A stretch of DNA of 35,653 bases from a virus. The number at the start of each line of letters is the position of its first letter. Within the stretch, counting starts at the first letter, position 1. The stretch is from positions 1 through 35,653 of the IMG/VR virus record IMGVR_UViG_3300041997_000045. One strand, written 5' to 3'. The notes beneath the pieces were generated by a model. It was not told the origin of the DNA, searched no databases, and saw only the letters and a list, made by a program, of their open reading frames with translations. The translations under genes were made by a program, and so were the position numbers. Positions 1-35,653 of the stretch are shown here, piece by piece.

Positions 1-285
1 TACAAGATCGCGCAGTACTCAAAGAAGCGGCAGCGGGCAAACCGGGAGTACGCAGAGAAGACTCGACCCCTCTGGCAAGGCGTACCCTGTAAGATCCGAT
101 CTCCTGAGTGTTCCGGAATTTCCCAGGGCATGCATCATCTGGAGGGGAAGGAAACGGCAGAGAAGCTGCTAAACACAGACAAGATGGTGCCCTGCTGCAA
201 TATGTGCAACGGTTTTGTCGAAAGATTCCCAAAGTGGGCAGCCGCAAAGGGGTTTAAACTATCACGACTTAAAAAGGAACAATGA
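1..285 (+). CDS. HNH-like nuclease, C-terminal part (5' end outside window)
   Basis: The reading frame is open from the first base and ends in TGA at 283-285, giving 94 residues. Visible are a Cys pair (PCKIRSPEC), then MHHLEGK, then LLNTDKMVPCCNMCN. This order of Cys pair, His-His, Asn and CxxC resembles the zinc-stabilised HNH (beta-beta-alpha metal) fold of phage nucleases. The position of the usual last His is taken by Asn in CNMCNGFVE, so catalytic competence is uncertain. The stop overlaps the ATG of the next gene (ATGA), so the two are probably translated together. Such nucleases often act in phage recombination or DNA packaging, but the role here is inference because the start is missing. 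Confidence 0.6.
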   Translation, partial: YKIAQYSKKRQRANREYAEKTRPLWQGVPCKIRSPECSGISQGMHHLEGKETAEKLLNTDKMVPCCNMCNGFVERFPKWAAAKGFKLSRLKKEQ

Positions 286-680
286 GCGCACCCCACATAC
301 ACGCAATATCATCTGCCAAAAAGTATGGCGGCAAGATGGAGGATTACATGGCCATTCACGCCAAGATGGATTGCAGCAAAGGCTACTTCCCTGACAATAG
401 GCACCGTGTTCTTACCCATACTATGTTTTGGATACAGGAAGTCATGATTCCCATATTCGGACAGGTAATGACCAACTCGGATGGGAAGATAGTATCTGTA
501 AAGGACGTGTGCGAACAACACATCCTGGAAGATTACCGTCAAAAGTTTATCCCCACCCCTCAGGACTTCATTCAGGAAATGGAGTTCAAACAGTGGATGC
601 AGAACGGTCGCGGCACTCCTGAGTCTTGCAAACGGCTATATAAACAGAAACAGGATTTTTCACAATCAATCATAGATTAA
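282..680 (+). CDS. DUF6915-like protein
   Basis: 132 residues, starting at an ATG that overlaps the preceding stop by 4 bases. The N-terminus (HAISSAKKYGG, EDYMAIH), the central NRHRVLTHTMFWI and the later TNSDGKIVSV...EQHILED follow the pattern I recall for the DUF6915 family, a His-rich domain of unknown function seen in bacteria and phages. Several His residues (H5, H7, H26, H41, H46) could bind metal, but no activity is known to me. It lies at the head of the small-gene array and is probably cotranscribed with the HNH-like gene upstream and the 682 gene, which starts 1 base after its stop. Confidence 0.6.
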   Translation: MSAPHIHAISSAKKYGGKMEDYMAIHAKMDCSKGYFPDNRHRVLTHTMFWIQEVMIPIFGQVMTNSDGKIVSVKDVCEQHILEDYRQKFIPTPQDFIQEMEFKQWMQNGRGTPESCKRLYKQKQDFSQSIID

Positions 681-681
681 C

Positions 682-1110
682 ATGGAGGTTTTAACCAAAA
701 TCAAGCAGCAGCTTGCCGAATTCGATGCAAAGCGTAAAGAAATGGTTTCCGAGCTTCAAAAGGAGTTCCCTTTGATACTTCAACCGCTCATGCAGAAGGA
801 CGAGACAATCAAAAACATTTCCTGGAACCAGTACACGCCTTATTTTAACGATGGCGATGAGTGTACATTTTCGGTTTACAACGACGACATCTACGTGAAC
901 GGGGAAGACTTGTATGACCTTGAAGGTTATGAGCAATCTTACTCACGCAAGGACAGGGAGCCGAACAACCTCGAAAGAACCATCGATGAGATACGTGCCG
1001 TTCTTCGGGAAATACCAGAGGACTTTTACAAAGACCTGTTTGGTGATCATGTAAAGGTTACCGTGAACAGGGACGGTACCATCGAGACCGAAGAGTACGA
1101 TCACGATTAA
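682..1110 (+). CDS. Hypothetical acidic protein
   Basis: 142 residues, starting 1 base after the upstream stop. I do not recognise the family. The N-terminal 30 residues are a charged amphipathic helix (KIKQQLAEFDAKRKEMVSELQKEF). The middle is rich in Asp, Tyr and Asn (DGDECTFSVYNDDIYVNGEDLYDLEGYE) and the end is again acidic. No signal peptide, membrane segment or enzyme motif is visible. A terminator-like hairpin follows at 1118, so this may be the last gene of a transcription unit that begins left of the window. A small cytoplasmic modulator is possible; no function is claimed. Confidence 0.7.
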   Translation: MEVLTKIKQQLAEFDAKRKEMVSELQKEFPLILQPLMQKDETIKNISWNQYTPYFNDGDECTFSVYNDDIYVNGEDLYDLEGYEQSYSRKDREPNNLERTIDEIRAVLREIPEDFYKDLFGDHVKVTVNRDGTIETEEYDHD

Positions 1111-1117
1111 ACAAACC

Positions 1118-1156
1118 GGCCCGGATCAGATTATAAATCCGGGCCTCCCCTTCTTT
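1118..1156 (+). terminator. Terminator-like hairpin
   Basis: GGCCCGGAT (1118-1126) pairs perfectly with ATCCGGGCC (1137-1145) around a 10-base loop, followed by a pyrimidine-rich tail (TCCCCTTCTTT). It sits between the stop at 1110 and the start at 1175. The stem is strong, but the tail is not a clean T run, so it may terminate only partly or stabilise the upstream mRNA. Confidence 0.5.
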
Positions 1157-1174
1157 AAACAAATCAGTGAACCA

Positions 1175-1603
1175 ATGAAACTCTCAGACCAGGTAATAAC
1201 CTTAGAACAGGCTAAGCGCCTCAAAGAACTTGGCATCGACCAACAAAACGCTACCTACTATTTCTATGAGCAAATAGTTAACGGTAAGACTTCATACCCA
1301 ATTAAGCCTATGCAAATCATAGCGGAATCGCCGACTATTGAAACAAATGAGGAACTGAAAGAAGCGTTGAGCGGGAAGATAAAAAATGAGGTGTATGCTG
1401 CATTCACGGTGGCAGAATTGGGTCAACTGCTACCAGATGATGTTGGTAATCAGAGGTATCTTCTTTTCGATAAATTTAAAGGAGTCTACCGCTCTTGGTA
1501 CGGCGAATCTGTATTCCATCATTTGCATGAGCAAAAATCAGCCAGTGAAGCGCAATCCCGTGCAGCTATGCTTATTTACTTACTGGAAAACAAAATCATT
1601 TAG
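1175..1603 (+). CDS. Hypothetical phage protein
   Basis: 142 residues. The start is preceded by CAGTGAACCA, a leader motif shared with several other genes in this window. The body contains FTVAELGQLLPDDV followed by YLLFDKFKGVYRSWY, and the C-terminus (SEAQSRAAMLIYLLENKII) is helical. I associate this type of protein with early regions of Bacteroidota phages, where it has no known function. It has no signal peptide and no membrane segment. The gene restarts the array after the hairpin at 1118, and the next start lies 2 bases after its stop. Confidence 0.7.
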   Translation: MKLSDQVITLEQAKRLKELGIDQQNATYYFYEQIVNGKTSYPIKPMQIIAESPTIETNEELKEALSGKIKNEVYAAFTVAELGQLLPDDVGNQRYLLFDKFKGVYRSWYGESVFHHLHEQKSASEAQSRAAMLIYLLENKII

Positions 1604-1605
1604 GT

Positions 1606-1893
1606 ATGTGCAATAACTGCATAAACAAAGGGATCACAATTACCCTTCCTCCTTCCATGGCTGCCGAAAACGCTGAGCTTAAGCTCCAGGTCGAAGCACT
1701 CACGCAGGCGCTGGAGACACAGAAAAGGGAGAACCAGCCGTATCTCAAGGCCCTTGAACGGCAAATAACCGAAATGGGCATCCTATTGAAACGTTGTCTT
1801 AACGGTAAGCTGCCTGAATCCCTTCACGACGATGTAAGCGATTATTTATCCACAATAAACACCGCCGGAGGTGCGAACCCGGAGAGCAAGTAG
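1606..1893 (+). CDS. Small coiled-coil protein with N-terminal CxxC
   Basis: 95 residues starting 2 bases after the previous stop. The N-terminus MCNNC is a CxxC pair that could bind metal or be redox active. Residues about 20-65 form a predicted coiled coil (AENAELKLQVEALTQALE, KALERQITEMGILLK). The tail is short and polar. Not recognised as a named family. The stop TAG at 1891-1893 is 1 base before the ATG of the next gene, so translational coupling is likely. Confidence 0.65.
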   Translation: MCNNCINKGITITLPPSMAAENAELKLQVEALTQALETQKRENQPYLKALERQITEMGILLKRCLNGKLPESLHDDVSDYLSTINTAGGANPESK

Positions 1894-1894
1894 G

Positions 1895-2122
1895 ATGGAC
1901 AAAAAACTTTATTTAAGGCTGACCACTCCCGACAATGACATGTGGGTAATTGGAACTGTAGATAATGACAATGTAGATGCAACATTGTCGGCAGCTACAG
2001 AGGAAATTAGACAAACTATCCTGGATTCAGACGACCAGGTAGCCATCTCATCATTTTGTGAGTATAAAATTGACTTTGTATTCCTTACAGAGGAAGAGTT
2101 TAAAAACTTGCCAGTACAATGA
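1895..2122 (+). CDS. Hypothetical small acidic protein
   Basis: 75 residues from the ATG at 1895. The frame extends upstream to a GTG at 1871, but that would overlap the previous gene, and the ATG directly after its stop is the better choice. The sequence is acidic (DNDNVDATLSAATEEIRQTILDSDD), and a beta-strand-like end (YKIDFVFLTEEEF) suggests a small alpha/beta fold. No known motif. The stop overlaps the next ATG (ATGA). Confidence 0.6.
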   Translation: MDKKLYLRLTTPDNDMWVIGTVDNDNVDATLSAATEEIRQTILDSDDQVAISSFCEYKIDFVFLTEEEFKNLPVQ

Positions 2123-2454
2123 ACCAGACAATACAGGAAGCCGCAGCAGCATACATAAAGCATCAGGACCCTGCAGAAATACTGAGCCTTGAAGAAGGCG
2201 GTATAGTTACTGATGCATTCATCGCAGGTGCCGAATGGGCTGCGCTAAAGTGGATACCAGTAACGGAACGCCTGCCGGAAGATCAATCAACGCCACATAT
2301 ATGCATGTGTGATGATGCCATTAACAACGATCCGCCTAGTCTCATCGTAGCGTTCCATGAGAACGGTCATGTTTTCAAGGATTTTGATGGCACATCTTGG
2401 CGAGTAGTGAAGTGGTGCCCGATTCCTCACAGCCTCTTAAACTTCAAGCCATGA
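2119..2454 (+). CDS. DUF551-like phage protein
   Basis: 111 residues. An N-terminal helix ending in FIAGAEWAALKW leads into WIPVTERLPED, with VAFHENGHVF and WRVVKWCPIP further on. The WIPVxERLPE opening and the closing W-P element are the signature of DUF551, a small domain common in phages and prophages, with no established function known to me. The spacing of the two halves matches the usual arrangement. It overlaps both neighbours by 4 bases (ATGA at each end), which places it firmly in the polycistron. Confidence 0.7.
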   Translation: MNQTIQEAAAAYIKHQDPAEILSLEEGGIVTDAFIAGAEWAALKWIPVTERLPEDQSTPHICMCDDAINNDPPSLIVAFHENGHVFKDFDGTSWRVVKWCPIPHSLLNFKP

Positions 2455-2615
2455 TAGTATATGCATACGATCAAGCGACGGTTATTATTATCATGATAGG
2501 CATTATACTTATGATAGGATTGTCCTGGTTACATGGTGTTGGATATGGATATGGGCTTGGCAAAAAATACATACAGGACGAAATTGATTCGATAGGCAAA
2601 AAGATTGAACAATGA
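2451..2615 (+). CDS. One-helix membrane peptide
   Basis: 54 residues, MIVYAYDQ start at an ATG overlapping the upstream stop. Residues about 9-26 are strongly hydrophobic (ATVIIIMIGIILMIGLSW), followed by a Gly/Tyr-rich segment and a charged tail (DEIDSIGKKIEQ). It is likely an inner-membrane protein with a short cytoplasmic tail. The tail motif EIDSIG is also present in the next gene (SEIDSIGPQK), so the two are probably diverged copies. Function unknown. Confidence 0.6.
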   Translation: MIVYAYDQATVIIIMIGIILMIGLSWLHGVGYGYGLGKKYIQDEIDSIGKKIEQ

Positions 2616-2761
2616 CAACGCTTGAATTGATGCTATATGTTTTTATCATTCTGGATGTAATTGCCTTATGCTATCTATTGTACAGGATCGGCATAATTGA
2701 CGGAGCGAAAAAAGAAAGGGAATTGCGGAGCGAAATCGATTCTATTGGACCACAAAAATAA
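2612..2761 (+). CDS. One-helix membrane peptide (related to its upstream neighbour)
   Basis: 49 residues read directly from the sequence: ATG at 2612, TAA at 2759-2761. Residues 4-25 form one hydrophobic helix (LELMLYVFIILDVIALCYLL). The tail is charged and ends in SEIDSIGPQK, echoing DEIDSIGKKIEQ of the gene before it. The ATGA overlap with that gene supports both being translated. The pair may act together in the membrane, for example in exclusion or lysis timing, but nothing in the sequence decides this. Confidence 0.55.
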   Translation: MTTLELMLYVFIILDVIALCYLLYRIGIIDGAKKERELRSEIDSIGPQK

Positions 2762-2772
2762 AACGCACCGGC

Positions 2773-2782
2773 CGCGGTACGC
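2773..2782 (+). repeat. Intergenic repeat CGCGGTACGC, copy 1
   Basis: The 10-mer CGCGGTACGC lies in the 27-base gap before the 2789 gene. The same 10-mer lies in the next gap (2976-2985), also just before a start codon and after an ACC(G/C)GG element. The two gaps are clearly related, which points to duplication of a gene-plus-leader unit. Confidence 0.6.
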
Positions 2783-2788
2783 AATATC

Positions 2789-2965
2789 ATGAAGACGATC
2801 AGCGACATTTCTTATATCGAATATGAAGAAACTGCCAGGTATATACATGACGATATTGGCAGCTGTTCAGCCATCTCTCACGCAGTAAGTGAAATCATCC
2901 TGCCTGATGGAAGAAAGGCTCAAATTCAGATCACCATCACAACGGATGAAAACGATTTCATTTAA
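2789..2965 (+). CDS. Hypothetical small protein
   Basis: 58 residues, ATG at 2789 and TAA at 2963-2965. The sequence starts MKTISDISYIEYEET, is acidic, and ends in beta-like RKAQIQITITTDEND. No recognised family and no membrane segment. It is flanked on both sides by related GC-rich gaps containing CGCGGTACGC, in an otherwise AT-richer stretch. It is accepted as a gene because it fills the space between two coupled blocks and shows normal composition. Confidence 0.5.
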   Translation: MKTISDISYIEYEETARYIHDDIGSCSAISHAVSEIILPDGRKAQIQITITTDENDFI

Positions 2966-2975
2966 ACCACCCGGG

Positions 2976-2985
2976 CGCGGTACGC
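2976..2985 (+). repeat. Intergenic repeat CGCGGTACGC, copy 2
   Basis: Second copy of the 10-mer described at 2773, in the 26-base gap between the stop at 2965 and the start at 2992. Both copies sit 6-7 bases before the ATG, so they lie within the start region and may influence translation. Confidence 0.6.
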
Positions 2986-2991
2986 GGTAAT

Positions 2992-3150
2992 ATGACAGTT
3001 AAAGAACTTATGGATATACTTTCAAAATTCCCTGACGATAAGCGGGTCATGATCGGTGAGCAGTTTCAAAAAGACCTTGATGTATGTGATGACATAGTAG
3101 GCGCTACTGATGAGGATAGGGATTACGTTTTAATTTATCATGAATCATGA
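2992..3150 (+). CDS. Hypothetical small protein
   Basis: 52 residues, ATG at 2992 and TGA at 3148-3150. The opening MTVKELMDILSKFPDDKRVMI is typical of small phage proteins in which a helix ending in xFPxDxxV packs on strands; the second half (DVCDDIVGATDEDRDYVLIY) is acidic and strand-like. This pattern recurs in phage genomes without a known function. The stop overlaps the ATG of the 3147 gene (ATGA). Confidence 0.6.
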   Translation: MTVKELMDILSKFPDDKRVMIGEQFQKDLDVCDDIVGATDEDRDYVLIYHES

Positions 3151-3476
3151 GCACTCAAACAGACACACACGAAGCGGAAGTTCGCCGGATAGCAGAGGTA
3201 TTGGCGCAAGTGGAATTCCCTGGCTGGGCTATGGCAAAGTTGGACACCAATAACGCATGTAGAACTGCTTGGCAAATTTCGATAGATAAAAATATGGATA
3301 AAGCCCGCGCAATGGTCGCTGAGATGGCGAAAGTCGCAAAGGAAGCTCATAATGCAGGATGGAGCCACAGAAGCATCTGTAAATATCCTACTGATAATTC
3401 TGTGGATTATTATGCCAATGAAATACTGGTACAAAGCGGCCTAATCCCATCACCAACAAAAACCGGCGAAAAATGA
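3147..3476 (+). CDS. Small helical protein, member 1 of a local three-gene family
   Basis: 109 residues. The N-terminus (EAEVRRIAEVLAQVEFPGW) and middle (DKARAMVAEMAKVAKEA) are helical. The C-terminus NSVDYYANEILVQSGLIPSP matches the ends of the next two genes (NNYAENYLKQNGYIPEKEE and DEQINSYLTKRGIIPEKEQ). The shared pattern is a helix, then Q/R-(S/N/R)-G-(L/Y/I)-IP. The three genes are head to tail with overlaps of 4 and 11 bases, so they look like tandem duplicates that have diverged. Function unknown. Confidence 0.65.
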   Translation: MSTQTDTHEAEVRRIAEVLAQVEFPGWAMAKLDTNNACRTAWQISIDKNMDKARAMVAEMAKVAKEAHNAGWSHRSICKYPTDNSVDYYANEILVQSGLIPSPTKTGEK

Positions 3477-3700
3477 CTTACGAAGAAAGAGTAGAACGCG
3501 TTGCATGTCACTTATACAACATCGATAGTACAGAAAGCCTAGGCGTAGAGGCGTGGTTTATTGTGTACAACGCGATAGGGGCAGAAGCAGAGGCGATAAA
3601 AGAATTCGCTGCTGATATAGAAGGATGCAACAACTATGCCGAAAACTATCTCAAACAAAACGGGTACATCCCGGAAAAGGAGGAACAAAATGAATTATGA
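3473..3700 (+). CDS. Small helical protein, member 2 of the local family
   Basis: 75 residues, starting at an ATG that overlaps the upstream stop. It opens MTYEERVERVACHLYN, similar in layout to the first helix of members 1 and 3, and ends NNYAENYLKQNGYIPEKEE. It is the shortest of the three, lacking most of the central helix of member 1. No catalytic motif. The last 11 bases overlap the start of member 3. Confidence 0.6.
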   Translation: MTYEERVERVACHLYNIDSTESLGVEAWFIVYNAIGAEAEAIKEFAADIEGCNNYAENYLKQNGYIPEKEEQNEL

Positions 3701-3968
3701 AGTATCGCTTAGGTCAATAGCAGAAATGATGGCAAGAAAACATCACAAAAGATCATATGCAGGAAGGGAAGGGCTAGAGGATTATCAGAAATTGCACCAA
3801 AGCCTCAAAGACAAATGGATAAAATTAAACATGGAGTCGGCGGAAATTGCCATGAAGAACATCGAAATGGAAGTTCGGTATCTATTGGGATGCCAGGGGG
3901 AAACCGATGAACAGATTAACTCCTATCTGACTAAACGCGGAATAATCCCGGAAAAGGAGCAAGAGTAA
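3690..3968 (+). CDS. Small helical protein, member 3 of the local family
   Basis: 92 residues from the ATG at 3690. The frame continues upstream, but the ATG at 3690 is preceded by GGAGGAAC, one of the few good Shine-Dalgarno-like sequences here, and decides the start. The body is charged and helical (EGLEDYQKLHQSLKDKWIKL) and the end is DEQINSYLTKRGIIPEKEQ, nearly matching member 2. The stop TAA shares its last base with the next ATG. Confidence 0.65.
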   Translation: MNYEVSLRSIAEMMARKHHKRSYAGREGLEDYQKLHQSLKDKWIKLNMESAEIAMKNIEMEVRYLLGCQGETDEQINSYLTKRGIIPEKEQE

Positions 3969-4165
3969 TGAAGTATTCATCTTATTATAATTCGCCATCA
4001 GAATACGGCATAGCTGAGACGCACGGCCAGTATGCAGTAAACGGGCCTTATTTCGACACTTACGGAGAAGCTAAAAAAGAACTAGTTAAGTTAGCTAAAG
4101 CTCACGCAGAACAGGCGAAGAAGGCTATCAAAGAGATACGATCATCAAAGAAAGGTCGACTATAA
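3968..4165 (+). CDS. Hypothetical basic small protein
   Basis: 65 residues. The N-terminal half is Tyr/Ser-rich with strand-like segments (YNSPSEYGIAETHGQYAVNG); the C-terminal half is a Lys/Ala-rich helix (KKELVKLAKAHAEQAKKAIK) ending in a basic tail. The basic helix could bind nucleic acid or pack on a partner, but no family is recognised. It starts on the last base of the previous stop and ends 10 bases before the next start. Confidence 0.55.
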   Translation: MKYSSYYNSPSEYGIAETHGQYAVNGPYFDTYGEAKKELVKLAKAHAEQAKKAIKEIRSSKKGRL

Positions 4166-4175
4166 ACTCATTCAG

Positions 4176-4394
4176 ATGCCACAGAAAGGACAGATAACAA
4201 GTAATTACATCCATCCGCCTTACGAAGAATGGGAAGGTAAATTGGTTGAATGGATGAAGGGTCATCCGCTGATCAAGCCACAGAAACGGCATTTAAAATC
4301 ATCTTTCTGGCGAAACAGGTGGAAGGAAGGTATACCAATTGGGTTGATGAAGAACATACTTACTTACAGTGGACAAAAACCTTTGAAATGGTGA
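4176..4394 (+). CDS. Hypothetical small protein (frame uncertain in its second half)
   Basis: 72 residues, MPQKGQIT start followed by a Trp/Glu-rich stretch (YEEWEGKLVEWMKGHP) and a basic end with several Trp. The start carries AAAGGACAGATAACA, the 15-mer that also marks the two following starts. From about 4250 a second frame (MDEGSSADQATETAF...) has a codon pattern that looks more coding than this one, and runs in frame into the next gene. So either this gene is real with an overlapping neighbour, or a +1/-1 shift has split a longer protein. Both are possible. Confidence 0.45.
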   Translation: MPQKGQITSNYIHPPYEEWEGKLVEWMKGHPLIKPQKRHLKSSFWRNRWKEGIPIGLMKNILTYSGQKPLKW

Positions 4395-4583
4395 AAGGAC
4401 AGATAACATGTGAAACATGCGGTGGTGATTTGCCGGAAGACAATATAGACAGAGTTGCTGCCTGTCAAATGGACGAAAAGGACTGTTTTAATCTTGATCT
4501 TACAAATGTACCAACATGCAATTGCTGCAACGCTTGCAGGGCTAATTGCGCAAATAGCTACAACGATGAAAGGACAGATAACA
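4185..4583 (+). repeat. Three dispersed copies of AAAGGACAGATAACA
   Basis: The 15-mer occurs exactly at 4185-4199, 4394-4408 and 4569-4583. Each copy lies 0-6 bases after an ATG and encodes KGQIT as the first residues of three consecutive small genes (MPQKGQIT, MVKGQIT, MKGQIT). The flanks are unrelated, so the repeat marks the starts specifically. Confidence 0.8.
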
Positions 4584-4591
4584 AAGCATGA
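4388..4591 (+). CDS. Cys-rich zinc-ribbon-like small protein
   Basis: 67 residues from the ATG at 4388 (MVKGQITCETCGGDL). Nine Cys are present: CETC near the start, one in AACQMDEKDC with its partner, and the cluster PTCNCCNACRANC near the end. This suggests one or two structural zinc sites. The start is chosen because of the KGQIT repeat and the ATGGTGA overlap with the upstream stop; an in-frame ATG at 4250 would add 46 protein-like residues (AFKIIFLAKQVEGRYTNW within them). The gene overlaps the start of the 4566 gene by 26 bases. Confidence 0.55.
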   Translation: MVKGQITCETCGGDLPEDNIDRVAACQMDEKDCFNLDLTNVPTCNCCNACRANCANSYNDERTDNKA

Positions 4592-4769
4592 ATGGGTTAG
4601 AATGGCTGGATATTGGCAGTGTAAGCATTGTCAGTGTCAACGCGCCCCGCTTCATAAGCTTTCACAAAGAAATGGTTGGATGTATTTGGGTAATGGTATT
4701 CAGACGTTCAAAATACCAAAATGCATCACACGTAAAACACAAACAGATGGAGATAATACGGCAGCATGA
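4566..4769 (+). CDS. HxW/CKHC small zinc-finger-like protein, copy 1
   Basis: 67 residues starting MKGQITKHEW. The layout is HEW, about 10 residues, CKHC, a variable loop with Gly and an aromatic strand (GIQTFKIP), then KCITRKTQ. The next gene repeats this order with HEWEF, CKHC and PPCITRTK. The His plus three Cys could form a single zinc site. I associate small HxW...CxxC...C proteins with Bacteroidota phages, without known function. The ATG at 4566 is decided by the KGQIT repeat. Confidence 0.6.
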   Translation: MKGQITKHEWVRMAGYWQCKHCQCQRAPLHKLSQRNGWMYLGNGIQTFKIPKCITRKTQTDGDNTAA

Positions 4770-4998
4770 GTGGGAATTTGTTTATAGAAAATACCATTCA
4801 TCATTATTTAAATGCAAACATTGCCCCGTAGAAAAATATAAGGGATCAACCGTAATTGAATTCTTTATTAACGGGTCATATTCAAAAACGGAACCGCCTT
4901 GCATAACCAGAACAAAACAACCGGATATCAACCCTTCCAATTCGACAGCGCTATCGACACCGCAATCAGGTACTCCAGGTGGTGAGGATGCTTCTTAG
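4747..4998 (+). CDS. HxW/CKHC small zinc-finger-like protein, copy 2
   Basis: 83 residues from the ATG at 4747, overlapping copy 1 by 23 bases. It keeps HEW (residues 7-9), CKHC, an aromatic strand (VIEFFINGSYS) and PPCITRTKQ, aligning closely with copy 1, and adds a Pro/Ser/Thr-rich tail of about 25 residues. The tail-coding region lies opposite the end of the minus-strand gene at 4928, so it may be partly a product of run-on past an older stop. Probable tandem duplicate of the 4566 gene. Confidence 0.55.
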   Translation: MEIIRQHEWEFVYRKYHSSLFKCKHCPVEKYKGSTVIEFFINGSYSKTEPPCITRTKQPDINPSNSTALSTPQSGTPGGEDAS

Positions 4999-5164
4999 TG
5001 TATGTGAATTTGCCGGCATTCTCTGTTAAGACGTATTCTCCGAACATCTCAGCGTGGCCTGGATCTTCCGGACTTACTCTGTATAGGTTGCCTGTTTTGG
5101 TCACTTCAGCAGAGTAATTGTGAGCGTAATACCGGTATTTAATATCAAACACTTCAATTCCCAT
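4928..5164 (-). CDS. Hypothetical small protein
   Basis: 78 residues on the strand opposite to the early array, ATG at 5164. It is rich in aromatic residues and His (FDIKYRYYAHNYSAEVTKTG, YTKKHPHHLEYLI) and has a strand-rich look. It overlaps the tail of the 4747 gene convergently by 71 bases. The terminator at 5211-5235 belongs to the gene behind it, so this gene needs its own promoter in 5165-5210 or read-through; I see no good -7 match there. Function unknown. Confidence 0.6.
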   Translation of the reverse strand: MGIEVFDIKYRYYAHNYSAEVTKTGNLYRVSPEDPGHAEMFGEYVLTENAGKFTYTKKHPHHLEYLIAVSIALSNWKG

Positions 5165-5210
5165 GGTGCGAAGTAAAGAAAGTGGAGGAATATTAGCAAG
5201 TGATATGTAT

Positions 5211-5235
5211 AAAAAAGCCCCGGATAGACCGGGGC
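5211..5235 (-). terminator. Intrinsic terminator of the 5258 gene
   Basis: On the minus strand GCCCCGG (5235-5229), loop TCTAT, CCGGGGC (5223-5217), then TTTTTT. A perfect 7-bp GC stem with a T6 tail lies 22 bases after the stop at 5258, a textbook factor-independent terminator. Confidence 0.85.
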
Positions 5236-5257
5236 CATTGACTCAGGCTGATTCAAT

Positions 5258-5641
5258 TCACCACGGCGAGTACATGTCAGATGGCCAGGAGGTTTGGTAG
5301 TTATTGTAGGGTGATCCCGGCAGGATAGCTTTGATGGTCATTGCGCCATTCTGAACGCCATCACAGCTATAGTAAACAGCCACTACCTGCATCTTTTTAT
5401 TCACCCACCAGAGTGCATTACCAGGGTTATCGCCGGTGCTGCTCCATTCATAGCACGGCAGACCAGGCGATCCCCAAACGCGGACATAAGAACCAACTGT
5501 TGGCGGTGTTCTTTTAAAGACATACTTACCGACAACATTCTTTGTAGGTGGTGTAAGGTTGTTGGCAAAGGAAGTACCGCAAATGAAGATCAAAGCTACT
5601 ACAGACAGTGTAGCGATCAGCTTACTGAATAATTTGTTCAT
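5258..5641 (-). CDS. Secreted hypothetical protein
   Basis: 127 residues. The N-terminus is a clear Sec signal peptide: NKLFSK, a hydrophobic core (LIATLSVVALIFICGTSFA) and a probable cleavage site after SFA. The mature part is about 100 residues, rich in Pro, Tyr and Trp, with two Cys (GLPCYEW and SCDG) that could form a disulfide in the periplasm. It carries its own terminator and a promoter-like -7 element, inside a region read the other way. This is the arrangement of a moron, so a lysogen-expressed surface or periplasmic role, such as exclusion, is a reasonable but unproven guess. The start is preceded by ACAGTGAACA. Confidence 0.7.
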   Translation of the reverse strand: MNKLFSKLIATLSVVALIFICGTSFANNLTPPTKNVVGKYVFKRTPPTVGSYVRVWGSPGLPCYEWSSTGDNPGNALWWVNKKMQVVAVYYSCDGVQNGAMTIKAILPGSPYNNYQTSWPSDMYSPW

Positions 5642-5676
5642 TGTTCACTGTGTTTGATTAAAAATATTGTACGCAG

Positions 5677-5684
5677 CAAATGTA
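5677..5684 (-). promoter_or_regulatory. Promoter -7 element for the 5258 gene
   Basis: Minus strand TACATTTG matches the Bacteroidota -7 consensus TAnnTTTG exactly and lies 36 bases upstream of the ATG at 5641. No convincing TTG lies 19 bases further upstream, so the -33 element is weak or absent. Confidence 0.45.
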
Positions 5685-5753
5685 TTTGCGATCGGAAAAA
5701 TGTCTGAAGGGGATTTTTCCGGTATTCTGTAAATTCTGAATTTTTAATATTTA

Positions 5754-6443
5754 ATGAAAATGATAAGTAAAAAACCGATTCTTTTCTCAGTCCCAATGGT
5801 CGCGGCGATCCTGGAAGGAAGGAAGACAATGACAAGGAGGATAATTAAACCGCAACCATACTTATCAGGCCTTGTTGACTGGCAATGGGTGTGGGATTCT
5901 AAATCTAACGGCCAGCCCTTTTATTTCTCCGGCAGTATAGATAACCTGCAGAAAGTTCTTATTGACCCTGAATTGAACATCTGTCCATATGGCCGAATTG
6001 GAGACATTCTATGGGTTCGCGAAGAACATTACCGGTTCGGTCATTGGGTGCCGGTACCGGATACTAAAACAGCTACGGGCAAACAAAAGTGGATGTTCAT
6101 TGCTGAGACGGACGAAGTGCTGTACTCGGACAATCCACCAGCAGATTTCAGAAAGGGAAGGCATCATAAAGATCCTTATACCTCCGCATGGCACAAACGC
6201 CTTGCTCGTTTCATGCCGTACAAGGCCTGTCGCCTCTTCCTGAAGATCACAGATATACGAGTGGAGCGCCTACAGGACATTCCTTTGTCAGATGTAAAGA
6301 AAGAAGGATGTACGAATACTATGATTGAACCCAACATCTTTACTTTCAAATCGCTATGGGAGTCCATCAACGGCGCCGGAAGCTGGGAGGCCAATCCGTG
6401 GGTATGGGTAGTATCCTTCAAAAGAATTGATAAACCAGAATAA
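5754..6443 (+). CDS. ASCH-domain-like phage protein
   Basis: 229 residues. The start PILFSVPMVAAILEGRKTMTRR, the central CPYGRIGDILWVREE, the later CRLFLKITDIRVERLQDIP and the end LWESINGAGSWEANPWVWVV match the pattern of phage ASCH-like proteins, a fold related to PUA that is thought to bind RNA or modified nucleotides. The family is frequent in Bacteroidota and proteobacterial phages; its role there is not settled to my knowledge. Either ATG at 5754 or 5760 could start. It lies upstream of an RNA ligase gene, so an RNA-linked role is plausible. It starts divergently from the 5258 gene. Confidence 0.7.
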   Translation: MKMISKKPILFSVPMVAAILEGRKTMTRRIIKPQPYLSGLVDWQWVWDSKSNGQPFYFSGSIDNLQKVLIDPELNICPYGRIGDILWVREEHYRFGHWVPVPDTKTATGKQKWMFIAETDEVLYSDNPPADFRKGRHHKDPYTSAWHKRLARFMPYKACRLFLKITDIRVERLQDIPLSDVKKEGCTNTMIEPNIFTFKSLWESINGAGSWEANPWVWVVSFKRIDKPE

Positions 6444-6585
6444 ACGAGTATGGACAGTATGATACTGGTGAGAAGAAAAGGAAAATAAGCCAGGTTAAAA
6501 AGCTAAAGATCACGATCAAAAAACTCAGAAAACAATTGAAGAAACGATAAACCCGCCGCCGGTCGGTTACCGGCACAGTGAACAA
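6444..6585 (+). other. Gap with a small hairpin and no clear gene
   Basis: The 142 bases hold a 12-codon ORF (ATG at 6450) and an open frame 6435-6550 with no ATG, whose Lys-rich end (KKLRKQLKKR) looks peptide-like. Neither is accepted as a gene. GCCGGT (6558-6563) pairs with ACCGGC (6569-6574) just before the start of the next gene, and ACAGTGAACAA follows directly ahead of its ATG. Confidence 0.4.
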
Positions 6586-6918
6586 ATGAAAGAAAACAAA
6601 ACCTTAATATCTGCGATTGCGGTCATGATAACTGCAGTCCTGTGGGCGATATTCACAACTATTGCCTGTGTCAAACTTGACATGCAAAAGCAGGAACTGA
6701 AGGATATGGCCGCTCATTGTCAGGAACAGTGGAGACAATGCCAAGAAGCCGGAAAACAAACATCCAAAAAGCATCCTGAAGGAGCGTATCATCTGGAAGA
6801 TATTTCTTTTTTAGACGCAAAAATCACCGAATACTGTCCGATATACTTTTCGATAATGGGGAAAGCTAATCTGACATACGACTATAAAAACCAGCATATA
6901 TGGAGAATAAACCACTAG
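6586..6918 (+). CDS. Membrane-anchored small protein
   Basis: 110 residues. Residues about 7-28 are one transmembrane helix (LISAIAVMITAVLWAIFTTI). The rest is soluble, with a charged helix (KLDMQKQELKDMAAHCQEQW) and a less ordered end. A signal-anchor with the bulk either in the periplasm or cytoplasm is likely. The leader ACAGTGAACAA before the ATG is the recurrent start motif of this phage. The last 19 bases overlap the RNA ligase start, so the two are coupled. No family recognised. Confidence 0.6.
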   Translation: MKENKTLISAIAVMITAVLWAIFTTIACVKLDMQKQELKDMAAHCQEQWRQCQEAGKQTSKKHPEGAYHLEDISFLDAKITEYCPIYFSIMGKANLTYDYKNQHIWRINH

Positions 6919-7625
6919 GCCATAGATCATACGGCAGTATCCCCCACCTTCCTGGAAGCAGGCTCGGACAAGGTGACTACCACATCAGCGAAGGACAGGC
7001 GAGAATTGCCACCGAAAAAACAAGGGACAAACACGACCGGGTGATCGTTCAGGAAAAGCTGGACGGATCAAACGTGGCCGTCGCAAAGGTTGACGGAAAG
7101 ATATTGGCAATTACCCGGGCGGGATATGTCGCCACCACATCCAAATATCAGCAACATCACATATTCGCGAAATGGGTTGAACTGAATGCCGCACGATTCG
7201 ACTCAGTGCTGCAAGAAGGAGAAAGGATATGTGGCGAGTGGCTTGCACAGGCCCATGGAACCAGGTATAACCTGCCACATGAACCATTCGTAGCCTTCGA
7301 TCTAATGCAGAAGTTTGATCCGATTAGGAAAGCTGAACGAGCTACATGGGACGAATTTATAAATAGAGTCGGTATTTACTTCGACTTCCCTTTTTTGGTA
7401 GGGAAAGGCCCTATGCTGCCAGATAAGGCTATTAAATTGTTAGATCCTAAGTGTCATGGCGCCATTGATCCGATCGAAGGTCTTATCTACCGGGTGGAGC
7501 GTCACGGGAAAGTGGATTTCCTCACAAAGTATGTCCGTCATGATAAGCAGGATGGTAAATACATGCCGGAGCACAACGGTACTGGCCAGCCAATCTGGAA
7601 CATAGACATTACGCCATACTTATAG
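6900..7625 (+). CDS. RNA ligase (Rnl2-like nucleotidyltransferase)
   Basis: 241 residues. Motif I EKLDGSN holds the nucleophile Lys53 that would be adenylated by ATP. Motif III is ICGEWL (Glu113), motif IIIa PFVAFDLM, motif IV IEGLIYRV (Glu193) and motif V FLTKYV (Lys210). These in order define the covalent nucleotidyltransferase core of the RNA_ligase family (PF09414). The length fits a compact core without a large C-terminal domain. In other phages such enzymes repair tRNA or rRNA cut by host defence nucleases, or act on phage RNA. There is no polynucleotide kinase gene in the window. It sits between membrane protein 6586 and an excisionase-like gene. Confidence 0.85.
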   Translation: MENKPLGHRSYGSIPHLPGSRLGQGDYHISEGQARIATEKTRDKHDRVIVQEKLDGSNVAVAKVDGKILAITRAGYVATTSKYQQHHIFAKWVELNAARFDSVLQEGERICGEWLAQAHGTRYNLPHEPFVAFDLMQKFDPIRKAERATWDEFINRVGIYFDFPFLVGKGPMLPDKAIKLLDPKCHGAIDPIEGLIYRVERHGKVDFLTKYVRHDKQDGKYMPEHNGTGQPIWNIDITPYL

Positions 7626-7641
7626 AGTAAAACCAGTGAAT

Positions 7642-7878
7642 ATGAACAATGAAGAGAAGATCATAACCAAAGCCATATCGATGTGTTTTAAGCCGTTTCT
7701 CAAGCCAGAGGAGGCTTATATATACACTAACCTAGAAAGGTCCAGATTCGCCGAGAAATGCCAAGAATTCGGCATATTTAAGACTTCCGCGGGCTATTAC
7801 TCAAGGGAGGAATTAGACAAAATGATGGCAGGAGCGCCTAGTAATATTTTGCAAAAGGCTAGGAATCTACGATTATGA
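7642..7878 (+). CDS. Excisionase-like helix-turn-helix protein
   Basis: 78 residues from ATG 7642 (a GTG at 7636 is in frame, but the ATG is preferred; CAGTGAAT precedes it). The region FLKPEEAYIYTNLERSRFAEKCQEFGIFKTSAGYY then SREELDKMM follows the winged-helix layout of excisionases and HTH_17 proteins: an opening helix, a recognition helix, then a Gly-Tyr turn and a xREEL helix. The location one gene before the integrase is typical of a recombination directionality factor. It may bind the GGCGAA repeats that flank the gap after it. Function inferred from fold and position. Confidence 0.55.
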   Translation: MNNEEKIITKAISMCFKPFLKPEEAYIYTNLERSRFAEKCQEFGIFKTSAGYYSREELDKMMAGAPSNILQKARNLRL

Positions 7879-7879
7879 A

Positions 7880-8083
7880 GGCGAATACTAGGCGAACAGT
7901 TAACAAAACAAGTTGATAATCAATATATTAAGATTCCTGTTCTGGGCACCGGACAAATCCCCGTAGGTACAGTAAACACTGTATTTACGGGGATTTTTAC
8001 TTATATTGCCATCCAATTAAATCCAATTTTTTCCACGTTTTACCGGGCTTTTTGGCCCACATTTGGCGAACGTTATGGCGAAC
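7880..8083 (+). repeat. GGCGAA repeats flanking the integrase leader
   Basis: GGCGAA occurs in two close pairs: 7880 and 7891 (11 bases apart), and 8065 and 8077 (12 bases apart), on either side of the terminator and just at the integrase start. About one helical turn of spacing suggests cooperative protein binding, for example by Xis or integrase arms. Confidence 0.45.
7955..7998 (+). terminator. Strong intrinsic terminator before the integrase
   Basis: The segment 7955-7973 pairs with 7978-7996 around a 4-base loop (AAAC), giving a 19-bp stem with two G-U pairs. The lower half is AAATCCCCGTA with TACGGGGATTT, and a T5 run closes it. It lies 76 bases after the 7642 gene and separates that operon from integrase transcription. 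The A-rich left side could also allow it to work on the other strand. Confidence 0.8.
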
Positions 8084-9154
8084 ACTATTTCTATTTCCAC
8101 AAAGCTTTCCCGAGACAAGTCTAAGATATGGCATTATTTAGAATGGGGCAAGGCCGCAGGCCAAAGGCGGGCAACCGGGATTTTTACCTGGGCAAAACCA
8201 AAAGATCAGGCGCAGAAAAATTATAATAAGGAGGCATTAGCAATCCTGGAAACGAAAAGATCTCAGCTTTTGCTTGATCTGCAAGCCGTTGCCACCGGCT
8301 ACGTACCTTCACATAAGCTCAGAGATAATTTCCTAGATTATTACGATGATTTTGTTAAGGCTAATGAACGCCCCGGCAATCGTAGTTTATCTGCCAGCTT
8401 AACTGCTTTTAAGGCATTTTTAGGACGCGAAAGAATTGCAGCAAGTGAGATTACAGAGAACCTTTGTGAACGCTTTCGTTCATATCTGCTTGATAACCTG
8501 AAAGGCGAAACGCCTGGGGATTATTTCATGCGATTCAAGCGCGTCCTGAAGTCAGCCATGAAGGACGGATATTTCAGGGTTAGTCCAGCAGAGGATGTAA
8601 AAGTTAAGGTTCACCCCAGCCACCAAAAAGATATATTAGAGGCAAATGAATATATAAAGTTAATGAATACTCCCTGTAGCAATCAAGAGGTTCGCCGGGC
8701 CGCGATATTCTCTTTATATACTGGTTTGCGTTGGTGCGATATAGAGCCCCTAGAGTGGCAGGATATTAAACCCAATAGTGTAGTATTAAAGTCCCAAAAG
8801 AAAACCAAACAACGTGTTGAAATACCCCTCCATGATATCGCAAAACAAGTAGTGGAGAAACGAGGAACCGGGAAAGTTTTTGATCTGCCGACACAAGATG
8901 GGGCAAACCTTGTGTTGAAGACGTGGGTAAAAAATGCTGGCATCAGCAAACATATTACATGGCATTCGCTCAGACATTCTATGTCAGTTCTACTTCAGGA
9001 CGCGGGTGTCGCGGTTGCCACGGTTGCTGGGCTACTTGGGCATACTACCAGCAAATATGTCCATAAAACATATCAAAGATACAGACCACCTGCCGGCGAA
9101 GATGCTATTAAGAAGCTTCCTTCACGATCACCAATGTCTGATGGGGGAAATTAA
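8075..9154 (+). CDS. int: Tyrosine integrase
   Basis: 359 residues from ATG 8075; an in-frame TTG at 8063 exists but is less likely. The N-terminal 190 residues contain the arm-binding and SAM-like core-binding domains (NFLDYYDDFVKANE, LCERFRSYLLD). The catalytic domain shows Arg219 in TGLRWCDI, a Lys in KSQKKTK, His297-x-x-Arg300 in WHSLRHS, His323 in LLGH and the nucleophile Tyr333 in HKTYQRY. All of the canonical catalytic residues are present, so it should be active in phage integration and excision. It is convergent with the XRE gene, whose stop begins on the next base. Phage genes flank it on both sides. Confidence 0.9.
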   Translation: MANTISISTKLSRDKSKIWHYLEWGKAAGQRRATGIFTWAKPKDQAQKNYNKEALAILETKRSQLLLDLQAVATGYVPSHKLRDNFLDYYDDFVKANERPGNRSLSASLTAFKAFLGRERIAASEITENLCERFRSYLLDNLKGETPGDYFMRFKRVLKSAMKDGYFRVSPAEDVKVKVHPSHQKDILEANEYIKLMNTPCSNQEVRRAAIFSLYTGLRWCDIEPLEWQDIKPNSVVLKSQKKTKQRVEIPLHDIAKQVVEKRGTGKVFDLPTQDGANLVLKTWVKNAGISKHITWHSLRHSMSVLLQDAGVAVATVAGLLGHTTSKYVHKTYQRYRPPAGEDAIKKLPSRSPMSDGGN

Positions 9155-9373
9155 TTAGTATTTGAGCAAATCCGATACAGTGATGCCGAACGCCTCGGCT
9201 AACGCATAGATATAAGTGAGGCCCGGGTTCATGGTTCCTCTTTCTATTTTTCCGATATAGCCCGGATCTAATTCAGCTTCGTGGGATAAGTCAACCTGTG
9301 ACCACCCTCTTTCTTCACGAAGCTGCTTAATCCTCGCACCAAACTGTTTCTTAATATGTTCGTCATTCTGCAT
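9155..9373 (-). CDS. XRE-family HTH repressor
   Basis: 72 residues from ATG 9373. The longer frame starts at a TTG inside the putative control region and is rejected. IKQLREERGWSQVDLSHEAELDPGYIGKIERGTMNPGLTYIYAL-like spacing gives helix 2 (SQVDLSHEAE) and recognition helix 3 (DPGYIGKIERG) of the lambda/Cro-type domain. There is no extra effector or dimerisation domain, so it is Cro-like in size. It is divergent from the 9484 gene and shares with it a 110-base region with palindromes, as expected for a lysogeny switch. Its targets might include the late operators, but that is only a guess. Confidence 0.75.
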   Translation of the reverse strand: MQNDEHIKKQFGARIKQLREERGWSQVDLSHEAELDPGYIGKIERGTMNPGLTYIYALAEAFGITVSDLLKY

Positions 9374-9427
9374 CTGAAAGCGAACATATACAGTTTTATT
9401 ATAATTATATCTATACAATCATACCTG

Positions 9428-9453
9428 TACGATCGTATACTTAATTTCGTATA
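9428..9453. promoter_or_regulatory. Operator-like palindromes between divergent genes
   Basis: TACGATCGTA (9428-9437) is a perfect palindrome. It overlaps GTATAC (9435-9440), and TATAC (9436-9440) is repeated inverted as GTATA (9449-9453). CGTATA also occurs twice directly, 14 bases apart (9434 and 9448). The cluster lies between the XRE gene and the 9484 gene, the expected place for autoregulation. Confidence 0.5.
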
Positions 9454-9483
9454 TTGCAACCACAAACCTTCAAACCCACGTAT

Positions 9484-9711
9484 ATGATGTTCACATTTGC
9501 TGCAGATGATGAAGTGTTAGTACTCACGAAACTACCTCGAAAAAACATTATTCAAGCTCGCATTGCCGGGAAGACTATACTTTATGAACGAAAAGACCAG
9601 GAGGTAATAAAAATCACTGATGTAACTGATTCACACGAACCTGGTATAGTTGCTTTGATCAAACAATACTTCGTTCCAGATGAAAAATACAACAGGAGAA
9701 AGGCGATCTGA
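9484..9711 (+). CDS. Hypothetical small protein of the control region
   Basis: 75 residues from ATG 9484 (a TTG at 9454 in frame lies within the operator cluster and is rejected). The sequence is strand-rich (FTFAADDEVLVLTKLPRK, IIQARIAGKTILYERKDQEV) and suggests a small beta domain. It occupies the place of a cro-like or early regulatory gene, divergent from the repressor, but shows no HTH. It overlaps the next gene by 32 bases. Confidence 0.5.
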   Translation: MMFTFAADDEVLVLTKLPRKNIIQARIAGKTILYERKDQEVIKITDVTDSHEPGIVALIKQYFVPDEKYNRRKAI

Positions 9712-9940
9712 ATGGAAAGCTGAGACGCTTATAATCGCCGAAATAACTGGTTCTATAACGTCAGCAGAAAAAGCAGAGTTGGAGAAATTGCGGGCAGCAT
9801 CCGCTTGCGTACGTCTGCTATCTGCAGATTACTACCGCATATTATCCCCTCAGATCGATGAGATCAGGAATGTCCGGATGACCGCCGAGCAGATTATAGA
9901 GATGGCTAAAAGGAAGGAAAAAAGGGCCGAAGCCCTATGA
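9680..9940 (+). CDS. Small helical protein with FecR-N-like pattern
   Basis: 86 residues. The first half, LIIAEITGSITSAEKAELEKL then RAASACVRLLSADYYRIL, resembles the N-terminal sigma-binding helices of FecR-type anti-sigma regulators of Bacteroidota (pattern: L-I-x-x-x-L-x-G-x-I-[ST]-x-x-E-x-x-x-L). The long C-terminal FecR parts are absent. The similarity is by eye and weak. The rest is a charged helix (MTAEQIIEMAKRKEKRAEAL). It ends convergently with the 9935 gene, with 6 bases of overlap. Confidence 0.5.
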   Translation: MKNTTGERRSEWKAETLIIAEITGSITSAEKAELEKLRAASACVRLLSADYYRILSPQIDEIRNVRMTAEQIIEMAKRKEKRAEAL

Positions 9941-10135
9941 TTGATTTTGCAAATCTGATATTATCAGTTCCTCTACACGCCGACTCCACCCTCGCCCATA
10001 TTTCTTTTTGAATGCCTCCATTACTGATGGATGAACAGAAAGCGGGAAGTGTGCCCGCTTCTCAATGCCCAATTCTTCCGCAGAAAGACGGCCAGCTCCC
10101 TTCCGGGCGCCGCCGTGATTGTTGTTTTTTTTCAT
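9935..10135 (-). CDS. Small basic protein with GGARKGAGR motif
   Basis: 66 residues from ATG 10135. A frame beginning at a TTG at 10171 is longer but overlaps the upstream gene. The N-terminus KKNNNHGGARKGAGRLS carries the GGAR(K/P)GAGR element seen at the start of many small phage and mobile-element proteins. A possible ribbon-helix-helix follows (RAHFPLSVHPSVMEAF, WSRRVEELIISDL). This suggests a DNA-binding regulator. The bases before the start (10144-10155) form a tiny CCCC/GGGG hairpin that contains CCTCC. Confidence 0.6.
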   Translation of the reverse strand: MKKNNNHGGARKGAGRLSAEELGIEKRAHFPLSVHPSVMEAFKKKYGRGWSRRVEELIISDLQNQS

Positions 10136-10160
10136 ATTTAATTCCCCCGGAGGGGTACAA

Positions 10161-10358
10161 TTAATTTTCAACTACTATACCTTCAAGGATGTCATTGTAG
10201 ATTGTACGAGCTACTATCTCACCATCTTGCATAAAACAACCCTCTATCAAGTTGTTTTCATATGCCTCCTGGAAGTTTCCAGTAAAAGAATCCAGGTCCA
10301 TAAATTTTTCTACCTTCTCAGATGTTGCTGATTCGTGAATTGCGATTTGAATGTTCAT
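10161..10358 (-). CDS. Hypothetical acidic small protein
   Basis: 65 residues, ATG at 10358. It is acidic with mixed helix and strand (ATSEKVEKFMDLDSFTGNFQEAYENN, EIVARTIYNDILEGIVVEN). No family recognised. It is the first gene after a near-ideal promoter at 10398-10428 that contains a 15-bp inverted repeat, so it is probably tightly controlled, and the 9935 gene downstream is likely cotranscribed. It is a plausible regulator or antirepressor by place only. Confidence 0.6.
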   Translation of the reverse strand: MNIQIAIHESATSEKVEKFMDLDSFTGNFQEAYENNLIEGCFMQDGEIVARTIYNDILEGIVVEN

Positions 10359-10397
10359 GATTGTGAGTTTTGAGGTTTTGTTGTTTCATTAACAATT

Positions 10398-10427
10398 CAA
10401 AGATACACATTTATCTTGAAAAAACAA
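10398..10427 (-). promoter_or_regulatory. Bacteroidota-type promoter of the 10358 operon
   Basis: On the minus strand TTTG (10428-10425), 19 bases, TATCTTTG (10405-10398). This is a full match to TTG-N19-TAnnTTTG, with the expected start of transcription near 10391 and a leader of about 33 bases before the ATG at 10358. Confidence 0.8.
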
Positions 10428-10446
10428 ATAATTTTTTCAAGATAAA
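10410..10446. promoter_or_regulatory. 15-bp inverted repeat over the -33 element (operator)
   Basis: TTTATCTTGAAAAAA (10410-10424) and TTTTTTCAAGATAAA (10432-10446) are perfect inverted copies with a 7-base spacer that contains the -33 TTTG. A protein binding this dyad would cover the promoter. As RNA it would lie upstream of the start site, so it acts as DNA. Confidence 0.7.
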
Positions 10447-10458
10447 GAAATAAAATAA

Positions 10459-10478
10459 GCCGGGCATGAATACCCGGC
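10459..10478 (-). terminator. Terminator of the late operon (after the endolysin gene)
   Basis: Minus strand GCCGGG, 8-base loop, CCCGGC followed by TTATTTTATTTC. It lies 28 bases past the endolysin stop at 10506 and before the next promoter, so it ends the long late transcript. Confidence 0.7.
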
Positions 10479-10505
10479 CGCCGTACTATCAACCAAAATC
10501 TAAAA

Positions 10506-11027
10506 TCAGGGAAATATCTTTTCTGCTTGCCGGTACATTGAGAGGAAGGCTGCTATCTCTTGTTCCGTGGGCTTATACTTATTACTGCCGTGTACCCAAC
10601 TTTTTTTGTAGGCAATGGCCAGGCTGCGGGCATCATTTACCGGTTTCTTGGTAATCAACCGTTCAACCCCTCCGACGTATAACCCCCTGTTCTCTACCCT
10701 TTCGAGCAGGAAGTCAAGGCTATTTGTCCAGGATGAGAACTCGATAAACAGTCGTTCCTTTCCTGTCCCGTTCTCAACCTTTTTTACGACACCAGTGATC
10801 ATGCAATCAAACTTAGTTGGCCATCGGCCACTGTCTGCCTGGGCGCCAACGTAGTTATTGTTCAACCCCTTTGTGCCGTTGCCTGACTCAAAACGGAACA
10901 TGATGTATGCGGCTCGTTTTACCTCCGTCGGAGCATTTGCCTTTTTAAGATACTCAACCACTGCAGGCATCTCCACACTGGTCTTCCGGTAGGGGACGAG
11001 TGGTTTATCTTCATAGTAATTTTTCAT
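10506..11027 (-). CDS. Endolysin (lysozyme/glucosaminidase-like)
   Basis: 173 residues. The segment MFRFESGNGTKGLNNNYVGAQ, then DSGRW, followed by FSSWTNSLDFL and RGLYVGG, resembles phage muramidase or glucosaminidase domains in which the Glu of FESGNG would be catalytic. NNNYxGxQxDxGRW is a typical substrate-cleft pattern in the Bacteroidota phage lysins I know. No signal peptide is visible, so it should depend on a holin to reach the murein. It is the last gene of the late operon, with a 4-base overlap with 11024 and the holin candidates upstream, which supports a lysis role. Confidence 0.75.
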   Translation of the reverse strand: MKNYYEDKPLVPYRKTSVEMPAVVEYLKKANAPTEVKRAAYIMFRFESGNGTKGLNNNYVGAQADSGRWPTKFDCMITGVVKKVENGTGKERLFIEFSSWTNSLDFLLERVENRGLYVGGVERLITKKPVNDARSLAIAYKKSWVHGSNKYKPTEQEIAAFLSMYRQAEKIFP

Positions 11028-11395
11028 TTCTCCTGCGTTTTATCGGTCTTTTCAATCTCTCTCAGCAATTCGCTATACGACCGAAAGGCTACACATTCAT
11101 TGTGTGAGGTAACTTTCAGATGACATAAGCATTTGCTGCAAATCAGATAGTCCTCATTTTCTGCTACGCACCCCCTGACGACTAGCACCGCATATACTGC
11201 CTCTCTATGCAATTGTTCTGCTTCCCTGCTCACGAATAAGTGGTGACATGAACGATTGCCAGCCCGGAGTACTATAGTATCTCTGCTTATCACTCTTGAA
11301 GTTTGCGCTGACGCGCCTTCAGAGTACATCTGAGCCTTACAAACAAAACTGATACTGAGTACGGTCAGAATTAATAGTAATTTTTTCATTTTCAA
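11024..11395 (-). CDS. Secreted Cys-rich protein in the lysis cassette
   Basis: 123 residues with a Sec signal peptide: KMKKLLLILTVLSISFVCKAQ, cleavage probably after KA. The cysteine in FVC lacks a proper lipobox, so a lipoprotein is less likely. The mature part has six Cys (SCHH, RGC, CSKCLC, EC), suggesting disulfides or a metal site. By position between a coiled-coil membrane protein and the endolysin it may help disrupt the outer layers, like a spanin, but it has no spanin-type coiled coil. It overlaps the endolysin start by 4 bases. Confidence 0.6.
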   Translation of the reverse strand: MKMKKLLLILTVLSISFVCKAQMYSEGASAQTSRVISRDTIVLRAGNRSCHHLFVSREAEQLHREAVYAVLVVRGCVAENEDYLICSKCLCHLKVTSHNECVAFRSYSELLREIEKTDKTQEK

Positions 11396-11398
11396 TGT

Positions 11399-11683
11399 TT
11401 AATGTGAATCGACGTTTGCATCGCGCTGTATTTGTAGATCAGCGACTTTCTGTTCAAGTAAACTCACTCGCACCTTTAATTCATTGATCTCTACTTCTGT
11501 TTTTGCCCGCAATGCTTCTTGTCTCTGATCTGACTTATCCTGCTTGCCCTCCATCCGTTGCTGTCCTTCTACGAGGGTCCGTATATCTCCCTTCATGATT
11601 AGTATGAATGAAGTTGCAGTGATCACCTGGCCGATGATCAATATCATATCCCTACCGGTAAACTTTAGATTCTCCCAGGTCAT
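11399..11683 (-). CDS. Membrane-anchored coiled-coil protein (holin/spanin-associated)
   Basis: 94 residues. One transmembrane segment near residues 12-30 (MILIIGQVITATSFILIM) precedes a long charged helix (QQRMEGKQDKSDQRQEALRA, INELKVRVSLLEQKVADL) with heptad character. This plan resembles small XhlA-like and spanin-type proteins in lysis cassettes. It overlaps the holin candidate at 11680 by 4 bases. A lysis role is supported by context more than by sequence. Confidence 0.6.
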   Translation of the reverse strand: MTWENLKFTGRDMILIIGQVITATSFILIMKGDIRTLVEGQQRMEGKQDKSDQRQEALRAKTEVEINELKVRVSLLEQKVADLQIQRDANVDSH

Positions 11684-11904
11684 GCGTCTTCTGATTTTTT
11701 AGACAATGCTGTGATGATCCCTACTACAGCGGTAATAAATTCAAGCGTCCAACGCAGCCAGTCCTTCGTTAAGTCAGAGATGCCGCCGGGCATTCTATCT
11801 ATCAGTCCAGGCATCACAAGTGTAATTGCGGTCATTGTGGCTGTTAAGTTAACCATCCACGCAGGGCTGGCATGTTTTGTGTTTTTGATACTTAGTTTTG
11901 CCAT
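11680..11904 (-). CDS. Holin candidate
   Basis: 74 residues with two hydrophobic segments: WMVNLTATMTAITLVMPGLI (about 16-35) and LEFITAVVGIITAL (about 54-67), with a charged tail (SKKSEDA). Two helices, small size and a position ahead of the endolysin fit a class II holin. It lies 13 bases after the tail fibre stop and overlaps the next gene by 4 bases. Confidence 0.65.
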   Translation of the reverse strand: MAKLSIKNTKHASPAWMVNLTATMTAITLVMPGLIDRMPGGISDLTKDWLRWTLEFITAVVGIITALSKKSEDA

Positions 11905-11917
11905 TATGAATTTATTT

Positions 11918-14900
11918 TTAAGGAGCTGCTGTTTCCCATTTGATTGAACCCATTTTCGCTACAACATCATTTACAGCACCTCCACCAGCACCGCTCAGGA
12001 CCAGATCGTTAGATACTGTAAAATCTATAGATGTATACTCGCCAACAACCGCATCAACTCCAGGTAATTCTACGATAGTTCGGATCGTGTTTGAGTTGAT
12101 TCTAATAATTGTGACTCTGACAATCCATCCTACACCATTCAGTGTAACTGAGTTGCTTCCTATGTTCGCGTGTATACCGAATCCCACACCAAGAGATTTA
12201 GTGTTACCATTTGTAGCAAAGGTGCCGCCGAAAACTGCTGTGATTTTTTCTCCCACTGCTGACAGTCGGTTCGCTGGTATTGAGTATGTGTATAGAGCGT
12301 TACTGATCCCCACACTTGTTGACGTATTTCCCTGGTCGGTGTAGAAATCTTTTAATGCTACCACACTTCCTGCCGTAAACGTTTCAAGTCTACCAGACGT
12401 ATTGTTCCTTCCAATTGCCGTTATACCACCAGAACTGTATGCTGTTGCGTTGCTGGTACTCACATCACCAACAGTTATACTATTTGCTGTAGTACTACCT
12501 GATGTCGTCACCTGGGCAAGTGTTGGCGTTGCTTGTGCCTGATATCCAGCGGGACCGATTTTAGTGCTAATGATTCTCCATGACACTCCTGAGCTGATGA
12601 CAGTTATCGACTTTACAGTGTCTGTAAGTGTGTACGTTGCTGCGCCATCAATGCTATTGGATACTACCGTCACTGGCGATCCTGCTGGATAGTCTTTATT
12701 GATGATGAATATCTTACCATAATTCGCGCTGGCCGCATCAGGCAACGTTTGCGTAATCGATGTGGTACAATTCAACACGGTTTCATTTGTAATACTTGCT
12801 GTATTGTCCGTGTTTTTTGTCACAATACTTGTTCCAATGCCGTCACCATACATCACACCTGCAGACACCGAAAGTTTGTAGGTTGGAGATGTTGTACCAA
12901 CACCAACAAAACCATCTGATCGACGTGCGAATAGTGCCGCCCCTAATGACGTGCCCGCATCGGACCACCTGTTCAACTGCCAGTTGCCACCTGCATTACT
13001 TCCTGATTCAGTTCCGGTTAAATCTAATGTGAACCGGTTGACAAACCCAGTGGTAGCCATAGTGTAATGCGTCATGGCGCCACCAGAAGTGCCGGCTGCC
13101 GCAAGAAACTTATTAGCAATACCATTTCCTGAAATATTGTAATCTCCAGTTTGTACAACCGCCTGCTGGTTACGTATAAAATCACCTGATTGATCTTTCC
13201 ATTCCGGCTTACCGCCTGGTCCTGCTTTCAATGTGTATCCAAATGGAGCGGCTGGTATACGCAACATAGTACCAGTAGCGCTATCTCTCGTCCATATGTC
13301 CCATTTTAAGTCACTGCCTAAGTTAAACCTTGCGCTCCCATTGACGATAAGGGGACCATCATTGCGCATCGTACCTACATTCAGAATATCAGCTATCTGA
13401 GGCGATCCCGCGTAAGCCGCACTGTTTCGGATGAAATTGTTCTTTGCGGTACTGCTATCATACCGAGACAATACTAAACTCTCTTTTGCCAGATAGTCCC
13501 ATGAGAACCCATTTGTAACGGCCGGTTTATCTACATCTGTATCGTAAACCAGTGCGCCTTTTACGCGCTTGAGGCTCGATGTAGGCAGAGTGCTGGTAGT
13601 GTAATTAGCCAGCACCGCCGGCGCCCTCAAGCGGATAACGCCGGTCAGACTATCTGCGATGTAAAGATCCTGGACAGTTGTGCTATTAGTAGCGGAAATG
13701 CGCGCTATACCCGCATTATAGGTGATCGTAAATGGTGGAATAGCATACCCGCTAACGCCCGCAGAAAACCCGACGGCCGATGTCGTTAAGCCGTTATTGG
13801 CAACCGTAAACACAGTACCACTGCCAATTGTTGGAACGTTCTGAATCTTAAACAAAGACCCTACACTACCAGTATAATTCACTTTTGGATAAATGAGCAT
13901 GCCCGTTGTTGTAGAGCTGTTCAGAGCTTGCAATTCTACCAAATATGAACCATTTATCACAGCCGTTCCTCCTTTCGTTTCCTTTGTTACAGTAGTATCT
14001 ACATTGCCTGTAGTTGCATTTAACACAGGTGTTGTTATGCTCTGATCTGCATAAACACCGCTAGTGAAGAACGTCTCAATGTCGTAGTACTGCGAGGCAG
14101 GCCTAAGCGCACTATGCCAAACTGATTGCCCCTGTGTCTGCGTCAGACTTGCCGTGGGGCTATTCATTAAGTGAATAGGTATCGCGTTATGTGCTATTAC
14201 CGTATCCCCCATCGCATAAAGATTGTCCAGCCACCCACTCATCGTGATCTTACCATCCACGTCGGTGCCGGCGGAATAAGGATCAGAACTCGAAAAATTC
14301 CAGGTAGTTACACCAGGATCACCGTAAGATGAAGAGGAATTCGAGTCATTTATGTAGAACTCAAGATAAACGAACTTTGGATTATGTAAGGCCAGCCAAT
14401 AATTCAACCAATAGCGTCCCCAAACGGAAGTCATACCACCGCGACCTACATTAATTATGTCCGCAGGATCTCCTCCGTCGGCGGAATAACGCTCCTTAAA
14501 TCTGTTCGTAACGCCCTGGAAATTGACACCACCAATGATGGGGAACTGTGTCCAGCTATCCCCCACGAACATGATTTTCCCGCCGTTATAGACCTTTGTC
14601 GCTGTGTCTATGTCGGTTTGATACCAAATTGTACGACCAATACGAATAGCTGTATTCTGCGTGTCGCCGGTGACGACTTGTATCTTGCCAGTACTGGCAT
14701 TTGAATAGGAATATGTTAACTTTTGAACTGCACCCCTTACGGTGTCCACCTTTTTCAGCACACCATCCAAATAAAACAGGACCCGCGCAAAGCCTGGCAG
14801 GTTGCGGTTTATACCCACCCATGTTTCCAGATAGCCATTCTTTTTGCCCAAATTCACCTGCCACTCTCCGCCTCGACCGGCTACAGTTCCCTGCTGTATG

Positions 14901-15874
14901 ATCAGGTGATTTGTCGCTATCTGCGAATAATTAATTGTAGCTGTGGTAATGCTGTATAATTGGGGTATAGATGTTGAAGGTATGAAACCTCCTTGCGTAG
15001 CGCCGTTTATTGCTACAAAGGGAACACTCGGGTTATCTTCCGGATAGAAACTATATAACTTATAATCCTTCTGTGCGAGCGATTTATGATAGTCATAAAT
15101 CATATCAGCATAACCCTTGTAACCATACCAGGTCATGTGTTGGCCCTGATACGCATTCCACATGAAGTGAATGGTATCATTGACCAGGTTGTATTTTAAC
15201 GGCCTGTCAGTATTAAATGTGCTCCCTGATTGCCTGACTACGAAAAAGCTGAAGTAGCGGTTAGGTACCCGCGCATAGGCCACAGCCGCGAAATTGGGAG
15301 TAAAGTCTGACATGCCCGTACCTCCCACGACAGTAAAGGCTGTATCACCAGCGGTACCGTTTACAATCAGGTATTTCGATTCGGGATCAGGAATATTTGG
15401 AACATCTGCAGCAATACAATAATCCCAGGCGGTTAACCAGTTTGATGTAATCTTACCTGATGGACTCAGTACATACCTGTTGTCACTTTCTTCCTTCGTG
15501 TAATAGTCCATGTCGATGGCCAACTCTCCACCGGTGGTACGATGGAAGTAAAGTGTATCGTGTGATCGGCGCACGGAATCAATTGCTAAAGCAACACCGG
15601 ATACAATCTTCACCCACTTATGCTGAGCACAATCGTAGGAATAAATATCCGTGCCTTTCTTCGCAATCTGCTGGCAAGTATCTACATCGCTATTCTTCGC
15701 ATCACTAAGAATTGTGTCATTTGGCAGGTGAAAATAATTCCTTGCCATAAGGCCATTCGCGATTTGGCCTGTACCCCCTAACTCTTTGTAAGTTTGCGCA
15801 CCAACTACTAGGCTGGTGATCATCAATATGGCTGCCAGGAAGTTAACCCGGAAAGCCAATAGTCGGTTGATCAT
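11918..15874 (-). CDS. Large tail fibre with signal peptide and SGNH-hydrolase domain
   Basis: 1318 residues, start at ATG 15874. Residues 1-27 look like a Sec signal peptide (LAAILMITSLVVGAQ at the core and cleavage region), unusual for a virion protein. Residues about 430-610 form an SGNH/GDSL-like esterase: VGDSW with Ser440, NVGRGG with Gly477, and FYINDSN with Asn509-Asp510. A clear DxxH for the catalytic His is not visible, so activity is uncertain. The C-terminal half is repetitive and Gly/Thr/Ser-rich (GFVGVGTTSPTYKLSVSAG), as in receptor-binding fibres. An acetyl-esterase acting on host surface glycan is a likely role. It is between the collar-type fibre and the holin. Confidence 0.75.
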   Translation of the reverse strand: MINRLLAFRVNFLAAILMITSLVVGAQTYKELGGTGQIANGLMARNYFHLPNDTILSDAKNSDVDTCQQIAKKGTDIYSYDCAQHKWVKIVSGVALAIDSVRRSHDTLYFHRTTGGELAIDMDYYTKEESDNRYVLSPSGKITSNWLTAWDYCIAADVPNIPDPESKYLIVNGTAGDTAFTVVGGTGMSDFTPNFAAVAYARVPNRYFSFFVVRQSGSTFNTDRPLKYNLVNDTIHFMWNAYQGQHMTWYGYKGYADMIYDYHKSLAQKDYKLYSFYPEDNPSVPFVAINGATQGGFIPSTSIPQLYSITTATINYSQIATNHLIIQQGTVAGRGGEWQVNLGKKNGYLETWVGINRNLPGFARVLFYLDGVLKKVDTVRGAVQKLTYSYSNASTGKIQVVTGDTQNTAIRIGRTIWYQTDIDTATKVYNGGKIMFVGDSWTQFPIIGGVNFQGVTNRFKERYSADGGDPADIINVGRGGMTSVWGRYWLNYWLALHNPKFVYLEFYINDSNSSSSYGDPGVTTWNFSSSDPYSAGTDVDGKITMSGWLDNLYAMGDTVIAHNAIPIHLMNSPTASLTQTQGQSVWHSALRPASQYYDIETFFTSGVYADQSITTPVLNATTGNVDTTVTKETKGGTAVINGSYLVELQALNSSTTTGMLIYPKVNYTGSVGSLFKIQNVPTIGSGTVFTVANNGLTTSAVGFSAGVSGYAIPPFTITYNAGIARISATNSTTVQDLYIADSLTGVIRLRAPAVLANYTTSTLPTSSLKRVKGALVYDTDVDKPAVTNGFSWDYLAKESLVLSRYDSSTAKNNFIRNSAAYAGSPQIADILNVGTMRNDGPLIVNGSARFNLGSDLKWDIWTRDSATGTMLRIPAAPFGYTLKAGPGGKPEWKDQSGDFIRNQQAVVQTGDYNISGNGIANKFLAAAGTSGGAMTHYTMATTGFVNRFTLDLTGTESGSNAGGNWQLNRWSDAGTSLGAALFARRSDGFVGVGTTSPTYKLSVSAGVMYGDGIGTSIVTKNTDNTASITNETVLNCTTSITQTLPDAASANYGKIFIINKDYPAGSPVTVVSNSIDGAATYTLTDTVKSITVISSGVSWRIISTKIGPAGYQAQATPTLAQVTTSGSTTANSITVGDVSTSNATAYSSGGITAIGRNNTSGRLETFTAGSVVALKDFYTDQGNTSTSVGISNALYTYSIPANRLSAVGEKITAVFGGTFATNGNTKSLGVGFGIHANIGSNSVTLNGVGWIVRVTIIRINSNTIRTIVELPGVDAVVGEYTSIDFTVSNDLVLSGAGGGAVNDVVAKMGSIKWETAAP

Positions 15875-15917
15875 ACTTCTGTTTTATCTATATCATTTTA
15901 CAATCCAATAACTCATT

Positions 15918-17378
15918 TTATACATAGACGAGACGTTTTACGCCGACAGTTTTCACCTTATTCTCTGTCGCTGTAGTAGTGCCTTGAGGGTATGATGTTG
16001 GGCCTATTGCTGGTTGTAACCCAGGGAAATCCGCATCGGCCCCAGCTAAAAAGGTGCTTTCCTTTCCGCCGCCAGATGTTTTACTCCAACGTTTAATAAT
16101 AGAACGTATCGCTGTTACAGCTCTACCTACTGTATCAGGGAATCCTCCGGTATCAAACCCTTGATCTATTGCTGTAAAGTGATGGTGGTTAGCCATTGCG
16201 TCAGGATCATAGCTACCGGTCAATGATGCCGCGTCTCTCCCACTGTCGTTACCGCGATTACCAGGCAGGAAACGCGGCGTTAAGCCACGGTAGTCTGGCC
16301 GAAAAATCATTCCTGTTGCTTCGTCGATTGCCCAGAAACCAGCTTTCGATATCCCCCCGGCGTCTCTGTCAGCCTTCGTCAATAACTGGCCCGCTGGCAG
16401 CGCGTTGACATACTCATACGTCCTTGGATATTCAGAGATCAGCATTCCGCCTCCATCCAGCCAAAGAGTATTTGGAAGGAGCACATCAGAATCTACCTGT
16501 GCGCCAACGCGCCAGAGATCTTCGCTCGAACTTACGATGCGGTATCCATCTGCCACCTTCAGGAACCAGATGTATGCATTCACCCCCAAGCAAATCGATG
16601 TACGATTGCCGTTATTGGCCTTTATGGGCTGTCCTGACTGGGTGATAAACTTCACTTGCCGCTGGTTACCCATGAATGTCTCGAAGACTAATAACGTCTG
16701 ATTCGGCACATCTTCCAGCTTTTGCAACGTAATGACTGGAGCTGTCGTTCCGGCTGCGACGATCTCATTGAGCTTTCGGTAATGGGTGCTATCTATCGTC
16801 ACATCACCAGTTATAGTGTTATAACCTGTGAACAGGTTCAGGTAATTGAAAGTCGGTTGCGAAACTGTGATCTTTGGACTAAAGTGTATCCAGATCAACT
16901 CACCATCCGCAAAAGTATCATCACCCACCAACTCGAAACCATCTTTCCCGGCAAGTATTGTGTATTCATACGTCGCCATTGTTCCGCCATTTGCGCGGCG
17001 CTCAGGATACCACAACCCTTCCCACTCGACCAGGTCGGGGATCACGATCTGATTACTATCCTCGTCCGGATCAAACTCACCCCCACCTCCAGCAATAAGC
17101 TGCAGCGGCATGCGTACTTCGACGTTGGTGTATGTTGGGTCGTAAATAAAATCAGTTATCAACGTTCCTGCGCTTTCATCCGGTGTGGAGAATATCTTAA
17201 CGATGTGCACGACCGGATTAGGCACGTTCAACGTCACCGCATGCGGGAAAGTATGCGGTGGATCTTCTGTAATACGCGCTACTTCCGCTGAAGGCGTTTC
17301 CGCTTCATATGCGATGTATCTCAATTTGTTGCTGGACAATGCCGTGCCGGTCGCCCAGACTGTAAAGTTGATCTGCAT
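15918..17378 (-). CDS. Tail fibre / collar-domain protein
   Basis: 486 residues. Near the C-terminus, RPDYRGLTPRFLPGNRGNDS with SLTGSYDPDAMANHHHF resembles the phage tail collar tip (LPDLRGRF...DA..NHxH), where the His cluster often binds metal. The N-terminal 200 residues are beta-rich with a Gly stretch (IAGGGGEFDPDED). It lies directly after the 17380 gene (1-base gap) and before the large fibre, so it should be a side or tip fibre in host recognition. No signal peptide. Confidence 0.75.
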   Translation of the reverse strand: MQINFTVWATGTALSSNKLRYIAYEAETPSAEVARITEDPPHTFPHAVTLNVPNPVVHIVKIFSTPDESAGTLITDFIYDPTYTNVEVRMPLQLIAGGGGEFDPDEDSNQIVIPDLVEWEGLWYPERRANGGTMATYEYTILAGKDGFELVGDDTFADGELIWIHFSPKITVSQPTFNYLNLFTGYNTITGDVTIDSTHYRKLNEIVAAGTTAPVITLQKLEDVPNQTLLVFETFMGNQRQVKFITQSGQPIKANNGNRTSICLGVNAYIWFLKVADGYRIVSSSEDLWRVGAQVDSDVLLPNTLWLDGGGMLISEYPRTYEYVNALPAGQLLTKADRDAGGISKAGFWAIDEATGMIFRPDYRGLTPRFLPGNRGNDSGRDAASLTGSYDPDAMANHHHFTAIDQGFDTGGFPDTVGRAVTAIRSIIKRWSKTSGGGKESTFLAGADADFPGLQPAIGPTSYPQGTTTATENKVKTVGVKRLVYV

Positions 17379-17379
17379 T

Positions 17380-18327
17380 TTACTCTACCTCCGTTACTTG
17401 AATGATATTGTTTGAGGCATTTCCGTTGAATGTCCCGAACGCTTTTGATTCGATATTGTAAACCACTGCGAATTGCTCTGCAGGGCTGTTATTGTTCTGG
17501 CCGCGCAGGCTGTACCGGTTATTGGTTTCCCTGATGTCTATCTTCCATCCGCGCATTGGATATAATTCAGCCTGATTCACCTCCCATTTTGCGCCCTCTG
17601 CCTTCGTGTATTGACGGCCGTCGATAAGCACAGTATCGCAGGAAAAAAGGCGGTTTACCTTGTCCACTACCCAATCGGGAACACCATAAGAATTGCCTAT
17701 CGTGAGCTTAAAGTGCCGGTAGGGTGTAGATGTAATGGTCCGCAGGTTCAGCGGCTGGTCCTCCCATACCGTGTCTTTGCTCTGCGGATCAATAGCGCCA
17801 ATCACAGCATCACAGCGAAAACCGAAATTGATACCTGTTTCGAATATGACATCAAACCGGTTGTATGAATTTTTGTATTGAAAGAGAATCGTATTTTCAG
17901 CATCTGCTGAGAAGTATTGCGGTTCCGAAATGAACTGTTCCAGCGTGCTCTCTTCCGGAACAGAGGAATATGAGCCGACTTTAAGCAGGAAGTAATACAC
18001 ACCCTCGTCAATTGTCGGTACCGGAATAGAGCACTCATAAACCGTATACCCGGGATTTACCAGGGAAGTGCTCTTGACTGTAAATGAGAAGGTATTCAGC
18101 GAATTACCCGAACAGTCAAGCAACTCAATCACAACTGGTGCGAAGTTGGAAAGTACCTGCAGATATATCACATCTCCATACACCCACTTCTGATAGTATT
18201 GAATCTGCTGCTCAAAGCTCTTTATCTGATTGAAATACCAATCAGAATCGAAATTCTTCGCAGTTGATCCTACCGGCACAAACCGGAGTGGATTCAAAAA
18301 AGGTATGTCGACTATATTCGTTGGCAT
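17380..18327 (-). CDS. Distal tail / baseplate protein
   Basis: 315 residues, mixed beta structure with many aromatic residues (FQYKNSYNRFDVIFETGINF, YRHFKLTIGNSYGVPDWVVD). No named domain recognised. Its ATG shares one base with the stop of the 18327 gene (TGATG), and it precedes the fibre genes, so it probably links the tail tip to the fibres. Similar proteins follow the tape measure and its partner in Bacteroidota siphophages as far as I know. Confidence 0.65.
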   Translation of the reverse strand: MPTNIVDIPFLNPLRFVPVGSTAKNFDSDWYFNQIKSFEQQIQYYQKWVYGDVIYLQVLSNFAPVVIELLDCSGNSLNTFSFTVKSTSLVNPGYTVYECSIPVPTIDEGVYYFLLKVGSYSSVPEESTLEQFISEPQYFSADAENTILFQYKNSYNRFDVIFETGINFGFRCDAVIGAIDPQSKDTVWEDQPLNLRTITSTPYRHFKLTIGNSYGVPDWVVDKVNRLFSCDTVLIDGRQYTKAEGAKWEVNQAELYPMRGWKIDIRETNNRYSLRGQNNNSPAEQFAVVYNIESKAFGTFNGNASNNIIQVTEVE

Positions 18328-20366
18328 CAGATCAGATTTAACATGTTATTATCCTTTCCGGCAAGCAGCTTAAATGTCTGCTTCGGATTCATTGTTGGCT
18401 GTTGGCTGCATTCGATGATGTATCCTACATACTGATTGCCTTGCCAAGTAAATTTCACCAAGCCATATGGGTCCGAATCAATAAGATTTACAATATTTGT
18501 CGGAACCTCCGCATCAAGCTCGAACAGAATCGGTAAAAATAACTGAGTATTCAAACTGCTGATAGGCACGTCAGACTTCTCGGTGATAGTCACACCATCT
18601 AGCGTCGTGACTAATTCAGCATTTTTTTCGGTGGTTTGAAATTTCAGGTAATTCGTCTCCTGTTTGTCTAATCCAGCACGCAAATAGTTTCCTGCCTCCA
18701 ACAGACATCTCTTAGGGGATAACAATACATTATAGACCGAGCTACCTGCTATTACTCCGGATAAACTGTCGAAATCCGGCCTGTTTAATAATAAGCCACC
18801 AACCCCATCATCTTTAACATTAATAAAGAATATATCATTGTCTGAATCGTTATCTGTTGTTGTTTTGTTCTCAAGATTGATTCTAGTAAACTCTATTCCA
18901 TAGCAATCAGCCCTATACGCTGATGAAAGATCCAATTCTTTTGCGATTCTAGTGATAGGTGTCGTGTATTGAAATGTATTATTAAACTCATCACGCCCAT
19001 TTACGTCATCATAGCTTTGAGACGGCCAGCCTACTTTTAGTGTATTGAAAAGATAATCGGCAGCCGGTGATACGCTAAGCCTAGCGACCTCCCCTAAATC
19101 AACTATAGTATTGTCATTATAGAAGTATTTTTTTTCTTCTATTATAGCCTGCCCATTCTTAATACCAAGACCAATGTTAAACCTGGCATTTATTGATCTG
19201 AAAAAATCTGATAGTGAGGTCTTTAACTTAGCCCCAGACAACCCACGAATAGCATCACCACAAGTAATGACATAATCCCTAGCGGCGCCATTTAAAAGCG
19301 CACTATCTGCTGTATATTTACCATCCGTTATCTTACTTATTAATTGCTTGAAAACATCTATTGCGCGATAGCACTTTGTAGTAGTACTCTTATATCGAGC
19401 ATTGAAAGTTATTTTAAGTGTTCCATCAGGCATGTAGTTAAGAGGGTCGCTACCAAACCCGCCAGTAACGCTTACAATTAGTCGTTGCCCGGTCAAAAGA
19501 GTGACATCTGTGGTCACATCCACCTCTAAGATAGCGTCATCAATTATGGTTCCTGAAAAAGGTATAGTAGTTGATAAATAACTATTACCGTCCGATATGT
19601 TTAGTCTTAAAATATACGCCGTATTAAGGGCGCATGTCACTCTAAATTTAAAGGCTAGTGTAAATACTTGGTCAGCGCCATCGTTTCTAATTAAATAATC
19701 AACAGTATTTGGTGGCACCGGCGGAATCGTTTCACCAGCAATAAAAGAAAAGACAGTATTGAATATAATATCTTTAAAAGTCCCCTCCTGATCGACAAAA
19801 AGACATCCAAGTAGTGTTTGCGATTCCGTTCCAGCTTCGCCCTGTTGAATCCCATAAGAGGCGCTCCCCTTTATAAATATGCCATCATTTAGAAGAACGA
19901 GAGCATCGTCGTCGAGGGGGATCTCGTATTTTGTGTTCTCGTTTGCATTTATCAGCATTGACAAGCCTCCTTCCATTACATTACACTCTACTGTGTCATT
20001 GTCTTGCTGGTCGTCAATTTGTGACAGATCTATTGAGCCAGTATAGTACTCTTGATAAACATCTGTGTGCGATATTATATCACGCTTAAGTATTACAAGA
20101 TTGGCTACCCCCTGTATCCCATACTGGTAGTAGATATAACGGAGTATGCGCCCCCCATCCTTAGCAAAACGCATTGGTAAAGAAAACGTTCTCACTAGTC
20201 CATGATATTGACTATTCCGCCCAAAAGAAATGGTTTTGTCCTGCCATCCATCTGGCGTATAATTTAACTCCTTGGGCAAAGAGCTTACTTGCACTGTTCC
20301 AGAGCCGTCTACCCAATAGCTCCTACCTAAGTCATCGACTATGAAATATCTAAAGTCTTTCTCCAT
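18327..20366 (-). CDS. Tail tip protein (Dit/Tal-like position)
   Basis: 679 residues. The N-terminus (FRYFIVDDLGRSYWVDGSGT, then WQDKTISFGRNSQYHGLVRT) has a strand-rich start seen in Bacteroidota phage tail proteins located right after the tape measure. The gene start overlaps the tape measure end by 17 bases. The rest is beta-rich, with no enzyme motif visible. By synteny it should form the tail tip hub. The name Dit or Tal is not assigned because neither signature is seen. Confidence 0.7.
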   Translation of the reverse strand: MEKDFRYFIVDDLGRSYWVDGSGTVQVSSLPKELNYTPDGWQDKTISFGRNSQYHGLVRTFSLPMRFAKDGGRILRYIYYQYGIQGVANLVILKRDIISHTDVYQEYYTGSIDLSQIDDQQDNDTVECNVMEGGLSMLINANENTKYEIPLDDDALVLLNDGIFIKGSASYGIQQGEAGTESQTLLGCLFVDQEGTFKDIIFNTVFSFIAGETIPPVPPNTVDYLIRNDGADQVFTLAFKFRVTCALNTAYILRLNISDGNSYLSTTIPFSGTIIDDAILEVDVTTDVTLLTGQRLIVSVTGGFGSDPLNYMPDGTLKITFNARYKSTTTKCYRAIDVFKQLISKITDGKYTADSALLNGAARDYVITCGDAIRGLSGAKLKTSLSDFFRSINARFNIGLGIKNGQAIIEEKKYFYNDNTIVDLGEVARLSVSPAADYLFNTLKVGWPSQSYDDVNGRDEFNNTFQYTTPITRIAKELDLSSAYRADCYGIEFTRINLENKTTTDNDSDNDIFFINVKDDGVGGLLLNRPDFDSLSGVIAGSSVYNVLLSPKRCLLEAGNYLRAGLDKQETNYLKFQTTEKNAELVTTLDGVTITEKSDVPISSLNTQLFLPILFELDAEVPTNIVNLIDSDPYGLVKFTWQGNQYVGYIIECSQQPTMNPKQTFKLLAGKDNNMLNLI

Positions 20367-23300
20367 TTCTAAACACGTTTCTATTCAAGTATTGCCTTAT
20401 CCCTGATGCATGCTTTTCACTGGTTCGTAGCCCGGACCATGTGTTTTTCACAATCATTATAGACCGATTGTCTTTTATAGCCGAAACAAGATGACTTGTT
20501 TGCTGCTTGTACTGTGCCGCTATAAGTCCGACTATTTGGTTCGCTACTTTTTCGCCAGAATCGATTACTGGTATAGGCTTAAATGTGTTAGCGTACGTAG
20601 CGGCGTAATAATCAGATATAGATGGGTGGACCTTGTATCCTGCAGGCATATCCACAATCGCATTCATTCCCTGGGCGACATAAGCGTCTCCGCCAGGTGA
20701 TTCCAACACTTCCAGCTTACCGCCATCATTCACCTGCGCGAGACCACCTTTGTGTGATGGCCTACCTTTTACGCCTGCGCCATCTCGATAGCGCGGTATT
20801 GGCTGAGCTATAACAGCAGCTAGTTGCGCGGCCCCTATAGCGCCTACGACAGTGGCCAATGCAGCTCCAGCTACTGGACCATAGTCCCTAAGCGCCCTTG
20901 TAACGCCCGCAGCTGTATTGCCAATAATTTCAGTAATGGTTTTCGCCTTATCGAACCGTGCCTTTTGTTGGTCATATTGACGCTGCCGTCTTTGCAATGA
21001 CTCTCTTTGTGCATCTGTTTGGGAATTCAACAGAGCTATTGCGTGCGCCTTTTCCTCTTCAGACTTTGATGATGCATTTATGGCGTTTATTTCAGCCTCT
21101 TTTCTTTGTTCGATTTGGTCGATCTGATCCTGTATCTTGTTTTTCTCCCTGTCGAAAAAGCTTCCAGCAATAGTAAATGCGGAGGCCACTACTTCCTCTC
21201 TTAATTCTTTCAGCTTATCATTGAACTCTTTTTCGTATTGAGCTCTTTTCTCATTTTCCTTTTTAGCTGCTTCAGTTTTAGCCTTCTCTACATTTCTTGT
21301 ATTCTCCAGATCCTTCTCTCTGATTTTATTCCTGATCTCCAATAATCGATTCTCCTGCTCTTCAACCGGCACGCCAGTTTGCTTCAATATTTCTAAAATC
21401 TTCTTTTGGGTATCTAGTTCCGAATACAGCTCCAGTATGTCATATTTATTGCTGATCCTGAGGCTTTCAGATTCATACTGCTCTTTTGTAATAAGGCCAC
21501 GCTGATAGAGATCTTCGCTCGCTTTTAACTCACTGATTGCTTGCTCGCGTAAGTACTCCTTCTGGGCCTCTCCACTAGCAATTATCAGCCTTACCTGCTC
21601 ATCAGCATTGTCCCGGATTATCTTGAAAACATTCTTTCCTAACTCTTCTTTATTCTTTTCTATCTCTCTATTTGATTTCTTGTCAACCGTCTCAATTTCT
21701 TTAGCTGACGCTCTGTTCCGGCCTATTTCTACAGTAATTCTTTTCTTCTCACCCTCTGCCTCGGCTTGTACTAACTCATTCTTTAGCCGGTAATATTCTT
21801 CACTTGCCGACATCCTCGCCGCAAATGAGGCTTCTTCATTATCGATTATAGCCTTTTGCCGCTCTATCTGTATTTGCAACTCTGCTTTGGCGGCTTCGGT
21901 CTCCGCCTTTATTTCACGTTCACGAAGGCGAGCCGCAGCATTCAGCTCCTTTTCAGTAGGCCCGGTTTTTATGGTTGAGGGGACTATTGATCGATCTTGC
22001 ATAATCCTTCGCGCTCGAATATACCTATCGGCTTCTCGTTGAAAGGTTAAATCTGCTTCGAAAAAAGCTGGTGACCGCTTATCCGTTTTTGCCAGTTCAT
22101 TTCTGAGCTGTCTCGCCTCGATAAACGACTGCCTAATTCCATTGATGAGAATGTCCTGCTCTTTCTTGGACGTCTGAGCAAAGTCACTCAGGTAAGCATC
22201 ATTAGAGGCTTTAGCCGCGTTTAGAGCCGCGTCATAACGCTTCTTAAAACCTTCCGGCCCCACATTGTCAAACAGCTTGATTGGTCCGATATTCCCATTA
22301 TACTGTCTACCTTCTTTTGCTATAGTCGATAATACTTCTGAACGATAATCAGATGGTTGGATGTTTGAAAGCCGCGCTATGAATACATCAACTAACTTTA
22401 TCGCCCCAGAGAATCCGTCAATAATGAAAGCGAAGAACTTATTAAGACCACTTTGATTATTGCTAATAACATTTGTGAATTCATTACTGAGCCTATTGAT
22501 AGAAGCTTGCAGCCCCTCTACTTTATCTTCTGTTTCTCGGCCAAATGTTTTTTCTAATTCAGCTGCGAACTTTGGAAGAAACTCAGACGCTATAACTTCA
22601 CCCTTTTGAAGCATCTTATTCAGCTCCTGCTCAGTTACACCAATAGAGCGGGCAGCAATACTAAATGCTCCAGGTAGACGTTCCCCAATCTGGCCACGCA
22701 ACTCCTCTGCCTGAACCTTACCCTTACCCAAGATTTGGGAAAATGCCAGAAGTACTCCATTCGTATCCTCCTGGGATAGCTTCAAATTCGCAGAAACTTC
22801 AGCAACCGAAGTAAATATTTTACGCGTTGCGAATGCTGATAGTCCTGCCTGAGTAGAAGCAGCGTAAAACAACTTATATGCCTTGGTCAGATCAATTATG
22901 TTTAACCCCAAGCGCTCTGACAAGCCAAGTAAATATTTTTGGTTTTCAGCGTACTCTGCATCGGTTTTAGATACCAGTTTAAGCGCCGCATTCAGGCTAT
23001 CCAGTTGAACTGTTGTATCAAACGCTTGTTTTGAAGCTGCTGCTAATCCTGCCACTCCGGCGGTAATACCAAATGCTCCAAGGAAACTAGTAACGCCTCC
23101 TACCAATTGCTTGGGGTAATTACCAACATTCCGTTGCGATCTACCGGTTGCCTGTTCCAGCGCCCTGATTTCTCTCTGTAATTGCTGTATTTGGGTTAAT
23201 GTTTGGCGCCCTTCTTCACGACTTCTTCTTTGAGCACGGCTATATTGATCGTACTGTGTTGTAAGTTGAGCCAACCGAGCACGCATGCCATTTAGTGAAT

Positions 23301-23652
23301 CTGCATGATTCGTTGCAGCAGCAGCTGCACGGCGGTTTGCTAGATTCTGCTGGTTGGTCTGATAGTTATATTGAGCTATTAACTGAGCGGCAGCAGTTGT
23401 GCTCCGGGATAGGCGTTCTTGTGCCGCAATAAGTTGTTCAAGTTCCGTGCGGGCTTGATTTGATGTACTACGACCTCCGCCGCCTGATCCACCATTGCCG
23501 CCACGGCCGCCGCTTCCACCCAGATTAAATTGCCCCGCCAACATGTTTAGGTTGGTGATCCTCTTCACCAACGCATCAATCAATTTGTTGAGGTGCGCAA
23601 ACTGAGCATCAATCTTTTGTTGGTCGACAAGGTTATCTATCCGATCAGGCAT
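20350..23652 (-). CDS. Tape measure protein
   Basis: 1100 residues. A Gly-rich linker (GGSGGRGGNGGSGGGG, residues 45-60) is followed by a coiled coil and a hydrophobic segment (SFLGAFGITAGVAGLAA). The region about 205-400 (FSQILGKGKVQAEELRGQIG, ERLPGAFSIAARSIG) matches the tape-measure N-terminal domain TIGR02675. Long charged helices fill about residues 560-900, and a C-terminal segment holds AQPIPRYRDGAGVKGRPSH and VNDGGKLEVLE. At about 0.15 nm per residue it would set a tail near 165 nm, meaning a siphovirus; this is a rule-of-thumb estimate. Its start overlaps the 23645 gene by 8 bases. Confidence 0.9.
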   Translation of the reverse strand: MPDRIDNLVDQQKIDAQFAHLNKLIDALVKRITNLNMLAGQFNLGGSGGRGGNGGSGGGGRSTSNQARTELEQLIAAQERLSRSTTAAAQLIAQYNYQTNQQNLANRRAAAAATNHADSLNGMRARLAQLTTQYDQYSRAQRRSREEGRQTLTQIQQLQREIRALEQATGRSQRNVGNYPKQLVGGVTSFLGAFGITAGVAGLAAASKQAFDTTVQLDSLNAALKLVSKTDAEYAENQKYLLGLSERLGLNIIDLTKAYKLFYAASTQAGLSAFATRKIFTSVAEVSANLKLSQEDTNGVLLAFSQILGKGKVQAEELRGQIGERLPGAFSIAARSIGVTEQELNKMLQKGEVIASEFLPKFAAELEKTFGRETEDKVEGLQASINRLSNEFTNVISNNQSGLNKFFAFIIDGFSGAIKLVDVFIARLSNIQPSDYRSEVLSTIAKEGRQYNGNIGPIKLFDNVGPEGFKKRYDAALNAAKASNDAYLSDFAQTSKKEQDILINGIRQSFIEARQLRNELAKTDKRSPAFFEADLTFQREADRYIRARRIMQDRSIVPSTIKTGPTEKELNAAARLREREIKAETEAAKAELQIQIERQKAIIDNEEASFAARMSASEEYYRLKNELVQAEAEGEKKRITVEIGRNRASAKEIETVDKKSNREIEKNKEELGKNVFKIIRDNADEQVRLIIASGEAQKEYLREQAISELKASEDLYQRGLITKEQYESESLRISNKYDILELYSELDTQKKILEILKQTGVPVEEQENRLLEIRNKIREKDLENTRNVEKAKTEAAKKENEKRAQYEKEFNDKLKELREEVVASAFTIAGSFFDREKNKIQDQIDQIEQRKEAEINAINASSKSEEEKAHAIALLNSQTDAQRESLQRRQRQYDQQKARFDKAKTITEIIGNTAAGVTRALRDYGPVAGAALATVVGAIGAAQLAAVIAQPIPRYRDGAGVKGRPSHKGGLAQVNDGGKLEVLESPGGDAYVAQGMNAIVDMPAGYKVHPSISDYYAATYANTFKPIPVIDSGEKVANQIVGLIAAQYKQQTSHLVSAIKDNRSIMIVKNTWSGLRTSEKHASGIRQYLNRNVFRNGERL

Positions 23653-24250
23653 TGGCTTTGGTTGTTAATTGTCGGCAATGGTTTATATACATATTAAGCA
23701 GGTTGATATACCTGCCTACGGTCGTTTTTTCTTCATCTATATGATATTGTGAGAACTTTGATAGAGCAACCAGCACTGTATCAAAGTAATTCCGATCAAT
23801 CTTTACGCCGGCGTTCGCTTTCTGTATCGCATCCAGCTGGCCCCTTCTTACTTCCATGTCCAAAAGCAACTTTTTAGACCTGGCAAGTACACGATCGAGA
23901 TCTTTCAAGTATCGTTCTGTGTCGTTGTGATTAAACGGGAAATTGTAGCCCGCTTTTTTCAGTATATCCACCAACCTTTCGTCATGCCACCACCTCAATA
24001 TCTCTACACATTTTTCGATCACAGTGTGTTTATAAAACAGCGCTTCGTATTCATTGAACAGGAACAGGAAGTCATTCCCACCGTCCTTGCTGGTCAGGTC
24101 CAAGTATTCGTCATAAATCTTAGCCCAGGCCTGTTCCAGCTCCTCCTTGCTTGCCTCTCCATCGATGAGCATTACGGAGTAATCATTATCACATAAACAG
24201 GTGATAAAGCGGGACAAAGGGAACTCACTGCAATGCTCATATACCCTCAT
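23645..24250 (-). CDS. Putative tail assembly protein
   Basis: 201 residues, helical, with no named family recognised. Visible elements are EELEQAWAKIYDEYLDL, EKCVEILRWWHDERLVDIL and KDLDRVLARSKKLLLDMEV. It is directly upstream of the tape measure with an 8-base overlap, the place of tail assembly chaperones in siphophages. No slippery frameshift site was found near its ends. The assignment is by place. Confidence 0.6.
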   Translation of the reverse strand: MRVYEHCSEFPLSRFITCLCDNDYSVMLIDGEASKEELEQAWAKIYDEYLDLTSKDGGNDFLFLFNEYEALFYKHTVIEKCVEILRWWHDERLVDILKKAGYNFPFNHNDTERYLKDLDRVLARSKKLLLDMEVRRGQLDAIQKANAGVKIDRNYFDTVLVALSKFSQYHIDEEKTTVGRYINLLNMYINHCRQLTTKANA

Positions 24251-24678
24251 ACTTTCAGGATGTTTTTAATATTTTTAACAAGAGCCGGTTGAAGATTTTG
24301 CTGCAGGTAGCCGGTACGATAAACACCGCCCAAGCCCCATATTGCTGTACTATACTTACCTTCCAGTGATGATGTTTTACTATCTTCACTGGTGATGTTG
24401 TATACCTGTGCACCAACATCAACTATCATCGCGTCATAGAAGGCTCCGGTATCTTTCAGCGTCACCCTGTCTATTGGCTGGCCTTTTGCTTTTTTGATTT
24501 TCTTCGTTAATGGCCGGTAGAAAGGCTTTATAGAGCCGCCTGTCTTCTTCTTACCCTGAAACATTTGGTCCCGTTGCCATTCAACGAGATCCTTATCGGT
24601 TTGCCGGATACTCTTACCGGTTAACTCGATCACCTTCAGCGACTCAATGCGCTTTTTCATTTCCAAAAGCCGGCACAT
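24247..24678 (-). CDS. Conserved phage protein, tail-completion-like
   Basis: 143 residues from ATG 24678; an in-frame ATG at 24660 (MKKRIES) is an alternative. The pattern is WQRDQMFQGKKKTGG, then YRPLTKKIKKAKGQPIDRV and TLKDTGAFYDAM. I have seen this QxxQ...G...G...RVTLKDTGxFY layout in Bacteroidota phage proteins between the tail tube and tape measure genes; no function is established to my knowledge. The basic middle suggests nucleic-acid or partner binding. The stop overlaps the 23645 start by 4 bases. Confidence 0.65.
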   Translation of the reverse strand: MCRLLEMKKRIESLKVIELTGKSIRQTDKDLVEWQRDQMFQGKKKTGGSIKPFYRPLTKKIKKAKGQPIDRVTLKDTGAFYDAMIVDVGAQVYNITSEDSKTSSLEGKYSTAIWGLGGVYRTGYLQQNLQPALVKNIKNILKV

Positions 24679-24693
24679 ACAAGAAAGGGCGGG

Positions 24694-24951
24694 CTACTCG
24701 CCGCCCTCGGTTTTGTCTTTGGATATGATCTGGTTTCTTAATTTCTTAACTCTTCCAGGGGGTACGAGATCTTCTACATTAACCGGCGCAGGCAAAATAC
24801 CTGCTGCCGGCTCACTTACTAATCCCAAAGAGGTAGCGAAGTATTTTATCTCGTCTTCGGTCAGTTGATCCTTATACCGTTCTACGAACTGTGCATAGGT
24901 CCAATCTTTGACGGAAGAATGGAAAGACATATGTATGATGGGCTTTCTCAT
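24694..24951 (-). CDS. Small tail-region protein
   Basis: 85 residues. An N-terminal helical half (SVKDWTYAQFVERYKDQLTE, DEIKYFATSLGL) and a Pro-rich, charged tail (PAAGILPAPVNVEDLVPPGR). It follows the tail tube gene by 3 bases. Not recognised; a tail assembly chaperone part is possible by place, as such genes are often small and helical. Confidence 0.6.
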   Translation of the reverse strand: MRKPIIHMSFHSSVKDWTYAQFVERYKDQLTEDEIKYFATSLGLVSEPAAGILPAPVNVEDLVPPGRVKKLRNQIISKDKTEGGE

Positions 24952-24954
24952 GGC

Positions 24955-25911
24955 TTACCCTCTTAATACCTGAATAGTATTTGATTCGAATCCACTTACA
25001 TCTGCAGCGTCCAGCACCGTGGGATCTGCTAGTGACACATTTACCAATCCGGCAGATGTTCCCGGGTAATCTGGATCAGCAGCACTCAGGGTAATGGTGA
25101 AGGCCTTCGCATTGGCATCAGCGGCTACACTCGTGATTGTGATTGCATTGCCAGTAGTAGCATTTGTAACCACCCACAAACCAGCAGCAGCAAGCTGAGT
25201 GCTATACAGGTCATACAGGTTTGCATAATCGCAACCGGTAAGCGCCTGGATCTTAAACACGCCTGCGGCAGACGCTCCGGTTTGTTTGAGGGCGATATTT
25301 TGCAGACCTGTAATTTCCTCTGGATTGAAGTCAGCAATAACGAATCCCAAGCTATCATTCAGATATTTGGAATCTATGTCAAAATAAACCGTATACGCAG
25401 TTACGTTCGCCCCGTCATTGAGTTTCCATTTAGGTACATGGAAGGTCAGCGGCACGCCGGCCAAGCCAGGGTTACCATCAGATGCGGTCTTCTTGGTCCC
25501 AATGATCTGCCACTTATCGTCATAGAACAACCATTCAGATGATCCCTGAAAGTTCATTGACCGGAGAGCGATGTGTAAACACATCCCACCATCAACATAC
25601 TGGAATGTCCAGCGGTAATTACCATCGCGAATAGGTACCTGCTTGCCATATCCAAGAGTCTGGAAGACTGTTTCTTCAGAATTATCGGTAACTGCCTGGA
25701 AGCCGTGAAGAGGGAAAATACGGTTGGACTTACTCGGCGCCAGCCGCATCGCCTCTAATGTGGTCCTCAAAGCATCGAGCTCTGCTTGAGTGAATACTTT
25801 ACCTTTAGGTACCCGGATTGCACCGGCGGCCTTGCTGAAATCAAATACACAGCTACCATAGCCGGTATTCTTTAATATGCTCTGGCAAACAACCTGATTA
25901 AGAGTAGCCAT
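24955..25911 (-). CDS. Putative major tail (tube) protein
   Basis: 318 residues. It begins MATLNQVVCQSILKNTGYG, a short helix with strand-rich middle (YVDGGMCLHIALRSMNF, VTAYTVYFDIDSKYL) and an Ala/Thr/Ser/Asp-rich C-terminal half (TSVAADANAKAFTITLSAAD). This resembles a tail tube domain followed by an Ig-like or similar decoration. It lies between connectors and tail assembly genes, the usual place of the tail tube. I have no signature motif, so the assignment is by order and composition. Confidence 0.6.
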   Translation of the reverse strand: MATLNQVVCQSILKNTGYGSCVFDFSKAAGAIRVPKGKVFTQAELDALRTTLEAMRLAPSKSNRIFPLHGFQAVTDNSEETVFQTLGYGKQVPIRDGNYRWTFQYVDGGMCLHIALRSMNFQGSSEWLFYDDKWQIIGTKKTASDGNPGLAGVPLTFHVPKWKLNDGANVTAYTVYFDIDSKYLNDSLGFVIADFNPEEITGLQNIALKQTGASAAGVFKIQALTGCDYANLYDLYSTQLAAAGLWVVTNATTGNAITITSVAADANAKAFTITLSAADPDYPGTSAGLVNVSLADPTVLDAADVSGFESNTIQVLRG

Positions 25912-25920
25912 ATAAAAGTT

Positions 25921-26478
25921 TTAGCAATTTTTGATGTTGTACAATATTTCGAAGTCGAATCGGAAGCAATGGAAAGGATGCATATCCCGGAATTTCAGCC
26001 CTGCCATGTTCTCCTGTTCGGAGAGCCTAGTACCGGCATATTCCTCGAATACTTCATCTATTCCTAACCTGATTCCCTGCAATGTGAATCCCTGGTAGCC
26101 ATGCTGAACGATCGTCTGTACGTCCTTTCTAACTTCTTCATCCCCTCTATGCTGGACTTGCTTTAGCGACTCGATGTTGACAAAGAATATCAGATGAACA
26201 TTGGCAGTATTGACCACCTTATATTTCATATTGCCCGTCAAACCAAAGAAGCTGATTGCTGCATATCTGTCATCGAGATAGACTTCTTTGTATTCGTTGT
26301 TACCTGTATACACTTCAGCCACATAACCCGCTTCTAATTGATTTCTATAGCACCTACCATAACACTGATATTGACCCGTGGCAAGATTCCACTCGTCCAG
26401 CAACCTATCATGCAGATAGGTCTGAAATCGCTGGATAGGGATGTCTATCCCCAGGGGTTGTGTCTTGGTATAAAGCAT
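25921..26478 (-). CDS. Head-tail connector / tail terminator-like protein
   Basis: 185 residues. Visible are PLGIDIPIQRFQTYLHDRLL, YGRCYRNQLEAGYVAEVY and EYKEVYLDDRYAAISFFG. It resembles conserved proteins of Bacteroidota siphophages placed just before the tail tube gene. It overlaps the upstream gene by 34 bases, the largest overlap in this operon. Head-tail joining or tail termination is inferred from place. Confidence 0.6.
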   Translation of the reverse strand: MLYTKTQPLGIDIPIQRFQTYLHDRLLDEWNLATGQYQCYGRCYRNQLEAGYVAEVYTGNNEYKEVYLDDRYAAISFFGLTGNMKYKVVNTANVHLIFFVNIESLKQVQHRGDEEVRKDVQTIVQHGYQGFTLQGIRLGIDEVFEEYAGTRLSEQENMAGLKFRDMHPFHCFRFDFEILYNIKNC

Positions 26479-27551
26479 GAGTTATCAGTTATGGTCGTTG
26501 ATATGGCTTTCGCTTTCGGGAAGAAATTGTCGTGAAGCCTTTTCAGCTCTCTCCGCAGTTGATTCTTTAAGCCGGATGAATAAGGCATTTCGGGGGTAGC
26601 CATGTCAAGGTTAAGATCATTGTACAATCGCTGTGCAGAGACTTCAGCTATGCGCTGAGTACTGTTTGACCGCTGACCATGTACAACTCTTTCCACCACC
26701 ATGGCCGCCATTTGCAGGCCGATCGCCTTGTCGAAAACCTGAGGGCTACGGATTATCACTTCTGTGAAGTCCACAAGAGAACTGAATTCGATATTCAGCC
26801 CGTGCGTCCTGTTCGTGATAAACGGATTGTAGCGGAGAAAATAAGTCTGAGTTGGCACTACGTTGGCCTCGATCTGCCGCACACCGTAGCAGTTACCACA
26901 ATTCCATGTGTATGGGCGCTCGTCATATGCCTGGACATCATCTAGATCATCCTGGAAGTATCCCACATAGTAAATTGAGGACTTCGATGCATTTGACATG
27001 TAGTTGAGCGTCCAGTCTTCAGGTGTGACAACCACCTGATTATCGGTCACCGTGGTGACTTCGAGCGTTTTAATGGCCGTCCTTTTGGCGCCATCGAACA
27101 AATAGAGGTTGAATGTTTTGTCGCCATTAAACGTCAGCGTGACAGCATTGATACGTACCGACTTGCTTGGATCTGCCGCAATATTGATCTCACGACCAAC
27201 GAAACGGCCAACATTCGGTATCAAGACCGGCCGCTGATCGCCGCGTTCAAACTCCATGCGCTGTTCGATAACCTCGGGCTGATCGAATATGCCGTCGAGA
27301 ACAGAGAGAATGCAATCTTCCTGCAGGTCTTTCAGGTAGTCGTTAAATTGCTCATCTGTAATAGTCACATCACCATTACACACTTCTTTGATATTTGGTA
27401 TAGTGACCATTGCATGAAATCCTTCAAAGTGCCTTCCTGACTTGCTGGTAGTGTTTTCTTCATTGAGGATATCAACATACCCTGGCTGAATCGGTTGTTT
27501 GAATCCGATTCTGCCAAATAGTGCCGCTATGACCTCGTCTCGACGGTACAT
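26445..27551 (-). CDS. Head-tail adaptor-like structural protein
   Basis: 368 residues, MYRRDEVIAALFGRIGF start. It contains strand-rich segments (VRINAVTLTFNGDKTFNLYL) and a pair of Cys (TWNCGNCYGV), and ends in a helical part (GLKNQLRRELKRLHDNF). No family recognised. It lies between the secreted 27553 protein and the connector at 25921, so it is probably a head completion or neck protein. One base separates it from the 27553 stop. Confidence 0.6.
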   Translation of the reverse strand: MYRRDEVIAALFGRIGFKQPIQPGYVDILNEENTTSKSGRHFEGFHAMVTIPNIKEVCNGDVTITDEQFNDYLKDLQEDCILSVLDGIFDQPEVIEQRMEFERGDQRPVLIPNVGRFVGREINIAADPSKSVRINAVTLTFNGDKTFNLYLFDGAKRTAIKTLEVTTVTDNQVVVTPEDWTLNYMSNASKSSIYYVGYFQDDLDDVQAYDERPYTWNCGNCYGVRQIEANVVPTQTYFLRYNPFITNRTHGLNIEFSSLVDFTEVIIRSPQVFDKAIGLQMAAMVVERVVHGQRSNSTQRIAEVSAQRLYNDLNLDMATPEMPYSSGLKNQLRRELKRLHDNFFPKAKAISTTITDNSCFIPRHNPWG

Positions 27552-27552
27552 T

Positions 27553-27960
27553 TTAGTTGCTGTATTTGCGTTCCACGTGATATAATCTTACTTGGGCCGA
27601 CATCGTACCAGAGCCGGTAACGACGATTCGGTAGTAAACTGCCGGCGCAGTCACCTTAGCGAATAGTGCCGTATTGGTGGTCACGTTGGCCAAGGTCAAT
27701 GTGTCGCCCGCTGGTAGGTAGTTTGTGCCATCGAGACTGTAATAAAGGATCGCCGTACCAGCTACAGTGCCAGATATCTTGGTGATCACCGGTTGCACAC
27801 CGATGGCTGAGTAGCCAGCGGTTGCGGTGAACGTCTTGGTTACTGTACCGGCATTAACCACCGTGTCACCGGCTATGAGCGGCATAAGTGTTGCTGACTG
27901 AGCGCAGGAGGCCGTTACCATACCAATCACCAGCGCAACAGCGAGAAGTAAACGTTTCAT
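27553..27960 (-). CDS. Signal-peptide protein next to the major capsid gene
   Basis: 135 residues with a clear signal sequence: KRLLLAVALVIGMVTASCAQ. The Cys in TASC might be lipidated, but -3 is Thr rather than Leu, so simple cleavage after ASCA is equally possible. The mature part is a beta-sandwich-like domain (AILYYSLDGTNYLPAGDTLT, YYRIVVTGSGTMSAQVRLY). It sits in the late operon right after the major capsid gene, the place of head decoration or head completion proteins. An export signal there is odd: see findings. Confidence 0.65.
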   Translation of the reverse strand: MKRLLLAVALVIGMVTASCAQSATLMPLIAGDTVVNAGTVTKTFTATAGYSAIGVQPVITKISGTVAGTAILYYSLDGTNYLPAGDTLTLANVTTNTALFAKVTAPAVYYRIVVTGSGTMSAQVRLYHVERKYSN

Positions 27961-27987
27961 GTGTTATGCTTTAATAAGGTGATTGTA

Positions 27988-29037
27988 TTAGGATGCCTGG
28001 CCGATCAGATGAACAACAGAGTCACCAACTACAGACAACGGAGGTAATGCATACGCTATCGTTAGGGTGATCTCCCATTGATCTACGATATCCTGAGTAC
28101 TACCGCCGGTAGTGTTAGCGGAAGTGTCGGCTCTCTGAGTATACATGGAGATATCGGCACGAGCACCGGAGCCGAACGGGTCTTCCTGAGTGCCAAGTGT
28201 GCCAATTTCGTTTTCTCCAGCGTTAACACCAGTTTTGTTCAGTTGATCATTCCAGTACATGCCTGCAAATGATTTGGATGGCATGAATAGGGCCGATCCA
28301 AGCGGGTAAGCACTGGAAATAACGTCCTGTGTGGTGCCTATGGAAGCGCCACCGAACTGGAAGGAGGTGTTCGTGTTGTTCGCTGTTCCCTGCTGCATCT
28401 GGAATTCGAATTCCGCTGCTGTCTGCAGATCAGCTATCACGTCCAGGGAGCCGGTAAAATACCTGGCTGCCATGTATATCTTAGCCATCTGCATGAAACG
28501 CGCCTTACGGTCCTGACCGATTTCCAGTGCGTAGTTGGTATCGTTGTATGTGCCTGGATTGGCGGACGCTATTTGAGGGTTGATGGTTGCTGCAGGGAGC
28601 TGCATCCTGTTCGCAATCAGGAAGGCAAGGGCGCTGGTATCATGCCTGTTACGCAGGTTCTTCCAGTGTTCCTCATAAAGATTATTCCACATCGTCTGAT
28701 AGGTCAGCACGTTGTTCTGTGCAATCTTACGAGGCAACGAAAAGGTTTCCACATGAGACACATACACCAGCTCAACCTTTCCGCTATCACCATAAGTGCC
28801 GGTGTGGTTGTATGCTTTGGTGGTGCCAGACTGCTGGCCAATCTTTGTCTGATAGTAAATTTCAACGGGGCGCTTGTCTGACTTTCTGAGGTCAACGGCA
28901 TTGGGGATGGAGTATTCCTGGTTCTTGAGTGCCAACTCCATCACTGTAGGCAGCTTGCGTCGCTGTTCAGGTGCTTGATTCCTCTTGGAAACAATAGCCT
29001 GACCTTTAGCAAGCACGCTCGTAGCGTAGTTCGCCAT
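27988..29037 (-). CDS. Major capsid protein
   Basis: 349 residues from ATG 29037 (MANYATSVLAKGQAIVSKRN). The frame also holds an ATG at 29109, inside a leader hairpin, which would add 24 atypical residues. The protein lacks a signal peptide, has a long helical region (LYEEHWKNLRNRHDTSALAF, RKARFMQMAKIYMAARYF) and ends in a strand (DQWEITLTIAYALPPLSVV). Its place after portal and scaffold-like genes, its size, and its separate promoter and structured leader support the call. No proteolytic delta domain is obvious; assembly would rely on the 29856 protein as scaffold. Confidence 0.75.
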   Translation of the reverse strand: MANYATSVLAKGQAIVSKRNQAPEQRRKLPTVMELALKNQEYSIPNAVDLRKSDKRPVEIYYQTKIGQQSGTTKAYNHTGTYGDSGKVELVYVSHVETFSLPRKIAQNNVLTYQTMWNNLYEEHWKNLRNRHDTSALAFLIANRMQLPAATINPQIASANPGTYNDTNYALEIGQDRKARFMQMAKIYMAARYFTGSLDVIADLQTAAEFEFQMQQGTANNTNTSFQFGGASIGTTQDVISSAYPLGSALFMPSKSFAGMYWNDQLNKTGVNAGENEIGTLGTQEDPFGSGARADISMYTQRADTSANTTGGSTQDIVDQWEITLTIAYALPPLSVVGDSVVHLIGQAS

Positions 29038-29078
29038 GGTACAATGTGATTGTGTGTGAAAGAATGTTGTGAGTTGTT

Positions 29079-29159
29079 GGAGTACCACTCCGGAGTTGTG
29101 GGATACCATCCCGAGAAGAACCAGGTACCACCTGGGCGAATTAGCGGGGAGCTAATTCG
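29079..29159 (-). promoter_or_regulatory. Structured mRNA leader of the capsid gene: four hairpins, three with UGGUA apex
   Basis: Reading on the minus strand from the likely start of transcription: hairpin 1 (29159-29137) has a 9-bp stem CGAATTAGC/GCTAATTCG and loop TCCCC. Hairpin 2 (29135-29121) is CCAGGT-GGT-ACCTGG, hairpin 3 (29112-29100) GGGAT-GGT-ATCCC and hairpin 4 (29091-29079) GGAGT-GGT-ACTCC. The last three differ in their stems but keep perfect pairing and the same TGGTA apex, as expected for a selected RNA structure. The capsid ATG is 42 bases further on. UACCA at 29041-29037, overlapping the start codon, is complementary to the apex. Confidence 0.75.
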
Positions 29160-29162
29160 AAT

Positions 29163-29189
29163 CAAAGGTATAGATAAAATCTATTACAA
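29163..29189 (-). promoter_or_regulatory. Promoter and operator of the capsid gene
   Basis: Minus strand TACCTTTG (29170-29163) is an exact TAnnTTTG -7 match; TTG at 29189-29187 lies 16 bases upstream, shorter than the ideal 19. The spacer holds ATAGATAAAATCTAT (29170-29184), identical to a site in the terminase promoter. Transcription would start near 29157, at hairpin 1. Confidence 0.7.
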
Positions 29190-29272
29190 TAAAATAATCG
29201 ATAAAATAAATTTATTTCATTCTTTGGGGGTGCGCGCCAAAAGTGAGATACATAACCGTCCCTAACATGTGG

Positions 29273-29524
29273 TCATTCAAACGGTTTTTTGTTGCATGAA
29301 TTGCACCATAAATATGACAGCCCATTAATATCCATCATTTTTTCTGGCTTCTTTCCACAATCATAGCAAACCTTATTTTCCTCATACGCTTGTATATCAC
29401 GTAGCATGTTTTCTTTTCTTAACGGTCTATACCGCTCGAAATTCTCTATAAGTTCGCGGCTTTGTGACAAAAGTTGCTCTGCATGCTTTAGCCGTTCAAT
29501 GGCCTGTTCGCCTGTTATAGACAT
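29273..29524 (-). CDS. Zinc-ribbon small protein
   Basis: 83 residues. The N-terminal 50 residues are helical (EQAIERLKHAEQLLSQSREL). The C-terminal part has CYDCGKKP and LWCNSCNKK, two CxxC pairs about 20 residues apart, a zinc ribbon. It lies between the scaffold-side genes and the capsid promoter, preceded by a terminator and a weak -7 match (TATCTTTA, minus strand 29548-29541), so it may be expressed separately. DNA-binding late regulator or assembly factor are both possible. The 235 bases after it hold the capsid promoter, a 14-bp palindrome (29204-29217) and the leader. Confidence 0.65.
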   Translation of the reverse strand: MSITGEQAIERLKHAEQLLSQSRELIENFERYRPLRKENMLRDIQAYEENKVCYDCGKKPEKMMDINGLSYLWCNSCNKKPFE

Positions 29525-29557
29525 AATCTATCGTTTGCTATAAAGATACGAAAGAAA

Positions 29558-29575
29558 GCCCCGTTTTACCGGGGC
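29558..29575 (-). terminator. Terminator between the interrupted gene and the zinc-ribbon gene
   Basis: Minus strand GCCCCG, 6-base loop (GTAAAA), CGGGGC, then TTTCTTTC. It lies 9 bases after the stop at 29584. With the capsid promoter downstream it divides the late region into a packaging/scaffold unit and a capsid/tail/lysis unit. Confidence 0.65.
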
Positions 29576-29583
29576 CTTTGGGG

Positions 29584-29856
29584 TTATTTTACGAATGGGT
29601 ATTGTGTACCTATAGAAACAGGCGGCGTACCGGTGCCGGTGACATAAAGCCACACCACACCAGTACGTGCCACTTCTTCTTTTTCTGAATCAGTCAATTG
29701 CCAACAAGATATGATTGTCGGGGCGGTATTGCCCTGCGTGTCGATGGGCACATTACCTTTATAGACAGGCAAGCTTTGACACTGTTCATCGGTTTAGCCT
29801 ACGGGCTTACCGAACGTAAAGTTTGATTCTGGGAAGTTGATTGGCTGCATCGGCAT
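29584..29856 (-). pseudogene. Small conserved late protein interrupted by in-frame TAA
   Basis: From ATG 29856 or 29850 the frame reads MQPINFPESNFTFGKPVG, then TAA (29796-29794), and continues in the same frame as TDEQCQSLPVYKGNVPI and further to PFVK at 29584. The part after the stop also reads as normal protein (IISCWQLTDSEKEEVARTGV). The two halves together look like a family of about 90-residue proteins with INFPE near the start and a CWQL...VWL element later, which I recall from Bacteroidota phages. A TTG at 29772 could restart translation for 62 residues. Single-base change, suppression or sequence error are possible. Confidence 0.6.
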
Positions 29857-30680
29857 TAGTTATAAAAGTCAAAATCAGGTACGTCTTTCGTTACGGTATC
29901 GAGGTATTTGGAGAACTCAGGCGAAACCGTGTTACCGCCTGGATTATCTTTTAACCATGCTTCCTGAGCAGCAGATAACGTCTTTATTCCGCCTGCGCCG
30001 CCCGTAACTGTTGTATCATTACCACCCCGGCCACCAGCAGTACCGGTACTTCCTACCCATTTACGCTCAGTGAAGTAGTCAGCCAGCACCTTGTCCGCTG
30101 CGAGAGGGTTTTGCGTTGCTTTATCACGGACAACATCGCCATTGCGCTTTACAACAGTTTTACCATCCACCTCTTCAAAGGATAGATCCATTTTAGCCAA
30201 TATAAGGCGTTCACTGTCCTTTAAATCGGCCGTTCTACCTGCTGGGAACCAAGAGATCAACTGAGTATCAAAGGCGGCTGATTTAGCTGCCTTTTCAAGA
30301 TCTCCTACCTTTGCTGTCAACGTTTCTTTGTCCCTGATAAGGTTTGTTACCTGCTCTTTCAGAACAGGATCACCCTTAGAAGCCTTATCAGTTACCAGGG
30401 TCACGATTTTATCGAGTTCCTTAGTGTCATCCTCAATGGAGAATGCTTTCTTCAGCGCCTTTGCCGCCAACTCTTTCCCTTTGGTTTCACCTTCCTTTTC
30501 ACCAAGTTTCTTACCCTCGTTAACCTTATTAGCATCACGAGCTTCGAGATCTTCTTTTTTGAAGACCTCTATTTCAGGTAGAGCATAGTCCACCTCATTT
30601 TCTTCCTTTGCTGCTGCTATCAGCTTATCTGTATCAAGCCCCCAGGACTTTAGTTTTGCAATTACTTCAGCTTTTAACAT
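29856..30680 (-). CDS. Scaffold-like protein
   Basis: 274 residues, acidic, with long helices and a coiled coil (AFSIEDDTKELDKIVTLV, LKEQVTNLIRDKETLTAKVG). Near the N-terminus is EKEGETKGKELAAKALKKAF; the middle has a FPAGRTADLKDSERLIL segment; then a Gly/Thr-rich linker and a short C-terminal tail. Position before the capsid gene and composition match phage scaffolds of the GP20 type. The start is preceded by ACAGTGAACA. The stop TAA overlaps the ATG of the interrupted gene by 1 base. Confidence 0.75.
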   Translation of the reverse strand: MLKAEVIAKLKSWGLDTDKLIAAAKEENEVDYALPEIEVFKKEDLEARDANKVNEGKKLGEKEGETKGKELAAKALKKAFSIEDDTKELDKIVTLVTDKASKGDPVLKEQVTNLIRDKETLTAKVGDLEKAAKSAAFDTQLISWFPAGRTADLKDSERLILAKMDLSFEEVDGKTVVKRNGDVVRDKATQNPLAADKVLADYFTERKWVGSTGTAGGRGGNDTTVTGGAGGIKTLSAAQEAWLKDNPGGNTVSPEFSKYLDTVTKDVPDFDFYN

Positions 30681-30714
30681 TGTTCACTGTTTTTAGGGAT
30701 TAGTAAGTGGTTGA

Positions 30715-31248
30715 TTATTTCAGCAGGTAATACCTGCCAGAATTACGCACCTGCGCGTTCATTTCCAGCGCGGTCTTAACATCTACTCTCGTTTGATGGA
30801 TCGGCCTGTCGTTGATGATGTCAATGCCGGTCATATCCTTGGGTGTATCCTTCAGCCCCGAATAACGTTCGGTGATCACCGGGTTAACCTTGTACACGAG
30901 AAAATCGTGCATGTCATGCCATGGCAAGCCATGAACATACGCCTCGTACTTCTTGAAGTTCTCACCGGTCAGGTTCTTATAATCAAACTTCGGATGACCT
31001 TTACTTTGTGCTGGGGCTTCGCCTTCCGTTTCACCTGGCGGGTTGACGTTGGGCGCGGAGTGATCGCCACCAGCAGCAGCTGTCACGGTCGGCAACGGAT
31101 TGGGGGACGTGCCGGTAAACAGTTCAGCGAGTAAAGCATTCGCTTCTTCTTCGGTATTACCGTCTTCCAGAATCAGCTTTTTCAGTTCTTCTGCGGTTGT
31201 CCCCTGCTCTTTAAGGGATGCAAACCTTTTCTTTTTCAGATGATGCAT
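30715..31248 (-). CDS. Hypothetical late protein
   Basis: 177 residues. The N-terminal part is helical and basic/acidic (LKKKRFASLKEQGTTAEELK), followed by a Pro/Gly/Ala-rich linker (TAAAGGDHSAPNVNPPGETE) and a globular end (DYKNLTGENFKKYEAYVHGL, DMTGIDIINDRPIHQTRVDV). Not recognised. By place between portal and scaffold, it is possibly a head morphogenesis protein or an internal capsid protein. No protease motif is visible. Confidence 0.65.
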   Translation of the reverse strand: MHHLKKKRFASLKEQGTTAEELKKLILEDGNTEEEANALLAELFTGTSPNPLPTVTAAAGGDHSAPNVNPPGETEGEAPAQSKGHPKFDYKNLTGENFKKYEAYVHGLPWHDMHDFLVYKVNPVITERYSGLKDTPKDMTGIDIINDRPIHQTRVDVKTALEMNAQVRNSGRYYLLK

Positions 31249-31266
31249 TGTTTTGCGTTTTGAAGG

Positions 31267-31497
31267 TTACGAAGCATAATGAGCTTCAATCAATTTGTCA
31301 ATCTCCTCGCATGTTAGTGTGGTGCATAGTACCTGTCCTTCAGACAGGTAAATAAATGATCCCCAGTAATAGCCAGGGTGATAGGCAGCGATTGAAGCAG
31401 GATTTACCCGCGCCAAAACCTCCTTATCTTCTTTTGCTGTCTGCCCGTTCTGATCAATATTCTCAGCCGGTAAGACGATTTTAATGTTCACGTACAT
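31267..31497 (-). CDS. Hypothetical late small protein
   Basis: 76 residues: a strand (MYVNIKIVLPAENI), a loop, then Tyr/Trp-rich AAYHPGYYWGSFIYLSEG and a C-terminal helix (TCEEIDKLIEAHY). It follows the portal gene by 22 bases. No family recognised. Confidence 0.6.
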   Translation of the reverse strand: MYVNIKIVLPAENIDQNGQTAKEDKEVLARVNPASIAAYHPGYYWGSFIYLSEGQVLCTTLTCEEIDKLIEAHYAS

Positions 31498-31519
31498 ATA
31501 TTGGGATTTAGCGAGTGAC

Positions 31520-33259
31520 TTAGTTTAAAGCTGGCTTTACTGGCTCCGGTTCTGGCAGATTCTTAGCCTTTACGAACTCCTTAAGCTTTTCGCGGAGCTT
31601 ATTCGTGTCAGTAACGATCACCTCTATATCCGAGATGGTACTGTACCATTCTCCGAAGTAGAGCTTACAGTTAATATCCAGCTGGTCAGTAGCCACTGCC
31701 TTTACCTCTCCTATTCTTAAATGCGGGAAAGGCTCTACATACAGCAGTTTAAGCCTGTATGCCAGCTCCATAGGGCTGTTCTGATAGATGGCATGGTAAT
31801 ACTTCTCCAACGCCTCATAAAGGGCGCTTTCCGGCGCTCCTTTCGTTCTCAGGTCAAGGTATTGATCCATCAGCTGATCGGGCGTCTCCAGGACATAATA
31901 GCGTCCGTAGGCAATAGCCGCTTTCTTGAACCCTTCCCGGAACCAGAATTGACCAATAAATTCTGCGAATAATATTTCTGTCTTTTCTGCCCAGTCAGCA
32001 GTTTTGTTTAACCGGCTGTACCGGGGCTGCAGGTCGGTCATTGTCTTAGTTGCCGTTTCCTGCACTTCCTGGACCTTTTTGGCACCTGTCACCTGTTGCG
32101 GCTGTGATGTACCCCAGTAGGTGAGTTCTATCAAATTTGCCAGGTCTGCCAGGCTCGTATCCTGCTTCTCCCATCCCTGGACGTCAGGTGATACGTAGCC
32201 GAAGAAATTGCGGAAGTCAAACCTGCTTTCAGCCATTTCCAGCGGGAACCGGGCAACATCGGACACTTTTGTTTGCATCTTATATCCAGTTCCCTTATCA
32301 GCACCTGCGGACGAACAATCAGGGCAGGCTTTACCAGCCAGGTAGCCAGTGCCGGCGCATTTCCCGCAGGTCATAAGCGGCTCAACTGCCTTGCTGAATC
32401 CGTGGTATTTCTTCTGCAGGTCACGTACGGAGCGGTCGTAAAGGAAACAGTCTGCCAATTCGGTTGTATAATCCAGCGGGGAAAGGAAACATTCCGGATC
32501 ATTAAACTGCATGAGGTCAGAGATAATAAACCCTGGCACACGCTTCCAGATATTCTCTATGGTGTCATCTACCGGCATAACAGGGTCTACTTCATTACCC
32601 GACCATTTAACGATGATATCCTTTGCGTCATCAATAAACCGATAGTAAGTAGTCTTTGTATTCTTGGTGAACTGCTTCAGCTCATCATCCTTTACACCGA
32701 AAGACAATGCCTCACCGGCAGTCAGTCTGAAGGCAACATGCTCCAGGCGGCGGCCGGTGGTATCGTAATTGTATATAGAGTAAATGGATTTGTAAGTAGG
32801 GTAAGTTTTGGGCGTCTGGGGATTAACACTGTTGGGGTCCATCTTCTCCACCTCCATCAGGAAGACGCCCATGGGATCACACCGGTATGCCGGCAAAGCA
32901 AATGTTTGTATCCACTTCCGGAGGCTCATACCATACCTCACATTCTCCAGGACAGCGTTCATCTGCTTTTCCCGGCCTTCCGGCAGGTTGAACGAAGTTG
33001 AACCGCCCTTTGCACTGAAGATCATATCTTCCTGCTGCAGGAGGCGGCTGTATAAGTCTTTATTGGATATGGCATACTGTTTACGAACCTTATATGCCTC
33101 AATGTTCTCAAAGTAGTCACAACGCGGAAGAGCTGACGACATACCGACACCCTGCACGTGCAACATGAGCTTATCAGCCATCTTGCGCCCCTTCTCTATC
33201 CGGCCCTTTGATGGATTGAGCTTTATAATGTCTGAAATCTGTTCGAAAGTGTATGTCAT
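31520..33259 (-). CDS. Portal protein with zinc-binding Cys motif
   Basis: 579 residues from ATG 33259 (MTYTFEQISDII). The 33313 frame start is a TTG and is rejected. Directly after the large terminase, size and the mixed helix pattern fit the portal. Residues 298-325 hold TCGKCAGTGYLAGKACPDC, a CxxCxGxG...CxxC motif like the DnaJ zinc centre or a rubredoxin-like knuckle, in the middle of the fold. That is not part of the usual portal core. The C-terminal region (HLRIGEVKAVATDQLDIN) and the Pro-rich end are normal. It probably forms the dodecameric DNA channel. Confidence 0.75.
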   Translation of the reverse strand: MTYTFEQISDIIKLNPSKGRIEKGRKMADKLMLHVQGVGMSSALPRCDYFENIEAYKVRKQYAISNKDLYSRLLQQEDMIFSAKGGSTSFNLPEGREKQMNAVLENVRYGMSLRKWIQTFALPAYRCDPMGVFLMEVEKMDPNSVNPQTPKTYPTYKSIYSIYNYDTTGRRLEHVAFRLTAGEALSFGVKDDELKQFTKNTKTTYYRFIDDAKDIIVKWSGNEVDPVMPVDDTIENIWKRVPGFIISDLMQFNDPECFLSPLDYTTELADCFLYDRSVRDLQKKYHGFSKAVEPLMTCGKCAGTGYLAGKACPDCSSAGADKGTGYKMQTKVSDVARFPLEMAESRFDFRNFFGYVSPDVQGWEKQDTSLADLANLIELTYWGTSQPQQVTGAKKVQEVQETATKTMTDLQPRYSRLNKTADWAEKTEILFAEFIGQFWFREGFKKAAIAYGRYYVLETPDQLMDQYLDLRTKGAPESALYEALEKYYHAIYQNSPMELAYRLKLLYVEPFPHLRIGEVKAVATDQLDINCKLYFGEWYSTISDIEVIVTDTNKLREKLKEFVKAKNLPEPEPVKPALN

Positions 33260-33263
33260 TGAC

Positions 33264-34703
33264 TTAGTTTGAGTACCCGTAAAACTTCTTCTGTCTGGTG
33301 CTATATGTGGCAAATTCCGATGGCAGCAATGTTGTAATGAAGTAGCGTTTAGCGTCGCTAAAGTGACCGTATCTCTCGAAGGTTTGTCCTGTATCCTTAT
33401 TCTTTTCCTTTGTCTTTAATATCCCTCCATTCATATCTTCTTTGGTCATTGTGTAATCCTCAATAGACTTCCTGCATTTGGTGTCAATCACTATGCTCCA
33501 TCCCTCATAATTTGACTCGTAGATCTCGTTTATAAAGCCGCCGCTGATCGCTACACCTGGAGCAGACTTCCCGACCCTGTTTACATATCGAACTGGCGTT
33601 TTAGCGAATTCACCCAAGTATTTATCAAAGAAGCTGCGCCCTTCGTCATCCTCTGTAGATTTGGCATTTGCTGAAGGATCTCCATAGATAAAGACAATCC
33701 CTTCATGTCCTTGCTTTAGTAGCCATTCCAGCGTCTTTTTAGCTGCTTTGGAGGCCGTATTGTTTGGATATTCACATGGCAGCTCATCAATCTGTTTAAG
33801 CACTTTATTTGCCATATCTACCTGCCATATCCCAACTGTAATGTATGGCGTTGAGTTGTTATCCAAGGTGATATGTAGAGCATCCTGCACATATCCAACA
33901 CTCCTCGTGTGCTGGATCTCGTCAAAACACTTCCAGAATGATCCGCCAGTACGTCGGAAGCCCCAAAGGCCCAAGGTGTATACCTGGTACCAGTAGGCAT
34001 TGTTCTTACTGTTCTTATAGCCCTCATACAGGGCTTTTCTTTGTGGTTTACAGTAAGGATTGTCCTTGTATGTGGAATGAGTAACTCGGATCTTAAAGGG
34101 CACTTCCCCTACGTCTGGTACGTCAATTACCTTGGTCCAGGTGAAGGAAAGTTTAGTTGTGTGCTCGAAATACTCTTTGTAAAGCCAGAAATCAGTATAG
34201 TTACCGTCACACTCTGGGTTAAAGCTGAACCAAGTCTTTACCTGCTGGTTGGCCCTCAATGAGGTAAGGATAACTACGAAGTCCTCGCTGGTGATTTGGT
34301 TGCCTTCTTCTATCCAACAGTGAGACGGATTGTTGAAAGACTTAATACGTCCTACATCGTCCAGTCCACGACCATAGAACCCGTTCTTATTCGCCTTACA
34401 GATGATCTCTAATCTCGTCTCATTGAAGGTGAAGAGGTGTTTTAACCCCCACTCATCAATAACCGACTTTATTAGGTCGTATTGGCTACTTCGCACTGTA
34501 TTAAGCACCTTTCTAACAAGGAGGCACTTGAAGTACTTTTGCCGCATACAGTCAATAACCAGCTGCATCGCTATGTGCCGGCTCTTACCAGAGTCACGGC
34601 CACCATACAAGAAGTCTATATCAAAGAACTCAGTATCATGAACCAGATGGCGGTAAACCTCCAGAAAGATCTCATCATCCAATTCTATGTTCACTACCGG
34701 CAT
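33264..34703 (-). CDS. terL: Terminase large subunit
   Basis: 479 residues. The Walker A is GGRDSGKS (34-41) and Walker B is HCWIEEGNQ with Glu132-Glu133 as acid pair. The nuclease half shows Asp281 (TLDNN), Asp342 (YGDPSAN) and Asp450 (FSDAKRYF), fitting an RNase H-like nuclease. This is the Terminase_3 (PBSX-like) type. It would package phage DNA through the portal, cutting concatemers. It starts on the last base of the small subunit's stop and lies 4 bases before the portal. Confidence 0.9.
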   Translation of the reverse strand: MPVVNIELDDEIFLEVYRHLVHDTEFFDIDFLYGGRDSGKSRHIAMQLVIDCMRQKYFKCLLVRKVLNTVRSSQYDLIKSVIDEWGLKHLFTFNETRLEIICKANKNGFYGRGLDDVGRIKSFNNPSHCWIEEGNQITSEDFVVILTSLRANQQVKTWFSFNPECDGNYTDFWLYKEYFEHTTKLSFTWTKVIDVPDVGEVPFKIRVTHSTYKDNPYCKPQRKALYEGYKNSKNNAYWYQVYTLGLWGFRRTGGSFWKCFDEIQHTRSVGYVQDALHITLDNNSTPYITVGIWQVDMANKVLKQIDELPCEYPNNTASKAAKKTLEWLLKQGHEGIVFIYGDPSANAKSTEDDEGRSFFDKYLGEFAKTPVRYVNRVGKSAPGVAISGGFINEIYESNYEGWSIVIDTKCRKSIEDYTMTKEDMNGGILKTKEKNKDTGQTFERYGHFSDAKRYFITTLLPSEFATYSTRQKKFYGYSN

Positions 34704-35278
34704 TAACCACCGCTCTTTTTGATTATAATGTTTAGGTTGACACCCTCATCAGGTTTCTCGCTCCACATACCCAAATGACGCCCTATTAGCTCCAAAGACT
34801 TTATTTTGTCATGAAGCTTCAGCTCTATTCCTTCTTTGGTCTGTTTGATTGATGCTACAGCGCGGAGTTTCTTCTTATCGACCTTTTCAGTCTCGAAAAT
34901 ATCAACTGTTTTAGCGGTCCAAGTATTTGTTATAGGCTTACCCTCATCGTCCAGCCCCAGCACTTCTGTATGGGTTTGTTCCTCCACTTTCAGGAAATCG
35001 TCGATCCTGGCGAAACCGACAGACGCCAATTCCTCCAGGACTCGATCTGCCTTAACTTCAGTTCGGGCTGACCGTTTATCCATCAATTCCTTTATGTATG
35101 CTTGAACCTTAACATTTGACAACAAACGGGATGCTTGCTGTTGAGCGGTTGCTGTGGAGTATTTAGCGCGAATAGCCGCCTTTAGACCATTGAGATCAAT
35201 GATATATTCCTCGCAAAACCTTTTCTGTTTTGGAGGAATAGAGGATGTGTCAGATATGTGATTATCCTTTTCTTTCAT
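34703..35278 (-). CDS. terS: Terminase small subunit
   Basis: 191 residues. PKQKRFCEEYIIDLNGLKAA, then IRAKYSTATAQQQASRLL and KVQAYIKELM match the Terminase_2 (PF03592) N-terminal HTH domain, which binds pac or cos DNA. The C-terminal half is helical (VDKKKLRAVASIKQTKEGIE). It is the first gene of the packaging unit, about 40 bases after a strong promoter. It overlaps the large subunit start by one base. Confidence 0.85.
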   Translation of the reverse strand: MKEKDNHISDTSSIPPKQKRFCEEYIIDLNGLKAAIRAKYSTATAQQQASRLLSNVKVQAYIKELMDKRSARTEVKADRVLEELASVGFARIDDFLKVEEQTHTEVLGLDDEGKPITNTWTAKTVDIFETEKVDKKKLRAVASIKQTKEGIELKLHDKIKSLELIGRHLGMWSEKPDEGVNLNIIIKKSGG

Positions 35279-35316
35279 AATTGCAGCCGGGTAGTTATCT
35301 CGGAATGCTGTAGATA

Positions 35317-35346
35317 CAAAGATATAGATAAAATCTATTTATTCAA
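35317..35346 (-). promoter_or_regulatory. Late promoter and operator of the terminase operon
   Basis: Minus strand TTG (35346-35344), 19 bases, TATCTTTG (35324-35317): full match to the Bacteroidota consensus. The spacer contains ATAGATAAAATCTAT (35324-35338), the same palindrome as in the capsid promoter at the same place next to the -7 element. Further half-sites TAGATAC lie at 35311-35317 and 35356-35362. Confidence 0.85.
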
Positions 35347-35383
35347 CAAACAATATAGATACGCTTCACGACTGCGTATAAAA

Positions 35384-35405
35384 AAGTCCGGGCTGTTCCG
35401 GACTT
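35384..35405 (-). terminator. Terminator of the 35416 gene
   Basis: Minus strand AAGTCCGG, 6-base loop (AACAGC), CCGGACTT followed by a further TTTT. The 8-bp stem with a T run lies 11 bases past the stop at 35416 and isolates the terminase promoter from upstream transcription. Confidence 0.85.
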
Positions 35406-35415
35406 CATTAAAATA

Positions 35416-35652
35416 CTATTTCAGTGCTGTTACTTTCGCGGTTTGATCACCTCCTGGGAGTTCTACCGCAAACGCGTTAGCGGCTTTTAAAAAATCATCA
35501 AATTCCTCATCTTCCGTTGTTCCATTATGTTTTGAGAGGATTTTTGCGTTCTGCCTACCTATCGCTAAAAGCAGCCCCTGCATTTTGTAGTTGTTTACTA
35601 TTTCCCAGTGATTTTTATCTGGTATCTGGATATTAACGCCTTGTTCTGACAT
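35416..35652 (-). CDS. Hypothetical small protein
   Basis: 78 residues, ATG at 35652 at the window edge; an earlier start outside the window cannot be excluded. It is mixed in charge (GVNIQIPDKNHWEIVNNYKM, EDEEFDDFLKAANAFAV). No family is recognised. It ends in a strong terminator, so it belongs to a separate unit before the packaging genes. Its promoter lies outside the window. Confidence 0.6.
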   Translation of the reverse strand: MSEQGVNIQIPDKNHWEIVNNYKMQGLLLAIGRQNAKILSKHNGTTEDEEFDDFLKAANAFAVELPGGDQTAKVTALK

Positions 35653-35653
35653 A

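Follow-up and report, generated by a model that had tools for sequence, protein, structure and literature searches.

The DNA analysed here, referred to as the window, is the virus record IMGVR_UViG_3300041997_000045 from IMG/VR (positions 1 to 35,653), and its minus strand carries the head module of a tailed phage. This module comprises a terS-like ORF assigned by position (34703-35278), the large terminase (33264-34703, Pfam Terminase_3), the portal (31520-33313, profile match), a 76-aa gene and a 177-aa gene (30715-31248) that are both listed between the portal and the scaffold-like gene, a scaffold-like protein assigned by position (29856-30680), and the gene for the 349-aa major capsid protein (MCP; 27988-29037), which matches the virion structural protein family phrog_7231 (E 1.8e-23) and whose homologue in phage Pan5 is annotated as major capsid protein. 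The integrase at 8063-9154 makes a temperate lifestyle probable. A terminator-like hairpin (29578-29555, minus strand) lies in the gap from scaffold to MCP, ahead of the MCP promoter, and the same gap holds an 83-aa ORF (29273-29524, minus strand) with two CxxC motifs and a weak ArfGap match under the Pfam cut-off; relatives have other small genes at this site, which is likely one of gene gain. The gene following MCP (27553-27960, minus strand) is homologous to the Pan5 'cement protein', and its product possesses a signal-peptide-like N-terminal stretch with a lipobox-like ASCAQ at its end, which is odd for a capsid decoration protein.

Upstream of MCP we identified a Bacteroidota-type -7 box, TACCTTTG, at 29163-29170 (minus strand), based on the sequence and the published consensus TAnnTTTG (PMC7366714), which predicts a transcript start at about 29160. 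Four hairpins begin 3 nt past this box and lie between the promoter and the MCP AUG at 29037, all on the minus strand. Hairpin 1 (CGAATTAGC-TCCCC-GCTAATTCG, 29137-29159) is 5'-terminal, sits at the predicted transcript start, and has 9 bp and a UCCCC loop, while hairpin 2 (CCAGGT-GGT-ACCTGG, 29121-29135, 6 bp), hairpin 3 (GGGAT-GGT-ATCCC, 29100-29112, 5 bp) and hairpin 4 (GGAGT-GGT-ACTCC, 29079-29091, 5 bp) each present a GGU triloop and are followed by a G-poor, unstructured spacer of 41 nt (29038-29078). The initial annotation, made from the sequence of the window by itself, had described four perfect stem-loops within 81 nt (29159-29079), the last three with different stems and one common apex, and both descriptions hold; the predicted start also lies upstream of the whole array rather than downstream of 29079. 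A palindrome-plus-promoter sequence, ATAGATTTTATCTATA(C/T)CTTTG, occurs on the minus strand at 29163-29184 and at 35317-35338, ahead of MCP and terS respectively, as well as in the MCP leaders of L001-L003 and of the otherwise divergent L305, and reads as a shared late promoter, possibly together with an operator.

Folding the 146-nt leader gave -37.0 kcal/mol and a z-score of -2.3, which is only modest; the improbable feature is the repetition of one loop. None of 2000 dinucleotide shuffles of the window leader contained at least three hairpins of at least 5 bp with one triloop. Nine other leaders possess three or four same-loop hairpins (each 0/2000 shuffles) and seven possess two (at most 4/2000), with a further eight array leaders, whose hairpins are imperfect, shorter or of mixed loop, not individually significant by the strict shuffle count. 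No second cluster of same-loop hairpins was found in the window, and among the phages compared arrays of at least three occur once per genome, at the MCP leader only. Scanning the whole collection for three spaced GTGGTAC motifs gave coding repeats in the 120 stretches listed, a result that carries no weight either way; two further pattern scans, for single hairpins, picked up clusters of several hairpins ahead of MCP genes and, in L203, a lone pair that looks unrelated by eye.

We gathered MCP homologues from IMG/VR, one Chitinophagaceae MAG, 11 of 399 Chitinophagaceae genomes (the MAG included) and named phages. Array carriers, mostly phages of Bacteroidota, have MCPs 26-82% identical to that of the window and include Chitinophagaceae prophages and one cyanophage, with two to four such hairpins at the equivalent place whose arms differ and whose pairing is intact. 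These hairpins were seen first in 16 viral-contig leaders and afterwards in those of prophages and Pan5, and they are present in all members with an MCP at least 55% identical as well as in Pan5 (MCP 26.5% identical, host Pseudanabaena), L256, L303, L304 and L308; the loss of hairpins or broken pairing among relatives that the initial annotation had named as telling against it was not what we observed. In two named phages whose MCPs are about as distant, Polaribacter P12002L and Rhodobacteraceae LS06, the leaders are short and free of these hairpins, and the L305 leader has no array of the GGU-hairpin kind. In IMGVR_UViG_3300020045_002914 (L033 8001-9051, the same contig as L014), the MCP frame is split into 143 and 185 aa, reflecting a sequencing error or an interrupted gene.

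A covariance model built from the leaders of the window, L003, L001 and L002 matched the MCP leaders of L303 (8e-8), L036 (7e-7), L163 (2e-5) and Pan5 (1.3e-3), along with those of L016, L014, L012, L030, L256 and others, and nothing outside leaders scored better than E = 4 across 590 kb. Applied to 399 host genomes under strict filters, with which weak sites can be missed, it returned two sites, both MCP leaders. Within the four leaders used for the model, and with the structure taken from the window, 93.9% of pair cells are standard and 9 of 25 pairs show two-sided changes, against 22-52% paired for slid controls and shuffled controls that never reach the observed value. Most of this covariation comes from hairpin 1 (two-sided compensatory change in 7 of 9 pairs), and L001 and L002 show A-U to C-G compensation in hairpin 3 and A-U to G-C compensation in hairpin 4. 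With four sequences, we regard the covariation as supportive of a paired RNA, short of conclusive.

The initial annotation had taken UGGUA as the shared apex, which it is in the window; among relatives the closing pair changes (C-G or A-U in Pan5 and L256, C-G or U-A in L303, U-G in L007 and L009), so that the shared unit is a GGU triloop on a stem of about 5 bp and the U-A is merely a closing pair. Counting every triplet, whether paired or not, we found GGU capping stems of at least 5 bp in 46 of 100 instances in leaders versus 154 of 15645 (1.0%) elsewhere in the same phages, while ACC caps such stems in 0 of 42 instances in leaders, where most other triplets are also low. What can be recognised is thus the sense-strand GGU loop, and this favours an element acting as RNA. 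Stem changes that keep pairing, the enrichment of stem-borne GGU in leaders and the covariation together bear out the suggested selection for RNA structure. Tandem short perfect inverted repeats near a promoter might instead act at the DNA level, as sites for a DNA-binding protein or as a mobile palindromic repeat, but we find this scarcely plausible, given that the arms differ and the loop alone is kept (the opposite of a DNA operator), that GGU is always on the sense strand, that no phage genome shows a second array of at least three hairpins, and that the U-G closing pairs of L007 and L009 pair in RNA only.

Two sequence details emphasized at the outset proved largely local to the window. 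The UACCA complementary to the apex does overlap the capsid AUG (29041-29037), yet it is not conserved in relatives: 2 of 25 leaders have TACCA no more than 12 nt from the AUG, and L012, one of the two, has no GGU loop. We therefore rejected base pairing between apex and start site. Likewise, the AUG within hairpin 3 (29109) is in frame with MCP and opens a 373-aa ORF without a stop, yet relatives mostly have GUG or no AUG there, and we rejected it as a controlled start because it is not conserved.

What is kept is position. Of 25 leaders, 16 have a last hairpin that ends 39-44 nt from the AUG, the full range being 27-86; among the larger distances, several come from leaders with a compound last hairpin that the count missed. 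The centre of the last triloop is a median of 48 nt from the AUG with a median deviation of 2 nt, versus 4 for hairpin-to-hairpin distances. The last 38 nt before the AUG have a mean identity of 37% among 14 leaders, and this retention of distance without retention of sequence suggests a link to translation initiation. Ribosomes of Bacteroidota do without Shine-Dalgarno pairing (PMC9976891), so that one would expect their landing zone to be open and unstructured, and the array stands just upstream of it. Levivirus coat operators (MS2, PP7, Q-beta) resemble the array in that a short hairpin on capsid mRNA has a loop serving as recognition signal and capsid production is the target, but they consist of one hairpin overlapping the AUG, while the array has several, mostly bulge-free triloop hairpins, the last of them ending 39-44 nt upstream in most leaders, and belongs to double-stranded DNA tailed phages, with a putative binder. 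As about 41 nt separate the hairpins from the AUG, placing them outside the usual ribosome footprint, MS2-like repression by simple steric hindrance is unlikely.

Stabilisers of the ompA type place a stem-loop at the very 5' end of an mRNA, and hairpin 1 begins at the predicted transcript start. The array might be a passive 5' stabiliser and spacer, its stems shielding the abundant capsid mRNA from 5'-dependent decay and keeping the ribosome site open with no binder involved, and folds and promoter boxes do place a hairpin near the predicted start in most leaders, hairpin 1 keeps its pairing and not its sequence, and the spacer is G-poor (4.4% G over those last 38 nt). We nonetheless consider this rather unlikely, as it leaves the common triloop of the other hairpins and its concerted change (below) unexplained; to our knowledge, GGU closed by variable pairs is not an extra-stable loop.

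Sitting where a long late transcript begins, the array could also be a processive antitermination or anti-pausing signal for the late operon from MCP onward, either nut/boxB-like with a phage protein or put-like and acting on RNA polymerase. Like the array, lambdoid nut sites put a short hairpin (boxB, read by N) at the transcript start, with a loop particular to the phage and a specificity that varies between phages. Unlike nut, however, the array has several same-loop copies at a near-constant distance from the AUG, which fits translation better, and the stretch of the window from MCP to the tail genes has no strong intrinsic terminator, only weak ones (e.g., 24708-24685). In many leaders the region after the array resembles CAACAWTTTTTCA, but no boxA could be demonstrated. 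HK022 putL likewise lies just downstream of its promoter and is structured at the 5' end of a phage transcript, but put RNA is about 70 nt of two long stem-loops that contact RNA polymerase and need no dedicated protein (PMC9378689), whereas here three or four hairpins, the shared ones of about 5 bp and with coevolving loops, precede a late gene. Antitermination thus seems distinctly unlikely to us.

Evaluating loops across leaders revealed that they change together. All three hairpins carry GGA in L030 and GGC in L302, L308 carries CGC/UGC/UGC, and L012, L013 and L032 carry NGU loops. With hairpins called regardless of loop, within-leader agreement amounted to 42 pairs versus 24.4 expected (0 of 20000 permutations), and in the non-GGU leaders alone to 6 versus 1.3 expected (36 of 20000). 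On the MCP tree, some forks of which are weakly supported, the switched members stand beside GGU members (L308 with Pan5 and L256, L030 with L007 and L009, L302 with L301, L032 with L163), indicating that several lineages switched loop independently, in concert within each phage, with GGU as the ancestral state. Because the hairpins of one leader have arms unrelated to each other, their shared loop is not explained by recent duplication.

Such loops could in principle be read by a host factor, whether a CsrA-like protein (GGA loops), threonyl-tRNA synthetase (NGU resembling Thr anticodons) or the ribosome. Most phages do have NGU loops, and the AGGGA of the L030 loops fits ANGGA. CsrA/RsmE arrays such as CsrB and RsmZ similarly expose one short loop motif on many hairpins for multivalent binding, but here the motif is mostly GGU (GGA in L030 only) and lies in cis on an mRNA, and none of 26 records from phages and hosts had a CsrA that passed the family cut-off, with control genomes positive. 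The GGC, NGC and GGA loops break the Thr rule, for which reason we also discarded a thrS-type tRNA mimic (Thr anticodon NGU), and the array model at E 0.01 found no host site outside prophages. Moreover, L301 (GGU), L302 (GGC) and L308 (NGC) are prophages of one host family, which makes a shared host reader unlikely, and we deem host recognition very unlikely overall. With loops changing in concert within a phage and differing among sister phages of one host family, the simplest reading of the switches would be a phage-encoded loop reader, and for this reason we retain binding by a phage protein, among the functions initially proposed, as the best one.

Judged from sequence comparison, then, the array behaves as a conserved, paired, loop-specific RNA element that is dedicated to MCP and held at a near-fixed distance from the AUG. 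Beyond this, we propose, at a probability of roughly 0.5, that it is a cis-acting, multivalent element of the MCP mRNA read by a phage protein that would set MCP yield. The triloops would be several copies of one site for a single phage-encoded RNA-binding protein, which, bound just upstream of the ribosome landing zone, would set the amount of MCP through translation initiation, protection of the mRNA 5' end, or both. The likeliest partner would be a head protein made alongside MCP, namely MCP itself, the scaffold (29856-30680) or the 177-aa protein (a candidate partner only), in which case control would be autogenous and stoichiometric. That one of these three is itself a triloop-specific RNA binder on a multivalent operator, coevolving with the loops so that each lineage has its own code, we advance tentatively, as possible but on balance doubtful.

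Of the window genes, the 177-aa gene alone was detected in each of the 14 array phages compared at first and went undetected in both named relatives that lack the array. Of 10 additional host loci, 6 also have it, and it was not found at L316 and L317, the most distant two; it was likewise undetected at a pair of loci that do have arrays, L321 (leader L304) and L315 (leader L308), weakening its correlation with the array, which shared descent explains equally well. Its product is not rich in basic residues and has no match above noise in Pfam, PHROG or PDB, and its structure model (mean pLDDT 78.7) has no significant match in PDB or BFVD; we place no reliance on a weak match to lambda gpFI. 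Among the conserved genes examined no RNA-binding domain was found. The N-terminal domain of the 177-aa protein was rejected as loop reader, being absent from several GGU phages, and an HTH gene (9155-9418) was dropped as a common array-phage gene, its similarity being merely at the superfamily level.

Overall, the array works like known loop-recognition elements while lacking, or not demonstrably sharing, their defining features. Rfam 15 gave no family in the window at gathering score (the best leader match, E 1.8, is far under it), and we found no description of the array in open-licence papers. If the proposed reading is correct, the array would represent a new family of phage regulatory RNA tied to capsid genes in Bacteroidota phages and one cyanophage, offering a natural series of RNA-protein specificities (GGU, GGA, GGC, NGC, NGU) that could yield orthogonal RNA-protein pairs for engineering Bacteroidota, and it would bear on how capsid dosage is controlled in hosts whose ribosomes ignore Shine-Dalgarno sequences (PMC9976891).

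Some leaders possess hairpins of other designs. By eye, those of L306 and L307 contain, about 50-120 nt before the MCP AUG, a repeated stem-C-AAGRUAC-G hairpin that has a 7-nt loop and one base bulged out of its 3' side and seems to appear in place of the GGU hairpins. In L005 and L006, the first two leader hairpins are a more elaborate version, combining a GUGGUAC apex with an internal loop (UGGC or CGGC against AAAG) and outer stems that covary (TTCAG/CTGAA, TCGG/CCGA).

Follow-up and report, generated by a model that had tools for sequence, protein, structure and literature searches.

A palindrome adjoining the -7 box of late phage promoters as the putative binding site of a late regulator

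Why should the terminase and capsid promoters of a single phage carry the same 15 base pairs? The window analysed here, the whole 35,653-nt stretch of IMG/VR virus record IMGVR_UViG_3300041997_000045, holds ATAGATAAAATCTAT without mismatch at both promoters (Table 1), and an earlier note, made from the sequence alone, had proposed that one regulator controls the two units together. Its description of the repeat was borne out: the 15-mer is exact in both places, both promoters lie on the minus strand, where the site reads ATAGATTTTATCTAT and is followed immediately by the -7 box, and the identity extends to 22 of 23 bases (29163-29185 versus 35317-35339), taking in CAAAG(G/A)T on one flank and T on the opposite flank. 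The site, ATAGAT-N3-ATCTAT, is a perfect palindrome containing inverted TAGA half-sites (TAGA-N5-TCTA), and in both promoters its last T is also the first base of the -7 box. The terminase promoter is followed by the gene for the small subunit and then by those for the large subunit and the portal protein. On the capsid side the listed ORF starts at 29109; as the related capsid proteins begin at MPNYA/MANYA, the true start is probably at 29037, which would give a leader of about 120 nt. The window also contains a third, imperfect copy, located 9 bp downstream of the -7-like TATCTTTA, for which no counterpart was found at the matching place in the relative G001.

Table 1. Positions of the genes, promoter elements and candidate regulators in the window.
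Feature	Coordinates	Strand	Remarks
Terminase small subunit	34703..35278	-	phrog_51, E 5e-44
Terminase large subunit	33264..34703	-	phrog_3717, E 4e-34
Portal protein	31520..33313	-	phrog_7376, E 7e-36
Major capsid-like virion protein	27988..29109	-	phrog_7231, E 2e-23
15-bp palindrome, major capsid gene promoter	29170..29184	-	kept at the capsid promoter of L004, L005, L006
15-bp palindrome, small terminase gene promoter	35324..35338	-	counterpart in relatives L004, L005, L006
Third copy, 1 mismatch	29517..29531		overlaps start codon of small ORF 29273-29524
-7 box TACCTTTG, capsid promoter	29163..29170	-	fits TAnnTTTG; one base in common with palindrome
-7 box TATCTTTG, terminase promoter	35317..35324	-	fits TAnnTTTG
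Candidate -33 element TTTGTTG, terminase promoter	35344..35350	-	TTG 19 bp from -7 box
Weak palindromic partner ATAAAATAAATTTAT	29201..29215	(+ strand letters)	31 bp upstream of capsid site, score 7.7
Half-site ATAGAT	35355..35369		31 bp upstream of terminase site, score 0.2, weak
XRE-family protein	9155..9418	-	candidate of the earlier note; disfavoured
Ribbon-helix-helix-like small protein, candidate regulator	9935..10135	-	66 residues

Such a repeat could be a coincidence in AT-rich promoter DNA. When the window was shuffled 100 times each under order-1 and order-2 Markov models, 42% and 52% of the shuffles, respectively, contained one or more repeated 15-mers, and 13 are present in the window itself, so that the claim that two copies of a 15-mer are not expected by chance does not stand for the bare 15-mer. 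It does stand for the longer match: only one pair of 23-base stretches in the window agrees with at most one mismatch, and no such pair arose in 60 shuffles. For the palindrome ATAGATNNNATCTAT, again with at most one mismatch, about 0.17 occurrences would be expected in the window and three are found. With the bias at the centre of the intergenic copies described below, these counts leave coincidence a negligible probability, and it is refuted by three relatives in which both promoters have kept the site.

These relatives came from IMG/VR protein searches, in which a related capsid protein turned up at 10 loci and a related large terminase at 11. L004, L005 and L006, whose capsid proteins are 78-83% identical to that of the window, each have one copy in the terminase promoter and one in the capsid promoter, the terminase-promoter copies of L005 and L006 with one mismatch each; all four phages of the closest group, made up of these three and the window, thus have the site at their TerS and MCP promoters. 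Among 19 related whole records, ATAGANWWWNTCTAT was found in the same three and the control pattern in none. The motif is absent from relatives with capsid proteins 63-71% identical, and a search for alternative palindromes in five relatives without the site yielded nothing beyond weak AT-rich sequences, the best being TATTTANNNTAAATA in G006. Conservation across relatives holds for the three close ones and fails at the larger distance: among the sequences compared, the palindrome is conserved near the window, and its use by the phage family as a whole is inconstant because the more distant relatives lack it.

The capsid loci have a second feature in common. The leader of the capsid gene (29079-29160, minus strand) can be folded into three tandem short hairpins, with a closing U-A or U-G pair and the loop GGU (GGC in one), whose stems vary freely among phages. 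Twenty such hairpins were counted in 8 leaders against 0.72 in shuffles (they are seen in the window and in the leaders of L004-L009, the third hairpin of L004 lying beyond the stretch read), and the leader of L012 has no hairpin by the same rule, showing altered loops only. The hairpins occur also in relatives without the palindrome and gave no Rfam match at E<=1; they have the look of an RNA element, so far undescribed, that would govern capsid synthesis. Two further repeats were noted in the window. An 18-bp direct repeat (27846-27863 and 34695-34712) has one copy inside the gene after the capsid gene and the other where the large terminase gene begins, and may reflect chance or be the trace of a recombination; a 16-bp sequence occurs three times (4184, 4393, 4568) in adjacent small early ORFs, which look like recent duplicates.

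The palindrome reaches well beyond the closest group, into phages whose packaging and capsid modules are different. ATAGATWWWATCTATANCTTTG matches 13 stretches of the viral collection, and copies with at most one mismatch number 7 in the 44 kb of G030, 6 in the 57 kb of G021 (two of which are the same sequence at both record ends) and 5 in the 28 kb of G022, three records in which the control pattern scores 0; the phages have 2-7 sites each, as compared to 0-0.4 in Markov shuffles. A de novo search for recurring intergenic palindromes ranked the same sequence first in G021 and G030. Most sites precede late genes (TerS, TerL, portal, head protease, major tail, capsid), the unit at 47847 of G021 beginning with a ParB/DNA methyltransferase-like gene with the terminase behind it, and the first genes below several sites having no assigned function. 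Named phages were searched with a 35-base promoter piece, and the matches were mostly at chance level. The stretch of laban6-1 that was read contains no site, even when one mismatch is allowed; in Maribacter phage Panino a single exact palindrome lies upstream of a gene for an endonuclease. The early and lysis genes at positions 1-11000 of the window are shared with G021 (3300048928_000366; 21900-32400). The terminase and capsid modules of the two phages differ, a clear case of module exchange, and the late palindrome is present in both.

A looser pattern, ATAGATNNNATCTATANNTTTG, in which the centre was left free, gave 43 matches in 42 stretches, 23 of them intergenic and 20 inside ORFs of at least 100 residues, as divided by a simple ORF caller. 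Of the intergenic matches, 20 have an ORF on the same strand within 400 bp downstream. Their centre is TTT or AAA in 22 cases and mixed A/T in 1, whereas none of the 16 distinct coding matches has a TTT/AAA centre (Fisher p = 4.5e-10, viral contigs). Since the search pattern did not specify the centre, we read this bias as a real constraint that marks the intergenic copies as functional, part of which could stem from the AT-richness of intergenic DNA, although centres of mixed A and T are almost lacking as well.

If the motif occurs in several phage lineages in which no common regulator was detected, the phages might be borrowing the site of a Bacteroidota host regulator. The host genomes argue against this. 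In 61 Bacteroidota genomes ATAGATWWWATCTAT matched 9 sites and the control 5; 5 of the 9 fall inside predicted genes and none has nearest genes that look like late phage genes; the extended pattern was found in 0 of 395 Bacteroidota genomes. In the genomes sampled the palindrome would thus be no clear host motif, being absent or little commoner than the control and not clearly enriched. A host regulon was accordingly rejected, and we regard a borrowed host regulator as very improbable. Common control of the terminase and capsid units has good comparative support in the retention of the site at both promoters in close relatives and, more widely, in a motif that stands before late genes in other lineages and is no clear host motif. 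Our literature search, mostly outside the subscription literature, found no published account of a late-gene control site in Bacteroidota phages.

The position of the palindrome within the promoter gives further clues. The -33 element of Bacteroidota sigma-A promoters is TTG or TTTG. At this place the capsid promoter has TTTA, and a TTG at a plausible -33 distance was seen in about 7 of 23 promoters read by eye. The -7 boxes of both window promoters conform to the Bacteroidota sigma-A consensus TAnnTTTG, as given in the available part of PMC9723704. A perfect -7 box lies near 22 of the 30 listed sites that have a gene within 300 bp downstream, and in 18 of these 22 the gap is -1 (the others being 0, +1, +8 and +9, the last two about one turn away from -1), a preponderance to be read with the fact that many of the phages were chosen by a pattern that includes the -7 box; of the 8 perfect-box sites that this pattern does not cover, only 4 have the -1 gap. 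The box is poor or missing at G002 11780, G022 21746 and G027 8215.

Sites also come in spaced sets. In a scan of offsets from 15 to 120 bp with a score matrix built from 40 sites, a second copy scored best at 31 bp (mean -22.3 versus -29.5, sd 1.7; both members of a pair count, and one place in G021 counts twice). Such copies lie at 17280/17311/17342 in G030, at 47798/47829 in G021 and, 32 bp apart, at 13431/13463 in G021; in the window both promoters have a weak counterpart (Table 1). In some promoters the partner is found upstream, whereas in others (G021 47829, G030 12693 and 31147) it lies past the -7 box on the downstream side, and the extra copies 31 bp away have no adjoining -7 box. 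A weaker second copy is thus often present at 31 bp, a distance of three helical turns.

A mostly fixed place beside the -7 box would also be expected if the motif were no operator at all and reflected the sequence preference of a phage-modified polymerase or a phage sigma factor. G002 encodes a 162-residue protein (44170-44658, minus strand) that resembles, by eye only, a sigma-70 factor of the ECF type, which to our knowledge is unusual in a phage. However, a sequence preference accounts poorly for a perfect palindrome and for 31-bp copies that have no -7 box next to them, and we consider this explanation unlikely by a wide measure.

We infer instead that a dimeric late regulator specified by the phage would bind the palindrome and act as an activator, a joint claim to which we give about an even chance. 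The sequences themselves show where the sites lie, that they are conserved, that in the genomes sampled they are confined to phages and that they are phased by 31 bp; binding by a protein, its origin from the phage and activation are our reading of these facts. In such a scheme, a phage-specified protein would bind, as a dimer or a dimer of dimers, to the palindrome upstream of and touching the -7 box, and would help the host sigma-A RNA polymerase at promoters that mostly have no good -33 element, so that transcription of the terminase and capsid units would fall in one and the same stage. With the weaker copy at 31 bp, two units of the protein could bind the same face of the DNA.

This arrangement is akin to that of late promoters in phage P1, where the repeat sits near -22. 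According to the available part of PMC10695390, 11 late promoters of P1 carry a 9-bp inverted repeat that is bound by the activator Lpa, and positive control is described there as the invariable rule for late genes in well-studied phages. Here, too, one inverted repeat is common to several late promoters of the same phage, and separate late units each have one such short repeat; these are switched together in P1 (PMC10695390, same part) and would be so here. The site in our phages differs from that of P1 in its sequence, in its length (15 bp versus 9 bp), in the Bacteroidota sigma-A type of its promoters and in its 31-bp partner copies. MerR-type operators are palindromes placed between two promoter elements. 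The present site likewise lies between promoter elements, with the difference that the -33 element is often missing. Activation is in our analysis somewhat more likely than repression because of (i) the shared palindrome of the P1 kind, (ii) the mostly fixed distance from the -7 box, (iii) the often poor -33 element and (iv) the positive control ascribed to late genes of well-studied phages. Several findings weigh on the other side: the downstream partner copies stand where an activator is not expected; about 7 of the 23 promoters do have a plausible -33 TTG; much of the preference for gap -1 stems from phages chosen by a pattern with the -7 box in it; the -7 box is poor or missing at some sites; no regulator family common to all lineages was found; and the relatives with capsid proteins 63-71% identical are without the motif.

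The same site and a phage regulator could also serve repression, the protein covering the -7 and -33 region and holding the late units off until it is removed. The half-sites of the Arc operator are TAGA boxes spaced by N5. The overlap of the palindrome with the -7 box fits a repressor, as do pairs of copies that flank the -7 box at G021 47798/47829 and G030 12662/12693 and 31116/31147, and the double site at G021 13431/13463 (with relatives L111 and L114), which precedes a small ribbon-helix-helix-like gene in the manner of autorepression. TAGA-N5-TCTA, with its two inverted TAGA half-sites, resembles the TAGA box of the 21-bp operator of the P22 Arc repressor, as described in the available part of PMC12645479. 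It departs from the Arc operator in being fully palindromic and in having its centre constrained to TTT/AAA, and a ribbon-helix-helix protein was not found in each site-bearing phage. A repressor is difficult to reconcile with promoters that mostly have no clear -33 element, which makes a default-on state doubtful, with a place relative to the -7 box that is mostly fixed or one turn off, as a mere blocker would not need, and with the absence of the motif from lysogeny-switch regions; we view repression as possible and rather unlikely.

The switch regions in question are the intergenic regions of divergent HTH genes in G002, G003, G024 and G021 (the window being a linear fragment whose own switch lies outside the contig). 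CI-type operators would place copies in the divergent repressor/early region; all four regions lack the palindrome, and a lysogeny repressor was therefore rejected as the regulator. The divergent HTH pair of G021 (45286-45437; L049) has GTTGGA-N3-TCCAAC twice, 30 bp apart, palindromes which, from their letters, are laid out like the late site and differ from it in sequence.

Which protein might bind the late site? The XRE-family protein at 9155, put forward by the earlier note, fares badly: its integrase-side counterparts in G002, G021 and L119 differ, by eye, in their predicted recognition helices despite an identical palindrome in the three phages, a divergence that fits poorly with a single site. 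Nor does any copy of the palindrome lie at the gene itself. HTH_3 matches were found in 6 of 9 records, and the domain is thus not universal. The small protein encoded at 9935-10135 seems a somewhat better candidate. It is 79% identical to a G021 protein and 53% to one of L119, a record found through this protein alone that also holds one exact site, which has no good -7 box. It looks like a ribbon-helix-helix protein: in its model an extended stretch precedes two helices (mean pLDDT 63), and the G021 copy matches BrnA_antitoxin below the threshold (E 0.0012). In G021, L111 and L114 the small gene that comes first after the double site encodes a member of a second ribbon-helix-helix-like family; the models of both families show the same order of elements, with mean pLDDT values of 62-63. 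These A1/A2-type proteins were found only in G021, L111, L114, L119 and the window, and as neither family turned up in G002, G003, G022, G024, G027 and G030, neither is a general answer as it stands.

Database comparisons gave little more. A scan with RHH_1 at E<=1, which short divergent proteins can escape, matched 0 of 16 site-bearing and 2 of 5 site-less records, and one with BrnA_antitoxin matched 0 of 17. For the two ribbon-helix-helix-like families, a PDB fold search with the window model had no match, a sequence search of solved structures gave nothing useful, the named-phage collection contained no homologues, and no A2 member was found in 118 Bacteroidota genomes. An all-against-all comparison (simple longest-ORF caller, phmmer at 1e-3, with short divergent proteins again able to escape) revealed no regulator family that is common to all site-bearing lineages and missing from the five site-less relatives.

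Taken together, these observations make it conceivable, with a probability that we place a little short of even, that one late-promoter palindrome, ATAGAT(TTT/AAA)ATCTAT, is used across Bacteroidota phages with unrelated packaging and capsid modules and is read by one undescribed family of small, fast-changing phage regulators, possibly of the ribbon-helix-helix type. The palindrome could serve as a DNA bait for fishing out the putative regulator, and a motif that marks late promoters would reveal the late units of uncultured phages from sequence alone.
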